A stretch of DNA of 64,000 nucleotides from assembly GCA_025056355.1 (NCBI GenBank), contig JANWWI010000002.1, positions 1 to 64,000 of the forward strand, written 5' to 3'. The notes below the pieces were generated by a model. That model saw only the letters and a list, made by a program, of their open reading frames with translations. It ran no database searches and was not told the origin of the DNA. The first letter of the stretch is position 1, and each line of letters starts with the position of its first letter. A program made the translations under genes and the position numbers. This document shows positions 1 through 64,000 of this stretch, one piece after another. Source of the DNA: Casimicrobiaceae bacterium. GTDB lineage: Bacteria; Pseudomonadota; Gammaproteobacteria; Burkholderiales; Casimicrobiaceae.

Positions 1-326
1 GGGCGCTTCCCGCCGCTATCAGACGCGGCTACCGCCGAAGCGTCAGGCCGTGTCGCGCCGTACGTTGCGGCGGGCTCCTGTGCGGCGAAAGCAGGCGCGG
101 TCGGTCCGCCCTTCCGCGCCCAGGCGACCGCGGCGGCAATATCGGTCTCTTTGATCCCGAGTGCGGCGAGCTTGGCACGCACCGCATCGGCGCGCTGGAG
201 CCGCACCGGCGTGAGCACGATCTGCCCGGCGCGGACCTCGACCTCGAAATACTCGGTGGCCCCCACGCCTTCGATGGCCGCCTTGGGCAGCGTAAGTTGG
301 TTCTTGGCGGTGAGCTTGGCAAGCAT
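1..326 (-). CDS. AbrB/MazE-type antitoxin, partial at window edge
   Basis: The frame opens with ATG at 326 on the minus strand and stays open for 108 codons to the left edge, so its C-terminus lies outside the window. The N-terminal half reads as a swapped-hairpin AbrB/SpoVT DNA-binding domain (start MLAKLTAKNQLTLPKA), followed by a segment containing VRAKLAALGI and AVAWARKGG that is typical of small proteobacterial AbrB-type antitoxins. The alanine- and proline-rich tail beyond residue 75 is longer than usual. In such modules the toxin, usually a PIN ribonuclease, lies directly downstream, which here would be off the left edge. Binding to its own promoter is inferred from the family; a short tandem repeat lies 33-52 bases upstream of the start. 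Family is clear; the partner is not visible. Confidence 0.72.
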   Translation of the reverse strand, partial: MLAKLTAKNQLTLPKAAIEGVGATEYFEVEVRAGQIVLTPVRLQRADAVRAKLAALGIKETDIAAAVAWARKGGPTAPAFAAQEPAATYGATRPDASAVAASDSGGKR

Positions 327-358
327 CGTGAACCGGGAAAAACGTGAGGTAGGATTCC

Positions 359-378
359 TTACTATCTTACTATCTTAC
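359..378. repeat. 2.5 copies of an 8-bp tandem repeat upstream of the antitoxin
   Basis: The unit TTACTATC occurs twice, followed by TTAC. It forms an AT-rich island in GC-rich sequence and lies 33-52 bases upstream of the antitoxin start. Its position suits an autoregulatory operator or a promoter element, because AbrB-type antitoxins bind their own promoters. The function is inferred. Confidence 0.5.
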
Positions 379-597
379 CAGAGCCGCACAGACGTTTCGC
401 TGCCTACTAAGCACGATCGCACGGAGGTTGCGCGCGGTCGGCTCAGGCGCCTTTGAGGAAGGCCGCACCGGGTACACACCACACGCACACCCCGCACCCA
501 CACGTTTCGATCTTGCGCGTCGGCGCCCAGCTGAGCACCCTGCTGCGATGCCACATAATCAACCGACGTTCTCGATCGCCCTTTGCTGCACCAACCC

Positions 598-3336
598 ATG
601 ACCCTCGCGGACGATGATTCCGACCGCAAGCTTGAGCCGCTTCGCGAAGACACACGCCTGCTTGGCCGTCTGCTCGGCGAGACCATTCGCACCCAGCGCG
701 GCGAGGCGGCCTTTGAGCTCATTGAATCGATCCGTCAGGAGTCGGTGCGCTTTCATCGAGAGGGGGCGTCGCATCGGCCGCTGGAGGCCCTTCTTTCAGA
801 TCTGACGATCGAGCAGACGCTCGATGTGGTGCGCGCCTTCAGCTTCTTTTCGCATCTGGCCAATATCGCCGAGGATGTGCATCAGAACCGCCGGCGCCGC
901 CACCATCGAGCCATCGGATCACCGCCTCAACCGGGCTCGCTTGCGGCCGCCTTTGACGCCCTCAAGCAAGCCGGCGTCAGCGGCATGGAGATCTGGGGTC
1001 TGCTCGCCCGAGCGCTCATCTCTCCGACCCTGACGGCGCATCCCACCGAGATCAAACGCGCCAGCGTGCTTGCGCTCGAACGGGCCATTGCCTCCACGCT
1101 CGCGGCAAGCGAGCTGCCCTCGGCACAACGCGAACGTCGGCTCAGACGGCTCATCCTGCAGCTTTGGCAAACGGCCATGCTACGCCTGGCCAAGCTGCGC
1201 GTGCGCGACGAAATCGATCACGCGCTCACTTATTTCCGCGTGAGCTTTCTGACCGAGGTGCCGAAGCTCATCACAACAACGGCGCGTGCGATCGAAGCGC
1301 ACGATCGCACCTGCGCAGATCTACCGCCGTTTTTTCGCATCGGCATGTGGATCGGTGGCGATCGCGACGGCAACCCGCACGTCAATGCTGACACGCTCGA
1401 CTATGCCCTGACTGCACAGTGCTCGCTCATCCTCGAGCACTACCTCGCACAATTGCACGCCCTCGGTGCGGAGCTTTCGATGTCCTCGCGCGTGGTGACG
1501 GTGTCGCGCGAACTGCAGGCCCTGGCCGATGCCAGCGGCGATGAGTCGCCGTTTCGCCGCGATGAGCCTTACCGCCGTGCGCTCATCGGCATGTACAGTC
1601 GTCTGGCCGCGACCTATCGTGCGTTGCTCGGGCGCGATCCGCCGCGACCACCGCAGCGCACGGCCGCTACGCCCTATGCCACGCCTGATGAGCTGGCCGA
1701 GGATTTGGCGATTCTTCGCACCTCGCTTGAATCGCATGGCGGAGCGCTCATCGCCGAGGACCTGGTGGAGCCGCTGGAGCGCGCGGTCGATGTGTTTGGC
1801 TTTCACTTGGCGCCGCTCGATTTGCGACAAAACAGCGCCGTACACGAAGCCGTGGTCGCGGAGCTGCTTTCGGGAGCAGGCGTGTGCGCGGACTATCGCG
1901 CCCTGGATGAGACCGCGCGGGTTGAGCTCCTCACGCGCGAGCTCGAACATCCGCGGCTGCTTGCGTCGCCGTACATGCGTCTGTCCGAGACGACACTCGC
2001 CGAGCTCTCGATCTTCCGCCGCGCGGCGCAGTGGCATGCGCGGCTCGGGGCCGGTGCCCTTCCGCGCATGATCATCTCAAAGTGCGAGTCGCTCTCCGAT
2101 CTGCTCGAAGTGGCCGCGCTGTGCAAAGAAGTCGGCCTCGCACGCGGCGGTGAGGCGCCGCACTTGGCGGTGGGCATCGTGCCGCTCTTCGAAACGATCG
2201 AGGATCTCGCGCGCGCGCCGGCCGTGTTGAACGCCGCGTTCAAACATCCACTCTATCGGCGCTGGTTACACGTGCGTGGCGAGGCGCAGGAGGTCATGCT
2301 CGGCTACAGCGACTCGAACAAAGACGGCGGCTATTTCACGGCGAACTGGGCCCTCTACCGCGCGCAGCAAGCGCTGGTGGCCTGCTGCGCCGAGCATGGC
2401 GTACGACTGTGTCTGTTTCATGGCCGCGGCGGCAGCGTCGGCCGTGGCGGCGGACCGAGCTACGAGGCGATCCGCGCGCAGCCCCCCGGCGCCGTGAACG
2501 GCTTTTTGCGCTTGACCGAGCAAGGTGAGGTGATTGCAAGCAAATACAGCGATCCCGAACAAGCCGAACGCAATCTGGAAGCCCTGCTCGCGGCCGTGCT
2601 TGAAAGCTCGCTTCTGCCGCCACTCGGACCAGCCGAGCGCCTAAGCGAGTTCGAAGCCCTCGCAGAAGAGCTTTCGGCGCTTGCCTACGCCGAATACCGC
2701 TCGCTCGTCTACGGGGAACCCGAGTTTGCGACCTACTTCTGGGAGTCCACACCCATCGCCGAAATCGCCGAGCTCAACATCGGCTCACGGCCCGCTTCGC
2801 GCACCGGCTCACGGCGCATCGAAGAGCTGCGCGCGATTCCCTGGGTGTTCGGCTGGGCGCAAACGCGTGTGGCGTTGCCCGGCTGGTACGGCTTTGGCAC
2901 TGCGGTGGCGGGCTTGGTTACGCACAAACCGCATACGCGGTCGACGCTTCGCACCATGGCTCGCGAGTGGCCGTTCTTCCGAACCGTTTTGTCGAACCTG
3001 GGCATGGTGCTCGCGAAAACGGACTTGAACATTGGCGCCGCTTACGCGGAGCTCGTACGCGACCGGACGCTACGTGCGCGCATCTGGTCGCGCATCGCCG
3101 CCGAACACGGGCGCACGCTTCAAGCCTACCGCGAGCTCACTGGACATGAGCCGCTCGCCGACAACCCCGTGCTGGCGCGCTCGATCCGCAACCGCTACCC
3201 CTACCTCGATCCACTCAATCACGTGCAGATCGAGCTCCTGCGCCGCGTCCGGGCCGGCGAAACCGACGAGCGCACGCGCCGCGCGCTGCACCTGACCATC
3301 AATGGTCTCGCCGCCGGCTTGCGCAACACCGGTTAG
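598..3336 (+). CDS. ppc: Phosphoenolpyruvate carboxylase
   Basis: This 912-residue enzyme adds bicarbonate to phosphoenolpyruvate to give oxaloacetate, replenishing the TCA cycle in the cytosol. Family landmarks appear in order: the catalytic histidine near residue 148 in TAHPTEIKRAS, the GGDRDGNPHV motif, the glycine-rich active-site loop HGRGGSVGRGGGP near residue 608, QGEVIASKY, and the conserved C-terminal part RYPYLDPLNHVQIELLRR ending in NTG. Length is normal for bacterial Ppc. The frame extends to a TTG at 583, but I chose the ATG at 598. No strong ribosome-binding site is visible for either. The stop codon overlaps that of convergent oxyR by four bases. Confidence 0.97.
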   Translation: MTLADDDSDRKLEPLREDTRLLGRLLGETIRTQRGEAAFELIESIRQESVRFHREGASHRPLEALLSDLTIEQTLDVVRAFSFFSHLANIAEDVHQNRRRRHHRAIGSPPQPGSLAAAFDALKQAGVSGMEIWGLLARALISPTLTAHPTEIKRASVLALERAIASTLAASELPSAQRERRLRRLILQLWQTAMLRLAKLRVRDEIDHALTYFRVSFLTEVPKLITTTARAIEAHDRTCADLPPFFRIGMWIGGDRDGNPHVNADTLDYALTAQCSLILEHYLAQLHALGAELSMSSRVVTVSRELQALADASGDESPFRRDEPYRRALIGMYSRLAATYRALLGRDPPRPPQRTAATPYATPDELAEDLAILRTSLESHGGALIAEDLVEPLERAVDVFGFHLAPLDLRQNSAVHEAVVAELLSGAGVCADYRALDETARVELLTRELEHPRLLASPYMRLSETTLAELSIFRRAAQWHARLGAGALPRMIISKCESLSDLLEVAALCKEVGLARGGEAPHLAVGIVPLFETIEDLARAPAVLNAAFKHPLYRRWLHVRGEAQEVMLGYSDSNKDGGYFTANWALYRAQQALVACCAEHGVRLCLFHGRGGSVGRGGGPSYEAIRAQPPGAVNGFLRLTEQGEVIASKYSDPEQAERNLEALLAAVLESSLLPPLGPAERLSEFEALAEELSALAYAEYRSLVYGEPEFATYFWESTPIAEIAELNIGSRPASRTGSRRIEELRAIPWVFGWAQTRVALPGWYGFGTAVAGLVTHKPHTRSTLRTMAREWPFFRTVLSNLGMVLAKTDLNIGAAYAELVRDRTLRARIWSRIAAEHGRTLQAYRELTGHEPLADNPVLARSIRNRYPYLDPLNHVQIELLRRVRAGETDERTRRALHLTINGLAAGLRNTG

Positions 3337-4286
3337 TGCGGCCGGCGCGCGCGCCGTTCGGTCTTGCGCCGAGCCTGACCCATCACAAGCCGCGTCTGCG
3401 TGAAAACCTCGCCGAGCAGCGCGATCTCGTGTTTGCGTGCCGAGGTGCGCCGGAAGGCAAGGGAAATCGTGCGCGCCGGACCGCGCGGGGTAAAGCGCCG
3501 CGCATACAGGCTTGTGCCGGAAAGCACCCCGCCGGCAATGGCCAGTTCGGGCAGCAGCGTGTTGCCAAGGCCCGACTCGACCATCTGCGTGAGCGTGATG
3601 AGGCTCGTGGCCGCGAAGGTCTGGGGGTGACGCGCATCCTTCATCGAGCAGGCCGCCAAGGCATGCTCGCGCAAGCAGTGGCCATCTTCGAGCAGAAGCA
3701 GTCGATCCGGATCGATGCGTTCGATCGGCAGCGGCGAACTCGCAGCCCCGAGTTTCGCTTCGGCAGTGACGAACAAAAACTCATCGTCGAACAGCGCAAG
3801 CGTCTCGATCTGCGGAGGCAGTTCGTAAGGCAAGGCCATCAGCGCCGCATCGAGCTGCCCCGAAAGCAAGCGTTCGAGGCACACCGCGGTCAAATCCTCG
3901 CGCAGAAGCAGCTTGAGCTTCGGATAATCCACGCGCAGCCGCGCGAGCGCCTTGGGCAGCGCAAAGGGGGCGATGGTCGGAATCACCCCCAAGCGGAATT
4001 CTCCCGTGAGCGGATGGCGTGCCGAGGCACACACTTCGACAAGATCGTGAACCTGCGAGACGATCTCACGCGCACGTGCGACGACGGTCTCCCCAATCGC
4101 TGTGAATGCCACGTGCCGTCGATCGCGCTCAACGAGCACGACATCGAGCGTCTCCTCAAGCTCACGCAGCGCGGCCGAGAGTGTGCTCTGCGTGACGAAC
4201 ACGCGCTCGGCCGCGCGTCCGAAGTGACCCTCTTCGTGTAGCGCGATCAGGTAGCGCAGCTGAGCAATTGTGGGCAAAGCGGGCAT
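3333..4286 (-). CDS. oxyR: Peroxide-sensing LysR-type regulator OxyR
   Basis: This 317-residue LysR-family regulator has an N-terminal winged helix-turn-helix (residues 5-65) and a substrate-binding-like sensor domain. Two cysteines, C204 (in EDGHCL) and C213 (in AACSM), are nine residues apart, matching the peroxide-reactive C199/C208 pair of E. coli OxyR. This separates it from ordinary LysR proteins. In the family, oxidation forms a disulfide that turns on peroxide-defence genes. It is transcribed divergently from dps, a classic OxyR target. The frame extends upstream to a TTG at 4406, but the ATG at 4286 begins the usual N-terminus (MPALPTIAQLRYL). Its stop overlaps that of ppc. Confidence 0.94.
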   Translation of the reverse strand: MPALPTIAQLRYLIALHEEGHFGRAAERVFVTQSTLSAALRELEETLDVVLVERDRRHVAFTAIGETVVARAREIVSQVHDLVEVCASARHPLTGEFRLGVIPTIAPFALPKALARLRVDYPKLKLLLREDLTAVCLERLLSGQLDAALMALPYELPPQIETLALFDDEFLFVTAEAKLGAASSPLPIERIDPDRLLLLEDGHCLREHALAACSMKDARHPQTFAATSLITLTQMVESGLGNTLLPELAIAGGVLSGTSLYARRFTPRGPARTISLAFRRTSARKHEIALLGEVFTQTRLVMGQARRKTERRARRPH

Positions 4287-4494
4287 ATCAACAGGTGCAA
4301 AGCGCCGGAACCCCGCGGGGCTCGGACCCGGCCAGTGTATGCGGGGCGCACGCCCGGACGAACCGCTTCGGCTGCGGGAGCGTCTCGGCGCGATCGATTC
4401 GATCAATCACCGTCGCAAAAAAGCTTCACGCTGCCAAGGCAGCATCGAGCCCATAATCTCGCCTGTCTTTTCCACACCGCGATCGGATATTGCC
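4287..4494. promoter_or_regulatory. Divergent oxyR/dps promoter region
   Basis: These 208 bases separate two divergent starts and must hold both promoters and probably OxyR binding sites. A CATAAT hexamer at 4452-4457 is a possible -10 for dps, and a small perfect inverted repeat (CTGCC-AA-GGCAG) lies just before it near 4431-4442. I did not find a convincing four-part ATAG-type OxyR site, so regulation by OxyR is inferred from gene arrangement only. Confidence 0.4.
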
Positions 4495-4965
4495 ATGAAA
4501 CGTCAAAGCAAACGGCACGACCAACCCACCGACGCGCTCGGCCAGGCGCTCGGCCGGGCACTGGCCAATGAATTTGCCCTTTATGTGGCCACACGCGGCG
4601 CGCACTGGAACGTCACCGGCCTGCAGTTTGGCGCCTTGCATGCCTTGTTCGAACAGCAATACGAGGCGCTCGATGAGATCATCGATGAGCTTGCCGAGCG
4701 CTTGCGCGCGCTCGGACATCGCGCCCCGGCCACTCTCGGCGGTTACGCGAAAAGCTGCACGATTGAGGATGCGGCCGGAGAGGCCTCCGAGGCGAAGGAG
4801 ATGCTCGCAGGCTTGTTGGCCGGGCACGAGGCCCTGGCGCGCGAGCTGCTTGCGGCGGCCGATCTTGCCGATGAAGCCGACGATTCGGTGAGCGAGGACT
4901 TCCTCGTGAGCCTCGCCGAGCGGCACCAGAAGATGGCCTGGATGCTGCGCGCGCACCTGAGCTGA
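4495..4965 (+). CDS. dps: Dps-family ferritin-like DNA-protection protein
   Basis: This 156-residue Dps protein should form a dodecamer that oxidises and stores iron and protects DNA during peroxide stress. The inter-subunit ferroxidase residues are all in place with standard spacing: H37 (in RGAHWNVTG), H49, D64 and E68. The N-terminus is short and basic (MKRQSKRHD), which in some Dps proteins helps DNA binding. The frame is open upstream to 4270, but the ATG at 4495 gives the family length. It diverges from oxyR, and dtd starts 17 bases after its stop. Confidence 0.93.
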
Positions 4966-4981
4966 GTCGGCGCAGGCACGG

Positions 4982-5434
4982 ATGCGGCTTCTCGTCCAGC
5001 GGGTTCGACAAGCGCATGTTGAGGTTGCCGGAGAAACTGTCGGGGCAATCGGGCCTGGCCTGCTCGCGCTCGTTGGTCTTACCCACAGCGATGATGAACC
5101 CACCCTTGCACGTATGGCGGCCAAACTGGTCAAGCTTCGCATCTTCGAGGACGAGGTGGGCAAGATGAACCGCTCCGTGCTCGATCTTCGCGGCGAAGTG
5201 CTCGTGGTCAGCCAATTTACGCTCTACGCCGACGCGCGCGGTGGCAACCGCCCGAGCTTCACCGAAGCCGCGCGACCCGAACGGGCGCAGGCGCTCTTTG
5301 AGCGGTTCGTTGCGCTGCTCGAGGAACAGCTCGGCCACCGCGTCCCGACCGGACGCTTTGGCGCCGACATGCAAGTGCACCTGATCAACGACGGACCGGT
5401 CACGATCTGGCTCGACAGTGCGACGCTCTCGTAA
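4982..5434 (+). CDS. dtd: D-aminoacyl-tRNA deacylase
   Basis: This 150-residue protein hydrolyses D-amino acids mis-attached to tRNA, such as D-Tyr-tRNA. Both signature motifs are present: SQFTLYAD, supplying the active-site loop, and the C-terminal [10 protein letters not shown] containing the Gly-Pro pair that excludes L-aminoacyl substrates. The N-terminus [18 protein letters not shown] is typical and the length matches the family. It follows dps closely on the same strand and may be co-transcribed. It is convergent with msrB. Confidence 0.95.
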
Positions 5435-5484
5435 ACGGCGGGAGTCCTTCTGCACGGTCCGGGCACGCGGCGCGGCGCCGACCT

Positions 5485-5880
5485 TCAGCGCGCCGGATGG
5501 AAGCGAAGTGCAGCCGAGTTGATGCAGTAGCGCAGCCCCGTGGGCGGCGGGCCATCGTCGAACACGTGTCCCAGGTGGGCATCGCAGCGAGCGCAGAGCA
5601 CCTCGGTGCGTACCATGCCCCAGGAGCGGTCGATACGCGTGGCAAGATGCGCTGGATCGATCGGCGCAAAGTAGCTTGGCCAACCCGTGCCTGAATCAAA
5701 CTTCGTGCGACTGGAAAAAAGCGGCAGATCGCAACAGACACAGTGGTAGGTGCCTTCCTCGTGGTGGTCCCAATAACCGCCACAGAAGGCGGGCTCCGTC
5801 CCATGGCAACGCGTCACCCGATACTGCTCGGGGGTCAGCAACGCGCGCCACTCGGCATCGGTCTTGACGATTTTTTCCAT
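5485..5880 (-). CDS. msrB: Peptide-methionine (R)-S-oxide reductase MsrB
   Basis: This 131-residue enzyme reduces the R form of methionine sulfoxide in proteins. Two CxxC pairs (C47/C50 and C96/C99) form the structural zinc site, and C119 in RYCINSAAL is the catalytic cysteine. The position that usually carries the resolving cysteine (SGCGWPS) is threonine here (SGTGWPS). Recycling must therefore use another cysteine, perhaps C25 or C33, or act directly on C119. The start at 5880 is supported by AAAGGAG just upstream. It lies 19 bases downstream of the molybdoenzyme gene and is probably co-transcribed with it. Confidence 0.95.
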
Positions 5881-5899
5881 CGGCTCCTTTGTCAAACGC

Positions 5900-8035
5900 T
5901 CACGCTCGCGCGACCTCGACGCGGCAGTCGTAGAACGTGGCCCCGCCGCCCCAGTCAGTGAGGGCCTGCGACGTGAGGTCATTGACGTGTCCCTCAACAC
6001 CCGCTTGGTCGCGCCAGTGACCCCACAGCAGCACCGCGACACCGGGGCGCACGTCGGCCGTAATCTCGAGCTCAAGCGTGATCGCACCGCGATCGTTCCA
6101 GACCCGCACGCGTTCGCCCGCGGCCAGTCCGCGCGCCGCCGCATCGCGAGGATGCAGCTTGAGCCGGGCGGGTTCATGGAATTTGGACAGCTCCGCGACG
6201 TTGGCAAAAGTCGAGTTCATGAAGTGCCGCTCGGGCGGTGAAATCAGCGCGAGCGGATAGCGCGCCGCCAGCGCTTCATCGTCGCTTTCGTGCGGTGCGA
6301 CGTAATTGGGGAGCGGATCGAGCCCACGTGCCGCCAGCATGGGCGAGTAAAACTCGCACTTGCCCGACGCAGTGCCGAAGCCGCCCGCAGCAAACGGCGC
6401 GATGAATCCGTCTGCGCGCGGCAAGTTCAAACGCACGTGACCTCGCTCCCAGAGCTCGGCAAAGCTCGTGTGCGCAAGGCTCGGGTGCTGCCAGTCAAGC
6501 GCGTGTTCGATGAGTGAGCGATCGCTTTCAAAAAGCGCTGGGTCGGTCAGGTCAAGTGCGTGCGCGAGGCGGCGAAAAAACTCGGTGTTGGGCACACACT
6601 CCCCGGGGGCCGGAAGCGCCTGGCGGTTGAGAAGCACATCGTAGTGGCCGTAGCTGCGATGGATGTCTTCGTGCTCAGGCTGCATCGTGGCCGGCAGCAC
6701 GTAGTCGGCATAGCGTGCCGTGTCGGTGATGAAGTGCTCGTGAACGACCGTCAAGAGGTCTTCGCGCCTGAGCCCCGCAAGCACCTTTTGCGCCTCCGGC
6801 GCCACGGCGGCGGGATTTGAGTTGTAGACAAACAGCGCGTAGATCGGCGTGCGGCTGCCCTCGCCGGTCAGCGCCGTTGCCGGCACGCCTTCGGGCGACA
6901 GCGCATCGCCAAGGGCGCTCATGTTGACGATACGGGGCAAGCCGCCATGGGACCCGCGCGGCATCAGATCGGGGCGCTCGAGGTAGTCCGTCCGCACCGG
7001 ATAGGCGCCCGAGGTCGACAGCAAAAGCCCTCCGGCGCCGCTTCGCCAAGCGCCCGTCAGGGCCGGCAAGCAAGCAATCGTGCGCACCGCCATCGCCCCC
7101 CCGCCATGCCGCTGCAGGCCGTAGTTCAAGCGAATAGCACTTGCCCGAGTGGCGCCATAGCGACGCGCAAGCGCTTCGATCGTGGCAGCCGGCACCCCGC
7201 ACACAGCGGCGGCACGCTCCGGTGGCCATGTCGCGAGCCGTTCGCGCAAGGCTTCGAAGCCAAGCGTATAGCGCGCGATGTAGTCGTGATCGAGCAAATC
7301 CTCGCGCACGAGTACGTGCATGAGGCCGAGCGCAAGCGCCGCGTCGGTGCCCGGGCGGATCGGCAACCACTCATGACAGTGTTTCGCCGTGAGGGAGCAG
7401 TACGGATCGATCGCAATGAGGGTAGCTCCGCGCCGCTTGGCCTCTTGACAGCGGCTCCAGAGGTGCAGATTCGAGGTAATTGGGTTCGCGCCCCAGAAAA
7501 TGATGAGCTTGGCGGCCGAAAAGCCCTCGATGTCCATTCCCAAGCGGCTGCCGAGCGTGACGGCAAGCCCCGCCGAGCCGGCGGAAGAGCAGATCGTGCG
7601 GTCCAAGCGGCTGGCCCCAAGCGCGTGAAAAAAGCGCCGGTCAAGCGAGGCGTTTTGGATCAGCCCCATATTGCCCGCGTAGCTGTACGGCAGGATCGAC
7701 TCGGCGCCGTGGTCTCGAAGGATCACGCGCAAACGTCGCGCAATGTCGGCCAGGGCTTCCTCCCACGTGACGCGTTGCCAGCGCGGCGTTTGAACGCCCT
7801 TCGGTCCGATCCGACGCAAGGGGTAGAGCACGCGCTCCCGGTGGTAAAGACGAAGCGGGTAGCGAGCCACTTTCGTGCACAGCGTTCCGTCGGTCACCGA
7901 GTGGTCACGCGCACCGCGCACCTCGACGAGCCGCCCGTCGGCCACGCGATATTCGAGCGCACAGGTGTCCGGACAGTCGTGCGGGCAGGCGCCACGAACG
8001 ATTCTGCCGAGCGCCACGTCGCGTTGACTTGCCAT
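5900..8035 (-). CDS. Cytosolic molybdopterin oxidoreductase (DMSO reductase family, BisC-like)
   Basis: This 711-residue protein belongs to the bis-molybdopterin guanine dinucleotide family (COG0243). The N-terminus carries an iron-sulfur motif, C16-x3-C20-x3-C24-x27-C52 ([11 protein letters not shown] and LCTKVARY). C148 in TICSSAG is a candidate molybdenum ligand. Next come the molybdopterin-binding core ([33 protein letters not shown]) and a C-terminal dinucleotide-binding domain with FMNSTFANV and [11 protein letters not shown] see no twin-arginine signal, so it should be cytosolic. No electron-transfer subunit is adjacent. It sits 19 bases upstream of msrB, which hints at sulfoxide or N-oxide reduction, but sequence alone cannot give the substrate. 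It is not a selenoprotein: there is no in-frame TGA. Confidence 0.85.
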
Positions 8036-8163
8036 GATCCGGCCCCTGCCCTACCCCGATGCGTCTTCGCTTGGAACTGCCAAAAATCGGTCGCGGCTGT
8101 TTCGGATTGTCATGGAGGGGAAGTCGAGCGTTGTGCACCGTTTACACCGGTGCGAACCGCCGA

Positions 8164-11100
8164 TCATGGCATGAGGTTTTGCCCCCGGCCCGTGTAGCGC
8201 GCCACCAGATCGAGCAATTGTTCGTCCTGGTAGGGCTTGCCGAGATATTCATCGACGCCGAGTTCGCGCGCATGCGTCCGGTGCTTGTCCGCAGTGCGCG
8301 AGGTGATCATGATGATCGGGATGCGCCGCTCGCGCTCGCTCGAGCGAATCGTCCGCGTGAATTCAAAACCGTCCATGCGCGGCATCTCGATGTCGAGCAG
8401 AATCACCTGCGGTTCGTGTTCCGTGAGCACCTCCAGCGCATCGAGCCCGTCCTTGGCGGTCAAAACCCGATAGCCCTCGCGTTCGAGCAAGCGACTCGTG
8501 ATCTTGCGGACGGTGAGCGAATCATCGACGACGAGCACAAGCGGCGCCCTCGGCGGCTCGACGGAGGGCTGCGGCGGGGATGCCGGGGCAGCCTGGATCG
8601 AGACTTTCGCAGAGGTCGCACGAGCGCCGGCCTGAGCGCGCTCGGGCACAACGGACTCCGCGCTGCGCGCGGCTGGCAGAAGCTGTAGTGGGTTCGACAG
8701 CATCACGATCGTGCCGTCGCCAAGCACCGTGAGACCGGCCAAGCCGCGCACGCGGGCGAGCTGTGGCCCATAAGGTTTGGCCACGATCTCCTGGTTGCCG
8801 ATCACGGCATCGACTTCAAAGGCCGCTACCTGCTCGCCCGAGCGCACAATCACCACGGAGCGCATCCGCTGATCCCCCGCGTCAAGCGGCGTTTTGTCGT
8901 ACAGCGGCGTGAGCAAGGCGTACCGAATCGGCTGGCCGGCGTGTTCGATACTCCCGCTTTGCCGTGCACGCTCGCATTCGGCAAGCGGCACCCGGCGAAC
9001 GGTTTCGACAAGCGCCGCGGGAAGCCCGACGATCGAATCGCCCGTGCGCACAAGCAGCGCCTGAGTCACCGCAAGCGACACAGGCACGCGCAGCACGAAG
9101 CGTGTGCCACGGTTGCGCTCCGAATGAACTTCGATTCTTCCCCCTAAGGCGGTCACTTCGCTGCGCACGATGTCCATGCCCACGCCGCGCCCCGCGATCG
9201 CGCTGACCGTCTCGGCCGTGGAGAAACCCGCCTGGAAAATCAGCTCCACCAAATCCGCCTCGGTCGGCTGGGCATCGGGCGCAATCAGACCCAAGGCGCG
9301 CGCTCTGGCTTCGATGCGCTCAAACGGCAACCCGGCGCCATCGTCGGCCAGCTCGATCACGATTTCGTTGCCCTGCTGGGCAACCGTGAGCGCCAGCTCG
9401 CCCGTCACCGGCTTGCCGAGCGCTTCGCGCTCGCTCGGCGCTTCGATGCCGTGCGCTACGGCGTTACGCACCAAATGGTCGAGTAGCGGGCTTAGCCGAT
9501 CGAGCACCCCACGGTCAATCTCGATGCGTTCGCCTCGGATGTCGAGGTTGGCTCGCTTGCCAAGCTCTTTGGCCGTCTGCCGAAGCACGCGGTACAACCG
9601 ATCCGCCACCGTGGAAAACGGCACCGTCCGCAGGGCCTGCAGCCGCATTTGTACGGAGCGCAGCAGCCGCATCTGAGCCGCAAGTGCACTGTCGACGCTG
9701 GCAAGGTTCTTCACCAGGTTTTGCTGAACCGTGGCCACGTCGTTGACGCCCTCGACCAGACTACGCGTCAATTCCTGGAATCGCGTGTAACGGTCGAACT
9801 CGAGCGGATCGAAGGGCGATTCGCTATCGAGACGCGACTGGATTTGCGACTCTCCCTGGATTTCCAGCTCACGCAACTGCGCCCGAAGCCGAACAACCGC
9901 GGCGGTCAAATCGCTGAGCCCCGTCCTGATGTCCTTGAGCTCGTTCTCGATTCGCGCTCTTGAAATGGCCACTTCGCCGGCTTCATCGGCCACCGTCTCG
10001 AGCGTGTCGCTTCGTACACGGACAAACGCCGACTCGGGCCCCGCCGTCGCCTCGCGCTCCAGCGTCAAGACGCCCGCGCTTGGGGGCCTAGATGCCGCAG
10101 CGACCTCCGGCCCGCCGTGGGCAGCCGGTTGAGCGGCTTCGGCGAGCGCCATCGAACCCGCGGTCCGCCCACCCTCTGCCCAGGGAGTCTCCGAGACGGG
10201 TGCCAAATACCGCGGCAAGACCACGTTGTGCTCGCCGCGCGTGTGACGCTCGAGCAAGTAGGCCATGTCGTCGAGCGTCTCTTCGACGCTCTCAAAAAAG
10301 TGCTCGTCGGGTCGCTCGGGGGCCTCGACAATGCGGGTCTCGAGTTGATGCGTGAGCTCGCCCAATCGCATCGCCCCGGCCATGCGCGCACTACCTTTGA
10401 GCGTATGCAGCGTGCGTTTGATCGCGGCCCGCACAGTCGCATCGGTCGGGTTGGCGCGCATGGCACGCGCCTGCTCAGTGGCAAGCGGATAGAGCTCCTG
10501 GGCCTCATTGAGAAAAATCGGCAGGATTTGCTCATCAATGTCGTCGCGTACATCGGCAAGCGGATCGGCCGTGAAGCCCCCTTGCGGCGCCTCAACCGTT
10601 GACGCAAGCCCCAACCCAGGCCGCGATTGCGCCGAGGTGGCGCCACTGCGTCGCGTCGCACTCGCCGCCGGACCCTCGCGCCGACCGATCTCGATCGGAA
10701 TGACGTTGCTGGGACGTTGCGCTGCTGCGGCTTCAGCGATCTGGGAGACGACCCATGATGACTCTGCCTTGGCCTCGCCAGGCTCGCTCGGCAACATCGC
10801 CTTTGGCCTCGACTCGGCAGCCGGTTCTGGGATCCGATCATCTGCAGACTCGATCGGAGAGCTCGTCGTCTCGGCCGGCGCGATCGTTGGTGACTCAGGC
10901 CAGTTGTCCGCATCGGCCATCGCCGCGCTGACCGCGTCCTGACTTCGCGCGCCCAAGCGAGCCGTCAGGGAACGCATGGCTTCGAGCGCCTGAGTGAACA
11001 GACGCCGCTCTTGCTCAGGAGAAGGTGTTTGTGTCTGGATGCGCAGCGACGCAGTCCGAAGCGCAGCCACTGCCGAAGCAAGCGTCGAATACACCTCGGA

Positions 11101-14019
11101 GCTCACCCCTTCTTCGTTGCGCAACGCTACAAGGACGCGTTCGATCTCGCCGGCCAAATCGCCGATGGAGGCAAGCCCGGCCGTTCGATGAATGCCACAC
11201 AGGGTGTGCGCGGCGCGAATCATGGCAGCGCTTGGCCGTGCGCTCGGGTCAAATTGCAGCTCGGCCAGCTCCTGTTCAAGCGTTTGAAGGTGCACTCGCG
11301 CTTCATCGACCAAAATCGCAAACAACGGTCGCGCGATGCTGACCCCTTCGACGACCACCTCCTCGCTTTCGCCGGACCACGCATGGGGCGGATAAGCGAT
11401 TTCGATCGGCTCCTCGGGAGTCGCCGTCGCCTCCGCCGTGGGCACGAGAGTCGCCGTCTCGGGAGCAGCCGACACGCCTGGCACAGACCCCTGATCGGCG
11501 TCGGCCGTCTCGCGCTCAAGCCCAGCATGCACGATCGCCTCGGTCGCAGCAAGGCCAAGCGATCCATCGCTGCGTTGTGCCGCCGCGGCAGGCTGTTCCG
11601 CCGCCTCGCCTCGCGGCATGGATGTTGGCTGCCTCGTTGCGCGTGCGTGCGACGCCTCTTCCAACGTCGCAACCAGTCGCCCAATCAACTCGGGATCAAC
11701 CTCACCTGCGCTCCCTTGCCTGAGATCGTCTACCCACCGCGTGAAGCACTCCGACGCCGACGCGATGAACTGACGTTCCTCAGCCGTAACGGGCCGCTCG
11801 GACTCCAAGATCCGGTTCAACACTTTCTCGACCTGCCACGCCGCCTCACCGAACGCCGCCAAACCGACCATTCGTGCGCTGCCTTTGAGCGTGTGGAAAC
11901 TACGCCGTATGGAGAGTAGCGCCTGCCGGTCTCCGGCATCTTGATGCAACGCGGCAACAGCGCCATCGAGTGCGACAATGACCTCGCCCGCCTCCTCGCG
12001 AAAGATGTCAAGCAAAGCCTCATCGCGGACATCGGCTTCCGCGGAAGCAAGTTGCCGGGCACGAACCGATGGTTCAGGGACGGGGACCTCGCGGCCCTGA
12101 CCTTCGAACAGCCGATCGAGCACCTGCGGCTGCATCTGACCTTGGTCGAGGGCGGCAAGCGCCGAGTCCGCAGCGCGCACAAGCTGTTCGTCAGCGATGA
12201 GTTGCGCGTCTTGCTTGATCTGGAGGAGCGTATCGCGCGCGGCTTCCACGGAAGCCTCGTCCCCGCCCTCGCCAAGCTCGGTTCGTAACTTACGCCGCTT
12301 CGCATCAAGGGCTTCCTCGACGCTCTCCTGCGCGGGGGGCTCCTCGCGCCGCTCGCCCCGCAACCGACGCTCGAGGTCCGCGAGCAGCCCCGGAAGCTCT
12401 TCGTCGCGCTGCGCGCGCGCGTCGATGTAGAAAGCGATCCCGGCCAGCACGTCGGCATGCTCGTTGATCGCGGCTTCTTCCACGGGTTCTTCCGAACGTA
12501 ACAAGCGCATCAACCGCGTTGAGATCTCGGTGAGGATTTCGTTCGCATGAGTCCACCCGAGAATCTGCATCGCGCCGGAGACTTGGGCCAGCAGCGCAGG
12601 CACGTTGGCCAATTCTTCGGTTGCCGATCGGTCACGAAACACCGCATCAAGCGCCTGCTCCACGGCACGCAGGTTGACGCGAATCTCCCGCACCACCTGA
12701 GCAACCGTTGCGCGCTCTTGCGCTTTGCGCGTAAGGCTGTCGGCTTCGCGGTCCTCGCGCAAGGCGGGCGGGATAGGCTCCCCGCGTCGGGCATGATCGA
12801 GCCGGGCAAGCGCGACTTCGACCTGACGCGAAAAGTTGCGCGGCAGCGTGGCAATCTGCTCCGTGGCCGTTTCGAGCAAGATGAGAATCAAGGCAACTTC
12901 GATCGACAGGTCGTCGCTCGGCCGATCCTGCTGCAACAGGGGAAGCACTTGAAGGAGACCCTCGCCGAGGCGCGCAAATTCTGGCCGCCCCAGCCGGCGC
13001 GTCTCCTCGGCGATGGCCGATACCGCCGATGCAAACTCGTTTCGATCCTCGGTCGTCAGGTAGAAGCCACTCCAGCGCTCCTTGGCGATCGCCACGGCAC
13101 TACGCAAGCGCTCGAGGATCGGCTGAATAGCCACGTAGTCGAGCTCGACCGGGACGCGTTTAGGAAGAAGAACGTCAAGCTCATAGAGCGCCTTGACCTC
13201 ATCGACGAGCGGATCGCCCCCCTGACCACGAGCGATGTGAAACAGCACCTCGCGCCGCAGACGATCCGCCACGCGAGTGGATCCCTCGACGAAGCGTCGG
13301 ATTTGCAAATCGATACGAGCCAAAAGCTGCTTGACCACATTGGCCGGCTCGAGCAAGCCGACTTCAAGGGCACGCACAAGCGCCCGGCTCGTCCACCAAA
13401 ACGCCCGCTGTGCCGGCAACGGATAAACCTCCTCGATCGCCTTGAGCGCTTTGCCCATCTCGGTGAGTCCCGTCGGGTCCCCGCGCAGCCAGCTCAACAG
13501 GGCTCGCTGGAATTGCCGCCGTTGGCGAAGCAAGTGGGCCGAGACCTGCTCCGCGGGAAGGCTGGAGGGCGCGCCTCGCGGCGGTTTGCGCGACAAATCG
13601 GGAAAGAACAAGTCCGTTGCCCTTAGCTGTGCGTCGCGAAGACGACCCAGCTCAAGGTACTCGGGGAGAAAGCGGACCGGAACCGCGGGAGCACCGCCGG
13701 CCACTTCCTGGAGGTGGGCGAGCAGGCGACGAACCCCGCGCTCGACGATGTCGAGCGCCTGTGTGCTCGGAGGCGCCTCAGCCTGCGCGAAATGCCACTC
13801 AAACTCGCGCACGAGCACCGCTAGCCCGTCGATCCCGACCAACTCGAAGGCCCCGGCCACGGCGTGCAGCTCGCGCGCGATCAAACGCTGCTGTTCGACA
13901 TCGTGGCTCGAGCGCAAGGTCGCAATGGCCTCGAGGACGCGTCCGAGCGAGGCTTCAATCTCCGCCTTGACCCAAGTGATCGGGCCTGGATCGAGCTCAA
14001 GCGGAATATCGATCGCCAC
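8164..14019 (-). CDS. chpA: Giant hybrid CheA-type histidine kinase of the type IV pilus Chp system
   Basis: This 1951-residue kinase, also called PilL, controls twitching motility and surface sensing. Histidine phosphotransfer motifs are visible at H52 (LHAVAGAF), H709 (HTLKGSARMVG), H938 (HTLCGIHRTAG) and H1205 (HTLKGSARMAG); the region around residues 480-500 looks like a degenerate copy. These are followed by a dimerisation helix region, a GHKL ATPase domain near 1500-1650 with DHLVRNAVAHG and DDGAGL, a CheW-like domain near 1660-1800, and a C-terminal receiver domain with phospho-acceptor D1876 in LLDIEMPRMDG. The start is GTG. It is the last gene of pilGHIJ-chpA. Methyltransferase (pilK) and methylesterase (chpB) genes, found after chpA in Pseudomonas, are absent. 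Confidence 0.93.
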   Translation of the reverse strand: MAIDIPLELDPGPITWVKAEIEASLGRVLEAIATLRSSHDVEQQRLIARELHAVAGAFELVGIDGLAVLVREFEWHFAQAEAPPSTQALDIVERGVRRLLAHLQEVAGGAPAVPVRFLPEYLELGRLRDAQLRATDLFFPDLSRKPPRGAPSSLPAEQVSAHLLRQRRQFQRALLSWLRGDPTGLTEMGKALKAIEEVYPLPAQRAFWWTSRALVRALEVGLLEPANVVKQLLARIDLQIRRFVEGSTRVADRLRREVLFHIARGQGGDPLVDEVKALYELDVLLPKRVPVELDYVAIQPILERLRSAVAIAKERWSGFYLTTEDRNEFASAVSAIAEETRRLGRPEFARLGEGLLQVLPLLQQDRPSDDLSIEVALILILLETATEQIATLPRNFSRQVEVALARLDHARRGEPIPPALREDREADSLTRKAQERATVAQVVREIRVNLRAVEQALDAVFRDRSATEELANVPALLAQVSGAMQILGWTHANEILTEISTRLMRLLRSEEPVEEAAINEHADVLAGIAFYIDARAQRDEELPGLLADLERRLRGERREEPPAQESVEEALDAKRRKLRTELGEGGDEASVEAARDTLLQIKQDAQLIADEQLVRAADSALAALDQGQMQPQVLDRLFEGQGREVPVPEPSVRARQLASAEADVRDEALLDIFREEAGEVIVALDGAVAALHQDAGDRQALLSIRRSFHTLKGSARMVGLAAFGEAAWQVEKVLNRILESERPVTAEERQFIASASECFTRWVDDLRQGSAGEVDPELIGRLVATLEEASHARATRQPTSMPRGEAAEQPAAAAQRSDGSLGLAATEAIVHAGLERETADADQGSVPGVSAAPETATLVPTAEATATPEEPIEIAYPPHAWSGESEEVVVEGVSIARPLFAILVDEARVHLQTLEQELAELQFDPSARPSAAMIRAAHTLCGIHRTAGLASIGDLAGEIERVLVALRNEEGVSSEVYSTLASAVAALRTASLRIQTQTPSPEQERRLFTQALEAMRSLTARLGARSQDAVSAAMADADNWPESPTIAPAETTSSPIESADDRIPEPAAESRPKAMLPSEPGEAKAESSWVVSQIAEAAAAQRPSNVIPIEIGRREGPAASATRRSGATSAQSRPGLGLASTVEAPQGGFTADPLADVRDDIDEQILPIFLNEAQELYPLATEQARAMRANPTDATVRAAIKRTLHTLKGSARMAGAMRLGELTHQLETRIVEAPERPDEHFFESVEETLDDMAYLLERHTRGEHNVVLPRYLAPVSETPWAEGGRTAGSMALAEAAQPAAHGGPEVAAASRPPSAGVLTLEREATAGPESAFVRVRSDTLETVADEAGEVAISRARIENELKDIRTGLSDLTAAVVRLRAQLRELEIQGESQIQSRLDSESPFDPLEFDRYTRFQELTRSLVEGVNDVATVQQNLVKNLASVDSALAAQMRLLRSVQMRLQALRTVPFSTVADRLYRVLRQTAKELGKRANLDIRGERIEIDRGVLDRLSPLLDHLVRNAVAHGIEAPSEREALGKPVTGELALTVAQQGNEIVIELADDGAGLPFERIEARARALGLIAPDAQPTEADLVELIFQAGFSTAETVSAIAGRGVGMDIVRSEVTALGGRIEVHSERNRGTRFVLRVPVSLAVTQALLVRTGDSIVGLPAALVETVRRVPLAECERARQSGSIEHAGQPIRYALLTPLYDKTPLDAGDQRMRSVVIVRSGEQVAAFEVDAVIGNQEIVAKPYGPQLARVRGLAGLTVLGDGTIVMLSNPLQLLPAARSAESVVPERAQAGARATSAKVSIQAAPASPPQPSVEPPRAPLVLVVDDSLTVRKITSRLLEREGYRVLTAKDGLDALEVLTEHEPQVILLDIEMPRMDGFEFTRTIRSSERERRIPIIMITSRTADKHRTHARELGVDEYLGKPYQDEQLLDLVARYTGRGQNLMP

Positions 14020-14034
14020 GGGCTGAGCCCCCCA

Positions 14035-16224
14035 CTAAACCTTGAAGCCCGCTACGGACATGCGTAACGACTGCGCGAGTCGAGCGAGTTCCTCGATCGC
14101 CTTGTTGCTCTGTTGCGTACCACGCGCCGTCTCTTCGGTCACGGCGAGAATGTCCTGCATTCCCCGTGTGACCTCGGTCACGGAGGCCGCCTGAGATTGC
14201 GCCTGATTCGAGATGTTATGCACGATCTCGGCAAGCTCTTGAGAGACTCGGGCGATTTCTTCAAGCGCTTGGCCTGCCGCATCGGATAGCCGCGTACCCT
14301 CGACCACCCCCTGCGTCGTTCGCTCCATGGCGCTCACGGCATCTTGGGTGTCGGTTTGAATTGTCCGCACAAGCGCTTCGATCTGCCGAGTGGCCTGAGC
14401 CGAGCGTTCAGCCAAACGCTGAACCTCCTCCGCGACGACGGTAAAGCCTCGTCCAGCCTCCCCGGCTGAGGCCGCCTGAATGGCCGCGTTCAACGCAAGA
14501 ACGTTGGTCTGCTCGGTGATGTCCGAGATCAGTTCGACGATTTCGCCAATCTCCTGGGAGCTCTCACCGAGGCGTTTGATGCGCTTGGCACTTTCCTGGA
14601 TTTGCGCACGAATTTCATTCATGCCGGCAATCTGGTTTTGAACTGCCGCCACGCCTCGCTGCGCAGCCGCAAGCGACTGTTGAGCCACCGCGGCTCCTTG
14701 CGTTGCCGCGTTGGACACCTCCGAAATCGACTGCGCCATCTGCAAAACGCGAGCACTGGCTCGCTGAATTTCCTCTGATTGCCGTTGTGACGCCTGATAC
14801 AGGCGCTGCGAAAGCGCTTGCGCGGATTGGGTTGCACTGGCCACATTCGCGGTGGTTGCGTTGATGCCTAGGACGAGTTTGCGAAGCTCTTCGACCGTGA
14901 AATTGATCGAATCGGCGATCGCGCCCGTCACATCCTCGGTCACGCTCGCACGAACGGTCAGATCCCCGTCGGCGAGCGTTCCCATCTCGTTGAGCAAACG
15001 CAGAATGGCTTCCTGGTTACGCTGGTTTTCGCGCTCGCTCTCAAGCGCACGCTCGCGGGCCTCACCCACAAACAAAAGCCCGATCAGAACCGCCGTGAGC
15101 AGCGTCAACAGACCAAACAGGACGGCCAAGACGATCGGGATGTAGCTTGCGTCACCTTCTCCCTGATAGATGCTCGTGAGCTCGCGCGTGGCCGCAAGCA
15201 AGGGCTCTCCATCTTGAATGACCGCGCGCGCCGCTTGCTTGCCCGCAAGCAAGCGGGGCATGGCGCGCAGCACTCGGACGAGCGCCGGCTCGGAGTCTTC
15301 AAACTTCGCGGCAAGCTCGGTGAGCGTTTGGCGCGCGGCGCTGTCGCGCACCGGCGCGATGCGCAAGGCGTCGCTGCCCTGAAGCAGCCCGTTGATGATG
15401 TCGCGAAACGTCGCCGTGTCCTTGCCGAGAAGAAAAGCCACATCCGAGCTCACTTCACTGCCAAGCAGCGCATTGGCGTTCTTGGCAATGCGTTGGGTCA
15501 GCATCACGAGCGTCCCGGCCAGCGCGCCTTCGCGCCCGCCGCCGATCTGCGTGGCCAGCTGCTCGCTCAATTCGAGCAAGGTTTGATTGCCCTCGTTGAC
15601 CCGCGCGACCGCCTGCGCCAACGTGCGAAACACGTCTTCGGCCGAGAGAACTTCGTTGACTTTGGTCTCGACGGCCGACCAGCGCTGGTTGACCTTTTCG
15701 ACGGCATCGCGAACTGCTTGGTTTTGCGGCTCGACGAGCTTCACCCCGGCGTAGTCGCCCCCCTGTAGCAGCGCGCGCAGAATGCCTGAGAAGGAGTCGC
15801 GGCTCGTGCGAAGAAGGGGAAACGCACTCTGGACGCCCGACTCGGCCTGCGCCGCACCCAACACCAGACCCTGTGACAGCGTCTGCAATTCGATCGAGGC
15901 CGAAATCTGCGCGTTTGAACGCCGCGCTTCGAGCACATAGAGCCCGAAACTGACGAGCATCAGCACGAAAAACGTCGCAAGCGCAACCCCAAGGATTTGG
16001 TACTGCCGTGCAGTCGGCAGATGCCCGATCAACGGCAGTTTTCGTACCGGCGCGGCCCCGGCCACGGCGGCGCGCATACGCTCCATGACGGCAACCGTCG
16101 CGTTGGGGTCATAGCCCGGTTCGGGCGCAGCGGCCACGGTCAGGGGCCCCTGTTGGGCCGATCGTGCGCTCGCCTCGGGCTGCGTTTGCCTACGACCGAA
16201 CAGTGTTCCGAGTTTGAGTTTCAT
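14035..16224 (-). CDS. pilJ: Twitching-motility methyl-accepting chemotaxis protein PilJ
   Basis: This 729-residue membrane receptor feeds the ChpA kinase. A long cytoplasmic N-terminus is followed by a transmembrane helix near residues 75-95, a periplasmic PilJ-type sensor region, a second helix near 355-385 ([19 protein letters not shown]), a HAMP-like linker, and a coiled-coil signalling domain. The highly conserved tip reads [20 protein letters not shown] and is followed by [19 protein letters not shown]. The gene starts with ATG 32 bases after the pilI stop and ends 15 bases before chpA, consistent with one operon. A 12-bp-arm palindrome lies inside the coding region at 15231-15256. Confidence 0.94.
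15231..15256. repeat. 26-bp near-perfect palindrome inside pilJ
   Basis: The arms CCGCTTGCTTGC and GCAAGCAAGCGG are exact reverse complements separated by two bases. On the coding strand it encodes part of a LLAGKQAAR segment in the sensor region. It could be chance in repetitive Leu-Ala/Ala-Ser coding sequence, since GCAAGC and GCTTGC are frequent words in this genome. Confidence 0.6.
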
Positions 16225-16256
16225 GCCCTGGTTCCCCCGCTACGAATGACGCGGAA

Positions 16257-16775
16257 TTACGCCGCAACGTGCAAAAACGCCGCGTCGGTGATCAAGCGTT
16301 GAAAATCGACCTCGCTCCACGTTGTTCCTTGATCGTCGATCCAGTCAGCCACGAATGCACTTTCGTCGCGCCTCTCGACCAGACGCAGCGAATCAAGAAG
16401 GCACAACCCAATCACCCGTTCGACGAGCACCGCGGTGCGAAGACGACTGAGCGCCCCGCCCCAGAGGATGAGCCGTACCTCGGGCTGCGTGGCCGTTGGC
16501 TTGCCGGTCAGCCACCACGAGAGGTCCGTCACGGCGTAGAGCGCGCCACGCACGTTGCAGACCCCTAGAAACCACAGCTGCGTCCTTGCAACCCGCACAA
16601 CGGGTGCCGTCAGAGGAGCGACTTCGGCCACCTGATCGAGCCGCAGCAGGAGGTGGCGCTGCCCGGCCTGCACGGCCAAGCGAGACTCGCGACCACTTTG
16701 TCGGCTTGCCGCTTTGAGCCGCTCGGCCAGTGCTGCCTGGAATTCGCGAAGCGTGGTCTTCGAACGACGGGTCAC
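16257..16775 (-). CDS. pilI: CheW-like adaptor PilI
   Basis: This 172-residue protein has a single CheW-like fold that couples PilJ to the ChpA kinase. Recognisable features are RHLLLRLDQVAEVAPL, the VRVARTQLWFLGVCNVRG segment, and VTDLSWWLTGKP, which corresponds to the CheW region contacting receptor and kinase. It starts with GTG. Position between pilH and pilJ is the standard order of the Pil/Chp operon and supports the name over a generic CheW. Confidence 0.9.
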   Translation of the reverse strand: MTRRSKTTLREFQAALAERLKAASRQSGRESRLAVQAGQRHLLLRLDQVAEVAPLTAPVVRVARTQLWFLGVCNVRGALYAVTDLSWWLTGKPTATQPEVRLILWGGALSRLRTAVLVERVIGLCLLDSLRLVERRDESAFVADWIDDQGTTWSEVDFQRLITDAAFLHVAA

Positions 16776-16795
16776 TCAGCCGCTCCCTTCCCGGC

Positions 16796-17173
16796 TCACG
16801 GCGTCTCGACGTCGAGCCGCTGGATCAACGCCAAAAGTTCATCCGGCTTGATCGGTTTGACGAGATAGTCCCGCGCCCCCTGTCGCAATCCCCAAATCTT
16901 GTCGGTTTCTTGACCCTTGGTCGTGCAGATCACGATGGGAATCCCCGCGGTATCGGGCGCGCGTGCAAGCATCCGTGTCGCCTGGAAGCCATTGAGCCCA
17001 GGCATGACGATATCCATGAGAATCAAATCCGGCTTGAGCGTGCGCGCAAGTTCAATGGCCCGCTCTCCGCTTTCCACCCCCGCGACTTCGTAGCCTGCTT
17101 TCGTCAGGATGCTCGAAAGGAAATGTCGCTCTGTCGGCGAGTCGTCGACGACGAGAATTTTTCGGATAGGCAT
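16796..17173 (-). CDS. pilH: Twitching-motility response regulator PilH
   Basis: This 125-residue single-domain receiver has the acidic pair D10/D11, phospho-acceptor D54 in LILMDIVMPG, and the conserved lysine in YLVKPIKP. It has no output domain. In the Pil/Chp pathway PilH acts mainly on pilus retraction and as a phosphate sink opposing PilG; here this is inferred from family and gene order. It starts with ATG six bases after the pilG stop. Confidence 0.93.
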   Translation of the reverse strand: MPIRKILVVDDSPTERHFLSSILTKAGYEVAGVESGERAIELARTLKPDLILMDIVMPGLNGFQATRMLARAPDTAGIPIVICTTKGQETDKIWGLRQGARDYLVKPIKPDELLALIQRLDVETP

Positions 17174-17179
17174 GGTTGG

Positions 17180-17614
17180 TCACTCCTGTAGCGTGTCTTG
17201 GGCTGCCGTGAGCGCCTGCACGGTCGCAATCAAGGACTCTTTGGTGAACGGCTTGGTCAGATAGTGATCCGAGCCCACCATGCGACCCCGCGCGCGATCA
17301 AACAGGCCGTCCTTTGACGACAGCATCACGACCGGCGTTTTCCGGAAGCGTTGGTTTTTCTTGATGAGCGCACAGGTGAGATACCCATCCAGCCGCGGCA
17401 TCACGATGTCGACGAAAATGACATCCGGCGCATGATCTGCGATCTTTGCCAACGCGTCGAAGCCGTCTTCGGCCAGAATCACTTGGCAGCCGGCCTGCAA
17501 GAGAAAAATCTCCGCGCTACGCCGAATCGTGTTGCTGTCATCGATGACCATCACCTTTTTGCCCGCCAGCGGCCCGGCCGACGGGATCGGACGTTCTGCC
17601 TGGGCGGAATTCAT
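17180..17614 (-). CDS. pilG: Twitching-motility response regulator PilG
   Basis: This is a single-domain receiver of 144 residues with a 19-residue N-terminal extension before the first beta strand (KKVMVIDDSNTIRRSAE). Phospho-acceptor D69 lies in VIFVDIVMPRLDG and the conserved lysine in YLTKPFTKE. The DDSNTIRRSAEIFL stretch is characteristic of PilG. I start it at the ATG at 17614; the frame extends to a non-ATG start at 17674. It is the first gene of the minus-strand pil/chp operon, so the operon promoter should lie in 17615-17892, where I could not pick out a clear promoter. Confidence 0.93.
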   Translation of the reverse strand: MNSAQAERPIPSAGPLAGKKVMVIDDSNTIRRSAEIFLLQAGCQVILAEDGFDALAKIADHAPDVIFVDIVMPRLDGYLTCALIKKNQRFRKTPVVMLSSKDGLFDRARGRMVGSDHYLTKPFTKESLIATVQALTAAQDTLQE

Positions 17615-17892
17615 GGGCGCTCGTGCATCTTCAAAACCAGAATAATCCGTAGTTTGCCACGCTCGTGCGCGCAATTCACTGGGGAGGAAAACGAGTCATG
17701 CTCTTTTCCCGAATCCATTGAAGCGCGAACGTCGCTTCCAGTCACGCGGCCGTGCACAGCAGGCCGAGGCGTTTTGTGTGACGGCATCGGAACCCGCGCT
17801 AGGGCAGACCCGCGCGCATCGGTTTTGCTCCGCACCGTCAGACCCAATTCTCCCGCACCTCGATCGGCTCGTTGCCCGGCTCGAAGCCGCAT

Positions 17893-19410
17893 TCACCGAC
17901 CAAGAAAAAGCCGATAAGCGGGGTTGGCTGTCTCTTCGATCGAGGCGTAGCCCTGCTCAGCAAGGGTCTTGAGGAAGTCGGGCAGGTAGCGTTCCTCACC
18001 CGGGGGGATCTGCAGTCCGACCAAGACGCGCCCGATATCGGAACCGTGGTTGCGATAGTGAAACAGCGAGATATTCCAATCGCTGCGCAACACGGCCAGG
18101 AATCGCGCGAGCGCTCCAGGACGCTCGGGAAAATCGAAGCGAAACACCCGCTCGCCGCGTGCTCCGATGGCATGTCCGCCCACCATGTGCCGGACGTGCA
18201 GTTTCGCGAGCTCGTTATCCGTCAGATCGAGGGCCTTGAGACCGCCGGCACGAAACGCCCGGATGACCTCCTTGACCTCGTGACGTCCACCGACCTCAAT
18301 GCCGACAAAGACGTGCGCATCCCCGGGACCCGCATACCGGTAATTGAACTCGGTGACCGAACGCGGACCGAGTAACTCGCAAAACCGGCGCAAGCTGCCC
18401 GGCCGCTCCGGTAACGTCACCGCAAGCACGGCCTCACGATGTTCACCAACCATCGCGCGTTCGGCAACGAAGCGCAACCGATCGAAGTTCATGTTCGAGC
18501 CGCAGGCAACCGCAACATAGGTCCGATCGAGTGCACGATGGCGCTCGGCGTATTTGGTCAATCCTGCGATCGATACCGCGCCGGCGGGCTCAAGCAACGA
18601 ACGGCAATCGACGTAGACGTCCTTGATCGCAGCACAGATTTCGTCCGTCGAAACGGTGATCATGTCATCGACCACCTCACGACAGATGCGAAAGGTCTCT
18701 TCGCCGACCTGCCTCACGGCAACGCCGTCTGCAAACAATCCGACCGAGTCGAGTCGCACGCGCCTGCCCACCCGCAGCGACTGAATCATGGCCGAGGAAT
18801 CGGCTGGCTGAACCGCGACGATCTTGACCTCAGGCCGTACGGCCTTCACGTAACTGCCGATGCCGGCGATGAGTCCTCCGCCGCCGACCGCGACGAAAAT
18901 CGCATCAAGCGGTCCTTGCCATTGACGCAGGATTTCCATCCCGATCGTGCCTTGCCCCGCAATGACGTCCGGATCGTCGTACGGGTGGATAAAGGTCATG
19001 CCGCGCCGCTTGGCAAGCGCGATCGCGTGTTCGTAGGCCTCGCTGTAAGTTTCGCCATGCAAGAGCACGCGAGCCCCCCACGCGCGGACAGCCTCGATCT
19101 TGATGCGCGGCGTGGTCGAAGGCATAACGATCATAGCCTTGACGCCCAAGCGTTGCGCCGACAGCGCAACCCCTTGCGCATGGTTACCGCTACTGGCCGC
19201 AATGACCCCGCGTTTGAGCTGCGCCTTGGACAAATGCACCATTTTGTTGTAGGCGCCTCGCAGCTTGAAGGAAAAAACCGGCTGCTCATCCTCTCGCTTG
19301 ATAAGCACCGTCGCCCCTGTTCGGGCCGACAACATCGGAGCGCGCGTAAGCGAGGTTTCGATGGCCACGTCATAGACGCGCGCATTCAAAATGCGAGTCA
19401 AATAGTCCAC
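17893..19410 (-). CDS. ilvA: Biosynthetic threonine ammonia-lyase
   Basis: This 505-residue PLP enzyme converts threonine to 2-oxobutyrate and ammonia, the first step of isoleucine synthesis. The catalytic domain has the PLP lysine K49 in SFKLRGAYNK, the ASSGNHAQGVA motif and the VGGGGLIAGIG phosphate-binding loop. Two ACT-like regulatory domains follow, including SVTEFNYRYAGPGDAHVFVGIE and WNISLFHYRNHGSDIGRVLVG, which bind isoleucine and valine in the family. Two ACT-like domains identify the long, allosterically regulated biosynthetic form. It starts with GTG. Confidence 0.96.
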   Translation of the reverse strand: MDYLTRILNARVYDVAIETSLTRAPMLSARTGATVLIKREDEQPVFSFKLRGAYNKMVHLSKAQLKRGVIAASSGNHAQGVALSAQRLGVKAMIVMPSTTPRIKIEAVRAWGARVLLHGETYSEAYEHAIALAKRRGMTFIHPYDDPDVIAGQGTIGMEILRQWQGPLDAIFVAVGGGGLIAGIGSYVKAVRPEVKIVAVQPADSSAMIQSLRVGRRVRLDSVGLFADGVAVRQVGEETFRICREVVDDMITVSTDEICAAIKDVYVDCRSLLEPAGAVSIAGLTKYAERHRALDRTYVAVACGSNMNFDRLRFVAERAMVGEHREAVLAVTLPERPGSLRRFCELLGPRSVTEFNYRYAGPGDAHVFVGIEVGGRHEVKEVIRAFRAGGLKALDLTDNELAKLHVRHMVGGHAIGARGERVFRFDFPERPGALARFLAVLRSDWNISLFHYRNHGSDIGRVLVGLQIPPGEERYLPDFLKTLAEQGYASIEETANPAYRLFLGR

Positions 19411-19508
19411 GAGCGGTTCTCAGCCAGGGTTAGAAGTCTCGGCGAATCGATCGGGTTTCTAATGTAGCCGCGCGCCTACACACGCCGGAGCGTGAAGCGC
19501 GCTGACCT

Positions 19509-20246
19509 CTAGCGCCGCCACAGACTTCCGCTGCGGCTTGTCCGGTCAAGGCCATCCAGATACGCCAAGTGGCGAAGGCGTTGCGCCTCCGAGACGCAGA
19601 TTCGCCGCAACCTCGGGCGCCCCACTCGGCTCGCGGTCGGTGTTTGAGCATCAACCGACGAGCACAGGCACGAGTCGAGGACCATGGGGCTCACTGCCGA
19701 ATCGATGTCGAGCGCGGCTTGGCCCCGGGTCATCGCGAAATAGGCCTCCGCAAGCAACCGCGCGTCGACAAGCGCCCCGTGAAGCACCCGCTGCGCATGG
19801 TTGATGCCCAGCCGCTCGCAGAGTGCATCAAGCGAGTTTCTCTTCCCCGGGAACAGCGAACGGGCGAGCTCTAGGGTATCGATGATCTCCGGGCAGTAGG
19901 CTTGCAATTCCGCAAAGCCTGCAAGGCGCAATTCGGCGTCGAGAAACGCCACATCGAATGCGGCATTGTGAATACAGAGGCGGCTGCCCGCGATGAATTC
20001 GATCAACTCCGGCGCAATTTGACTGAAGGTCGGTTTGTCTTGGAGCGATTCAGCACTGATTCCGTGTACTTCGAGCGCTGCGGCATCGATGTCGCGGCCC
20101 GGATTGAGGTAACGATGGAAGGCCCGTCCCGTCAAGCGTCGTTCGACCGCCTCCACCGCAGCGACTTCGATGAGACGATGGCCTTGCCGCGGATCAAGGC
20201 CGGTTGTCTCGGTATCAAGAAAAATCAAACGCTCACGATCCGCCAT
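19509..20246 (-). CDS. dnaQ: DnaQ-like 3'-5' exonuclease, DNA polymerase III epsilon subunit
   Basis: This 245-residue DEDDh exonuclease carries D11 and E13 in FLDTETTGLD, an aspartate in HNAAFDVAFLDAEL, and the HGALVDARLLAEAY motif with the catalytic histidine and last aspartate. The N-terminal 180 residues match the proofreading epsilon subunit. The C-terminal part, about residues 190-245, is arginine-rich and lacks an obvious clamp-binding motif. The start at 20246 (MADRERLIFLD) lies 14 bases inside the end of the upstream phosphatase gene, suggesting coupled translation. Being the only DnaQ-like gene in view, it may or may not be the main proofreader. Confidence 0.88.
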   Translation of the reverse strand: MADRERLIFLDTETTGLDPRQGHRLIEVAAVEAVERRLTGRAFHRYLNPGRDIDAAALEVHGISAESLQDKPTFSQIAPELIEFIAGSRLCIHNAAFDVAFLDAELRLAGFAELQAYCPEIIDTLELARSLFPGKRNSLDALCERLGINHAQRVLHGALVDARLLAEAYFAMTRGQAALDIDSAVSPMVLDSCLCSSVDAQTPTASRVGRPRLRRICVSEAQRLRHLAYLDGLDRTSRSGSLWRR

Positions 20247-21162
20247 AGCGCTTGAGTGCCTCCTGGATTTCCTGAATCGCTTTCTGGATTTCTTCCTCCG
20301 AGAGCGCGCGCTCGCCCGTCTCAGGATCCAGAAGAGTGATCGTGCGATCCAGTTGTGTCGAAAATTCGCCCAACGCGAGCGTGTCGGTCGTCGTGGTCGT
20401 CTGGGCATCAGACCAGTCATCGGACTCGCCCGCCCAGGCCAACGCGATCACGCTCAGATTGTCACAGTCCTCGACTGACCGGCGCTCTGATTCCGTCAAT
20501 GCCTCCGGAACGACCGTCGCGAGCGGGCCCGCAGTCATGCGTTGCGCAAACTCGTTGTCGGAAAACGCGCTCCAGAGTCCATCGGTACACAGCACGAGCA
20601 CATCTCCGCGCAACAAAGGCACGCGTGGCGAAAAATCGATCGTCGGCTCGATGTCTCCGCCGAGACAACTGAAAACCTTGTGCCGATCAGGATGATTGAC
20701 CGCCTCTTGACTCGAAATCAGATGACTGTCGAGCAAGTATTGCACTTTCGAATGGTCCCGCGTACGCGCCAGGATCCGCCCGTGACGCAGGTGATAGAGG
20801 CGTGCATCGCCCGCATGCGCCCAGTACGCGGCCTCATCCTGGATGACGCACGCCACACAGGTCGTGCGCGGTGTATCCGGCAAGCGAAAACGCTCGGCAT
20901 AGTCGGCCAGCGCAGAATGTGCCGCTAACAGACTGCGCTGCAAAAAAAGCACAGGAGACATCAGAATGGGCTTTGCTTCGCTTTGAAAGCGTTCGATCAG
21001 TAGGCGTACGGTGAGGTGCGCCGCGATCTCGCCACCGACATGCCCCCCCATGCCGTCACAGACGACCATGAGCATGGCATCGCTCGTGTAGACGTAGCCA
21101 ACCCGGTCTTGATTGACTTTGCGCGTGCCGCGCCGCGATTCTTGATAGATCGAAAATTCCAT
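20233..21162 (-). CDS. PP2C-family protein serine/threonine phosphatase
   Basis: This 309-residue metal-dependent phosphatase has the usual motifs in order: KVNQDRVGY (D19), VCDGMGGHVGGE (D36), TDGLWSAFSDNEF and DCDNLSVIALAW. It resembles bacterial Stp1/PppA phosphatases. After residue 250 there is a short non-catalytic tail rich in threonine and glutamate. It lies 40 bases downstream of a Ser/Thr kinase gene, the usual kinase/phosphatase pairing, and presumably reverses that kinase. There are no type VI secretion genes nearby, although many such pairs belong to those clusters. Confidence 0.9.
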   Translation of the reverse strand: MEFSIYQESRRGTRKVNQDRVGYVYTSDAMLMVVCDGMGGHVGGEIAAHLTVRLLIERFQSEAKPILMSPVLFLQRSLLAAHSALADYAERFRLPDTPRTTCVACVIQDEAAYWAHAGDARLYHLRHGRILARTRDHSKVQYLLDSHLISSQEAVNHPDRHKVFSCLGGDIEPTIDFSPRVPLLRGDVLVLCTDGLWSAFSDNEFAQRMTAGPLATVVPEALTESERRSVEDCDNLSVIALAWAGESDDWSDAQTTTTTDTLALGEFSTQLDRTITLLDPETGERALSEEEIQKAIQEIQEALKRYGGS

Positions 21163-21202
21163 GGGCCAACCGCTCGAGGCACGCGCTCAACGATGCCGCG
21201 AC

Positions 21203-22147
21203 TTATCCCCGAACCAGGTCAACCAGCCGTTCACCAAGACGCGACAAGAAGGCCTTTTGAGGCCGCTCAGCCGATTTTTGCAGCATCTTTTGCACCTGCA
21301 ACACCGACTGCGGTCGAGCCATGATGTCGAGTTTGAGGCACTCATCGACAAGCGAAAGCAACTCGGGGGAGTACTTCCCCGCCCAGAGTTTGCTCGCCGG
21401 CACGTAGTGATCCTCGCGCATGCGGCTGTCGGCCGCCTGGGGCGCAAATGCGGCAAAACAGGCAAACAGCGTCGCGCCGACGCCGTACAGATCGGTCCAG
21501 GGCCCTAACTGCTCGGGCTCCGAATCGCGGTACTGTTCCGGGGCCGCGAAGCCGGGCGTGTACATCGGCGCGATCTTGCGGCCCCGGCTAGCGAGCACTT
21601 GACGCGCGGCCCCGAAGTCAAGCAACACCGGCGAACCATCGCTACGAATAAAAACATTTGCCGGTTTGATATCGAGATGCAGCAGACGCCGTGCGTGCAC
21701 CTCGCGCAAACCGTTGAGCAGCTGCGTGAAAACGTGCCGGATCAGACTCTCCGGCAACATGCCCTGGTTACCCTGAATGTACTGCTGCAACGTGCGTCCG
21801 CGCTCATAGCGCATGACCATATAGACAGTCTCGTTCGCGCGAAAGAAGTTCAGCACGCGTACGACATTCGGGTGGTTGATGCTCGCAAGCGCCTTGCCTT
21901 CCTCGAAAAAACACTTCATGCCAAAGCGGAACGAATCGAGGTTCTCGCTTGAGCTAACCTGGACACGCGAGCCCTCGGTGCGAAGGACGAGTCCGCTCGG
22001 CAAATACTCCTTGATGGCGACGAATTGTCCGTTCTCGTCGACCGCCCGATAGACGATCGAGAATCCACCGCGGCTGATCGTACGGTCGATGCGGTAGTTA
22101 TGCAGCTTATAGCCTTGTGGCAGCGCTCGATTCGAGACGGCAGACAT
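21203..22147 (-). CDS. Hanks-type serine/threonine protein kinase
   Basis: This 314-residue protein is almost entirely kinase domain: glycine-rich loop ISRGGFSIVYRA, ATP-anchoring K46 in VAIKEYLP, catalytic loop HLDIKPANVF (with HLD in place of the usual HRD), the DFGAA metal-binding motif, and an activation segment ending TPGFAAPEQY. I see no transmembrane helix or extracellular sensor, so it is probably cytosolic. The ATG at 22147 begins the conserved N-terminus; the frame extends upstream to 22213. It is paired with the PP2C phosphatase gene. Substrates cannot be deduced. Confidence 0.9.
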   Translation of the reverse strand: MSAVSNRALPQGYKLHNYRIDRTISRGGFSIVYRAVDENGQFVAIKEYLPSGLVLRTEGSRVQVSSSENLDSFRFGMKCFFEEGKALASINHPNVVRVLNFFRANETVYMVMRYERGRTLQQYIQGNQGMLPESLIRHVFTQLLNGLREVHARRLLHLDIKPANVFIRSDGSPVLLDFGAARQVLASRGRKIAPMYTPGFAAPEQYRDSEPEQLGPWTDLYGVGATLFACFAAFAPQAADSRMREDHYVPASKLWAGKYSPELLSLVDECLKLDIMARPQSVLQVQKMLQKSAERPQKAFLSRLGERLVDLVRG

Positions 22148-22291
22148 CCGTTTGGCCAGGCAAGAGGCGAGACCCGAACTGCACGCAAGGGGAAAACGGC
22201 GCTCGGTCTGCACTGAGGAATATAGCGGCTCGTCGGACCAGACGTGCGCCAGACCCCCTCAAGCCACACGCGGTCCAACACGCGCTCACCC

Positions 22292-22318
22292 AAAAAGGGA
22301 AGGCCCCCGCCGGGGGCC
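22292..22318 (-). terminator. Rho-independent terminator after dnaK
   Basis: On the minus strand a 7-bp stem (GGCCCCC with GGGGGCC, three-base loop, 22302-22318) is followed by TTCCCTTTTT. It lies 29 bases past the dnaK stop and would separate the chaperone transcript from the kinase/phosphatase genes. The first part of the T tract is interrupted by CCC, so some read-through is possible. Confidence 0.65.
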
Positions 22319-22346
22319 CCACGCACACGAGCGTGCAGCGTTGCGT

Positions 22347-24275
22347 TTAGGCTTTGTCGTCTCGTACTTCTTTGAATTCCGCATCGACGACTTTGGCGTC
22401 GCTGCCCGCTTGTGGCCCCGCGCTCGTGCCTGAACTGCCGGTCGAGGCGTGCGCGCTCGCGTAGAGCTTTTCGCTCAACTTGTGGGCCGCTGAGGCAAGC
22501 GCCTCCGACTTCGCCTCTAGTGCCACCTTTGTGGCCGAGCTGTCCTTGAGCAGCTCGTCGGCTTCCTTGAGCGCCGCTTCGATTTGGTTCTTGTCGGCGG
22601 CGTCGAGCTTCTCGCCATGCTCCTTGAGCGTTCGACGAACACTGTGCACGAGGGCATCGAGATTGTTTCGCGCCTGGACAACTTCGAGACGCGCCTTGTC
22701 GGCAGCCTCGTGCGCTTTGGCGTCGTCGATCATGCGCTGGATCTCTTCCTCGGTGAGACCGCTGTTGGCCTTGATCGTGATTTTGTTTTCCTTACCGGTG
22801 CCTTTATCGCGTGCCGAAACGTGCAAGATGCCGTTCGCGTCGATGTCGAATTGCACCTCGATCTGCGGCACACCACGCGGCGCGGGCGGGATACCCTCGA
22901 GATTGAACTGTCCGAGACTCTTGTTGCCCGCGGCCATCTCACGTTCGCCCTGGAGCACGTGAATGGTCACCGCGGTCTGATTGTCCTCGGCCGTCGAGAA
23001 CACCTGCGACGCCCGGGTCGGAATCGTGGTGTTCTTCTTGATCAGCTTCGTCATCACCCCGCCAAGCGTTTCGATGCCGAGCGACAGCGGCGTCACGTCG
23101 AGCAAGAGCACATCCTTGCGATCCCCGGCAAGCACGGCGCCCTGAATGGCCGCGCCCAACGCGACGGCTTCGTCGGGGTTGACGTCCTTTCGCGGCTCAC
23201 GGCCAAAGAAGTTCTTGACCGCCTCGATCACTTTTGGCATGCGCGTCTGTCCGCCCACGAGAATCACATCGTCGATATCCGTGACAGACAGATTCGCATC
23301 CTTGAGCGCAATCCGGCACGGCTCGATGGTGCGCTCAATCAAATCCTCGACGAGCGACTCAAGTTTGGCGCGCGTGATCTTCATCGCCAGGTGCTTCGGT
23401 CCCGTGGCATCCATGGCGATGTAGGGCTCGTTGATCTCGGTCTGCTGGCTCGACGACAGCTCGATCTTGGCCCGTTCGGCGGCCGCTTTGACGCGTTGCA
23501 ACGCGATCGGATCGCGCGTGAGATCGATGCCGGAGCTCTTTTTGAACTCCTCGCAGATGTAGTCGATCAGGCGCTGGTCGAAGTCTTCGCCGCCCAGGAA
23601 AGTGTCGCCGTTGGTGGCCAGTACCTCAAACTGCTTTTCGCCGTCGACGTCGGCAATTTCGATGATCGAGATGTCGAACGTGCCGCCGCCGAGGTCATAC
23701 ACCGCAATCTTCGCGTCCTTTTTGATCTTGTCGAGTCCGAAGGCCAGGGCTGCGGCCGTGGGCTCATTGATGATGCGCTTGACCTCCAAACCGGCGATCC
23801 GCCCTGCATCCTTAGTAGCCTGACGCTGGCTATCGTTGAAGTACGCGGGCACCGTAATGACCGCCTCGGTCACCTCATGGCCGAGGTAGTCTTCGGCGGT
23901 CTTTTTCATCTTGCGCAGAACCTCAGCCGACACCGCCGGAGGAGCGATTTTCCTGCCCCGGACCTCGACCCAGGCATCGCCGTTGTCGGCGCGCACGATC
24001 TTGTAGGGCATCAGGCCAATGCCTTTTTGCACCTCTTTCTCGTCAAAACGACGACCAATTAGCCGCTTGACGGCGTAGAGCGTGTTTTTCGGATTCGTGA
24101 CCGCTTGGCGCTTGGCGGGCGCGCCAACGAGAATTTCGCCGTCGTCCATGTAGGCAACAATCGACGGTGTCGTGCGCGCGCCTTCGCTGTTTTCGATCAC
24201 CTTGGGCTGACCGCCCTCGACGATCGCCACGCAGCTATTGGTCGTTCCCAGATCGATGCCGATGATCTTTTTCAT
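22347..24275 (-). CDS. dnaK: Chaperone protein DnaK (Hsp70)
   Basis: This 642-residue ATP-dependent chaperone has the nucleotide-binding domain ([55 protein letters not shown]), the interdomain linker region with [17 protein letters not shown], the substrate-binding domain and a helical lid. It ends in a glycine/serine-rich tail and [12 protein letters not shown]. The start at 24275 has an AAGGA-type ribosome-binding site. It follows grpE by 212 bases, with its own heat-shock-like promoter in the gap. dnaJ does not follow; a terminator and a kinase gene do. Confidence 0.98.
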
Positions 24276-24331
24276 AATGCCTATCCTTGTTCCGATATCC
24301 CGGTTTGGCGCCGGCGTTTCCCTGAGTCCCG

Positions 24332-24359
24332 ATGTGGCGACGTTTTGCCCGCCTTCAAG
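24332..24359 (-). promoter_or_regulatory. Candidate sigma-32 heat-shock promoter for dnaK
   Basis: On the minus strand CTTGAA (24359-24354) is separated by 14 bases from CGCCACAT (24339-24332). This is close to the sigma-32 consensus CTTGAA, 13-15 bases, CCCCATNT. It lies about 57 bases upstream of the dnaK start. Sequence resemblance only. Confidence 0.55.
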
Positions 24360-24487
24360 GGTAAGCCAAGCGCTCAGCTGTCAGAGTGCTTGACCCCGCC
24401 TTTCAGAGTCCACGGCCGCTAAGCCTCGGCAGCCGAGGGGCGCTGTGACGGCGCCGAGCGCGCGGCCCGTCGCCGATTCGGCCGGCT

Positions 24488-25147
24488 TCACGGGGCTCCC
24501 GGTCCGGTCGGGCCGGTTGCAGCCTCCGCCGCCGGGCTGTCCGCCGGCGGATTGGAGGCCTTGGCCTTGGCCACCGAGACGAGCGCCGGCCGCAGGCAAC
24601 GCCCCGCGATCAAATACCCCTTCCGAAAGACCTCCACGACTGTACCCGGCGGCGCGTCCGATTCGACGTGGCTCAGCGCCTCATGCAGATTCGGATCGAA
24701 CTTCTCGCCACGCGCGGGTACCTCGACGATTTTGTAGCGTTCGAACGTGGTCACAAGTTGGCGAAGGGTCATCTCCGCGCCGGTCTTGATCTGCTCGATC
24801 GTTCCGAGTCGATCGTCGAGAATCCGCTCAAGCGTGTCTTTGACCGCCAGTAAATCAAAGGCGAAATCGCGCATGGCGTAGTCGCGCGCATTGGCTAGCT
24901 CCTGCGCATGCCGACGCTGCATGTTTTGCTGCTCAGCCAGCGCGCGCAGGAGTTGGTCCTTCAACGAGGCAAGCTCCGCGGTCAGTGCCGCAGAATCTGC
25001 CTCCTGCGTTGACTCGGGCGCCAGCCTCTCAGTCTCCCCATCGGCAGGTTTCTTGATTGGGTCGGCAGGACCGGCGGACAACTCGCCTGATGATTCCTGC
25101 TGCCTGGATCTCTCGTCCGGATGAGTCATGTCAGTTTCGTTCACCAT
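24488..25147 (-). CDS. grpE: Nucleotide exchange factor GrpE
   Basis: This 219-residue co-chaperone speeds ADP release from DnaK. The first 60 residues are polar and variable. A long coiled-coil helix follows ([30 protein letters not shown]), then the beta-domain with [26 protein letters not shown] and [25 protein letters not shown], the family signature. The C-terminal tail is alanine/proline-rich. Start choice: ATG 25147 has GAGG seven bases upstream, but ATG 25129 is also possible. A CTTGAA hexamer at 25192-25187 may be the -35 of a heat-shock promoter, but its -10 match is weak. hrcA is not upstream; rpsP diverges. Confidence 0.96.
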
Positions 25148-25209
25148 GTCAGGACCTCAAGGCTAGGTGGGTTGCAGCGGCTCGAATTCAAGGGCGCCGA
25201 CACCGGGCG

Positions 25210-25238
25210 ACTTTTCTCAAGCCTCATCAAGCTATACT
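25210..25238 (+). promoter_or_regulatory. Candidate sigma-70 promoter for rpsP operon
   Basis: A near-consensus -10 box TATACT lies at 25233-25238, 44 bases upstream of the rpsP start, in the grpE/rpsP divergent gap. The matching -35 region (ACTTTT near 25210-25215) is weak. This is the best promoter candidate for the ribosomal operon. Confidence 0.45.
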
Positions 25239-25281
25239 CGAGAGCTTCACGAGACAAAAGACAATTGTTTGCAAAGCACCC

Positions 25282-25542
25282 ATGGTTGTCGTCCGACTCA
25301 GCCGCGGGGGCGCCAAGGGCGCCCCGTTCTACAACATCGTCGTGGCCGATTCTCGGAACCGTCGGGATGGACGGTTTATCGAACGAATTGGCTTTTACAA
25401 CCCGGTCGCCAAAGAAGGCACCGAAGAGCTTCGGATCGCCCAGGACCGCCTCGAGTACTGGGTAAGCCAGGGCGCTCAGCTTTCGGATACGGTCGCGCGC
25501 TTGGTCAAGCGTGCAAAGGCGAACGGCACGAAGAGCGGGTGA
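25282..25542 (+). CDS. rpsP: 30S ribosomal protein bS16
   Basis: This 86-residue small-subunit protein has the bS16 signature: [41 protein letters not shown], and [18 protein letters not shown]-type C-terminal helices. Length fits the family. It is the first gene of the conserved rpsP-rimM-trmD-rplS operon. The frame is open upstream, but the ATG at 25282 is the standard N-terminus. Confidence 0.97.
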
Positions 25543-25673
25543 GCCGCCGCCGCATGAACCATCAATCGCAGCCGCGCTCGGCGGCTGCGCCGTCGCCGCG
25601 TAGGCAACACGCTGCAACCTCCGAGCGCTTCGGCTCGACACAGGGGCCGCGCACCGCTGCCGGAGAAGGCGGG

Positions 25674-26186
25674 ATGTGGACCCCCGCCGAGCCTTCTCCT
25701 CAGGAAAAATTTGTCAAACTGGGTCGACTCGGGCGCCCGCATGGCGTCTCCGGGCTTCTACGCCTCTATCCGTTCTCCGATGGGGAAACGTTGCGTCTGG
25801 CCAAGGAACTGTGGGTCGCCGGGCAACGGCTCGCGGTCGAACACATCCGTGCCGCACACGACTGCTTTCTGATTAAGTTCGGAGGCATCGACTCCCCCGA
25901 GGCAGCACGAGCCCTGACTCATCGGCACGTTGGCGTTCCCCGCGCGGCGCTGCCCCCGCTCAAGCCTGGCGAGTTTTACTGGATCGATCTGATTGGGATG
26001 CGCTGCGTGAGTGCCACGCGCGACTTTGGCCTCGTACACGAGGTCTTCGAAGCCGGTGCACAGCCGATTTTGCGCGTGCGGGCGGATTCGGGAAGCGAAG
26101 AACTGATACCCTTTGTCGACGCCATCATTCTCGAAGTCGATGTGGCAAGGCGCCAGATCCGAGTCGACTGGGCTGGAGTCGACTGA
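25674..26186 (+). CDS. rimM: Ribosome maturation factor RimM
   Basis: This 170-residue protein helps mature the 30S subunit, acting with bS19. The RimM N-terminal beta-barrel has KLGRLGRPHGVSGLLRLYPF and the C-terminal PRC-barrel has GEFYWIDLIGMRCV, then LIPFVDAIILEVDVARRQIRVDW. The ATG at 25674 gives the family length and has GAAGG upstream; an in-frame ATG at 25554 would add 40 low-complexity residues. Its last 47-74 bases overlap the only ATG starts available for trmD. The final codons contain a 15-base tandem duplication. Confidence 0.94.
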   Translation: MWTPAEPSPQEKFVKLGRLGRPHGVSGLLRLYPFSDGETLRLAKELWVAGQRLAVEHIRAAHDCFLIKFGGIDSPEAARALTHRHVGVPRAALPPLKPGEFYWIDLIGMRCVSATRDFGLVHEVFEAGAQPILRVRADSGSEELIPFVDAIILEVDVARRQIRVDWAGVD

Positions 26187-26934
26187 GGTTCCCTCCTACG
26201 CCGTTGTCGCCGTCTACCCCGAAATCGTCGACACGGCGCTAGCGGCCGGTGTGGTTGGACGGGCCCGTTCGAGCAATCGCTGGCGGTTTCAGTCGATCTC
26301 GCTTCGAACCGAGGCGGAGCGCCTCGGCGTGCGTCTCGACACCCGTCCACGCGGCGGAGGGCCCGGAATGCTGCTCAGGCCCGATGTACTCGATGCCGCC
26401 ATCGCTCGTGCAGAGCAGTGGCACGGGCGGCGCGCAAAGCGTGTCGTGTTGAGCGCCGATGGCGCGCCGCTCAAGCAAAAGACGGTCGAAACGCTCTCCC
26501 GCGAGCGAGCGCTCACCATCATCGCCGGTCGCTACGAAGGATTCGACGACCATTGGCTCAGGCATTGCGGCGCGGAACTCGTTTCAATTGGCGACTTCGT
26601 GCTCTCCGGCGGCGAGCTTGCGGCGGCGGTCTTGCTCGACGCGATCGTCCGGATTCTCCCCGGCGTGCTTGGGGATGCGGAATCAGCTGAGCTCGACTCC
26701 TTTTCGACCGGGTTGCTCGACTACCCGAACTTCGCGAGCGAGGGGGCAGAGCAGGCCGCCACAGCCTTGGAGCGGTTCTCTGGCAACCACTCGGCGATCG
26801 CCAGGTGGCGGCGCCTCCAGGCGCTCCTTCGCACGCTCGAGCGCCGACCCGACGTACTTGCGCAAGCCCGCCTGACAGCCGCAGATCGATGCGCCTTACG
26901 CGCTGCACTCGCGCGAGGCTCCGACTCGGTTTAG
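26140..26934 (+). CDS. trmD: tRNA (guanine-37-N1)-methyltransferase
   Basis: This SPOUT-fold enzyme methylates N1 of G37 in tRNAs reading CNN codons, preventing frameshifts. The trefoil-knot S-adenosylmethionine motifs are clear: GRYEGFDD, SIGDFVLSGGELAA and RILPGVLGDAES, followed by the catalytic aspartate in LDSFSTGLLDYP and FSGNHSAIARWRR. The N-terminal part is divergent: DTRPRGGGPGM stands where family members usually have DDRPYGGGPGM. Starts available are ATG 26140 (264 residues) and ATG 26113, both inside rimM. No start codon lies where the family N-terminus normally begins. Confidence 0.93.
   Translation: MWQGARSESTGLESTEVPSYAVVAVYPEIVDTALAAGVVGRARSSNRWRFQSISLRTEAERLGVRLDTRPRGGGPGMLLRPDVLDAAIARAEQWHGRRAKRVVLSADGAPLKQKTVETLSRERALTIIAGRYEGFDDHWLRHCGAELVSIGDFVLSGGELAAAVLLDAIVRILPGVLGDAESAELDSFSTGLLDYPNFASEGAEQAATALERFSGNHSAIARWRRLQALLRTLERRPDVLAQARLTAADRCALRAALARGSDSV
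26161..26190. repeat. 15-bp tandem direct repeat at the rimM/trmD junction
   Basis: GAGTCGACTG occurs at 26161-26170 and again at 26176-26185, a period of 15 bases, so a five-codon duplication lies in both overlapping frames. The rimM stop codon falls within the second copy. It may have lengthened the TrmD N-terminus or displaced its original start. Confidence 0.6.
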
Positions 26935-27141
26935 AATTTAGGCCTTTTCCACGCGCGAATGTGGGATGCAAGCAATCAAGCGCCCCGGCGTGTGGGGCCG
27001 CCGTTTGTCAGCATTCGTCAGCGTTTGCCAGCGACGCCGGCGGGTTGTGTAGCGGTGGCAAAGCGCCTCCGTCCGCAAGTTCCCCCGAGCCGCCACCCAC
27101 CGCTTGCGCCGAAGTCCTCCAAACAGCCTCCAGTCGCAACT

Positions 27142-27510
27142 ATGAATCCGATCATCGCCGAGCTCGAACGAGAAGAGATCGCCCGCCTAGGTAAAACCAT
27201 TCCAGACTTCGGACCGGGCGACACGGTCGTCGTCAACGTCAACGTGGTCGAAGGCGACAAGAAACGAGTGCAGGCCTTCGAGGGCATCGTCATCGCGAAG
27301 CGCAACCGCGGGCTCAACAGCTCGTTCGTGGTGCGCAAGATTTCAAGTGGCGAGGGCGTCGAGCGAACGTTCCAGACCTATTCGCCCGCAATCGCGTCGA
27401 TCATCGTCAAGCGAAAAGGCGACGTTCGACGCGCCAAGCTCTACTATTTGCGTGAACGCTCCGGAAAGTCGGCGCGCATCCGCGAAAAGCTCAACGCCGC
27501 GACCGAGTAA
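27142..27510 (+). CDS. rplS: 50S ribosomal protein bL19
   Basis: This 122-residue large-subunit protein sits at the subunit interface. The N-terminus [20 protein letters not shown], the central [41 protein letters not shown]-type barrel and the C-terminal [21 protein letters not shown] are all typical. The frame is open further upstream, but the ATG at 27142 matches the family start. It follows trmD after 207 bases, longer than usual for this operon, and is followed by a strong terminator. Confidence 0.97.
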
Positions 27511-27576
27511 TCGGCAGCATTCACCGGCCTCGCCGCAGCGCCATTACGAGCAGGCGTCTTGCCTGAGCCGCCAGTT

Positions 27577-27607
27577 GCCGCCGTCTCGCGGCGGCGGGTT
27601 TGTTTTT
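27577..27607 (+). terminator. Rho-independent terminator after rplS
   Basis: A 7-bp GC stem (GCCGCCG at 27577-27583, loop TCTCG, CGGCGGC at 27589-27595) is followed by GGGTTTGTTTTT. It lies 67 bases past the rplS stop and should end the rpsP-rimM-trmD-rplS transcript. Confidence 0.8.
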
Positions 27608-27742
27608 GCCCGTACTTGGCCTGTGGTCCGCGGCTCAGCCGCGTCTCTGAAGCGCGTTTTGGCCGTCGCATCTCGACCCGGTCCACTGGCTCAAGCAACA
27701 GGGGGCGAACGATTCTGATGCGGCTCGCTTACATTCGCGCTT

Positions 27743-29530
27743 ATGCGCACGAGTCTCTACGATGCTTTGGGCGTGAGCCCCGGCGACTCAACGGCTGCGA
27801 TCCGCCGTGCGCTGCGAGCGCTTCTTCGGCGATTTTGGTCACTGCCACGCGATGCGGCGGGCGATGTTGAGGAAGCGCTTCGCTTTGTCTCGCTTGCCTC
27901 GGCAATCCTAACCGAGGATCGACGCCGCGACTATTACGACGCACAACTCTCCCCCAGTCTCGGCGGCAGTACGTGGCGGCTGGCCACGATCAGCCCCCCG
28001 AAACCTCTCGGCCATGAACGAAGCAGCGCCCAAGGCGAGGGCTTTTGGTCGCTGCCTCATTCCTCGGTTGAGGTGCAAACAACCAAGAAACTGCCGAGCG
28101 TGGAAACCCTGGCCGAACACTTCCCCGACCACCGAAAGCAACCGCTCGGGTGGCTCGGCTTGTTGGCTCTCCTTGCCGTAGTGCTCGCTGGCCTTGCGGC
28201 CTCTCGATTGACAACCGTGATGCCGGGCGGGAATGCACCGTTTTGGAGCGTGGTTGTGCTTCTCGTTGCGCTTGCCGCGCTCGGCGGCGCCTGGATCGCA
28301 AAACCCTTGAAGCTGCGCGACTTGCGGTCAAACCTCTCCGATCTTGCGGTCACCAAGTGGCGTCGCGATGCCTCGGTGTTTGTTGGATTACCGCCCCCCG
28401 AACAGGATCCGGCATGGCTGTTTCGGCTGCGCGTGGCCGAACTGACGCGCAGTAACAACGGCTACCTTGCGCTTGCCGTGCCCGGGCGCCGAATGCTCGC
28501 ACGTGCTTTTGACTACAGCCTCCTCGGGCTTGCGCTGCTCGGCATCCTGGCCCTCGTTGACGAACTTGCCCCGACTGGGCCCGTGGCGACCCTGACCGCC
28601 TGGTTGCGCTCACCGCTTCTCTTGCCTTCGGTCGTCGTCGTCTTAGGGATTCCGCTTGAAGCATGGTTCACAGCCCGGTTTCGGACGACCCCCGGCAAAC
28701 GATTGCTTGGGCTTGTGGTCGTCTCGGGCGTCACGCACGTCGGTGCGCGAACGCATTCGGTCGCGCTCGCCTCGGCTCGAAGACGTGCTCGCGAGGTTGC
28801 TCTGCGCGGTCTCGCCCTGGGTTTTCTGCCGCTGACGCTTGTGTGTGTGTGGCGCTTTTGGCGCACGCTTGAAGACGACGAACCCTCCTGGGATGCCCTA
28901 TCCGACACGGTCGTGCTGGTTCGTTCCTCAGCTTGGCTGCCGGCTGCGAGCGCGCTGTTGACCCTTGCTGCAACCAGTGCAATGGTGCTGAGCGCCTGGA
29001 TCCGTTCGTTCGAAGCCGTTTCGCTGCCGACGCTTCAAGCGCATTGGTTTACGACCTCCGTGTCAGAAGAAGAGGTTCGCCCGGCCACGACGTCGATGCC
29101 CGGCGAGCCAAGCGCAGCCGCCTCGAAAACACGCGCGGCCACGGAGCCGCAGCCCCCCGACCAAGACGAAACCGCGGCGAAGGCATCGCCCGCCCGGCAA
29201 GCAAGCGGTGCGAAACGCGAGCCGGCGGCCGATCCTGTCCTCGCGCAGGTTGCGCGCGCCCAAAGTCGCCGCGAGCGCATCGAGCTCGCCCAAGCCGCAT
29301 TTGCCGCAGCGCTGCGCGGTGAGCGAGACCTCAGCATGCTTGAATCGATCTGTCGTCGTTGGACGCAAGATCAGCCCGGCAGTGCCGAGGCGTGGCGCTG
29401 CTATGGCCTCGCACAGTACCGAAACGGCGCCGGCACCGCGGCCCTGCCCGCCCTTCGCAACGCGCTTCGTCTCGGCGCCCGCGACCCTGAGCTCGAACGC
29501 GCGATCCTCGATATCCTGCGCCCGCAATGA
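27743..29530 (+). CDS. Membrane protein with degenerate J-domain, RDD domain and TPR-like tail
   Basis: This 595-residue protein starts like a DnaJ J-domain (LYDALGVSPGDSTAAIRRAL, then LASAILTEDRRRDYYDAQL, residues 5-68), but the essential HPD tripeptide is missing: the loop reads RFWSLPRDAAGD. Two hydrophobic helices follow near 133-187. Next is an RDD domain with ARAFDYSLLGLALLG near 250 and FRTTPGKRLLGLVVV near 320, plus further helices near 355 and 400. The last 100 residues look like a tetratricopeptide-type helical region (AQAAFAAALRGERDLSML, AWRCYGLAQYRNGAGTAAL). It cannot be expected to stimulate DnaK in the usual way. The function is unknown; localisation should be the inner membrane. 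Confidence 0.8.
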   Translation: MRTSLYDALGVSPGDSTAAIRRALRALLRRFWSLPRDAAGDVEEALRFVSLASAILTEDRRRDYYDAQLSPSLGGSTWRLATISPPKPLGHERSSAQGEGFWSLPHSSVEVQTTKKLPSVETLAEHFPDHRKQPLGWLGLLALLAVVLAGLAASRLTTVMPGGNAPFWSVVVLLVALAALGGAWIAKPLKLRDLRSNLSDLAVTKWRRDASVFVGLPPPEQDPAWLFRLRVAELTRSNNGYLALAVPGRRMLARAFDYSLLGLALLGILALVDELAPTGPVATLTAWLRSPLLLPSVVVVLGIPLEAWFTARFRTTPGKRLLGLVVVSGVTHVGARTHSVALASARRRAREVALRGLALGFLPLTLVCVWRFWRTLEDDEPSWDALSDTVVLVRSSAWLPAASALLTLAATSAMVLSAWIRSFEAVSLPTLQAHWFTTSVSEEEVRPATTSMPGEPSAAASKTRAATEPQPPDQDETAAKASPARQASGAKREPAADPVLAQVARAQSRRERIELAQAAFAAALRGERDLSMLESICRRWTQDQPGSAEAWRCYGLAQYRNGAGTAALPALRNALRLGARDPELERAILDILRPQ

Positions 29531-29552
29531 AAGAGGCGCTCCAGTGCAACGC

Positions 29553-29570
29553 AGCCCTCGCCCGAGGGCT
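29553..29570. repeat. Small hairpin between convergent genes
   Basis: AGCCCTC and GAGGGCT form a 7-bp stem with a four-base loop, between the ends of the J/RDD gene and the convergent tusA-like gene. It has no T tract on either strand, so it is at most a weak or Rho-assisted terminator. Confidence 0.4.
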
Positions 29571-29579
29571 CGGCGGCGC

Positions 29580-29813
29580 TTACTTGCGCTGCAACAGATA
29601 GGTGTAGGTCGAGCCTGCCTGCGACGACTCGAGTAGCGCGTTCCCGGTCTGCCGCGCAAAAGCTTCGAAATCGCGAACGCTTGCGGGATCGGTTGCCAGA
29701 ACGCGCAACACCTCGCCCGACTTCATCTCGCTCAACGCCTTCTTGGCACGAAGAATCGGGAGCGGGCAGTTCAAACCGCGAGCGTCGACTTCCTTGGCAA
29801 CTTCGATCTTCAC
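29580..29813 (-). CDS. TusA-family sulfur carrier protein
   Basis: This 77-residue protein has the TusA fold and its CPxP motif: C16 in ARGLNCPLPILRAKKAL carries the persulfide in family members. The C-terminal half (VLATDPASVRDFEAFARQTGN) is also typical. TusA-like proteins pass sulfur to tRNA thiolation, molybdenum cofactor synthesis or sulfur oxidation; the neighbours do not settle which. It starts with GTG. Subfamily assignment (true TusA versus YeeD-like or others) cannot be made from length alone. Confidence 0.9.
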   Translation of the reverse strand: MKIEVAKEVDARGLNCPLPILRAKKALSEMKSGEVLRVLATDPASVRDFEAFARQTGNALLESSQAGSTYTYLLQRK

Positions 29814-29910
29814 GCGAGTTCCCTGACTCCGTTTAGCTGAATGACGAAGGGAAACGGCCTGCGAGTATATCGCCCAGCGACCGCTCCGTCTCGACGCGCC
29901 AGTCGTTCAG

Positions 29911-30495
29911 CTAGTCGAGATACTCAAATAGCGTCACGACTCGCCGGACCCCGGCTGTGCTCGCCGCCACTTCCGAGGCCGCCGCTGCTTCAGCGCGGCT
30001 GACCAGTCCCATCAAGAAAACGGTTCCGGCCTCGGTCACCACTTTGACGTGATTGGCCTGAAACCGGCCATCGGCCAAGAAGCGTGTCTTGATGAGCGCG
30101 GTCAGGCGTGCATCGTTGGCAACCGACCGCAACGATGCAAGCGGCCCCACCACGAGCTCGTTGTGCAGACGCACGATGTTCGGCGCAACCGCCCGCAGTT
30201 CCGCCTCAACCGCTTCCTTGACCGCTTGCGAAATGGCTTCGCCGCTTAGCAGCACGTGCCGATTGAAGCTCGTGACGTTCACATGCGCCTGATCGCCGAA
30301 ACGGTTCTTGATACGAAACAGCGCGCGGGTTTCGATGGTTTGATCGTCGAGCATCGTGCCCGGCGTGCGCCGGTCTTCGGCCACGGCCACCGCGGTGAGC
30401 GCACCGCCCACCACAAGGGCCGCACAACCGCTCAGAGCGATCCCCATCACGGCAAGCACGACCCAAACGAGCAATCTTGGTTGCAGCGGTCTCAC
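29911..30495 (-). CDS. Outer-membrane BON-domain lipoprotein (DolP/OsmY-like)
   Basis: This 194-residue lipoprotein has an N-terminal hydrophobic segment ending in a lipobox, LSGC with C24 as the lipidated residue. Two BON domains follow, near residues 50-115 (IETRALFRIKNRFGDQAHVN) and 120-190 (LTALIKTRFLADGRFQANHV). This is the layout of DolP (YraP), which maintains outer-membrane integrity. Its neighbour yraN supports the analogy, since yraN and dolP are close together in E. coli too. The start is GTG. Confidence 0.88.
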   Translation of the reverse strand: MRPLQPRLLVWVVLAVMGIALSGCAALVVGGALTAVAVAEDRRTPGTMLDDQTIETRALFRIKNRFGDQAHVNVTSFNRHVLLSGEAISQAVKEAVEAELRAVAPNIVRLHNELVVGPLASLRSVANDARLTALIKTRFLADGRFQANHVKVVTEAGTVFLMGLVSRAEAAAASEVAASTAGVRRVVTLFEYLD

Positions 30496-30573
30496 ACACT
30501 CATCCTTTCGGCACTCGGCTGTTGGATTATTGCCGCCCTGACCGACTAGTGGCTTCGACCCGTGCGAGGCAAC

Positions 30574-30963
30574 TCAGTTCGCGACCAGTTCGAAGGCGGC
30601 CTCGATCCATTCGTAACGACCGCTGCCCGCGCCGCGTACGACCACGTCGAAGCGGCACGGCGGAATATCGGAGTAGCCCGACAGATAGAGCTGCGCCGCG
30701 CGACTCAAGCGCCTTTGCTTCGCCCGATCGATGCTTGCCGCGGCCCCGCCGAAGCGGTCGTCCGAACGGTGCCGGACTTCGATAAACACGACGGTGTCAC
30801 CATCGCGAGCGATCAGGTCGATCTCGCCGAAGCGGCAACGCCAGTTACGCTCGAGCAACCTCCAGCCGCGCGCGCTGACGAGCCGGGCCACCTCCTCCTC
30901 CGCCGCTGCACCGAGTTGCCCCGCCCGTTGTGCCACTGCTTGACTTCGAATCGCATCGCGCAC
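30574..30963 (-). CDS. UPF0102 endonuclease-like protein YraN
   Basis: This protein has the YraN/UPF0102 fold, related to Holliday-junction resolvase-like nucleases. Motifs visible are GAAAEEEVARLVSARGWRLLERNWRCRFGEIDLIARD and VVFIEVRHRSDDRFG, containing the E..D..ExK-type acidic positions (the final position is R here, EVR). The role is unproven in any organism that I can cite with confidence. With the GTG at 30963 it has 129 residues, the family length; the frame extends to a GTG at 31071 with an arginine-rich stretch. It diverges from rsmI, a conserved neighbour pair. Confidence 0.85.
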   Translation of the reverse strand: MRDAIRSQAVAQRAGQLGAAAEEEVARLVSARGWRLLERNWRCRFGEIDLIARDGDTVVFIEVRHRSDDRFGGAAASIDRAKQRRLSRAAQLYLSGYSDIPPCRFDVVVRGAGSGRYEWIEAAFELVAN

Positions 30964-31089
30964 GGTACGAATCGCGTGGGCTGGACGCGAATGCTTCCGG
31001 TCACTGACCCGAAGCAAGCGACGGCTCGATTGCCCGCGGCGGCGCCTTTGTCGAGTAGAGCCCCGCCACACGCCTACACTTTCAGGCCC

Positions 31090-32016
31090 ATGCCCCGCCG
31101 AGCACTTTCCGCTGCCGAGCCTCCCACGCTGCCCGTCTTGGCTCCGGGATTGTATGTGGTGGCCACGCCGATCGGAAACCTCGGCGACATCACGCTGAGG
31201 GCGCTTGAGACGCTAGAGAGCGTTCACGCGATCGCCTGTGAAGACACGCGGGTGACCGCAAGGCTGCTTCGCGCGCTGGGGCTACCGAGCGTCGAGCTCA
31301 TCTCGGTCCGCGAACACAACGAACGCGTCGCGGCTCGACACATCGTCGAGCGCATCGCGCGCGCTCAAGCCATCGCCTACCTGACCGACGCGGGCACCCC
31401 AGGCGTAAGCGATCCCGGCGCGGAACTTGTGCGCGCAGTGCGCGGCGCAGGTTTGCCTGTGGTACCGCTGCCGGGTCCCTCCGCGCTCACGGCTGCCCTG
31501 GCTGTCGCAGGGCTTGCAGATCCGACCTTTACGTTTTACGGCTTCGCCCCACGCAGCCCCTCGGCGCTTGCGAATTTCGTACGCGAGATCGTGGGCCGAC
31601 GTGAGGCGTCGGTTTTTTTCGAGGCGCCGCACCGGCTGGCCACCACCCTCGATGCGCTTGCGCAAGCGCTGGCGGACGGACACCGTGAGCGCACGCTCTT
31701 CATCGGACGTGAACTCACCAAACACTTTGAGCAAACCTTGTGCCTGCACGCTGGCGAACTGCGCGACTGGCGCCGCCACTTGCCCGAACCGATTCGCGGC
31801 GAATGCGTACTGGTGCTCGCCGGCAATCGCGAAGCGGCAGAAGCGTCAGCCCCACACGACGAGCAGCTCGAGCGGCTTCTTGGAGCCCTCCTCGAGGAAT
31901 TGCCGCCGAGTCGTGCGGCGCGCGTGGCCGCCCGTGCGACCGGCGCGCCGCGCGAACGCCTCTATGCGCTCGCCGAGGCCTTGCGCACACGACCCTTACG
32001 TTCGCGGAAAGCTTGA
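31090..32016 (+). CDS. rsmI: 16S rRNA (cytidine-1402-2'-O)-methyltransferase
   Basis: This 308-residue tetrapyrrole-methylase-fold enzyme methylates the ribose of C1402 in the decoding centre of 16S rRNA. The signature runs from GLYVVATPIGNLGDITLRALETL to ACEDTRVTARLL, then AYLTDAGTPGVSDPGAELV, VVPLPGPSALTAALAVAGL and FYGFAPRSP. The C-terminal helix bundle is present (LPPSRAARVAARATGAPRERLYALA). ATG at 31090 gives the normal N-terminus; the open frame extends far upstream without family similarity. Confidence 0.96.
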   Translation: MPRRALSAAEPPTLPVLAPGLYVVATPIGNLGDITLRALETLESVHAIACEDTRVTARLLRALGLPSVELISVREHNERVAARHIVERIARAQAIAYLTDAGTPGVSDPGAELVRAVRGAGLPVVPLPGPSALTAALAVAGLADPTFTFYGFAPRSPSALANFVREIVGRREASVFFEAPHRLATTLDALAQALADGHRERTLFIGRELTKHFEQTLCLHAGELRDWRRHLPEPIRGECVLVLAGNREAAEASAPHDEQLERLLGALLEELPPSRAARVAARATGAPRERLYALAEALRTRPLRSRKA

Positions 32017-32045
32017 GCGCCCGGTGCGCGCGAACGACCGCGAGG

Positions 32046-32070
32046 CGCGCTGGTGCAAGCAACCAGCGCG
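32046..32070. repeat. Inverted repeat between rsmI and mlaF
   Basis: CGCGCTGGT and ACCAGCGCG form perfect 9-bp arms around a 7-base loop, 30 bases past the rsmI stop. No T tract follows on the plus strand. It could be a Rho-assisted end for rsmI or an operator for the Mla operon; a possible -10 hexamer TACAAT follows at 32077-32082. Confidence 0.5.
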
Positions 32071-32181
32071 GCTCGATACAATCGGAGCTTGGTCCTCGGG
32101 TCCGTCCGTAGGTCCGTCTTTTTCGACCCCTCTTTCTTGCGAGAGTCTGCGCGAAAGGAGTTTGCCCGACGCGCGCCGTCC

Positions 32182-32997
32182 ATGACCGCCTTCGTCGAGT
32201 TGGCCGAGGTGAGCTTCGGCTATGAGCCTTCGCGCCCCGTTCTGTCAGGCATTTCGCTGACCGTGCCTCGCGGCAAACTGGTCGCGGTGATGGGCGGCTC
32301 CGGCTGCGGCAAGACAACCGTCCTGCGGCTCATCTGCGGTCAATATCGTCCGGACCGCGGCAGGGTGCTTGTCAACGGTGAGTCCGTGGCCGACATGTCG
32401 CGCGAGGCCCTTCGAGCCCACCGGCGTCGCCTCGGCATGCTGTTTCAGTTCGGAGCGCTGTTCACCGACATGAGCGTGTTCGACAACGTGGCCTTCCCGC
32501 TGCGTGAGCACACGAGGCTGCCCGAGCCCGTGATCCGCGACATCGTGCTCATGAAGCTCAACGCCGTGGGGCTGCGGGGCACCGCGCAGATGCGTCCGGC
32601 CGAGCTCTCCGGCGGCATGGCTCGGCGTGTCGCGCTCGCGCGCTCGATCGCGCTCGACCCGGAGCTTGTGCTTTACGACGAGCCCTTCGCCGGACTCGAT
32701 CCGATTTCGCTCTCGGTGGTCGGACAACTCATCCGCAAGTTGAACGACGCACTGGGCATGACCTCGATTCTGGTCACGCACGATATCGTTGAGTCGCTCA
32801 AGATCGTCGATTACCTCTACTTCATCTCCGAGGGCCGCGTTGTGGCCGAAGGAACGCCGGAAGCAATCCGCGCTTCAACCGATCCGTTTGTGCGGCAGTT
32901 CGTCGATGGTGAAATCGATGGGCCGGTGCGCTTTCATTATCCCGCCCCGGCGCTCGAGACGCAGTTCTCAGTGCCTTCGCTCGGAGCGCCCGCCTGA
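32182..32997 (+). CDS. mlaF: Phospholipid transport ABC ATPase MlaF
   Basis: This 271-residue ATPase powers the Mla system, which moves phospholipids between inner and outer membranes. Walker A is [13 protein letters not shown], the signature [17 protein letters not shown], Walker [14 protein letters not shown], and the switch histidine lies in VTHDIVES. It is the first gene of mlaF-E-D-A-C-B. Its stop overlaps the mlaE start (TGATG). The start ATG 32182 matches the family; the frame extends upstream to 32053. Confidence 0.96.
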
Positions 32998-33797
32998 TGC
33001 CGTTGGCCACCCTCGCCCACGCCGCTGAGCGGCTCGGCGCCGCCTCCCGCCGAGCGATCGGCCGTCTCGGCTTTGCCGCGCGTTTTCTGGCTGCCATCCT
33101 AGCCCACAGCGCAACAGCACTCAAACGGCCTCGCCTGGTGATCCGGGAAATTTACTTCGGCGGCGTGCTCTCGCTCGTGATCGTTGGCGTGAGCGGAACC
33201 TTCATCGGGATGGTGCTCGCGCTTCAGGGCTATGAGACGCTTGTGCGCTTCGGCGCAAGCGAATCGATGGGCGTGCTGGTCGCCCTTTCGCTCGTGCGCG
33301 AGCTTGGACCCGTGGTCACCGGGCTGCTGTTTGCCAGCCGGGCCGGGTCAGCCATGACGGCCGAGATCGGGCTCATGAAAACCACCGAGCAACTCGCGGC
33401 CATGGAAGTGATGGCCGTCGATCCCCTCGCGCGCGTGGTCGCGCCGCGCTTCTGGGCCGGGGTGATCTCGATGCCGTTGCTTGCCGCGATCTTCTCGACC
33501 CTGGGTATCTACGGCGGTTACGTCGTCGCAGTGCCTCTGCTCGGCATCGATGCGGGCGCTTTCTGGAGCCAGATGCAGGCCGCTGTGGACTGGCGCTACG
33601 ATGTGCTCAATGGCGTCATCAAGAGCATCGTGTTTGCCGTGGCGGTCTCCCTCATCGCGGTGTTCGAGGGCTACGACTGCAAGCCGACCGCCGAAGGCGT
33701 CTCCGCGGCCACGACCCGAACGGTCGTGACCTCGGCCATCGTGATCCTTGCGCTTGACTTTGTGCTCACCGTGTTCATGTTTCGCGGAGGTGCCTGA
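32997..33797 (+). CDS. mlaE: Phospholipid transport ABC permease MlaE
   Basis: This 266-residue inner-membrane protein is the permease of the MlaFEDB complex. The MlaE/YrbE signature is visible: [57 protein letters not shown], followed by [26 protein letters not shown]. There are about five to six membrane helices, with the last near the C-terminus ([16 protein letters not shown]). It overlaps mlaF by one base and precedes mlaD by two. Confidence 0.96.
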
Positions 33798-33799
33798 TC

Positions 33800-34303
33800 G
33801 TGAGCCAACGCAGCATCGACCTCTGGGTCGGACTCTTCGTCGCGATGGGGCTCGCGGCGCTACTGTTTCTGGCCCTCAAAGTCGGCAATTTGCTCAAGTT
33901 CAACGACGAGGCACGGGGCTACCTCATCGAAGCACGCTTTGACAACATCGGCAACCTCAAAGTGCGCGCGCCAGTGCGAAGCGCCGGCGTGGTCGTCGGC
34001 CGCGTCGAATCGATCAGTCTCGACGACAAGACCTTCGAGGCCGTCGTGCGACTACGCATCGACCACCGCTACCAGTTCTCACGCGATACGATCGCGGCGA
34101 TCTACACTTCGGGGCTGCTCGGCGAGCAATTCGTCGGGCTCGAACCGGGCGGCGACCCGGCCGTGCTCAAAGACGGCGAGCGCTTACGCAAGACGCAGTC
34201 GGCCATGCAACTCGAAAAGCTCGTCTCGCAGTTCCTGTTCAACAAAGCGCAGGAGGGTCCTTCCGCGGCAGCAACAGCACCTGCCGCAGGAGCCAAACCA
34301 TGA
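33800..34303 (+). CDS. mlaD: Phospholipid-binding MCE protein MlaD
   Basis: This 167-residue protein has one N-terminal membrane anchor (VGLFVAMGLAALLFLALKVG) and a single periplasmic MCE domain (YLIEARFDNIGNLKVRAPVRSAGVVVGRVESI). It forms a hexameric ring on MlaE that passes lipid to or from MlaC. The C-terminal helix (LEKLVSQFLFNK), which lines the central pore in the family, is present, followed by an alanine/proline-rich tail. Start GTG. The stop shares ATGA with the mlaA start. Confidence 0.95.
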   Translation: MSQRSIDLWVGLFVAMGLAALLFLALKVGNLLKFNDEARGYLIEARFDNIGNLKVRAPVRSAGVVVGRVESISLDDKTFEAVVRLRIDHRYQFSRDTIAAIYTSGLLGEQFVGLEPGGDPAVLKDGERLRKTQSAMQLEKLVSQFLFNKAQEGPSAAATAPAAGAKP

Positions 34304-34992
34304 GCCGTTTGCCCCTGATCGCCGCAGCGGCCGGCGCACTCCTGCTTGCCGGTTGCGCGTCGTTTCGCGCCGCTTCGCCGGGCGATCCGCTTGAGCCGAT
34401 CAACCGCGGGCTTTACTCCTTCAACGCAACCTTCGATCACTATCTGTTCCGGCCAATCGCACGGGCCTATGACCACGTGACGCCAACCCCCGTCAAACAA
34501 GGCGTCGCAAACGTGTTTCAAAACATGGCCGATGCGCAGTCGGCGATCAACAGCGCGCTCCAAGGCAAGGGGAAAAAAGCCGGAGATGACCTCGGTCGCG
34601 TCCTGATCAACACCACCTTCGGCCTTGGCGGAATCTTCGACCACGCAAGCGCCCTGGGTCTCGAACGCGGCAATGAGGACTTCGGGCAAACCCTCGGTCA
34701 CTGGGGCCTCGGCCCCGGTCCGTACCTCGTCTTGCCCTTCCTGGGTCCCACGACGCTCCGCGACCTCGGCGGACGCCTTGTCGATGGACCGCTTGATCCG
34801 CTTGGCTACCTGTCTCCCGTTTCGGCACGCAATGCGTTACAGGGCTTGCGCTTCGTCGATGCCCGCGTGCAGCTCTTCCCGTTCGATCAGCTGCTTGCCC
34901 AGGCTGCGCTGGACAAGTACACCTTCACGCGATCGGCGTATCTACAACGTCGCCAGAGTCTCGTGCTCGACGGGCGACGCGTTTCGGAGTAA
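34300..34992 (+). CDS. mlaA: Outer-membrane lipid-asymmetry lipoprotein MlaA (VacJ)
   Basis: This 230-residue lipoprotein removes phospholipids from the outer leaflet of the outer membrane. The signal peptide ends in a lipobox, LLAGC. The family signature is GDPLEPINRGLYSFNATFDHYLFRPIARAYDHVTP, then LINTTFGLGGIFDHASALGLERGNEDFGQTLGHWG and GPYLVLPFLGPTTLRD. Having mlaA within the mlaFEDCB operon is typical of betaproteobacteria; in E. coli it is elsewhere. Confidence 0.96.
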   Translation: MSRLPLIAAAAGALLLAGCASFRAASPGDPLEPINRGLYSFNATFDHYLFRPIARAYDHVTPTPVKQGVANVFQNMADAQSAINSALQGKGKKAGDDLGRVLINTTFGLGGIFDHASALGLERGNEDFGQTLGHWGLGPGPYLVLPFLGPTTLRDLGGRLVDGPLDPLGYLSPVSARNALQGLRFVDARVQLFPFDQLLAQAALDKYTFTRSAYLQRRQSLVLDGRRVSE

Positions 34993-35002
34993 GGCCGTTC
35001 AG

Positions 35003-35617
35003 ATGTTTGCCCTCAGGTTTGGTCTCGTGCGTCCGCTGGTGATCGCCGCAGCCGTGCTCGCCACCGCACTCTCGGTTGCGATGCCCATGGCCCCGGATGA
35101 GCAGGTGCGACGCGTCTCGAGCGAAGTGACCGCAATCCTGCGCGCCGATCCGGGCATTCTCAACAACCCGGCCAAGTTGCGCGAATTGATCGAAAGCAAG
35201 CTGCTGCCCCACTTCAACTTCACCCGCATGACGCAGCTGGCCATGGGCCGCAATTGGGCGCGCGCCACGCCCGAGCAGCAAGCCACGCTCACGCGTGAAT
35301 TTCAAACGCTGCTCGTGCGCACTTACTCGGGGGCGCTTGCCAACTTTCGCAATCAGCAAATCGAGGTTCGACCGGTCCGCGTTTCACCGAACGAAACCGA
35401 AGTCACGGTGCGTACGCTCGTGCTCCAGCCAAACGGCCAGTCGATCCCGATTGACTATGCACTGGAACGCCAGCCGGACGGCCGCTGGCAGGCCTATGAT
35501 GTGACCGTGGGCGGCGTCAGCCTCGTCACCAACTACCGTGAGGAATTCAACACCGTCGTGCGAGACCAAGGGGTCGAGGCCCTGATCCGGCAACTTCAGC
35601 AGCGAAATCGCGGCTGA
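35003..35617 (+). CDS. mlaC: Periplasmic phospholipid carrier MlaC
   Basis: This 204-residue protein starts with a signal peptide (residues 1-27) and carries a Ttg2D/MlaC fold: LLPHFNFTRMTQLAMGRNWARATPEQQATLTREFQTLLVRTYSGAL and the C-terminal DGRWQAYDVTVGGVSLVTNYREEFNTVV. It shuttles phospholipid across the periplasm between MlaA and MlaFEDB. It starts 10 bases after mlaA and is 24 bases before the STAS gene. Confidence 0.95.
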   Translation: MFALRFGLVRPLVIAAAVLATALSVAMPMAPDEQVRRVSSEVTAILRADPGILNNPAKLRELIESKLLPHFNFTRMTQLAMGRNWARATPEQQATLTREFQTLLVRTYSGALANFRNQQIEVRPVRVSPNETEVTVRTLVLQPNGQSIPIDYALERQPDGRWQAYDVTVGGVSLVTNYREEFNTVVRDQGVEALIRQLQQRNRG

Positions 35618-35641
35618 CTGCGGCTCAAGGCACACACCGCC

Positions 35642-35899
35642 ATGTCGATTCGACTCGAGGGTCCGCTCACGGTCGACACGGTGCCCGAACTTTGGGCGCG
35701 TCTGGCCGGCGATCCAAACGCTCCGTCATCAAGCCACAGCGCCCCGTTCATCGACGCCTCAGCCGTCACCGAGATCGATTCCGCGGGGCTAGCGTTTCTG
35801 ACGGCACTGGCGCGCGTTCGTCGTGCACGGCTAATGTGCGTCCCGGAGAAAGCCCGCGCGCTTGCACGCACCTACGGTGTCCAGGCGCTGCTTCCCTAA
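35642..35899 (+). CDS. mlaB: STAS-domain protein MlaB
   Basis: This 85-residue protein is a single STAS domain: an N-terminal strand (LEGPLTVDTVPELWARL), then FIDASAVTEIDSAGLAFLTALARVRRARL, including the D-S-A-G motif near residue 46. In the Mla complex the STAS subunit binds the MlaF ATPase and is needed for its activity. The position right after mlaC supports the name. Confidence 0.9.
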   Translation: MSIRLEGPLTVDTVPELWARLAGDPNAPSSSHSAPFIDASAVTEIDSAGLAFLTALARVRRARLMCVPEKARALARTYGVQALLP

Positions 35900-35963
35900 A
35901 ATCCGTTCAATCGTTCAACCCAGCCGCCAGAGCTGAGGGCGGCATCGCGTCCCAACCGCTTCT

Positions 35964-36887
35964 ATGAGCTGCCTACCCGCGCTCGCGTTTGAGCGGGTGA
36001 GCAAGCGCTTCGGTTCCCTGGCTGCGCTCGACCAGGTCAGTTTTTCCGTCGAGCAGGGCGAATTTTTTGCCTTGCTCGGCCCGAACGGCGCCGGTAAAAC
36101 CACGCTCATCTCAATCCTGGCAGGGCTCGTGCGGCCGAGCAGCGGCCGGGCTTTCGTGCTTGGCTGGGACGTCGTGCGCGAACCGCTCGAAGCGCGGGCC
36201 CGACTCGGCGTGGTGCCGCAGGAGCTCGTCTTTGATCCGTTTTTTACGGTGCGCGAAACGCTCGAACTGCAAGCGCGTTACTACGGCTTGCGCCCCTCGC
36301 GTGCGTGGATCGAGGAGCTGCTCGCCGAGCTCGGGCTCGAAGCCAAAGCCGACACGAATCTGCGTGCGCTCTCAGGCGGGCAAAAGCGCCGGGTCATGGT
36401 CGGACAGGCCCTTGTGCACAAGCCGCCCGTGATCGTGCTCGATGAGCCGACCGCCGGGGTCGATGTCGAGCTGCGCCAGGGGTTGTGGCGCTTTATCAAG
36501 CGGCTCAACGCCGAAGGGCATACGATCGTGCTGACCACCCACTACCTCGAAGAGGCCGAGTCACTGTGCACGCGCGTCGCGATGCTCAAGGCAGGCCGCG
36601 TGGTTGCCCTGGATGCCACCGAGCGACTGCTCAGGAACCTCGGCGGCATTCAGGTCGAAGTCGTGGCCGAGCGCGTGCCGGAATCGCTTGCCGGGCGGGC
36701 GATCGCGCAGGCCTCGGGAGCATTCGGCTTTACCTTGCCTGAGCCGGCCGCGCTCGAGCCGCTGCTCGCGGCATTTCGCGAAGCGGGCATCGCCGTGCGC
36801 GAACTGCGCGTCGGCGGGGCCGATCTAGAAACTGCCTTTTTGCGCCTGACCGGGCGCCACGCAACCCCGCACGCCCATGCCGCTTGA
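35964..36887 (+). CDS. ABC-2 type exporter ATPase (YadG-like)
   Basis: This 307-residue ATPase has Walker A GPNGAGKTTLISI, signature ALSGGQKRRVMVGQAL, Walker B PPVIVLDEPTAGVD and the H-loop TTHYLEEAES. The last 80 residues form the accessory domain typical of the CcmA/DrrA/YadG group. With the next gene it forms a complete exporter. In betaproteobacteria this pair conservedly follows the mla genes, so it may act on the envelope, but the substrate is unknown. Confidence 0.92.
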   Translation: MSCLPALAFERVSKRFGSLAALDQVSFSVEQGEFFALLGPNGAGKTTLISILAGLVRPSSGRAFVLGWDVVREPLEARARLGVVPQELVFDPFFTVRETLELQARYYGLRPSRAWIEELLAELGLEAKADTNLRALSGGQKRRVMVGQALVHKPPVIVLDEPTAGVDVELRQGLWRFIKRLNAEGHTIVLTTHYLEEAESLCTRVAMLKAGRVVALDATERLLRNLGGIQVEVVAERVPESLAGRAIAQASGAFGFTLPEPAALEPLLAAFREAGIAVRELRVGGADLETAFLRLTGRHATPHAHAA

Positions 36888-37743
36888 GCCCCCCTCGGCG
36901 CGCGTAAGCGCCGATGCCCCACCGGCTGCGCGACCAGACTTGGCGCAGCAACGGCGTCTTCGCGCGTTACACCTCGGAGCCGGCTTTCGTGCGCTTCTGG
37001 GCAAGGAGCTTCTGCGCTTCTGGAAGGTTGCGATCCAGACGATTGTCGCGCCCGTGGTCACGACGCTGCTCTACCTGCTCATCTTTGCCCACGTGCTGGC
37101 CGAACACGTGCGCGTTTACGACGGGCGCGTGAGCTACACGGGCTTTCTCGTGCCCGGACTCATCATGATGAGCGTGCTGCAAAATGCTTTTGCCAACAGC
37201 TCCTCTTCGCTGATCCAATCGAAGATCATGCGCAACGTGATCTTCATCCTACTGCCGCCGCTGACCACCCTCGAGCTGTTTCTCGCCTATGTGCTTGCCT
37301 CGGTGGTGCGCGGTTTGGTGGTCGGACTGGGCGTCTGGCTGGCGACGCTGCCGCTTGTGCCCGGAGCCGAACTCCTGCCGCGCGAGCCGCTGTGGGCGAG
37401 CGTGTTCGCGCTCCTTGGCAGCTTTGCGCTTGGCACGCTCGGTCTCATCGCCGGACTCTGGAGCGAGAAGTTCGATCACCTGGCGGCCTTCCAAAACTTT
37501 CTGATCGTACCGCTGACGTTTTTGGCCGGGGTGTTTTATTCGATTCACTCGCTGCCGCCGTTCTGGCAAGCGCTGTCCCAAGCCAACCCGTTTTTCTTCA
37601 TGATCGATGGCTTTCGCTATGGCTTCTTTGGCGTGGCTGACGGTTCGCCTTGGCGGGCGCTCGCGGTCACGCTCGGCTTTGCGGGCCTGCTCGCCGCCAC
37701 CGCGCTGGCGATGCTCGCAAGCGGTTACAAATTGCGCTCATGA
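36877..37743 (+). CDS. ABC-2 type exporter permease (YadH-like)
   Basis: This 288-residue membrane protein has six predicted helices and the ABC-2 signature (YTGFLVPGLIMMSVLQNAFANSSSSLIQSKI and FLIVPLTFLAGVFYSIHSLPPFWQALSQANPFFFMIDGFRYGFFG). It overlaps its ATPase gene by 11 bases and its stop shares ATGA with the following bolA-type gene. Confidence 0.92.
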   Translation: MPLEPPSARVSADAPPAARPDLAQQRRLRALHLGAGFRALLGKELLRFWKVAIQTIVAPVVTTLLYLLIFAHVLAEHVRVYDGRVSYTGFLVPGLIMMSVLQNAFANSSSSLIQSKIMRNVIFILLPPLTTLELFLAYVLASVVRGLVVGLGVWLATLPLVPGAELLPREPLWASVFALLGSFALGTLGLIAGLWSEKFDHLAAFQNFLIVPLTFLAGVFYSIHSLPPFWQALSQANPFFFMIDGFRYGFFGVADGSPWRALAVTLGFAGLLAATALAMLASGYKLRS

Positions 37744-37988
37744 GTCTGCCCACCCCCGAACAAGTCCGAAGCTACATCGCCCAAGCACTGCCGTGCGAGC
37801 ACCTCGAGGTCACCGGCGACGGGCAGCATTTCTACGCCACGATCGTGAGTTCGGCCTTTGAGGGTTTGCCGCTCGTGCGCCGTCAGCAGCGCGTCTACGC
37901 GGCGCTTGGCGCGCGCATGGGCACCGAGATCCACGCGCTGTCGATGAGCACGCTCACGCCGCAGGAATGGAAGGCGCGCGGTGGATAA
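37740..37988 (+). CDS. ibaG: BolA/IbaG family iron-sulfur-related protein
   Basis: This 82-residue protein has the BolA fold: [41 protein letters not shown], ending [14 protein letters not shown]. The location just upstream of murA identifies it as the IbaG (YrbA) type, which works with monothiol glutaredoxin in iron-sulfur or acid-stress physiology. It overlaps murA by eight bases. Confidence 0.92.
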
Positions 37989-39261
37989 GTTCGCGATTAC
38001 GGGTAACGGCCCGCTACGCGGCGCGGTACGCATCTCCGGAGCGAAAAACGCCGCGTTGCCGATGTTGTGTGCGGCGCTTTTGACACGCGAGCCGGTCACG
38101 CTCACCAACGTGCCGCAGCTCAACGACACGCGCACGATGGTGCGACTGCTCAACCAGATGGGCGTGCAGGCCGCACGCACCGAAACGCACCGCATCGAAA
38201 TTGACGCGTCCACACTGACCCACCCCCTTGCGCCGTACGAGCTGGTGAAGACCATGCGCGCCTCGGTGCTCGTGCTTGGGCCGCTGCTTGCTCGCCTCGG
38301 CGAGGCCCGCGTGTCGCTGCCCGGCGGCTGTGCGATCGGCGAGCGACCGGTCGACCAGCACCTCAAGGGCCTCGAGGCGATGGGTGCCACCATCTCGATC
38401 GAGGGCGGCTACATCCACGCTCGGGCACCGGCCGGTGCCCGCCTTCGCGGCGCGCGCATCGTATTCGACCGGGTCACCGTGGGTGGCACCGAGAACCTGC
38501 TCATGGCGGCAACGTTGGCCGACGGCACCACGGTGATCGAAAACGCCGCCCGCGAGCCCGAAATCGTCGATCTGGCCAATTGCCTGACGGCCATGGGTGC
38601 GCGCATCCGCGGAGCGGGCACACCGACGATGGTTGTCGAGGGTGTCAGCGCGTTGCATGGCACAACGCACCGCGTGATGCCCGATCGCATCGAAGCCGGA
38701 ACCTTCGCCTGCGCCGTGGCCGCCGCAGGCGGTGAGATCACGCTGCTTGATGCGCCGGTCGCCTGCATGGACGCCGTGCTCAAAAAGCTCGCCGAAGCCG
38801 GCTGTTCGATCCACGAGCAGCGCAGCGCCCACGGCGGCACCCAGCTCACCATCTCGCGGCGGGGCGGCCTCAAGGCGGTCGATGTGCAGACCGCCCCCTA
38901 CCCCGCCTTTCCGACCGACATGCAGGCCCAGATGATGGCCACCAACGTGGTGGCCGAGGGCACCGCGGTCATGACCGAAACCGTGTTTGAAAACCGCATG
39001 ATGCACGTGGCCGAGCTGCGCCGGCTCGGCGCCGATATCACCCTCTCCGGCAACACGGCCGTGGTCCGCGGCGTCGCGCGGCTCACCGGCGCGCATGTCA
39101 TGGCCACCGATCTGCGGGCCTCCGCCTGCCTTGTGATTGCCGGCCTGTGCGCCGAGGGTGAAACGCTCATCGACCGCATCTATCACCTCGATCGAGGCTA
39201 CGAGCACATCGAAGACAAGCTGATCGGTCTGGGCGCTCAGATCCGGAGAATCACAACGTGA
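37981..39261 (+). CDS. murA: UDP-N-acetylglucosamine 1-carboxyvinyltransferase
   Basis: This 426-residue enzyme carries out the first committed step of peptidoglycan synthesis, transferring enolpyruvate from PEP to UDP-GlcNAc. Visible motifs are the N-terminal [17 protein letters not shown], the active-site loop [24 protein letters not shown] with the catalytic cysteine that reacts with fosfomycin in the family, and [31 protein letters not shown]. It starts with GTG inside the ibaG end and its stop overlaps the hisG start (GTGA). Confidence 0.97.
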
Positions 39262-39899
39262 TCACGCTGGCGCTGTCGAAGGGACGCATCCTCGAGGAAA
39301 CGCGCCCGCTCCTGGCCGCAGCAGGCATTGACTTGCTCGAAGACCCCGAGCGATCGCGCAAACTCATTCTCGAGACCACGCAACCTGGCGTGCGCATCCT
39401 GCTCGTGCGAGCCGCGGATGTGCCGACCTACGTTCGCTTGGGCGGTGCCGACCTCGGCGTCGCAGGCAAAGATGTGCTTCTGGAAACAGACCTCGACGGG
39501 CTTTACGAGCCGCTTGACCTCGGTATCGCATCCTGCCGTCTCGTTGTGGCCGTCCCCGAAGAGACCGATTACGCGCGGCTCATCGAGCGCGGTCAACGGC
39601 TACGCGTGGCCACCAAATACGTGCAGAGCGCGCGCCGGCACTTCACGGAAAAAGGCGTGCACGTCGATGCGATCAAGCTCTACGGCTCGATGGAGCTCGC
39701 CCCACTGGTGGGCATGGCCGATGCGATCGTTGACATCGTCTCAACCGGCAGCACGCTGCGGGCCAATCGGCTGCGCGAGGTGGAGCTCATTGCGCCGATC
39801 AGCGCGCGGCTCATCGTCCACCAGGCCGCGCTCAAACTCAAGCGTGCGACCATTCTGCCGATCATCGAAGCGCTCGCCGCGCATGCACATCGCCGATGA
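39258..39899 (+). CDS. hisG: ATP phosphoribosyltransferase, short form
   Basis: This 213-residue enzyme joins ATP and PRPP in the first step of histidine synthesis. Signature parts are [47 protein letters not shown] and the PRPP-binding [23 protein letters not shown]. The length shows it is the short form lacking the C-terminal regulatory domain; such forms need HisZ as regulatory partner. hisZ is not in this window. Start GTG, overlapping murA; stop overlaps hisD. Confidence 0.96.
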
Positions 39900-41194
39900 A
39901 ACGCTTGTCGACCTCTGAGCCCCACTTCTGGCGCCTCCTTCAGGAGGCAACACAGCACGTCGCCGCTCTGGATCCGCAGATCGATGCCGCCGTGGCCGAA
40001 ATCATCGAAGCCGTGCGCACGCGCGGCGATCGCGCACTGCTTGACTACACGGCGCGCTTTGATCGCGTGCACGCCGCCTCGGTGGCCGAGCTCGAGATTG
40101 CGCGCGACGAGCTAGAAGCCGCGTACGCGGCCTTGCCCGCAACGCTTGCCGAGGCGCTCGGACTCGCGCGCGAGCGCATCGAGGCCTACCACCGGCGACA
40201 ACTGCCAAGCGCGTGGCGCATCCGCGAGGCCGATGGCACCGAACTTGGAGTCCAAATCACCCCGCTCGATCGCGTCGGACTCTACGTCCCCGGCGGACGG
40301 GCCGCGTATCCATCCTCGGTGCTCATGAACGCGGTGCCAGCGAAGGTCGCAGGTGTTGCTGAAATCATCATGGTCGTGCCGACGCCGGATGGGGCGCGCA
40401 ACCACAGCGTGCTTGCCGCGGCCTATCTGGCCGGGGTCGATCGCGTCTTTACGGTCGGCGGGGCGCAAGCCATTGCGGCTCTCGCTTACGGTACCGAAAC
40501 GATCCCGCCCGTCGACAAGATCGTCGGCCCCGGAAACGCCTACGTGGCCGCGGCCAAGCGCCGAGTCTTCGGCACGGTCGGCATCGACATGATCGCCGGG
40601 CCCTCGGAAATCCTGGTGCTTGCCGATGAGAGCGCGCGCATCGACTGGGTGACGATGGATCTTTTCTCGCAAGCCGAGCACGATGAGCTCGCGCAGGCGA
40701 TCCTTGTCAGTCCGAGCCGCGCGCTCATCGAGGCGGTGCTCGAGGCGATCGAGCGGCTCCTGCCCGATCAGCCGCGGCGGGCCACGATCGCGGCCTCGCT
40801 CGCGCAGCGCGGCTTGGCCATCGAGACGCGCAGCCTCGAGGAAGCCTGCGCCGTGGCCAACGCGATCGCTCCCGAGCACCTCGAGCTCGCCGTGGCCGAT
40901 CCCGAGGCGCTTCTGCCTCAGATCCGACATGCCGGGGCGATCTTTCTCGGGCATGCCTCGAGCGAGGCGCTCGGCGACTACGTGGCGGGGACCAATCACG
41001 TGCTGCCGACTTCGCGCGCCGCGCGCTACGCCTCGCCGCTCGGCGTCTACGACTTTCAAAAGCGCACGAGCATCCTGCGCGTCTCGCCCGAAGGCGCTCG
41101 CCGTTTGGGACGCGCCGCAGCCGTGCTTGCTCAAGCCGAAGGGCTGCCCGCCCATGCCCGCGCGGCCGAACTGCGCGTCGAGGATGAGGCATGA
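39896..41194 (+). CDS. hisD: Histidinol dehydrogenase
   Basis: This 432-residue zinc enzyme performs the last two steps of histidine synthesis, oxidising L-histidinol to histidine with NAD. Family signature segments are [66 protein letters not shown], the zinc-site QAEHDE region, and the catalytic Glu-His in [12 protein letters not shown]. It shares ATGA overlaps with hisG and hisC, so it is tightly coupled in the operon. Confidence 0.97.
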
Positions 41195-42324
41195 GTGAGG
41201 CCGCAGGTAGCCTGCCCTCACGCGAGCTGCGCGAAAGGGTTGAGCGCACGCTTCGGCCGGTGCTGGCCGAGCTTGCGCCTTACCCCGTCTCGCCACCGTG
41301 GCCAGGCATCAAGCTCGAGCTCATGGAGAACAACCTGCTCGACCCCGTGCATCGCACGCCCGAGCTGCTTGCCCTGCGCGCACGCCTTGCCGAGCGAATT
41401 TCCCACGCGGCATTCAACCGCTACCCGGATCCCCAAGCGCCGCGGCTCAAAGCGCTTCTGCGTGAGCGCTTCAAGATCGATCCGGCCTGGGAAATTCTGC
41501 TCGGCAACGGCTCGGATGAGATCATCGAGCTCATCACCCGTGCCACGGCGGCCTGCGGCGGCACGGTCCTGGCCCCTGAGCCGACTTTTTCCGTGTTTCG
41601 CCATGCGGCGCTCGCCTGCGGTGCGCGCTTTGTTGGCGTGAGTCTGCGGCCGGACTTCTCGCTCGACGAACAAGCCCTTCTGGCAGCCGTCGAACGCGAA
41701 GAGCCCGAGCTCATTTGGCTTGTCTATCCGAACAACCCGACCGGCAACCTCTACGCCCGCGACGCCATCGAGCGCGTCATCGCCGCAGCGCCAGGGCTCG
41801 TGGTGATTGATGAGGCCTACGAAGCCTTTTCCGGCGGGGCGAGTTTCCTGCCCGAGCTTGCGCGCTACCCGCAGCTTCTGGTCATGCGCACCCTCTCGAA
41901 GATCGGGCTGGCCGGCGTGCGGCTCGGCTACCTGATCGGCCGTGGCGAGTGGCTCAACGCGATCGACAAGCTGCGCGGGCCGTTCAACGTGAGCGTACTT
42001 GCACAGACGGCTGGCGAAGTCTTGCTCGAGGCTCATGCGCTGCTTGAAGAGCAGGCTCGCACGATCATCATGAGCCGCGAGCGGCTCACCGCGGCACTTG
42101 CCGAGCTGCCCGGCGTCATCCCGTTTCCGTCGCACGCGAACTTCGTACTGGCCCGTTTTCCGGACTCACCGAAGGTGTTTGAAGCGCTCAAAGCGCGCGG
42201 CATCCTGGTGCGAGACCTGTCGCGTTCGCATCCGCTCATGCACAATACCTTGCGCCTGTCGATCGGCACTCCCGAGGAAATCGAAGCCCTGATCGGCGCG
42301 CTGCGCGAGATCCTCACGCCATGA
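41191..42324 (+). CDS. hisC: Histidinol-phosphate aminotransferase
   Basis: This 377-residue PLP enzyme of fold type I converts imidazole acetol phosphate and glutamate to histidinol phosphate. It has the [13 protein letters not shown] cofactor-binding loop, [22 protein letters not shown] and the PLP lysine in [18 protein letters not shown]. Position between hisD and hisB confirms the role over other class II aminotransferases. ATGA overlaps occur on both sides. Confidence 0.96.
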
Positions 42325-42914
42325 CTGCACGAACCGCTCGTATCCACCGTACGACTAAGGAAACCGACATCACGGTCGAGCTGACACTCGATGGCGCGGG
42401 CAACGCACGCGTGCATACGGGCATCGGCTTTTTCGATCACATGCTCGAACAGCTGGCACGGCACAGCGGCTTCGACCTCCTCGTCGAGGCCAAAGGAGAT
42501 CTACACATCGACGGTCATCACACCGTCGAAGACGTGGGCATCACGCTCGGGATGGCTTTTGCGCAGGCGGTTGGCGACAAGGCGGGGCTGACGCGCTTCG
42601 GGCACGCCTACGTGCCCCTCGATGAGGCGCTCTCGCGTGCGGTGGTCGATTTGTCGGGCCGGCCCGGGCTTGAATTTCACGTATCCTTCACTGCGGCCCG
42701 GATCGGTGAGTTCGACACGCAGCTGGCGCATGAATTTTTCCAAGGGTTCGTGAACCACGCGCGCGTGACGCTGCACATCGATAGCCTGCGAGGAAAAAAC
42801 GCTCACCACCAGTGTGAGACGGCGTTTAAGGCTGTCGCCCGTGCGCTCGCGATGGCCGTTGCGTTCGACCCGCGCACGCGCGGCGCCGTGGCCTCAACCA
42901 AAGGTGTGCTCTAG
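42321..42914 (+). CDS. hisB: Imidazoleglycerol-phosphate dehydratase
   Basis: This 197-residue manganese enzyme dehydrates imidazole glycerol phosphate. It is the single-function form, with no fused histidinol-phosphatase domain. Metal-binding histidine motifs are present: [33 protein letters not shown], and [20 protein letters not shown] separate histidinol-phosphate phosphatase must be encoded elsewhere, as none is visible in the window. Confidence 0.97.
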
Positions 42915-42951
42915 CGCCGCCATCCCAGCATTTGCGCGCTTCCGAAGCAAG

Positions 42952-43593
42952 ATGTCGACCGTGGCCATAGTCGACTACGGCATGGGTAACCTGCGTTCCC
43001 TCGCCAAGGCGCTTGCGCACGTCGCGCCGAAACAGCGTGTGCTGATCACCCAAGCGGCCGCTGACATCGAGGCGGCCGATCGCGTGGTTTTGCCCGGTCA
43101 AGCCGCGATGCCTGAGAGCATGGCCGCGCTGGAAGGCTCGGGCTTGCGCAGTGCCGTCGAGCGCGCGGCGCGCGACCGGCCGTTTTTCGGCGTCTGCCTC
43201 GGCATGCAGATGCTGCTCGAGCACAGCGAAGAAGGCGACGTCCCCGCGCTCGGTCTGATTGCGGGGCGTGTGCGGCGCTTCCCGCACGAGCACCGCGACG
43301 CGGCGGGAGGCGCACTCAAGGTACCGCACATGGGCTGGAACTGCGTCCGGCAGCGTTTCGATCATCCCCTCTGGCATGGCGTGCCGGATCGGAGCTGGTT
43401 TTACTTTGCGCACAGCTACTACTGTGCGCCGAGCGACGCAGACCTTGTGGCGGGCGAATCCTCCTACCCTTGGCCCTTCCCGGCAGCCCTCGCGCGAGCG
43501 AACATCTTTGCGGTACAGTTCCACCCGGAAAAAAGTGCCGAAGCGGGCCTTCGTGTGCTCTACAACTTCCTTCACTGGGATGGTCGCGCCTAA
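42952..43593 (+). CDS. hisH: Imidazole glycerol phosphate synthase, glutaminase subunit
   Basis: This 213-residue class I glutamine amidotransferase releases ammonia for HisF. The start VAIVDYGMGNLRSLAKAL, the nucleophile C82 in GVCLGMQML, and the C-terminal His-Glu pair in VQFHPEKSAEAG are all present. The ATG at 42952 lies 37 bases after hisB; the frame is open further upstream without family similarity. Confidence 0.96.
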   Translation: MSTVAIVDYGMGNLRSLAKALAHVAPKQRVLITQAAADIEAADRVVLPGQAAMPESMAALEGSGLRSAVERAARDRPFFGVCLGMQMLLEHSEEGDVPALGLIAGRVRRFPHEHRDAAGGALKVPHMGWNCVRQRFDHPLWHGVPDRSWFYFAHSYYCAPSDADLVAGESSYPWPFPAALARANIFAVQFHPEKSAEAGLRVLYNFLHWDGRA

Positions 43594-43626
43594 TCGTCAT
43601 TGGCTGCTCTCGACCTGATTCCCCCT

Positions 43627-44355
43627 ATGCTGGTCATTCCCGCCATCGATCTCAAAGACGGTCGCTGTGTGCGCTTGCGCCAAGGCGACATGAACCAAAC
43701 CACGGTCTTTTCGGAAGACCCTGCCGCCATGGCACGACACTGGGTCGACCAAGGCGCCAAGCGGCTGCACTTAGTCGATTTGAACGGTGCGGTGGCCGGA
43801 CGTCCGGTCAATGAAAGCGCCATCAAGGAAATCCTCGCCGAAGTCGGCGAGGAGATCGAAATCCAGCTCGGCGGCGGCATTCGCACGCTCGAGATCATCG
43901 AGCGCTATCTCGATGATGGCGTCAATTACGTCATCATCGGTACGGCGGCCGTCAAAAACCCGGGCTTCCTGCACGATGCGTGCAACGCCTTCCCGGGCCA
44001 TGTGCTTGTCGGGCTCGATGCCAAAGACGGCAAGATCGCCACCGACGGCTGGAGCAAGCTCACCGGTCACGATGCGCTCGACCTTGGACGGCGGTTCGAG
44101 GACTATGGCATCGAAGGCATCATCTACACCGACATCGGCCGCGACGGCATGGGCACGGGCTTGAACATCGAGGCCACCGTGCGGCTTGCAAGCCCGCTTC
44201 GCGTGCCGGTCTACGCCTCCGGCGGGGTACGGACCGTCGACGATGTGGCCGCGCTCAAGCCCTACGAAAGCGAAGGCATCGCCGGGGTGATTTGCGGGCG
44301 CGCCCTCTACGAAGGCACCCTCGACTTCAAAGCCGCGGTGGCGGCACTTGCCTGA
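43627..44355 (+). CDS. hisA: ProFAR isomerase
   Basis: This 242-residue TIM-barrel enzyme isomerises the ribosyl group of ProFAR. The N-terminal catalytic aspartate is D8 in [35 protein letters not shown] and [15 protein letters not shown] carry the other catalytic and phosphate-binding parts, with [12 protein letters not shown] and [15 protein letters not shown] at the C-terminus. I use the ATG at 43627; the frame extends to a TTG at 43600. Confidence 0.96.
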
Positions 44356-44379
44356 GCGCGCCCAGCTGGCCTGCTTGCC

Positions 44380-45207
44380 GTGCTTGCCAAACGCATCATT
44401 CCCTGCCTCGACATCAAGGACGGGCGGGTTGTCAAGGGCGTGAACTTCGTTGGCCTTCGCGATGCCGGCGACCCGGTCGAAGTGGCCAGGCGCTACAACG
44501 ATGAAGGGGCCGATGAGCTTTGCTTTCTCGACATCACGGCCAGTGTCGAGGCGCGCAGCCTGCTTTTTGAGCTGATCGAGCGCGTGAGCGATCAGGTCTT
44601 CATTCCGCTCACGGTGGGCGGCGGTGTGCGCACGCTCGAGGACATTCGGGCGCTTCTGAACGCAGGCGCCGACAAGGTGAGCATCAACACGGCGGGCGTG
44701 CGCGACCCGAGCCTCTTTGACCGCGCCGCGCGGCACTTCGGCGCCCAATGCGTGGTGGCGGCCATCGATGCCAAGGCCACCGCTCCAGGGCGATTTGAAG
44801 TTTTCATCCACGGCGGGCGCACACCGACCGGCCTGGACGCCGTGGCCTGGGCGCGCGAGGTTGAAGCGCGCGGCGCCGGCGAAATCCTGCTCACCAGCAT
44901 GGACCGTGACGGCGCCAAAACCGGCTACGACCTTGCGCTGACCCGCGCAGTGGTCGAGGCCGTCTCCATTCCGGTGATCGCCTCCGGCGGTGTGGGCACT
45001 CTCACCCATCTGGTCGAGGGCATCACGCTCGGTGGCGCCGATGCGGTGCTTGCGGCCTCGATCTTTCACTACGGCGAGCACACGATCGCCGAGGCAAAGG
45101 CCGCCCTCGCGGCCGCCGGGGTGCCGGTGCGCCTTTCGACCGCCGCAAACCCCGGCGAGGGTCACGCGGCCGACCTTTTCAACCGATCCATCGTACGCCC
45201 TGGTTGA
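44380..45207 (+). CDS. hisF: Imidazole glycerol phosphate synthase, cyclase subunit
   Basis: This 275-residue TIM barrel uses ammonia from HisH to form IGP and AICAR. Visible signature: [76 protein letters not shown] and [19 protein letters not shown] start at 44380. The C-terminus is about 20 residues longer than usual. It is the last his gene here: hisI and hisE, which normally follow, are absent. Confidence 0.96.
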
Positions 45208-45236
45208 CACGATCTCCGCGTTACACGAAGATCGTG
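45208..45236. repeat. Inverted repeat between hisF and the toxin-antitoxin pair
   Basis: CACGATCT at 45208-45215 and AGATCGTG at 45229-45236 are perfect 8-bp arms around 13 bases. A TTGACA hexamer (45204-45209) overlaps the left arm and the hisF stop codon. It could be the antitoxin operator or an mRNA hairpin at the his operon end; there is no T tract directly after it. Confidence 0.5.
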
Positions 45237-45307
45237 TGCTCGTCTAACCAAAAAGCCGTTTTCCCGACCTCGCTCTCACGGGCGTCCTCGCCGCGGTCGT
45301 CTCTGTC

Positions 45308-45640
45308 ATGAGCAACGTCACCTTCACCGTTGATGAAAACACGCTGCGTCGGGCGCGCATCCTTGCGCTTGAACGCGGCACGAGCGTGAATGCCATGGTG
45401 CGCGAATTCCTCGAGCGCACGGTCAACGAAGCCGACCAAGCATCGAGTCGCGCGCAGCGCTTCGCGGCACTCGTTGCAAGCGCAAGCATCGGCCCCACCG
45501 AGGAGGGCGCGCGCTGGGACGGGCGGGAAGCGCTCTACCGCAGCGAGCGGCGCTACGCGGCGATCGAACCCTCTGCGCCAACGACCATTCAGGAGCCCAA
45601 GCCCGTCGATGGCCGGGGCAGCGCTCACGCGCCGACCTGA
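45308..45640 (+). CDS. Ribbon-helix-helix antitoxin, VapB-like
   Basis: This 110-residue protein starts with a ribbon-helix-helix DNA-binding domain (NVTFTVDENTLRRARILALERGTSVNAMVREFLERTV, residues 3-40), the CopG/MetJ-like fold of many antitoxins. The rest is a flexible toxin-binding region ending in a proline-rich tail. It sits 30 bases upstream of a PIN toxin. Such antitoxins bind the toxin and repress their own promoter. The start is ATG. The family is clear from the first 40 residues only. Confidence 0.8.
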   Translation: MSNVTFTVDENTLRRARILALERGTSVNAMVREFLERTVNEADQASSRAQRFAALVASASIGPTEEGARWDGREALYRSERRYAAIEPSAPTTIQEPKPVDGRGSAHAPT

Positions 45641-45670
45641 ACCCGTAGCGCCGGTCGCCGCAGCTTTCGC

Positions 45671-46081
45671 TTGAGCGCGTTTCTCGACACAAACATCCTC
45701 GTCTACTGCTTCGACGCCCGCGAGGCGGACAAGCAAGCGCGTGCGAGCGCGCTCGTCGAGCGCTTACTGGCGGGCGACGAACCGGTCTGGATCTCAACCC
45801 AGGTGGCGATCGAGTTTTTGCATTGGAGTCGACGCTCGGGCGCCGATATGCTTGCCCGCGAGCGTCGGCGCGAGGCGCTCACGCTCTTTCGCTGCCAGGC
45901 CACAACCCTCGACACCGTGCAGGCCGCTTGGCTCCTCGCGGCGCGTGAGCAGCTTGCCTGGTTCGATGCCCTCATCGTGCAGGCGGCGTTGGAAGCCCGC
46001 GCCGCAACGCTCTACAGCGAAGAACTCGCGCACGGGCGGCGTTACGGCGCGCTTGAGGTACGAAACCCGTTCCTCGGCTGA
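45671..46081 (+). CDS. PIN-domain ribonuclease toxin, VapC-like
   Basis: This 136-residue PIN domain has the acidic active-site residues D6 (FLDTNILVYCFD), E48 (STQVAIEFL), D99 (LAWFDALIVQAA) and E117/E118 (LYSEELAHG). All are intact, so it should be an active metal-dependent RNase. It starts with TTG, so its translation may be kept low relative to the antitoxin. With the upstream ribbon-helix-helix gene it makes a type II toxin-antitoxin module, placed at the end of the his operon and convergent with selU. Confidence 0.85.
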   Translation: MSAFLDTNILVYCFDAREADKQARASALVERLLAGDEPVWISTQVAIEFLHWSRRSGADMLARERRREALTLFRCQATTLDTVQAAWLLAAREQLAWFDALIVQAALEARAATLYSEELAHGRRYGALEVRNPFLG

Positions 46082-46116
46082 ATCAGAACCCGCCCAAGCG
46101 CAAGGGCGCTCCCTGT

Positions 46117-47181
46117 TCAGGGCTTCGAGACGAACCGTTCGAGAAGTGCACTCGCTGCCGAAGTGAGCGCCTCGGGCTCGATCCGATCGAGCCGAAGCGC
46201 CGTCCCGCGATCGAGGTGCGGATAGTTGTTGGAGATCGTCCGCCTATAGAGCGGGTCGTAGTGCTCGGTCATGAGCGAAGCGAAGAGCCGATCGACCTCT
46301 CCGGCCTCGGCAAGCGCGCGCCAACGCGCGAGCCGCTCGCCACCCACGAGGGCCTTGAGCGGCGCGAGCCGCTCGACGAGGCCGACCGGATCGGCCGCAA
46401 GGTGTGGGTACTCGGCGCGGATGTGCGCCACGCGCGCTTCGAGTGGCGCTTCGAGCCAGACGGTCTCGCCCGTCTGCATCGCAGCGCGCAGCGCCTCGGG
46501 CATCTGCACGAGGCCGATCTTTTTGCTCTCGCTTTCGACGAAGACCGGCCGGGCGGGATCGAGCCGACGCAGGGCATCCCAAAGCAGCGAATCGAAGCGT
46601 TTTTGGCTCGGCTGGGGCTCGGCCGTGGCGCCCAAGAGCGACCCACGGTGACGTGCCAGCCCCTCCAGATCGATGACCTGCGCCCCGGTGCGGGCGAGCG
46701 CCGCCAAAAGCGCCGTCTTCCCGCAACCGGTGAGACCACACACCGTCACGAAGCGAAAACGCGCAGGCCAGGCCTCGAGATCCGCATTCACGCGCCGACG
46801 GTAGGCCTTGTAGCCGCCTTCGAGCTGCACGGCGGGAAAGCCGATCTCGCGCAGCATGTGGGTCGTGAAGCCCGAGCGCTTGCCGCCGCGCCAGCAGTAG
46901 ATGAGCGGTGCCCAGTCGCGCGGTTTGTCGTGAAAGTGCTTTTCGATCAGCTCGGCGATATTGCGCGCGGCCAAGGCCGCCCCGCGGCGCCGCGCCTCGA
47001 AGGAGGAAACCTGCCGATCGATCGTGCCCACGAGGGCGCGCTCCTCATCATCGAGGATCGGATAGTTGACCGCCCCGGGGATAAAGTCCTCGGCATATTC
47101 GCCGGGTGAGCGCACATCGACGATCTCGGTGCGGTCGAGAAAGGCCTCAAGGGCATCGACCGACACGCGCGGCGCGCTCAT
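46117..47181 (-). CDS. selU: tRNA 2-selenouridine synthase
   Basis: This 354-residue enzyme (MnmH/YbbB) replaces sulfur by selenium at the wobble 2-thiouridine of certain tRNAs, using selenophosphate. The N-terminal rhodanese domain has the catalytic C96 in LIYCWRGGKRSGF, and the C-terminal part has a P-loop, GLTGCGKTALL near residue 150. It shares an ATGA overlap with the upstream esterase gene. Its presence implies selenophosphate synthetase (selD) elsewhere in the genome. No selenoprotein gene is evident in this window. Confidence 0.94.
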   Translation of the reverse strand: MSAPRVSVDALEAFLDRTEIVDVRSPGEYAEDFIPGAVNYPILDDEERALVGTIDRQVSSFEARRRGAALAARNIAELIEKHFHDKPRDWAPLIYCWRGGKRSGFTTHMLREIGFPAVQLEGGYKAYRRRVNADLEAWPARFRFVTVCGLTGCGKTALLAALARTGAQVIDLEGLARHRGSLLGATAEPQPSQKRFDSLLWDALRRLDPARPVFVESESKKIGLVQMPEALRAAMQTGETVWLEAPLEARVAHIRAEYPHLAADPVGLVERLAPLKALVGGERLARWRALAEAGEVDRLFASLMTEHYDPLYRRTISNNYPHLDRGTALRLDRIEPEALTSAASALLERFVSKP

Positions 47182-47831
47182 CGCGTGTTCAAGAGCCGAC
47201 GCAGCGTCGGCCAGACCGTCTCCAGCATGAGCGGTTGCGCTGCCGCAGTCGGATGGATTCGATCGGGCTGGAAGTAGCGAAAGTCGGTGCCGAGCCGCTC
47301 GAGGAAGAAGGGTACAAGCTCGCTGCCGGTGGCGCGCGCAGCCTCCCGGAACGTGCGTTCGAAGGCGGCCGTGTAGCTTGGCCCGTAATTGGGGGGCAGC
47401 CGCATGCCGAGGATCACAACACGCGCGCCGGCCTCACGCCCCAGGCGGGCCATTCTCTCGAGATTGGCGCGGATCGTCTCCGGCGGTGCGCCGCGCAAGC
47501 CGTCGTTGCCACCGAGCTCAATCACCAGAATGCTCGGCCGATGCTCGCGCAAAAGTGCCGGCAGGCGACTCAGCCCGCCAGCGGTGGTCTCGCCGCTCAC
47601 GCTTGCATTGACGACCCGGGCGGAAACTTTTTCGCTTGCAAGCTTTCTCTCAAGCAGTTCCACCCATCCCTCCCCGCGGGAAAGTCCGTATCCTGCGCTC
47701 AGGGAATCCCCCAAGATCAGGAGGGTTGCGCCGCTGGCTGCGCAAGCTCCCGCCAAGCCAAGCAGGAGTGCCAGAACCGCATGGCGCCACCACCGAAGCC
47801 CGTAGGAAACAATCACGTGCGTCCGCATCAT
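47178..47831 (-). CDS. tesA: Periplasmic TesA-like GDSL esterase / lysophospholipase
   Basis: This 217-residue SGNH hydrolase has an N-terminal signal peptide (residues 1-35) and the four blocks of the family: catalytic serine S43 in ILGDSLSAGYG, VNASVSGETTAGG, ELGGNDGLRG, and the Asp-His pair in DRIHPTAAAQ. It is like E. coli TesA (thioesterase I/protease I/lysophospholipase L1). As in E. coli, it diverges from ybbA-ybbP. The ATG at 47831 has AAGGGG just upstream. Confidence 0.92.
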   Translation of the reverse strand: MMRTHVIVSYGLRWWRHAVLALLLGLAGACAASGATLLILGDSLSAGYGLSRGEGWVELLERKLASEKVSARVVNASVSGETTAGGLSRLPALLREHRPSILVIELGGNDGLRGAPPETIRANLERMARLGREAGARVVILGMRLPPNYGPSYTAAFERTFREAARATGSELVPFFLERLGTDFRYFQPDRIHPTAAAQPLMLETVWPTLRRLLNTR

Positions 47832-47873
47832 TTGCCCCTTGTTGATTCTAGGTTTGGCTTTCCTTCTGCCCAC

Positions 47874-48617
47874 ATGCGTTCAAGCGCTGAGCATCCGGCC
47901 TGCACGCCCCCTTCGACTCACCTGCCACCGGTAAGCTCCCCTGCGGCCATCGAGGCCCAGGGGCTCACCCGCATCGTGCGGCTTGGCGAGCGTTCGCTGA
48001 CGATCCTCGAGGATGTGTCGCTCACCGTGGCCGCCGGTGCAACCCAGGCGATCGTGGGTGCCTCCGGCTCCGGGAAAACCACGCTGCTTGGGCTGCTGGC
48101 GGGGCTGGATCGCCCCGATGCGGGCATGGTGCGCTGGTTCGGTGAGCCCGTCAGCCAGCTCTCCGAAGATGAAATCGCGCGCCGCCGGCAGGGTACGGTC
48201 GGTTTTGTCTTTCAGTCGTTTCAGCTTCTGCCGGCGCTAACCGCGCTGGAAAACGTGATGCTTCCGCTTGACTTGGCTGGCGCCTCCGATGCACGGGCGC
48301 GAGCTGTTGCTTGGCTTGAGCGGGTCGGGCTCGGGGCAAGGCTCGATCATCTGCCACGGCAGCTCTCCGGCGGCGAGCAGCAACGGGTGGCCATCGCGCG
48401 AGCCTTCGTGGCCGAACCGAAGATCGTCTTCGCCGATGAGCCGACCGGCAACCTCGACACCGACACCGGACACGATATTGCTGAGCTGATGTTTCGCCTG
48501 AACCGCGAGCAAGGCACCACCCTGGTCTTGGTCACCCATGATCTGGAGCTGGCGCGCCGCTGCGATGCGCTGCTGCGGCTTGCGCGCGGGCGGATCAGCC
48601 GCGAGGCGGCGGCATGA
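47874..48617 (+). CDS. ybbA: ABC transporter ATPase YbbA (LolD-like)
   Basis: This 247-residue ATPase of the MacB/LolD class has Walker A GASGSGKTTLLGLLAGLD, Q-loop VFQSFQLLPALTALENVMLPL, signature QLSGGEQQRVAIARAFV and Walker B IVFADEPTGNLD. It partners the large permease encoded next, overlapping by four bases (ATGA). The divergent tesA neighbour matches the E. coli locus. The substrate is unknown. ATG 47874 is chosen as the family start. Confidence 0.93.
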   Translation: MRSSAEHPACTPPSTHLPPVSSPAAIEAQGLTRIVRLGERSLTILEDVSLTVAAGATQAIVGASGSGKTTLLGLLAGLDRPDAGMVRWFGEPVSQLSEDEIARRRQGTVGFVFQSFQLLPALTALENVMLPLDLAGASDARARAVAWLERVGLGARLDHLPRQLSGGEQQRVAIARAFVAEPKIVFADEPTGNLDTDTGHDIAELMFRLNREQGTTLVLVTHDLELARRCDALLRLARGRISREAAA

Positions 48618-51142
48618 ACGCGGCCCTCATCTTCGCTTTTGTACGCCGGGAGCTACGCACCGCCGAGGCGCGCATCCTCGTGCTCGCAATCGCCTTGGCG
48701 GTGGCAAGCGTGGGCGCCGTGGGGCTTTTTGCCGAGCGGGTCAAGGCCGCATTCGCCCAGCAGGCCAATGTGCTGCTCGGTGCCGATGCGATGATTGCAG
48801 GCGATCGGCCCCTGCCGGCGAGCTTCCTCGAGACCGCGCGGGCTTACGGGCTCGCCACGACCGAATCGATCCGCTTCGGCAGCATGGTGGCACGCGCCCG
48901 TGCCGACGGGGCCGAAAGCCCAACGGCGGTGCTGGTCGATGTAAAGGCGGTGGCAGCGCCCTATCCCCTTCGCGGCTCAATCGAGCTTCGCGAGGCATCG
49001 AACGACCCGCAGCGCCGTGGCGCCCGGGTGCCCACGACCGAGCTGCCTCGCCCCGGGGAAGTTTTTATCGATGAGCGGCTTGCCGAGCGGCTCAAACTGC
49101 GCGAGGGCGACACGCTCGAACTCGGGCGCATCCGCCCGCGCGTGGCTCGGGTGTTCGTGGAAGAGCCGGAAGTGGCCGGCAACTTCCTCTCCTCCGCCCC
49201 GAAGCTGCTCATGCACCGTGACGATCTGGCCGCGGCCGATTTGCTTGGGCCGGGCAGTCGGGCAAGCTACCGGCTCCATGTGGCCGGAGCCCGCAGCGCA
49301 GCCTTCGAAGCGGAGATCAAGCCGCGGCTCGGGCCCGGCCAGCGCCTGGAGACGGTGCGCGAGCTTCGCCCCGAGGTGCGCTCGACGCTGGTTCGCGCCG
49401 AGCAGTTTTTGGGGCTGAGCGCTTCCTTTGCCGTGTTTCTGGCAGTGGTGGCCATTGTGCTTGCGCTTCGCCGCTATCTGAAGCGTGAGCTCGACACGGC
49501 TGCGCTGTTTCGCACCTTCGGCGCAACAGGCCGCACACTGCTTGCGCACTTTTCTCTGCAATTGCTGCTGCTGGCCACCCTGGCCTCGCTGCTGGGGCTT
49601 TTCCTTGCCTGGCTTGCGCAGGCCGCGCTTGCCGAGGCCGTGGAGGGCTTTTTCGCCTCGCCCTTGCCGGCGGCCAGTACGGCGCCGCTGCTACGCGCCT
49701 TTGGGATCGGGCTTGTGCTTCTTTTAGGCTTTGGTCTGCCGCCGCTCGTTGCGCTTTCGGCCACACCACCGCTTCGCGCGTTACGCCGGGAGCTTCCCGC
49801 CCCTTCAGGGCGAAGCGTTTTTGCCGTGGCGGCAGGCGCTGCCGCGATCCTCGCGGTGGTGGCCCTCCAAGCCCAGGATGCAACCACGGGGCTTGTGTTT
49901 ACGGCCGCGCTGGTGGCGCTCGTGGCGGCAGCCAGTGTGCTCGCCTTTGCGCTTTTGTGGCTGGTGCGTCAGGCCCTGACCGCCTTGGTCGAGGCAAGCG
50001 GCCGGCTTCGCCATGTACGGTTGGGACTGGCGAACCTTGAACGCCGACGGCTTTCGACCACCCTTCAGATCGCCTGCCTGGGCCTTGGGGTGATGACCCT
50101 GATCACCGTGGGCTTCGTGCGGACGGATCTGTTTGCCGCGTGGCAGCGCTCACTGCCGCCGGATGCGCCCAACCGCTTTTTGATCAACATCCAAAGCGAT
50201 CAGATCGAGCCGCTTCGGGCGCTGCTTGCCGCACGCGGCCAGCAAGCCCGCTTCTATCCGATGGTGCGGGCCCGCCTGATCGCCATCAACGGCCGCCCGG
50301 TTTCGGCCAAGGACTATGCGGATGAGCGCGCCAAGCGGCTGATCGACCGTGAGTTCAATCTCTCAACGAGCCCAACGCTGCCACCCGGAAACCAAATCGT
50401 GGCCGGGCGATACCTGAACCCGGCCGGCCGCGGCGAGATGTCGCTTGAAGACGGGATCGCAAAAACCTTGGGCGTTGCACTCGGGGATCGGGTCACCTTC
50501 GATGCGGCAAGTGCGCAGTTCACCCTCGAGGTGAGCAGCTTGCGTCGGGTCGATTGGGACAGCTTCCGGGTGAATTTCTTCGCGCTCGTGCCCGAACCCG
50601 AGCTGGCCGAATTGCCCAAGAGCTACATCACCGCTTTTCATCTTCCCGCCGAGGATGTCAAGACCCTCGGTGACATCGTGGCCATTGCGCCCAACGTGCT
50701 TGCCGTCGATGTGTCGGAGGTGATGGGCCGTGTGCGCGCGATCGTCGAACAGGCCGCACGGGCGCTTGAGTTTGTCTTCGGCTTTACGCTGCTCGCGGGC
50801 CTGCTGACCCTCTACACGGCGGTGGTGGCCACCCAGGATGAGCGCCGCTACGACACCGCGGTCATGCGAAGCTTCGGCGGTTCGCGCGATCAGGTGCGCC
50901 GCACGATGCTGGTGGAGTTCTCGACCTTGGGCTTTACTGCAGGCCTTCTGGGGGTGATCGGGGCGATCGGGCTTACCTGGGCACTTGCCACCCGGGCGCT
51001 CAACATCGAATTCGTCGCCTCGCCGGGGGTCTGGTTGAGCGGTTTTGTGCTTGCGGGGCTGCTCACGCTCGCCGCGGGTTGGCTCGGCACCCGAGGCGTG
51101 CTCGATACACCGCCCTGGCGGGTGCTGCGCGAAAACGCATGA
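48614..51142 (+). CDS. ybbP: FtsX-like ABC permease YbbP
   Basis: This 842-residue inner-membrane protein has an N-terminal helix, a long periplasmic domain, and two FtsX-type membrane regions. The first is near residues 260-420 (FAVFLAVVAIVLALRRYLKRELDTAALFRTFGATGRTLL) with further helices to about 520. The second is near 715-835 (FVFGFTLLAGLLTLYTAVVATQDERRYDTAVMRSFGGSRDQV). This is the YbbP architecture. It couples to YbbA; because tesA is adjacent in many genomes, a role with lipids or lipoproteins has been considered, but no substrate can be read from sequence. Confidence 0.92.
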   Translation: MNAALIFAFVRRELRTAEARILVLAIALAVASVGAVGLFAERVKAAFAQQANVLLGADAMIAGDRPLPASFLETARAYGLATTESIRFGSMVARARADGAESPTAVLVDVKAVAAPYPLRGSIELREASNDPQRRGARVPTTELPRPGEVFIDERLAERLKLREGDTLELGRIRPRVARVFVEEPEVAGNFLSSAPKLLMHRDDLAAADLLGPGSRASYRLHVAGARSAAFEAEIKPRLGPGQRLETVRELRPEVRSTLVRAEQFLGLSASFAVFLAVVAIVLALRRYLKRELDTAALFRTFGATGRTLLAHFSLQLLLLATLASLLGLFLAWLAQAALAEAVEGFFASPLPAASTAPLLRAFGIGLVLLLGFGLPPLVALSATPPLRALRRELPAPSGRSVFAVAAGAAAILAVVALQAQDATTGLVFTAALVALVAAASVLAFALLWLVRQALTALVEASGRLRHVRLGLANLERRRLSTTLQIACLGLGVMTLITVGFVRTDLFAAWQRSLPPDAPNRFLINIQSDQIEPLRALLAARGQQARFYPMVRARLIAINGRPVSAKDYADERAKRLIDREFNLSTSPTLPPGNQIVAGRYLNPAGRGEMSLEDGIAKTLGVALGDRVTFDAASAQFTLEVSSLRRVDWDSFRVNFFALVPEPELAELPKSYITAFHLPAEDVKTLGDIVAIAPNVLAVDVSEVMGRVRAIVEQAARALEFVFGFTLLAGLLTLYTAVVATQDERRYDTAVMRSFGGSRDQVRRTMLVEFSTLGFTAGLLGVIGAIGLTWALATRALNIEFVASPGVWLSGFVLAGLLTLAAGWLGTRGVLDTPPWRVLRENA

Positions 51143-51747
51143 ACGTTGCCACGCTTCGCGCGCGTCTTGCCCGGCCAACCCCACCCCTCGCGTCCCCCGC
51201 GGGCGATCAAAGTCCTGCCGAGCATCCGGGGGCGCTTGCCCGGCTCGGTCGGCCCCCGTCTCCCGCAGCCGTGCTGATGCTTCTGGCCGTGCACGCCGAT
51301 GCGGATCTGCGCCTGGTGCTCACGCAGCGCAGCGCCGCACTTTCCGAGCATGCGGGCCAGATCAGTCTGCCCGGGGGACGCATCGAGGCAACCGATGACA
51401 GCGCTCGCGCGGCGGCGCTGCGCGAAGCACACGAAGAAATCGGCGCCAAGGTTGAGGCGATCGAACTCCTGGCTGAGCTGCCGCGCTACAACACGGCAAC
51501 GGGCTATGAGATCACGCCGATTGTTGCGCTGACGCCACCGCAAGTGTGGCGCGTCGACGAAAGCGAAGTCGTCGATGTGTTTGAAGTGCCGCTTTCTCAC
51601 CTACTCGACACGCGCCGCTGGCGACGCGATCATTTGCTCGTCAACGGCCGCGAGCGGCATTATTGGGCCGTGCCGTGGCGCGAGCGCTATATCTGGGGCG
51701 CCACGGCTGGCATGCTTCGCATGCTATGCGAACGGCTCTGGAGTTGA
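51139..51747 (+). CDS. Nudix hydrolase, CoA pyrophosphatase type (NudL-like)
   Basis: This 202-residue protein carries a Nudix box (GGRIEATDDSARAAALREAHEEIG) in the longer CoA-pyrophosphatase form, preceded by the LVLTQRSAALSEHAGQISLPGG segment typical of that subgroup. It would hydrolyse CoA or related dinucleotides with a metal ion. The first 30 residues are proline-rich and variable. ATG 51139 overlaps the ybbP stop. Confidence 0.9.
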   Translation: MNVATLRARLARPTPPLASPAGDQSPAEHPGALARLGRPPSPAAVLMLLAVHADADLRLVLTQRSAALSEHAGQISLPGGRIEATDDSARAAALREAHEEIGAKVEAIELLAELPRYNTATGYEITPIVALTPPQVWRVDESEVVDVFEVPLSHLLDTRRWRRDHLLVNGRERHYWAVPWRERYIWGATAGMLRMLCERLWS

Positions 51748-51777
51748 CGCCTCGGCGGTGCTGCGCACAATCGCCAC

Positions 51778-53046
51778 ATGCAGAGCTTTCTGCCGGGGCA
51801 CCGGATCCGCCTTTTGCGCAATGGGACCGAGTTTTTCCCTGCGCTGGCCGAAGCGATCGATCAGGCCGAGCACTCGATCTACATCGAGACCTACATCTTC
51901 GCCGACGATCCGGTGGGACGCGATTTGGCCGAACGACTCATGCGTGCGAGCGCTCGCGGTGTGGACGTGCGCGTGGTGGTCGATGCCTTCGGCACGCGTC
52001 CCTACAACACGCGTGAACTGGCTCGGCGGCTGCGCTCCGCCGGGGTTCACTTTTCCTTCTACCGCAAAGAGTTGTTAGCCGTTTCGCTGAAACAGGCGCG
52101 GCTCAGACGACTCCACCGCAAGCTGGCCATCATCGATGGCCGACTCGCGTTCATCGGCGGCATCAACCTGATCGACGACATGAACACACCGGGTCATACG
52201 CCGCCGCGGATCGACTTCGCTGTTGCCGTTGAAGGGCCGCTGCTGGCTGCCGTCTGCGATGCGGCCAACCGTCTGTGGCGCCTCCAGCGGCTCGTGCAAA
52301 TGGGCGGCCCGGAACTGCCGAACGCGCCGCTGGCGGCCCGAACCGACGCGGTCGGCACCGTTCGGGCCAAATTCGTCGTGCGCGACAACCTGCGCTACCG
52401 CCACTCGATCGAACGCGCCTACCGCGCGGCGTTGCGCGTTGCGCGGGACGAAGTCGTGATCGCCTGCGCCTATTTTTTGCCGGGACGACGCATGCGCCGA
52501 GCGCTGCTTGCGGCGCGCGCACGTGGTGTGCGGGTGCGGCTGATCCTCCAACGACGCGTCGAGTTCTGGCTCTTGCACCACGCCTCGCGTGCACTCTATG
52601 GCCAGCTGCTCGCTGGCGGCATCGAAATCATCGAGTACGAAAAAAGCTTTCTGCACGCCAAAGTCGCCGTCGTCGATGGACAGTGGGCAACCGTGGGGTC
52701 GTCAAACATCGACCCGATCAGCCTGCTCCTCGCCCGCGAAGCAAACGTCGTGGTACGCGACCGCCACTTCGCCTGTGAACTGCGCACGGCGCTCGAAGAA
52801 TTAGTCCGCGAGGGCGGTCGCCCGGTAACTTCCGAAGGCTGGCGCGTCCGCTCGCACGCTCGCCGCGCGCTGGAATGGCTCGCCTATGGTTGCGTGCGTC
52901 TACTCATGGGTCTGATCGGCTTGCGCGAGCCCGGCGATGCGCCAGGCGCGGCGCGACCGACCCCATCGGCGAATGCGCTCCCGGAGACCGCTCGGCTCAA
53001 GCAAAGGCCAAGCGGGACCGCGCAAGGGCCTCGCCGTGACGCCTAG
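51778..53046 (+). CDS. clsB: Cardiolipin synthase B-like phospholipase D family protein
   Basis: This 422-residue protein has two HKD motifs: HRKLAIIDGRLAFIGGINLID near residue 120 and FLHAKVAVVDGQWATVGSSNID near residue 295. They form the single active site of phospholipase D enzymes. It lacks the N-terminal membrane helices of ClsA and starts FLPGHRIRLLRNGTEFFPALAEAI, like ClsB (YbhO). It would make cardiolipin from phosphatidylglycerol (in the family also other donors). A hydrophobic patch near residues 365-385 may help membrane binding; the last 40 residues are low complexity. Confidence 0.9.
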   Translation: MQSFLPGHRIRLLRNGTEFFPALAEAIDQAEHSIYIETYIFADDPVGRDLAERLMRASARGVDVRVVVDAFGTRPYNTRELARRLRSAGVHFSFYRKELLAVSLKQARLRRLHRKLAIIDGRLAFIGGINLIDDMNTPGHTPPRIDFAVAVEGPLLAAVCDAANRLWRLQRLVQMGGPELPNAPLAARTDAVGTVRAKFVVRDNLRYRHSIERAYRAALRVARDEVVIACAYFLPGRRMRRALLAARARGVRVRLILQRRVEFWLLHHASRALYGQLLAGGIEIIEYEKSFLHAKVAVVDGQWATVGSSNIDPISLLLAREANVVVRDRHFACELRTALEELVREGGRPVTSEGWRVRSHARRALEWLAYGCVRLLMGLIGLREPGDAPGAARPTPSANALPETARLKQRPSGTAQGPRRDA

Positions 53047-53060
53047 GACACCGTCAAGCC

Positions 53061-54062
53061 ATGTCGCCCGCCCCCGACGCAAGCCCTCCCGAACAGGCGA
53101 TCCTGAACGTTCGACTGATCGGTTTTTCCGCGCGTGATCGCGTTGCGCTCGAGCGTTTGCTCGACCGGCCCCAGGCGCGCCTCCATCCGACCCGCCTCGT
53201 CGACAGCGATCAGGCCGACGTGCTGATCATCAATGCACTGGCGCCGCTGCCTCCAGGCGAGCAGGCCTGGCTTGAGGCGCCCTGCCCGCGCATCGTGTTT
53301 GTGCAGCGCGCGCACCGCGACGCCCCGTACTACCAGGTGCTACCCGATGAAGAGCCGCTGCTTGCGATCGCGCGCGGCCTGACCCGCATCCGCGACGGCT
53401 GGACGCCACCCAATGGCTGGGCGCCGAGGCAAAATGCCCCCGAGGCGCTTGCGCAATTCGAGACGCCCTCGAGCCGGGCAGGCATCGCTCCTTCGACGCC
53501 CGCGGCCACAGCGGAGAAGGCGGCTGCTGCCGATGTGCACGGCCAGCCTGCGCCATTCGAGCCGCTTGGGACACTCGAAATCCTCGTGGTGGATGACTCT
53601 GCGGAAGCGCTTGCTTCGATCGTCCAGGTACTCAAGCGGCACGGCCACCGCGTCCATGCCGTCACGAACGCCACCGAGGCGCTTGCCCGGGCCCGCGAAG
53701 CACGCTTTGATCTAGTGCTCGTCGACTACGATATGCCCGGGCGTGACGGCCCCGCCACCGTTCGCGCGCTGCGGCAACTGACATCGCCCAAGGCCCAACC
53801 GATCATCGCCATTCTTTCGACTAAGCCTGGTTGGGTGCCTCGTTGGCGCAGCCGCCGCGCCGGGGCGGATGGCTTCTTTGCCAAGCCGGCACGGCTTTCC
53901 GAGGTGCTCGGCCTCGTTGCCAAACGGCAAACCGAGCAGCGCCGCGACTCGCACGCGGCAAGTGTCGCGGTCGGTGCCTCGAGCCCGACGGCAGCCCAAT
54001 CAAACCGCCCTTTGTTCAAAACCGACAAAGTCAATCCCAATGCGAACACTCCACGTGCTTGA
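53061..54062 (+). CDS. Orphan receiver-domain protein with uncharacterised N-terminal domain
   Basis: This 333-residue protein has a receiver domain at about residues 172-295, with acidic residues in LEILVVDDSAEAL, phospho-acceptor D222 in LVLVDYDMPGRDGPA, and the lysine in GFFAKPARLSEV. Residues 10-115 look like a second, degenerate alpha/beta receiver-like domain (AILNVRLIGFSARDRVALERLL, ADVLIINALAPLP) without the acidic pocket. There is no DNA-binding, enzymatic or other output domain and no histidine kinase nearby. Its last 23 bases overlap the M16 protease gene. Confidence 0.78.
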   Translation: MSPAPDASPPEQAILNVRLIGFSARDRVALERLLDRPQARLHPTRLVDSDQADVLIINALAPLPPGEQAWLEAPCPRIVFVQRAHRDAPYYQVLPDEEPLLAIARGLTRIRDGWTPPNGWAPRQNAPEALAQFETPSSRAGIAPSTPAATAEKAAAADVHGQPAPFEPLGTLEILVVDDSAEALASIVQVLKRHGHRVHAVTNATEALARAREARFDLVLVDYDMPGRDGPATVRALRQLTSPKAQPIIAILSTKPGWVPRWRSRRAGADGFFAKPARLSEVLGLVAKRQTEQRRDSHAASVAVGASSPTAAQSNRPLFKTDKVNPNANTPRA

Positions 54063-56823
54063 ACATGCGGTTGCTTGCTCGGCTCGATGGTTGGCCGCCC
54101 TCGCCGTGACGGTCTTTGCGACGCCCGCTGTGGCAACTCCCGCAACCGCGCAGTCCTCCGCGCCCCCCCTTTTTCATGCGGACTTCGAGCCCGGACCGAG
54201 CGCCGGCGGCATCCAAGAGTTCCGGCTGCGCAAGAACGGGCTGCGCGTGTTGCTGTTTCCCGAGCCGGCCAGTCCGCAGATCACGGTCAACGTGACCTAC
54301 CTGGTCGGCTCACGTCACGAAAACTACGCCGAGCGGGGCCTAGCCCACCTGCTTGAGCACATGCTGTTCAAGGCCACGCGCAAGTTCCCGAACCTCTGGC
54401 AGGACCTGCAAAACCGCGGCTTCATCAACAACGGCACGACTTGGCTCGACCGCACCAATTACTTCGAACGCTTCGCTGCCAGTGAGGAGCACCTGCGCTG
54501 GGCGCTTGAGATGGAAGCCGACCGCATGGCGCACGCTCGGCTCCTGCCTGAGGAGCTTGCCACCGAGATGACCGTCGTGCGCAACGAGTTTGAAATGGCA
54601 GAAAACCGTCCGCAGTGGGTGCTCTACGACCGCACCGTGGCGGCCGCGCTGCCCTGGCACAACTACGGCCGCTCCACGATCGGTAACCGAAGCGACATCG
54701 AGGCGGTCTCGGTGGACGCGCTGCGCCGCTTCTATGAGACCTACTACCGGCCCGACAACGCCGTGTTGCTGATCGCGGGGCGTTTCGACCCGGCGCGCGC
54801 GCTCGACTGGGTGAGCCAGTATTTCGGTGAGATCCCGCGCCCGCGGCGCGAACTGCCCGCGCCGCGGACCGTCGAGCCGACCCAGGACGGCGAACGCGAA
54901 GTGACCGTCCGGCGCGTGGGCGATGCACACCACCTCTTCGTGGTCTATCGCACACCCGCTGCGACTCACGAGGATGCGCCCGCGCTTCAACTCTTTCTGA
55001 CGATGATGACGCTCGATCCCTCCGGACGGCTCTACCAGGCCCTCGTGCGTTCTGGGCTCGCCGTCAGCGTTGAGGCGCAAAGTATCGCCACGCTTGAGCC
55101 CTACGTGATGGGCATTTGGGCAACCCTCAATCGCACGCAATCGGTTGAACGTGCCCAGGAGGTGCTCCTGCGTACGATCGAAGAGGCAGCGCGCACCCCC
55201 TTTACTGCGCTCGATCTGGAGCGCGCCAAACTTCACTGGGAGCGCACCTACGATGAAATCCTCGCCGACAGCGCGCGCTTTGCCATCGCGCTCTCCGAGG
55301 CGATCGCCTTGGGCGACTGGCGCGCGTTCTTCCTCGAGCGCGACCGGATCGCGCGTGTGACGCTTGAGGACATAGCGCGCGTGGCGGCCACCTACTTCAA
55401 GCCGCAAAACCGCACGCTAGGGCGCTTCATTGCAACAGACCAACCCGATCGCGTGCCGATTCCGGAGGCGCCGCCCGTGGCCAGACTGCTCGACGGTTGG
55501 AGCGCCCCCCCACCCTTTGCCGCGGCAGAGCCGTTCGATCCGACTCCGGCCAACATCGAAGCGCGCGCCAAGCGTTATCGCCTTGCCAATGGTCTCAAAG
55601 TCGTGCTGTGGCCCAAGCGCACGCGTGGTCAGACCGTCCATGTTGTGCTTCAACGCGGCTACGGTAGCGTGCTCACGCGCCACGGCCAGGCCGCCGTCGA
55701 GGAGCTTGCCAGCGCCACGCTGCTCAGAGGCGCTTTCGGGCTCACGCGCGAGATGATCAACGACGAGTTGAGCCGCCTGCGCGCAAGTGGCGCGCTTGGG
55801 CTCGGCGGGGCGAGCTTTCAAACGCGCCGCCCCTATCTGACACGGCTGCTCGAACTGATCGGACGCATCTACGCTGAGCCCAGCTTCCCCGAGGAGGAAC
55901 TCGAGCTTGCCCGGCGCGAGTTGATCACGGCGCTTGAAGAATCGGCACGCGATCCAGAGGCCGTGGCAAGCGAAGCACTGGCTCGCCATTTCAACCGCTA
56001 TCCGCGCGGCGACATTCGTCACGCGCGCAGCCTGAGCGAACAGATCGCCGATCTGCGAGCCGTCACGCGCGCACAGGTGGTCGAGCACTACGAACGCATG
56101 CGCGGCTTCTCCGCAGCCGAGCTCGTCATCCTTGGCGACTTCGACGAGTCGGCCGTGCGCGACGCAATCGAACGGCACTTCGCGCAGGCCTCGCCGCTGC
56201 CCTACGAACGCATCACGCGCGAGCCCTTCGCGCCACCCCCGCAGCGCTTTCAGATCGAAACCCCCGATCGCGAAAACGCGAGCTTTATTGCGCGGCTTTC
56301 GTTCGAGCTGGATGACCGCGCGGCCGATTACCCGGCCCTCGTGCTTGCCAACTACATCATCGGCGGCTCGGCCGGGTCGCGTCTGTTCAGCCGTCTGCGC
56401 GAGCGCGAGGGGCTCTCCTACGACGTCTCGAGCAGCCTCGAGGTGCCCACCTTCGACCGGCACGCCACCTGGACGTTCTCCTTCACGGCTGCGCCGGACA
56501 ATGCCGCGCGCGCCGAAGCCGCTCTGCGCGATGAGCTTGCGCAGCTGCTCGCCGGCGCGCTCTCCGAGGCAGAGCTGGAAGCCCACAAACGCTCGCTGCT
56601 TGAACAACGTGCCCTGCGTCGCGCGCGAGACGCGGCGCTGGCCCAGCAGCTGGCCACCCTCGCCGATGCCGAGCGCGACTTCGGCTTCGTGGCCGCGCTG
56701 GAAGAGCGGCTAGCCGCGCTCAGCAAAGCGGACTTCGATGCGGTCGTACGCAAATACCTGCGGCTTGAGACCCTGAGCACGGCGCTCGCGGGCGACTTTC
56801 GCCGCAGCGCGGCGCCGCGATGA
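54040..56823 (+). CDS. Secreted M16-family zinc metalloprotease, two-domain
   Basis: This 927-residue protein has a signal peptide (residues 1-38), then an active M16A/pitrilysin domain with inverted zinc motif H103-LLE-H107 and a downstream glutamate E182 in RNEFEMAENRP. A second half (from about residue 505) has the M16 fold but lacks the zinc motif: the equivalent reads GQAAVEELASATLL. This active/inactive duplicate is standard for M16 enzymes. It should degrade small peptides in the periplasm. The start overlaps the receiver gene, and the stop shares ATGA with the MFS gene. Confidence 0.92.
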   Translation: MRTLHVLEHAVACSARWLAALAVTVFATPAVATPATAQSSAPPLFHADFEPGPSAGGIQEFRLRKNGLRVLLFPEPASPQITVNVTYLVGSRHENYAERGLAHLLEHMLFKATRKFPNLWQDLQNRGFINNGTTWLDRTNYFERFAASEEHLRWALEMEADRMAHARLLPEELATEMTVVRNEFEMAENRPQWVLYDRTVAAALPWHNYGRSTIGNRSDIEAVSVDALRRFYETYYRPDNAVLLIAGRFDPARALDWVSQYFGEIPRPRRELPAPRTVEPTQDGEREVTVRRVGDAHHLFVVYRTPAATHEDAPALQLFLTMMTLDPSGRLYQALVRSGLAVSVEAQSIATLEPYVMGIWATLNRTQSVERAQEVLLRTIEEAARTPFTALDLERAKLHWERTYDEILADSARFAIALSEAIALGDWRAFFLERDRIARVTLEDIARVAATYFKPQNRTLGRFIATDQPDRVPIPEAPPVARLLDGWSAPPPFAAAEPFDPTPANIEARAKRYRLANGLKVVLWPKRTRGQTVHVVLQRGYGSVLTRHGQAAVEELASATLLRGAFGLTREMINDELSRLRASGALGLGGASFQTRRPYLTRLLELIGRIYAEPSFPEEELELARRELITALEESARDPEAVASEALARHFNRYPRGDIRHARSLSEQIADLRAVTRAQVVEHYERMRGFSAAELVILGDFDESAVRDAIERHFAQASPLPYERITREPFAPPPQRFQIETPDRENASFIARLSFELDDRAADYPALVLANYIIGGSAGSRLFSRLREREGLSYDVSSSLEVPTFDRHATWTFSFTAAPDNAARAEAALRDELAQLLAGALSEAELEAHKRSLLEQRALRRARDAALAQQLATLADAERDFGFVAALEERLAALSKADFDAVVRKYLRLETLSTALAGDFRRSAAPR

Positions 56824-58052
56824 GCGGCGCCTCGACTTCCCCGAAGCCGACCGGCTCGAGCGGTGCGCTGCGGCGCGAGCGTGCGCTCTTGCTTACGCTG
56901 CTTGCGATGGGCTGCACCTCGATCGTGGATTTCATGATCGTGATGCCGCTTGCTGCGCCGCTCATGCGTGCCTGGGGCCTTTCAAGCGCGCAGTTTGGCT
57001 TGCTCGTGTCCGCCTACGCCTTTGCCGCCACCTTGTCGAGCGCCGCCCTCGTGGCCGTGGCCGACCGCTACGACCGGCGCAGCCTGATGCTTGCGATCTA
57101 CCTCGGCCAAGCCCTGGGCCTGGCAGCAAGCGCTGCCGCACCCGACTACCTCGCGCTGCTTGCGGCGCGCTTTACGTGCGGCTTCTTCGGCGGCATGCAC
57201 GGTTCGGTCGCGCAAGCGATGATCGGGGACGTCGTGCCCGATGAGCGACGCGGACGAGCCACGGCCTTCGTGCTGATGGCCTTCGCGTTTGCCTCGGTCT
57301 TGGGTGTGCCGTTGGGCATCCTGGCCGCCGCTCTGGGCGGTTGGCGTACGCCGTTTATCGTGCTCACCGCGCTCGCGCTCGCTGTGGCGCTTGCGGCGTG
57401 GCGCTATTTGCCAAGCCTCACCAACCACCTTGCAGCAGGGCGCACAAGCGGCCTCGCACAAAGCTACCTCGAGGTCTTACGTGATCCCAACCACCGCTGG
57501 GCGCTTGCGCTGAGCGCTCTGACCGCGCTTGCGGGCATGCTTGTCATTCCCTTCGTGGCACCGACGCGCACGGCCAACGAGGGCATGAGTGAGCAAGCGC
57601 TCGCGCTTTTTTATCTCGTCGGCGGCCTCGCCACACTGCTGACACGACCGGCCGTGGGCGTGCTCTGCGACCGCTACCGGCGTGCGCACGTCTTTTTCGT
57701 CTTGACGCTCGGGGCGCTGCCCTCGATCGTCTTGGTCACGCACCCGCTGGGCGGCGAGCTTGCGCTACAACTGCCGCTTGCGGCCTGCTTTTTCCTTTTC
57801 GTGAGCGGACGCTTTATCCCCATGACCACGATGCTGACTGCGGCCACCCAGCCAGCGCTGCGCGGTCGCCTGATGGCGCTTGCCTCGGCTGTTATGAATC
57901 TGGCCACGGCCGGAGCCGCCGCGCTCGCAGGCGCCCTGATGACCACCACCGCCGAGGGCCGTCTGCTCGGGTACGAGCGAGTCGGCTGGCTGGCGTGCGC
58001 GCTCGCGGCGGCGAGCGTCGTGGTGGCCTATCGCGTCAGAAGCGTGTCGTGA
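56820..58052 (+). CDS. MFS transporter, drug/arabinose efflux type
   Basis: This 410-residue permease has about 12 membrane helices and the MFS motif A region ALVAVADRYDRRSLMLAIYLG after helix 2, together with FTCGFFGGMHGSVAQAMIGDVVPDERRGRATAF. The closest recognisable group is the AraJ/YdhP/PbuE-like DHA1 efflux family. Substrate unknown. It shares ATGA with the M16 gene and its stop overlaps the ccmA start (GTGA), which is unusual for an efflux pump. Confidence 0.9.
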   Translation: MSGASTSPKPTGSSGALRRERALLLTLLAMGCTSIVDFMIVMPLAAPLMRAWGLSSAQFGLLVSAYAFAATLSSAALVAVADRYDRRSLMLAIYLGQALGLAASAAAPDYLALLAARFTCGFFGGMHGSVAQAMIGDVVPDERRGRATAFVLMAFAFASVLGVPLGILAAALGGWRTPFIVLTALALAVALAAWRYLPSLTNHLAAGRTSGLAQSYLEVLRDPNHRWALALSALTALAGMLVIPFVAPTRTANEGMSEQALALFYLVGGLATLLTRPAVGVLCDRYRRAHVFFVLTLGALPSIVLVTHPLGGELALQLPLAACFFLFVSGRFIPMTTMLTAATQPALRGRLMALASAVMNLATAGAAALAGALMTTTAEGRLLGYERVGWLACALAAASVVVAYRVRSVS

Positions 58053-58636
58053 GCGTGCTCTTGCGTGTCGAAGCGCTTGCCGCCGAACGCGGTGGCCGCC
58101 GGATCTTTTCCGAGCTCAGCTTCACGGCCGCAGCCGGGCAGCTTGTGCGCATCGCGGGCGACAACGGGGCGGGCAAAACCACGCTTCTGCGGCTGCTGGC
58201 GGGGCTGGCCACACCCGCTACAGGACGCATCCACTGGGAGGTGCCGCGTGTGCTGATCGGCCATGCCCTTGCGATGAACGAGAGTCTGCGCGTGGCTGAG
58301 AACCTCGCCTACGCGGCGCAGCTCGCTGGCGAGGCGGGCGAACGTGCGGCCCTTGAAGCCGCGCTTGAACGACTCGGCCTGGCCGCGCTTGCGCAAAGAC
58401 GCTTCGGAAGCCTCTCGCAGGGGCAAAAAAAACGCGTCTCGCTCGCGCGACTGTTTTTGGCCCCACCCGAGAGCGCGTGGTTGCTCGATGAGCCCTTCGT
58501 CGCGCTCGACCGCGCAAGCCAGGCCGTGCTCGCTCGGCTCATCGAAGAACGGCTCGCCGCGGGCGGCTGCGTGCTGTTGAGCTCGCACCAAGACGTCGCG
58601 CTCGGCTCGCCCGAGACGATCGAGGTGCGACTGTGA
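58049..58636 (+). CDS. ccmA: Cytochrome c biogenesis ATPase CcmA
   Basis: This 195-residue ABC ATPase has Walker A AGDNGAGKTTLLRLLAGLA, signature SLSQGQKKRVSLARLF and Walker B WLLDEPFVALDRAS, all in the form typical of CcmA. With CcmB it supplies the energy to release holo-CcmE from CcmC in System I cytochrome c maturation. The GTG at 58049 overlaps the MFS stop and gives the normal length. The ccmB start overlaps its own stop. Confidence 0.95.
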   Translation: MSVLLRVEALAAERGGRRIFSELSFTAAAGQLVRIAGDNGAGKTTLLRLLAGLATPATGRIHWEVPRVLIGHALAMNESLRVAENLAYAAQLAGEAGERAALEAALERLGLAALAQRRFGSLSQGQKKRVSLARLFLAPPESAWLLDEPFVALDRASQAVLARLIEERLAAGGCVLLSSHQDVALGSPETIEVRL

Positions 58637-59307
58637 GTCTGCGGCGCGCAATGGCCGCCGTGGTGCGGCGCGAATTCGGGCTGCTTGCGCAGCGGCCGAG
58701 CGACTGGGCCAATCCGCTCGCCTTCTACCTGATCGTCTGTTCGCTGTTTCCCTTCGGCATCGGCAGCGAAAGCGAACGACTGCGCCTGATCGGCGTCGGG
58801 GTGGTGTTCGTGGCGGCCCTGCTCGCGGTGCTTGTCACGCTGCCGCGGCTCTTTGAAGAGGACTGTCGCGACGGCTCCATCGAGTCCTGGCTGACCTCGC
58901 CCGAACCGCTCTCGGCGCTCGTGCTTGCGCGCTTGGCTGCACTGAGTGTGGCCCTAGGCATCCCGCTTGCGGCAGTAACGCCCGTGTTTGCCCTGTTCTA
59001 CGCGCTGCCAGTCGACGTGGCTGTCGCCCTTGCGCTTGCGGTGTGCCTGGCGGTGCCGACGCTGCTGCTCATCGGCAGCATTTCCGCGGCCTTGGTGATC
59101 TCGGCGCGCGGCGGCACGCTTCTTTTGGCCGTGCTCGTGCTGCCCCTGGCCGTGCCAACACTCATTTTCGGCGCCGCAGCGGCCCTCAAAGTGCTCTACG
59201 GCGAATCGCCCCTAGCGGAATTCGCGCTTGAGGGCGCCTATTTGCTGCTTGCTCTAGCATTGTGCCCTGCTGCGGCAGCCGCCGCGCTTCGCATCAGCCT
59301 CGAGTGA
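58633..59307 (+). CDS. ccmB: Heme exporter membrane protein CcmB
   Basis: This 224-residue membrane protein has six hydrophobic helices and the CcmB signature: ANPLAFYLIVCSLFPFGIG, LPRLFEEDCRDGSIESWLTSPEPLSALVLAR. It pairs with CcmA. Start GTG at 58633, overlapping the ccmA stop. Confidence 0.95.
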   Translation: MSLRRAMAAVVRREFGLLAQRPSDWANPLAFYLIVCSLFPFGIGSESERLRLIGVGVVFVAALLAVLVTLPRLFEEDCRDGSIESWLTSPEPLSALVLARLAALSVALGIPLAAVTPVFALFYALPVDVAVALALAVCLAVPTLLLIGSISAALVISARGGTLLLAVLVLPLAVPTLIFGAAAALKVLYGESPLAEFALEGAYLLLALALCPAAAAAALRISLE

Positions 59308-59314
59308 TCGGCTT

Positions 59315-60127
59315 TTGCGAATATTCACCCTCGCGGACGCCACTGTGCTTTCCACTGAACAACGCAGCCACGAGCGCTTCGCCGGGCGCTGGTTCTGGCG
59401 CTATGCCTCACCGGCAAGCTTCTATCCACTCGCCGGCCGCATCGAGCGGCTGTGCTGGGCGCTCGCGGCAGTGCTTGCAGTGCTTGGGCTCTACCTCGGA
59501 TTGTTTCGGGCACCGAGCGACTTCCAGCAAGGCGAGGTCTATCGCATCATCTACATCCACGTGCCAGCGGCGTGGATGGCCATGATCATCTACCTGGCGA
59601 TGGCGTTTTGGTCGGCCGTGGGCTTCGTGCTTGGCACGCGGCTTTCGTTCATGATGTCGCATGCGCTTGCGCCCACGGGTGCAATCATGGCCTTTCTCGC
59701 ACTCTGGACCGGCGCGCTCTGGGGCCGCCCGACCTGGGGTACTTACTGGGTGTGGGATGCGCGGCTTACCAGTACGCTGATCCTGTTTTTCCTCTATCTT
59801 GGCTACCTTGCGCTTGTGGCCGCCTTCGACGACCGGCGCAAAGGAGACCGTGCCGCTGGGCTCATTGCGATCGTCGGTGCGGTGAACGTGCCGATCATCT
59901 ACTTTAGCGTGCAGTGGTGGAACACCTTGCACCAGGGCGCCTCGGTACGGCCCGGGGGCAGTTCCATGGCCACGATCATGCTGAGCGCCATGCTGATCAT
60001 GACCTTTGCTTTCTGGGCCTACTCGATCGCCGCCGCGATGCGCCGCGTGCGCACGCTCATCATCGAACGCGAGGCGGGTGCCGCCTGGCTCGGACAAGCG
60101 CTCGCCGCGGAAGGACGCAAGCGATGA
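59315..60127 (+). CDS. ccmC: Heme-handling membrane protein CcmC
   Basis: This six-helix inner-membrane protein loads heme onto CcmE. The tryptophan-rich WWD-type motif is present (WGRPTWGTYWVWDARLTS), with two external histidines that flank heme in the family: one in YRIIYIHVPAAWMAM and one in QWWNTLHQGASV. With the TTG at 59315 it has 270 residues; a GTG at 59345 would give 260. Both are longer at the N-terminus than E. coli CcmC. The TTG lies seven bases after the ccmB stop. Confidence 0.95.
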   Translation: MRIFTLADATVLSTEQRSHERFAGRWFWRYASPASFYPLAGRIERLCWALAAVLAVLGLYLGLFRAPSDFQQGEVYRIIYIHVPAAWMAMIIYLAMAFWSAVGFVLGTRLSFMMSHALAPTGAIMAFLALWTGALWGRPTWGTYWVWDARLTSTLILFFLYLGYLALVAAFDDRRKGDRAAGLIAIVGAVNVPIIYFSVQWWNTLHQGASVRPGGSSMATIMLSAMLIMTFAFWAYSIAAAMRRVRTLIIEREAGAAWLGQALAAEGRKR

Positions 60128-60306
60128 TCTGGGAATCTTGGAGCGCGTTTTGGGCGATGGGCGGCCGCGGCGCTTTCGTCTGGGGCAGCTACGGGGTTTG
60201 GCTGCTGCTCGTGGTTACGGAACTCTGGGCGCTAGCGCGGGCTCGAAAGCGTGCGCTTGAACGGTTCCGCGAGTCTGAACTCACTGACCCGAATCGATCC
60301 GCTTGA
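60124..60306 (+). CDS. ccmD: Small heme exporter protein CcmD
   Basis: This 60-residue protein has one membrane helix ([27 protein letters not shown]) flanked by an N-terminal glycine-rich stretch and a basic C-terminal tail, the CcmD pattern. It is needed to release holo-CcmE from the CcmABCD complex. It overlaps ccmC by four bases. Confidence 0.9.
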
Positions 60307-60308
60307 CC

Positions 60309-60758
60309 ATGACCCTGCGCCAAAAACGCCTTGCCTTGCTTGCCGGCGCCGTGGCCCTGATCGTGGCTGCCACCGCGCTTGTGCTCGTGGCGTTCCGCGA
60401 AAACCTCGTGTTTTTCTTGACTCCCACCCAGGTTGCCAACCGCGAAGCCCCGACGGGTCGGGTGTTTCGGATCGGCGGACTCGTCGAAGAAGGCAGCGTA
60501 CGCCGCGACGGCATCGAGGTGAGCTTTCGGATTACCGACACGGTTCATACGATCCCGGTCGTCTACCGGGGCATCTTGCCGGACTTGTTTCGCGAGGGCA
60601 AGGGCGTAGTCGCCCAAGGCCAAATCGACTCAACCGGGGTGTTTCGCGCCAAGGAGGTCCTGGCCAAACACGACGAAAACTACATGCCGCCGGAGGCCGC
60701 CAGCGCTGTTGAACGCGCCCAGCAAGCGCTCCAACGCTCGCAACAATCGCTCAAATAA
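60309..60758 (+). CDS. ccmE: Heme chaperone CcmE
   Basis: This 149-residue periplasmic, membrane-anchored chaperone binds heme covalently. An N-terminal anchor (residues 8-30) is followed by the beta-barrel with [16 protein letters not shown] and [21 protein letters not shown]. The heme-binding histidine is H121 in [10 protein letters not shown], with Y125 beside it. The ATG at 60309 starts two bases after the ccmD stop; an in-frame TTG at 60303 is less likely. ccmF would normally follow but does not. Confidence 0.96.
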
Positions 60759-60773
60759 GAAAGGATCGCCACG

Positions 60774-61298
60774 ATGACGCGCTATCGGCGCCTTTGGATC
60801 CCGATTGCATTCCTGCTGCTTGCCGGCCTTCTCTACTGGGGCCTGTTCCAAAACCCGCGTCTCGTGCCCTCGCCGCTGATCGGCAAACCCGCCCCGGCGG
60901 TTGAGGTGGCTCGGCTCGATGAGCCGGGGCAGCGCTTCTCTCCGGCGCAGATGAAAGGGCAAGCCTGGCTCTTGAACGTCTGGGCAAGCTGGTGCACGAC
61001 TTGTAAGCAAGAGCATCCGGTGCTGGTCGAGCTTGCCCGATCGGGCCGTGTACCGATCGTGGGGCTCAACTACAAAGACAAGCGCGAGGCCGGGCTTGAG
61101 CTCTTGCGCAAATCGGGCGACCCCTACCGCATCAATCTCTTCGATCCCGAGGGCAAGGCCGCCTTCGACTGGGGCGTCTACGGCACGCCCGAGACCTTCT
61201 TGATCGACGCCGAAGGCATCGTGCGCGCAAAGCATGTCGGCCCGCTCACGATGGCGATCTTCAACGAAAAGTTCGCGCCGCTGTTGCCCGCTCGGTAA
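60774..61298 (+). CDS. ccmG: Thiol:disulfide oxidoreductase CcmG/DsbE
   Basis: This 174-residue membrane-anchored thioredoxin-like protein has one N-terminal helix and the active site C74-TT-C77 in WASWCTTCKQEHP. The cis-proline region lies in YGTPETFLIDAEGIV. It reduces apocytochrome c before heme attachment. The start has AAAGGAT upstream. In the usual operon ccmF precedes and ccmH follows this gene; here it follows ccmE directly and is the last gene before convergent ruvC. Confidence 0.94.
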   Translation: MTRYRRLWIPIAFLLLAGLLYWGLFQNPRLVPSPLIGKPAPAVEVARLDEPGQRFSPAQMKGQAWLLNVWASWCTTCKQEHPVLVELARSGRVPIVGLNYKDKREAGLELLRKSGDPYRINLFDPEGKAAFDWGVYGTPETFLIDAEGIVRAKHVGPLTMAIFNEKFAPLLPAR

Positions 61299-61405
61299 AG
61301 CCCCAGGCGCCCGGCGGGAGCGTTCCCCGCAATCGGCAATATCACCACGACCCGGCTCGGCAGGGTCGCCGCCGCGCCTGACGCGCTGGTCGATCAGGGC
61401 GGCCG

Positions 61406-61428
61406 GCCGCAGCCTCAGAGGCTGCGGC
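61406..61428. repeat. Perfect palindrome between ccmG and ruvC
   Basis: GCCGCAGCCTC and GAGGCTGCGGC are exact reverse complements around a single central base, in the 242-base convergent gap after ccmG. As RNA it would make a stable hairpin of at least 9 bp on either strand. No T tract follows, so it is not a canonical terminator. I see no gene in 61299-61540. Confidence 0.6.
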
Positions 61429-61540
61429 TCAGGCGAGGTTGACGAAGCCTCAAACGCTCAACCGGGCAAGAGATCTGGCGACACTGCACACAAGCGACCA
61501 AGCCAAGGCCTGGCGCGACCCATGGCCCACACGCGCGGGC

Positions 61541-62101
61541 CTACGCGATCAAGCGCCCGCCGCGCTGGCGTAGCCTGCGCGTGGCAAGCAGCTCCGATCC
61601 AACCGCCCCCAAGCCCTGCCGAGCGTGAGCATGCGTGATGGCGGTGGCCAGCGCATCGGCCGCATCCGGCGAGGGTGCAACCGCCAGGCCCAGAAGCCGC
61701 CGCACCATCTCTTGCACCTGCACCTTGGCCGCTTTACCGTGGCCCACCACCGCCTGCTTGACTTGAAGCGCGGTGTATTCGTAGATCGTTGCCCCCGCAA
61801 GCGCTGCGGCCACGATCGCTGCCCCGCGCGCTTGGCCCAGAAGCAGCGTGGACTGCGGGTTGACATTGACGAACACCTTTTCCACCACCACATCGTCCGG
61901 CCGATGCTCGGCGATGACCGTCTGCAGGTCGCGCGCAATCGTGAGCAGCCGCTCGGGCAGCGTCTCAGCCTCATCACTCCGGATTGCGCCACTGGCCAGG
62001 TAGAGCAGCCGGCCGTTGGTATGCGCGCTGGCAATCACGCCAAAACCGGTCACGCGCAGCCCGGGATCGATGCCGAGGATGATGCGCGCGGAGCTGGCCA
62101 C
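61541..62101 (-). CDS. ruvC: Holliday junction endonuclease RuvC
   Basis: This 186-residue resolvase cuts four-way DNA junctions in recombination together with RuvAB. Its four acidic catalytic residues are D12 ([13 protein letters not shown]), E74 (VVVEKVFVN), D146 and D149 ([14 protein letters not shown]). Length is normal; the start is GTG. ruvA and ruvB do not follow. It is the last gene of a minus-strand group with ybjQ and yebC; yebC-ruvC linkage is common in bacteria. Confidence 0.96.
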
Positions 62102-62116
62102 GGCGCAACGCCGCTT

Positions 62117-62470
62117 TCAGCCGAGCTTGACCGCCGTGCCCGAGACCGCCACGAGCATCATGCCGTTGGTCTCGCCGAGCACCTCGTAGTCAAAGTCGAT
62201 GCCGATCACGCCGTCGGCTCCGAGCGCTTTGGCATCGGCGATCATGTCCTCGAGCGCAGCCTCGCGCGCGCTTCGCAACGAGCGCTCGTAGCCCCCGGCA
62301 CGACCGCCCACCACATCCCGGATCGAAGAGAACAGGTCGCGGAAGATGTTTGCGCCGATGATCGCCTCGCCGTTGACGATGCCCAAGTACTGCGCGATGC
62401 GAACCTCGCCCTCGCGCGGCACGACGGTTGAGAGAAAAAAGCCTTCGTCTTTTTTGCTAAACCAGCCCAT
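62117..62470 (-). CDS. YbjQ/UPF0145 family protein
   Basis: This 117-residue protein belongs to the YbjQ (heavy-metal-binding-like) family: [49 protein letters not shown] and [16 protein letters not shown]. The fold forms small pentamers in known structures; its cellular role is unknown. It sits three bases after yebC and 15 before ruvC. Confidence 0.9.
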
Positions 62471-62473
62471 GGC

Positions 62474-63202
62474 TTACCCCAGTTGAAGCACGGCCGAGGT
62501 GTAGACCTCCTGCACATCATCGCACTCATCGAGCGCATCCAAGAGCTTTTGCATGCGCTCGGCATCGGCCCCGGTCAACACAACCTGGTTGTCGGGCCGC
62601 CAGGTCACCTCGCCGTGCGCCGGTTGAAGCCCGGCCTTGATGAGCGCCTCCTTGATGCGCGCGAATTCATAGGGCGGCGTGATCACTTCGATCGAGCCAT
62701 CTTCCTCGGTCAAAATGTCATCGGCGCCTGCTTCGAGCGCCACTTCCATGAGCCGCGCCTCGTCGGTACCGGGTGGAAACAGCAAAACCCCGCAGTGCTT
62801 GAACTGGTAGGCCACCGAACCGTCGGTGCCCAAGTTGCCGCCGTGCTTCGAGAAGGCGTGCCGAACTTCGGCCACGGTGCGGGTGCGGTTGTCGGTGAGA
62901 CAGTCGACGATCACGGCCGCCCCGCCGACGCCATAGCCCTCGTAGCGCACCGATTCGTAATGGGCGCCGTCTTGCTCGCCGGCGCCGCGTTTGATCGCGC
63001 GCTCGATTGCCTCGTTGGTGAGGTTGTTGTCGCGCGCCTTTTCAACCGCCAGACGCAGTCGGGGGTTGCCGTCGATGCTCGGGCCGCCCAAGCGGGCAGC
63101 CACGGTGATTTCGCGAATCAGACGTGTAGAAATCCGGCCCCGCTTGGCGTCTTGCCGTCCCTTGCGGTACTGAATGTTGGCCCATTTGCTGTGACCAGCC
63201 AT
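62474..63202 (-). CDS. yebC: YebC/PmpR family transcription or translation regulator
   Basis: This 242-residue protein has the start [22 protein letters not shown] and the three-domain signature of the family ([58 protein letters not shown]). Family members have been described as DNA-binding regulators and, more recently, as factors that help ribosomes through proline stretches. Its position next to ruvC is typical. Confidence 0.96.
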
Positions 63203-63284
63203 GCAGCTGCCATGCGCTTCGGTTGTTCGAGATATCCGCGCATTTTAGGCGGCTCATGCCGCGCAAGCCCTTCGGCCCGAGGCT

Positions 63285-63965
63285 TCAGACCCGCGGCGCG
63301 CGCTCAAGCAGCGCGGCCAGAGTCTGCAAGCGTAGGGTCGGATCGTTGATTTCGAGCATCGCCTGCTTGATCGAAGGCGGCATCTGCATGACTTCGGCAA
63401 GACGGCCGCTCACCCAACTGGCACTTTCAAACCGATATGGCGGAGCAAAGTGCGGCTCACCCCATTGTTCGACGAGATGGCGTAATAGTTCGGCAAGCGG
63501 CACATGCACGCGGCCGACCGGAGCATCCGGTTCGTTTGGAATCCAGCGGATGCGCGCCGTATGAAGCCCCAAAGCGTCGGTCTCGTGCGACTCCAGCGCG
63601 AAACGCTGCACGCCGCGTACCGACAGCACGAACAAGTCGGGCCCGGTGGTATCGAAGGACTCAATCTGCGCGTAGGTCCCCACCGCGGCAAAGCGCTGGT
63701 TGCGACCGACCTCGGATCCCTGCGTGAGGGTCACGATGCCGAAACCGCTGGCCTCCTTCAGGCAGCGCTTGACGAGCGCGCAATAGCGCTGCTCGAAAAC
63801 CTTGAGCGATAAAACGCCGTCGGGAAACAGCGTCGCCCGGAGTGGAAATAAAGGCAGTTCGGATCGCTCAAGATGGGCGGGGCTCGAACTGCGCGCACGG
63901 AACGGAAAAATGCTCAATCTCCTCGAGGGCGAAACCGACCTGCAGCGCAGGGGCGAGCGGGTCAC
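63285..63965 (-). CDS. LON substrate-binding domain protein
   Basis: This protein has a stand-alone LON N-terminal (PUA-like) domain without the ATPase or protease domains: ELPLFPLRATLFPDGVLSLKVFEQRYCALVKRCLKEASGFGIVTL, then a helical part near the C-terminus. Such proteins are common in proteobacteria (COG2802 type) and of unknown function. The longest frame starts with GTG at 63965, giving 226 residues, but the first 30 residues are low-complexity and arginine/serine-rich. A later TTG at 63917 gives a length closer to the family. Confidence 0.87.
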   Translation of the reverse strand: MTRSPLRCRSVSPSRRLSIFPFRARSSSPAHLERSELPLFPLRATLFPDGVLSLKVFEQRYCALVKRCLKEASGFGIVTLTQGSEVGRNQRFAAVGTYAQIESFDTTGPDLFVLSVRGVQRFALESHETDALGLHTARIRWIPNEPDAPVGRVHVPLAELLRHLVEQWGEPHFAPPYRFESASWVSGRLAEVMQMPPSIKQAMLEINDPTLRLQTLAALLERAPRV

Positions 63966-64000
63966 AGTCCGCGCGAAGCGCTCATGATCTTTTTTAGCGC

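Follow-up and report, generated by a model that had tools for sequence, protein, structure and literature searches.

A gene in the genome of a Casimicrobiaceae bacterium encodes a membrane protein in which a J-like domain lacking the HPD tripeptide is joined, in one open reading frame, to an RDD module and a C-terminal TPR domain. Membrane J-like proteins without HPD are already known; this order of domains, and the bacterial protein family that carries it, are new. The gene lies on the forward (+) strand of the window, as we call the whole 64,000-nucleotide stretch that was analysed, with its ATG at 27743 and its stop codon ending at 29530, and encodes 595 residues: the J-like domain, two transmembrane (TM) helices, a conserved loop, the RDD module, a further TM helix and the TPR domain (all features described are on this strand unless stated). 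An initial annotation had proposed J-like, RDD and helical-repeat parts within a single frame, and Pfam, profile searches and structure prediction together bore this out. On balance we think it probable, if by no great measure, that the protein is a membrane-spanning scaffold of the inner membrane whose J fold does not activate Hsp70 and serves as the docking site of a dedicated cytoplasmic partner.

The J-like domain and its replaced HPD

The J-like domain occupies residues 1–70 (27743–27952). Pfam DnaJ matched residues 5–66, covering the whole domain, with 20.5 bits against a cut-off of 27.8. The same model passed the cut-off in homologues, with 44.4 bits in L022 and 39.3 bits in each of two proteins from another family of the same order (f27); the sub-threshold score is a property of the window member, not of the whole set. 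Within alignment A1 (24 proteins), Pfam at E 0.01 recognized DnaJ in 19 and RDD in 22. The NCBIfam matches all fell far short of cut-off; the models concerned were of DnaJ type, TopJ, MamA, type III chaperone and PgaA.

Foldseek and VIA searches with the full-length model (mean pLDDT 76.8) gave mostly TPR matches, and the J domain was therefore folded and searched alone (residues 1–75, 48-row alignment). The resulting model (mean pLDDT 88.7) contained helices at residues 5–9, 17–32, 41–56 and 59–69, and its ten best Foldseek matches were all J domains by title, the best with E 4.9e-3 and probability 1.00 and none with E under 0.001. VIA-align superposed the model on the J domain of CbpA (Z 10.1, rmsd 2.1, 67 aligned) and on 5nro_B, a DnaK-bound J domain (Z 8.7, rmsd 1.7, 61 aligned); because Z scores of such size can, by the tool's own warning, arise for unrelated small helical folds, the match of the family sequence profile to solved J domains (best 8.6e-7) matters here. 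Structure prediction, which the initial annotation had named as a possible refutation of its J-domain outline, did give a J fold at the N-terminus. The four helices of that fold are present and HPD is absent between helices II and III, which places the domain in the J-like class, defined as a J fold without HPD (as quoted in PMC3196505).

In a gapless alignment with the DnaJ of the same genome, whose HPD is intact, the tripeptide falls on W32-S33-L34 (27836–27844). The replacement that had been noticed in this one protein proved general: HPD occurred in none of 51 distinct homologues, all of which have letters at those columns. The position was filled by YAK in 26 of them, by WAV in nine, by WSV in five, by YKK, YTK and HRG in two each, and once each by WSL, WAA, YLN, WVS and YAG. 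Both HRG proteins are those of f27, and the histidine they retain suggests descent from a normal J domain. P35-R36-D37 was considered as a shifted HPD and was ruled out by the gapless alignment of the loop to the genome's own DnaJ.

Equivalent residues of E. coli DnaJ were assigned manually, using the alignment of the protein with the DnaJ of this genome. The positions that we take to be those of Y25, H33, P34, D35, R36 and N37 are all changed in the window protein, and the invariant R25 and R47 presumably occupy those of K26 and K48. Also invariant in the family are R29 and F48, and R36, D37 and G40 are nearly so. In the window protein another sequence, conserved throughout the family, stands in place of the HPDRN core; this argues for some partner other than DnaK.

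A Pam16-like protein would nevertheless engage the chaperone system, its J-like domain binding DnaK or the J domain of DnaJ without ATPase stimulation and in this way recruiting or restraining the chaperone. The invariance of two basic finger residues, R25 and R47, is in keeping with such an adaptor, and Tim16 has been cited as an interaction partner and inhibitor of Tim14 (PMC3196505). The conserved replacement of the HPDRN core speaks against it, however, and for a J-like pair of trypanosomes the authors argue that its action does not depend on mHsp70 (PMC11349236). Together with the genomic evidence given below, we regard a DnaK adaptor as unlikely.

Constraint on the coding sequence was estimated as dN/dS (Nei–Gojobori, own script) for nine regions over 210 pairs from 21 related loci. 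Residues 21–56 (27803–27910), the helix II–loop–helix III finger, were chosen as the Hsp70-facing part of J domains (PMC7289447). The finger had the lowest median of the nine regions, 0.019 (188/210 pairs usable), a comparison among the regions of this protein, and the finger of a true DnaJ would also be conserved. The other medians were 0.089 for the loop at residues 200–246, 0.100 for the entire J-like domain, 0.153 for the last TM helix, 0.206 for RDD, 0.300 for TPR and 0.311 for the first two TM helices, and the two linkers gave 0.54 and 0.87; all these values are rough, since divergence at synonymous sites is high (in the J domain, mean pS was 0.55 and 0.71). Among 15 members of the window's own genus the contrast was smaller than across the 21 loci, with 0.115 for the finger (57/105 pairs usable) and 0.163 for the whole J domain (68/105 pairs).

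The loss of HPD from 51 of 51 homologues, and a window member scoring under the Pfam DnaJ cut-off, might also be expected if the protein were an ordinary RDD membrane protein with a J domain in decay. With the finger the most constrained region scored, and the gene present in 60/64 genomes of its family, we consider decay highly improbable. Judged by these ratios, the segment that replaced HPD is not decaying, and the finger is under very strong purifying selection for its new sequence. A set of proteins in which the former Hsp70-binding finger is the most constrained part offers a clean system for asking what a J fold binds after Hsp70.

Membrane topology, RDD module and TPR domain

Hydropathy peaked at residues 135–153, 167–185, 258–276 (with a shoulder at 263–281), 292–310, 352–370 and 402–420 (with a weaker peak at 390–408). 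From hydropathy and the helices of the model, TM helix 1 was placed at residues 135–159 (28145–28219), TM helix 2 at 165–185 (28235–28297) and the last TM helix at 398–420 (28934–29002); TM 3 (247–275) and TM 4 (293–313) lie inside the RDD module (28481–28921). Residues 200–246 (28340–28480), between TM helix 2 and the RDD module, form a family-specific and probably cytoplasmic loop with the pattern WRR..SVF.G..P..D..W.F.LR..EL.R; its conservation was 0.79 at residues 206–236, its constraint was about that of the whole J-like domain (0.089 versus 0.100), and it had no Pfam match. By inspection, the loop and TM helices 1 and 2 are absent from both f27 homologues.

The RDD module spans residues 247–393. 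Pfam RDD (PF06271) matched residues 245–332 with 32.8 bits, above its gathering cut-off of 24.1, which makes the protein a member of that family; of the two f27 proteins, L084 scored above the cut-off (25.1) and L085 just below it (23.2). Beyond TM 4 the model contained a broken helix pair, residues 338–356 and 362–378 (28754–28876), flanked by strands 324–328 and 389–393, the only model strands of at least three residues. To judge from the DSSP string, these strands probably pair. Such pairing would make the segment 338–378 a hairpin that does not cross the membrane, leaving five crossings and the N and C termini on opposite sides, and we read the helix pair as probably a re-entrant hairpin of RDD. 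It is also possible, however, to read residues 352–370 as a full crossing, for which their mean hydropathy of 1.88 is sufficient and which would put the TPR domain in the cytoplasm; the third helix of SppI, another RDD protein, was likewise inconclusive in predictions (PMC7568657).

Within the RDD module R254, D257, R348 and D388 were invariant and D384 nearly so. In the Halobacillus RDD protein D154, D158, R124 and R129 are reported to be indispensable for antiport, and R35 and D42 are not (PMC5996927). The protein could therefore be a regulated cation transporter, its RDD module acting as a Na+(Li+,K+)/H+ antiporter as in Halobacillus and its J-like and TPR domains regulating it. D384 and D388 have the spacing of D154 and D158 and R348 is invariant, as this reading would have it, but R348 does not stand at the same distance from the aspartates as R124 or R129, and whether it is the counterpart of either is uncertain. 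The module is, moreover, less constrained than the J finger (0.206 versus 0.019), and SppI of B. subtilis, in which all six conserved residues are said to be present, is a protease inhibitor (PMC7568657). A transporter seems to us quite unlikely.

After the last TM helix, a variable linker (residues 421–497, 29003–29233; conservation 0.28, mostly low pLDDT, dN/dS 0.87) leads to the TPR domain at residues 498–595 (29234–29527). Pfam gave weak TPR matches to the window member within residues 504–586 (17.2 bits, cut-off 35), and TPR_2 scored above cut-off in the homologue L022. The A1 profile matched TPR structures, and VIA aligned the domain with 4am9_A (Z 12.0, rmsd 2.5, 89 aligned), where the tool advises a Z of 13 for repeats. 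The assignment of the window member to TPR comes from profile and fold, with no Pfam TPR model above cut-off.

Two cysteines, Cys537 (29351–29353) and Cys553 (29399–29401), lie 16 residues apart in this domain, and both were present in 49/49 homologues with letters there (2/51 were gapped). They sit one each in adjoining model helices, 530–543 and 548–560, at about equal distance from the turn. The invariant pair fits a predicted periplasmic disulfide and, with the re-entrant RDD helix of the model, indicates that the TPR domain is probably periplasmic.

As a scaffold, which we prefer, the protein would have its J-like domain and 200–246 loop in the cytoplasm, where a single dedicated partner would dock on them and the DnaK ATPase would not be stimulated. 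Anchorage would come from the RDD helices, which may also have a sensing or conducting role, and the TPR domain, closed by its disulfide, would bind a periplasmic or envelope protein, so that a cytoplasmic partner would be coupled to a periplasmic one. CJD1, ARC6/ZipN and Pam16, compared below, are precedents in principle for such a use of the J fold. The earlier suggestion of a membrane adaptor or scaffold is partly supported, in that such a role fits the architecture found. We advance more tentatively the further proposal that the J fold has become a permanently Hsp70-independent docking module, with a fixed cytoplasmic partner bound to the J finger and the 200–246 loop, a possibly ion-sensing RDD module and a disulfide-closed periplasmic TPR domain; if this were true, the lineage would have in this protein an envelope device of its own, for signalling or for assembly, retained even in genomes of about 2 Mb. 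It also joins a poorly understood module, RDD, to domains that are probably on both sides of the membrane.

Distribution and gene neighbourhood

Matches were found in 60 of the 64 genomes of the bacterium's own family, in all seven of its genera, and the gene is therefore more than a chance open reading frame. One of the 60 matched by its TPR part alone (G587) and a few others in pieces; of the four genomes without a match, two are at least 94% complete (G610 and G617). All 11 genomes of genus g6 carry the gene, those at least 90% complete measuring 1.8–2.4 Mb; two g6 assemblies of 1.3 Mb are only 73–76% complete. Among 300 genomes of the order, proteins matching J, RDD and TPR were confined to the own family and to f27 (two genomes), and no further such protein was found in 274 genomes of the class (E 1e-8) or 398 of the phylum (E 1e-12), searches which, like that of the order, scored few candidates per genome and may have missed some. 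The set comprises at least 49 distinct proteins from apparently one family of bacteria and two more from another. A single-sequence search of contigs returned no homologous locus; an alignment-based search returned 44 loci in a named collection, most with records labelled Burkholderiales or Betaproteobacteria, a few with Proteobacteria alone or with species names that seem misassigned, and one (L058) with Casimicrobiaceae, which is probably the family concerned.

Genes of the window were placed in the related loci by tblastn. In 41/44 loci the gene follows rplS on the same strand, at a projected distance of 138–388 bases in 40 of them and of about 1.1 kb in L061. Of the remaining three, L077 is genuinely different, and the other two are on contigs that begin about 200 bases or less from the gene; the neighbourhood also differs in G021 and in f27. 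A terminator-like stem-loop at 27575–27597, found by consensus scan only, separates rplS from the gene in the window; it hints at a separate transcript and makes co-transcription with rplS doubtful. Over 27400–29950 the consensus scan for terminators found seven sites, compared with 3.0 (sd 1.7) in shuffled sequence, and that for promoters found no promoter-like site. Rfam detected no RNA element within 22000–36000. A role in anti-phage defence was also considered and set aside, PADLOC giving no match in the two members scanned.

The initial annotation had pointed to a nearby dnaK locus from which dnaJ is missing. Locally this is correct, but a full, HPD-bearing DnaJ is encoded on another contig of the genome (G000:C82). 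The dnaJ and dnaK genes are separated in all four members of the genus that were examined (G000, G005, G009 and G016), and the two are adjacent in G017, G021 and G049. Of the related loci, 27 extend 6.4 kb or more upstream of the gene, and one of these (L034) has grpE and dnaK there; the functional hint drawn from the dnaK neighbourhood fails; we reject the link as a local arrangement. Upstream dnaK, limited to the window and L034, thus gives the DnaK adaptor no general support, although the genome yielded three DnaJ-profile matches, namely DnaJ, a probable HscB encoded next to an HSP70 gene, and the J-like/RDD/TPR protein itself, which would suit such an adaptor.

Two other gene groups in the window may be recorded. 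Genes for a protein kinase (128 bits to Pfam Pkinase) and for a PP2C phosphatase adjoin dnaK-grpE at 20233–22213 on the reverse (−) strand, an order found also in L034. At 32182–34992 (+), a putative Mla-type run (mlaF, mlaE, mlaD, mlaA) follows rsmI, and its order recurs in loci of the genus, e.g. L034–L037.

Comparison with known systems

The domain order had not been recognized as that of a described protein, and this holds as far as our literature searches reach: those on J-domain or DnaJ domain together with RDD found one unrelated insect paper, and those on degenerate J-domains in bacteria found nothing, with subscription journals largely outside their scope. Combinations of J or RDD with a solenoid tail recur in varied forms in other lineages. 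J-Sel1 membrane proteins occur in L106 and L107 and J-ankyrin membrane proteins in L087–L090, L092, L093 and L095 (by Pfam on L106 and L087, by inspection for the rest), with HPD kept in both kinds, and L105 encodes an RDD-Sel1 protein (Pfam). Like the present protein, these carry J or RDD with a helical-repeat tail; none of them joins J and RDD.

The Halobacillus RDD protein and B. subtilis SppI share the RDD module with its conserved R and D residues, but are described as short stand-alone proteins without a J-like domain or TPR. On the J side, ZipN/Ftn2 of cyanobacteria and ARC6 of chloroplasts likewise have an N-terminal J-like domain, inferred to be cytoplasmic (stromal for ARC6), with a TM helix further on (PMC6391411, PMC3196505). 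ZipN is a membrane tether of FtsZ, and its N-terminal part is needed for FtsZ binding in Synechocystis; the authors call the assignment of its N-terminal domain unclear (PMC6391411). These proteins differ in having one predicted TM helix and a length of about 800 residues in Anabaena, and the passages cited mention no RDD; the likeness, taken from published descriptions, is one of the J-like principle only.

CJD1 (chloroplast J-like domain 1) comes closer in arrangement, with an HPD-less J-like domain followed by TM helices, but it has three of these, is confined to photosynthetic organisms and, in the passages cited, is described with no mention of RDD or TPR (PMC3196505). An E. coli dnaJ/cbpA mutant was not rescued by the J-like domain of CJD1, which in yeast two-hybrid assays bound ARC6 and not Hsp70; a functional link between CJD1 and ARC6 was not supported by the double mutant (PMC3196505). 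Pam16/Tim16 and the trypanosome Pam16/Pam18 are likewise membrane-associated, HPD-less J-like proteins that act through protein contacts (PMC3196505, PMC11349236). They differ in being mitochondrial and in that Pam16 pairs with a J or J-like protein, and RDD and TPR go unmentioned in the passages cited. The HPD-less J-like membrane proteins found in the literature thus belong to organelles and, less clearly, to cyanobacteria.
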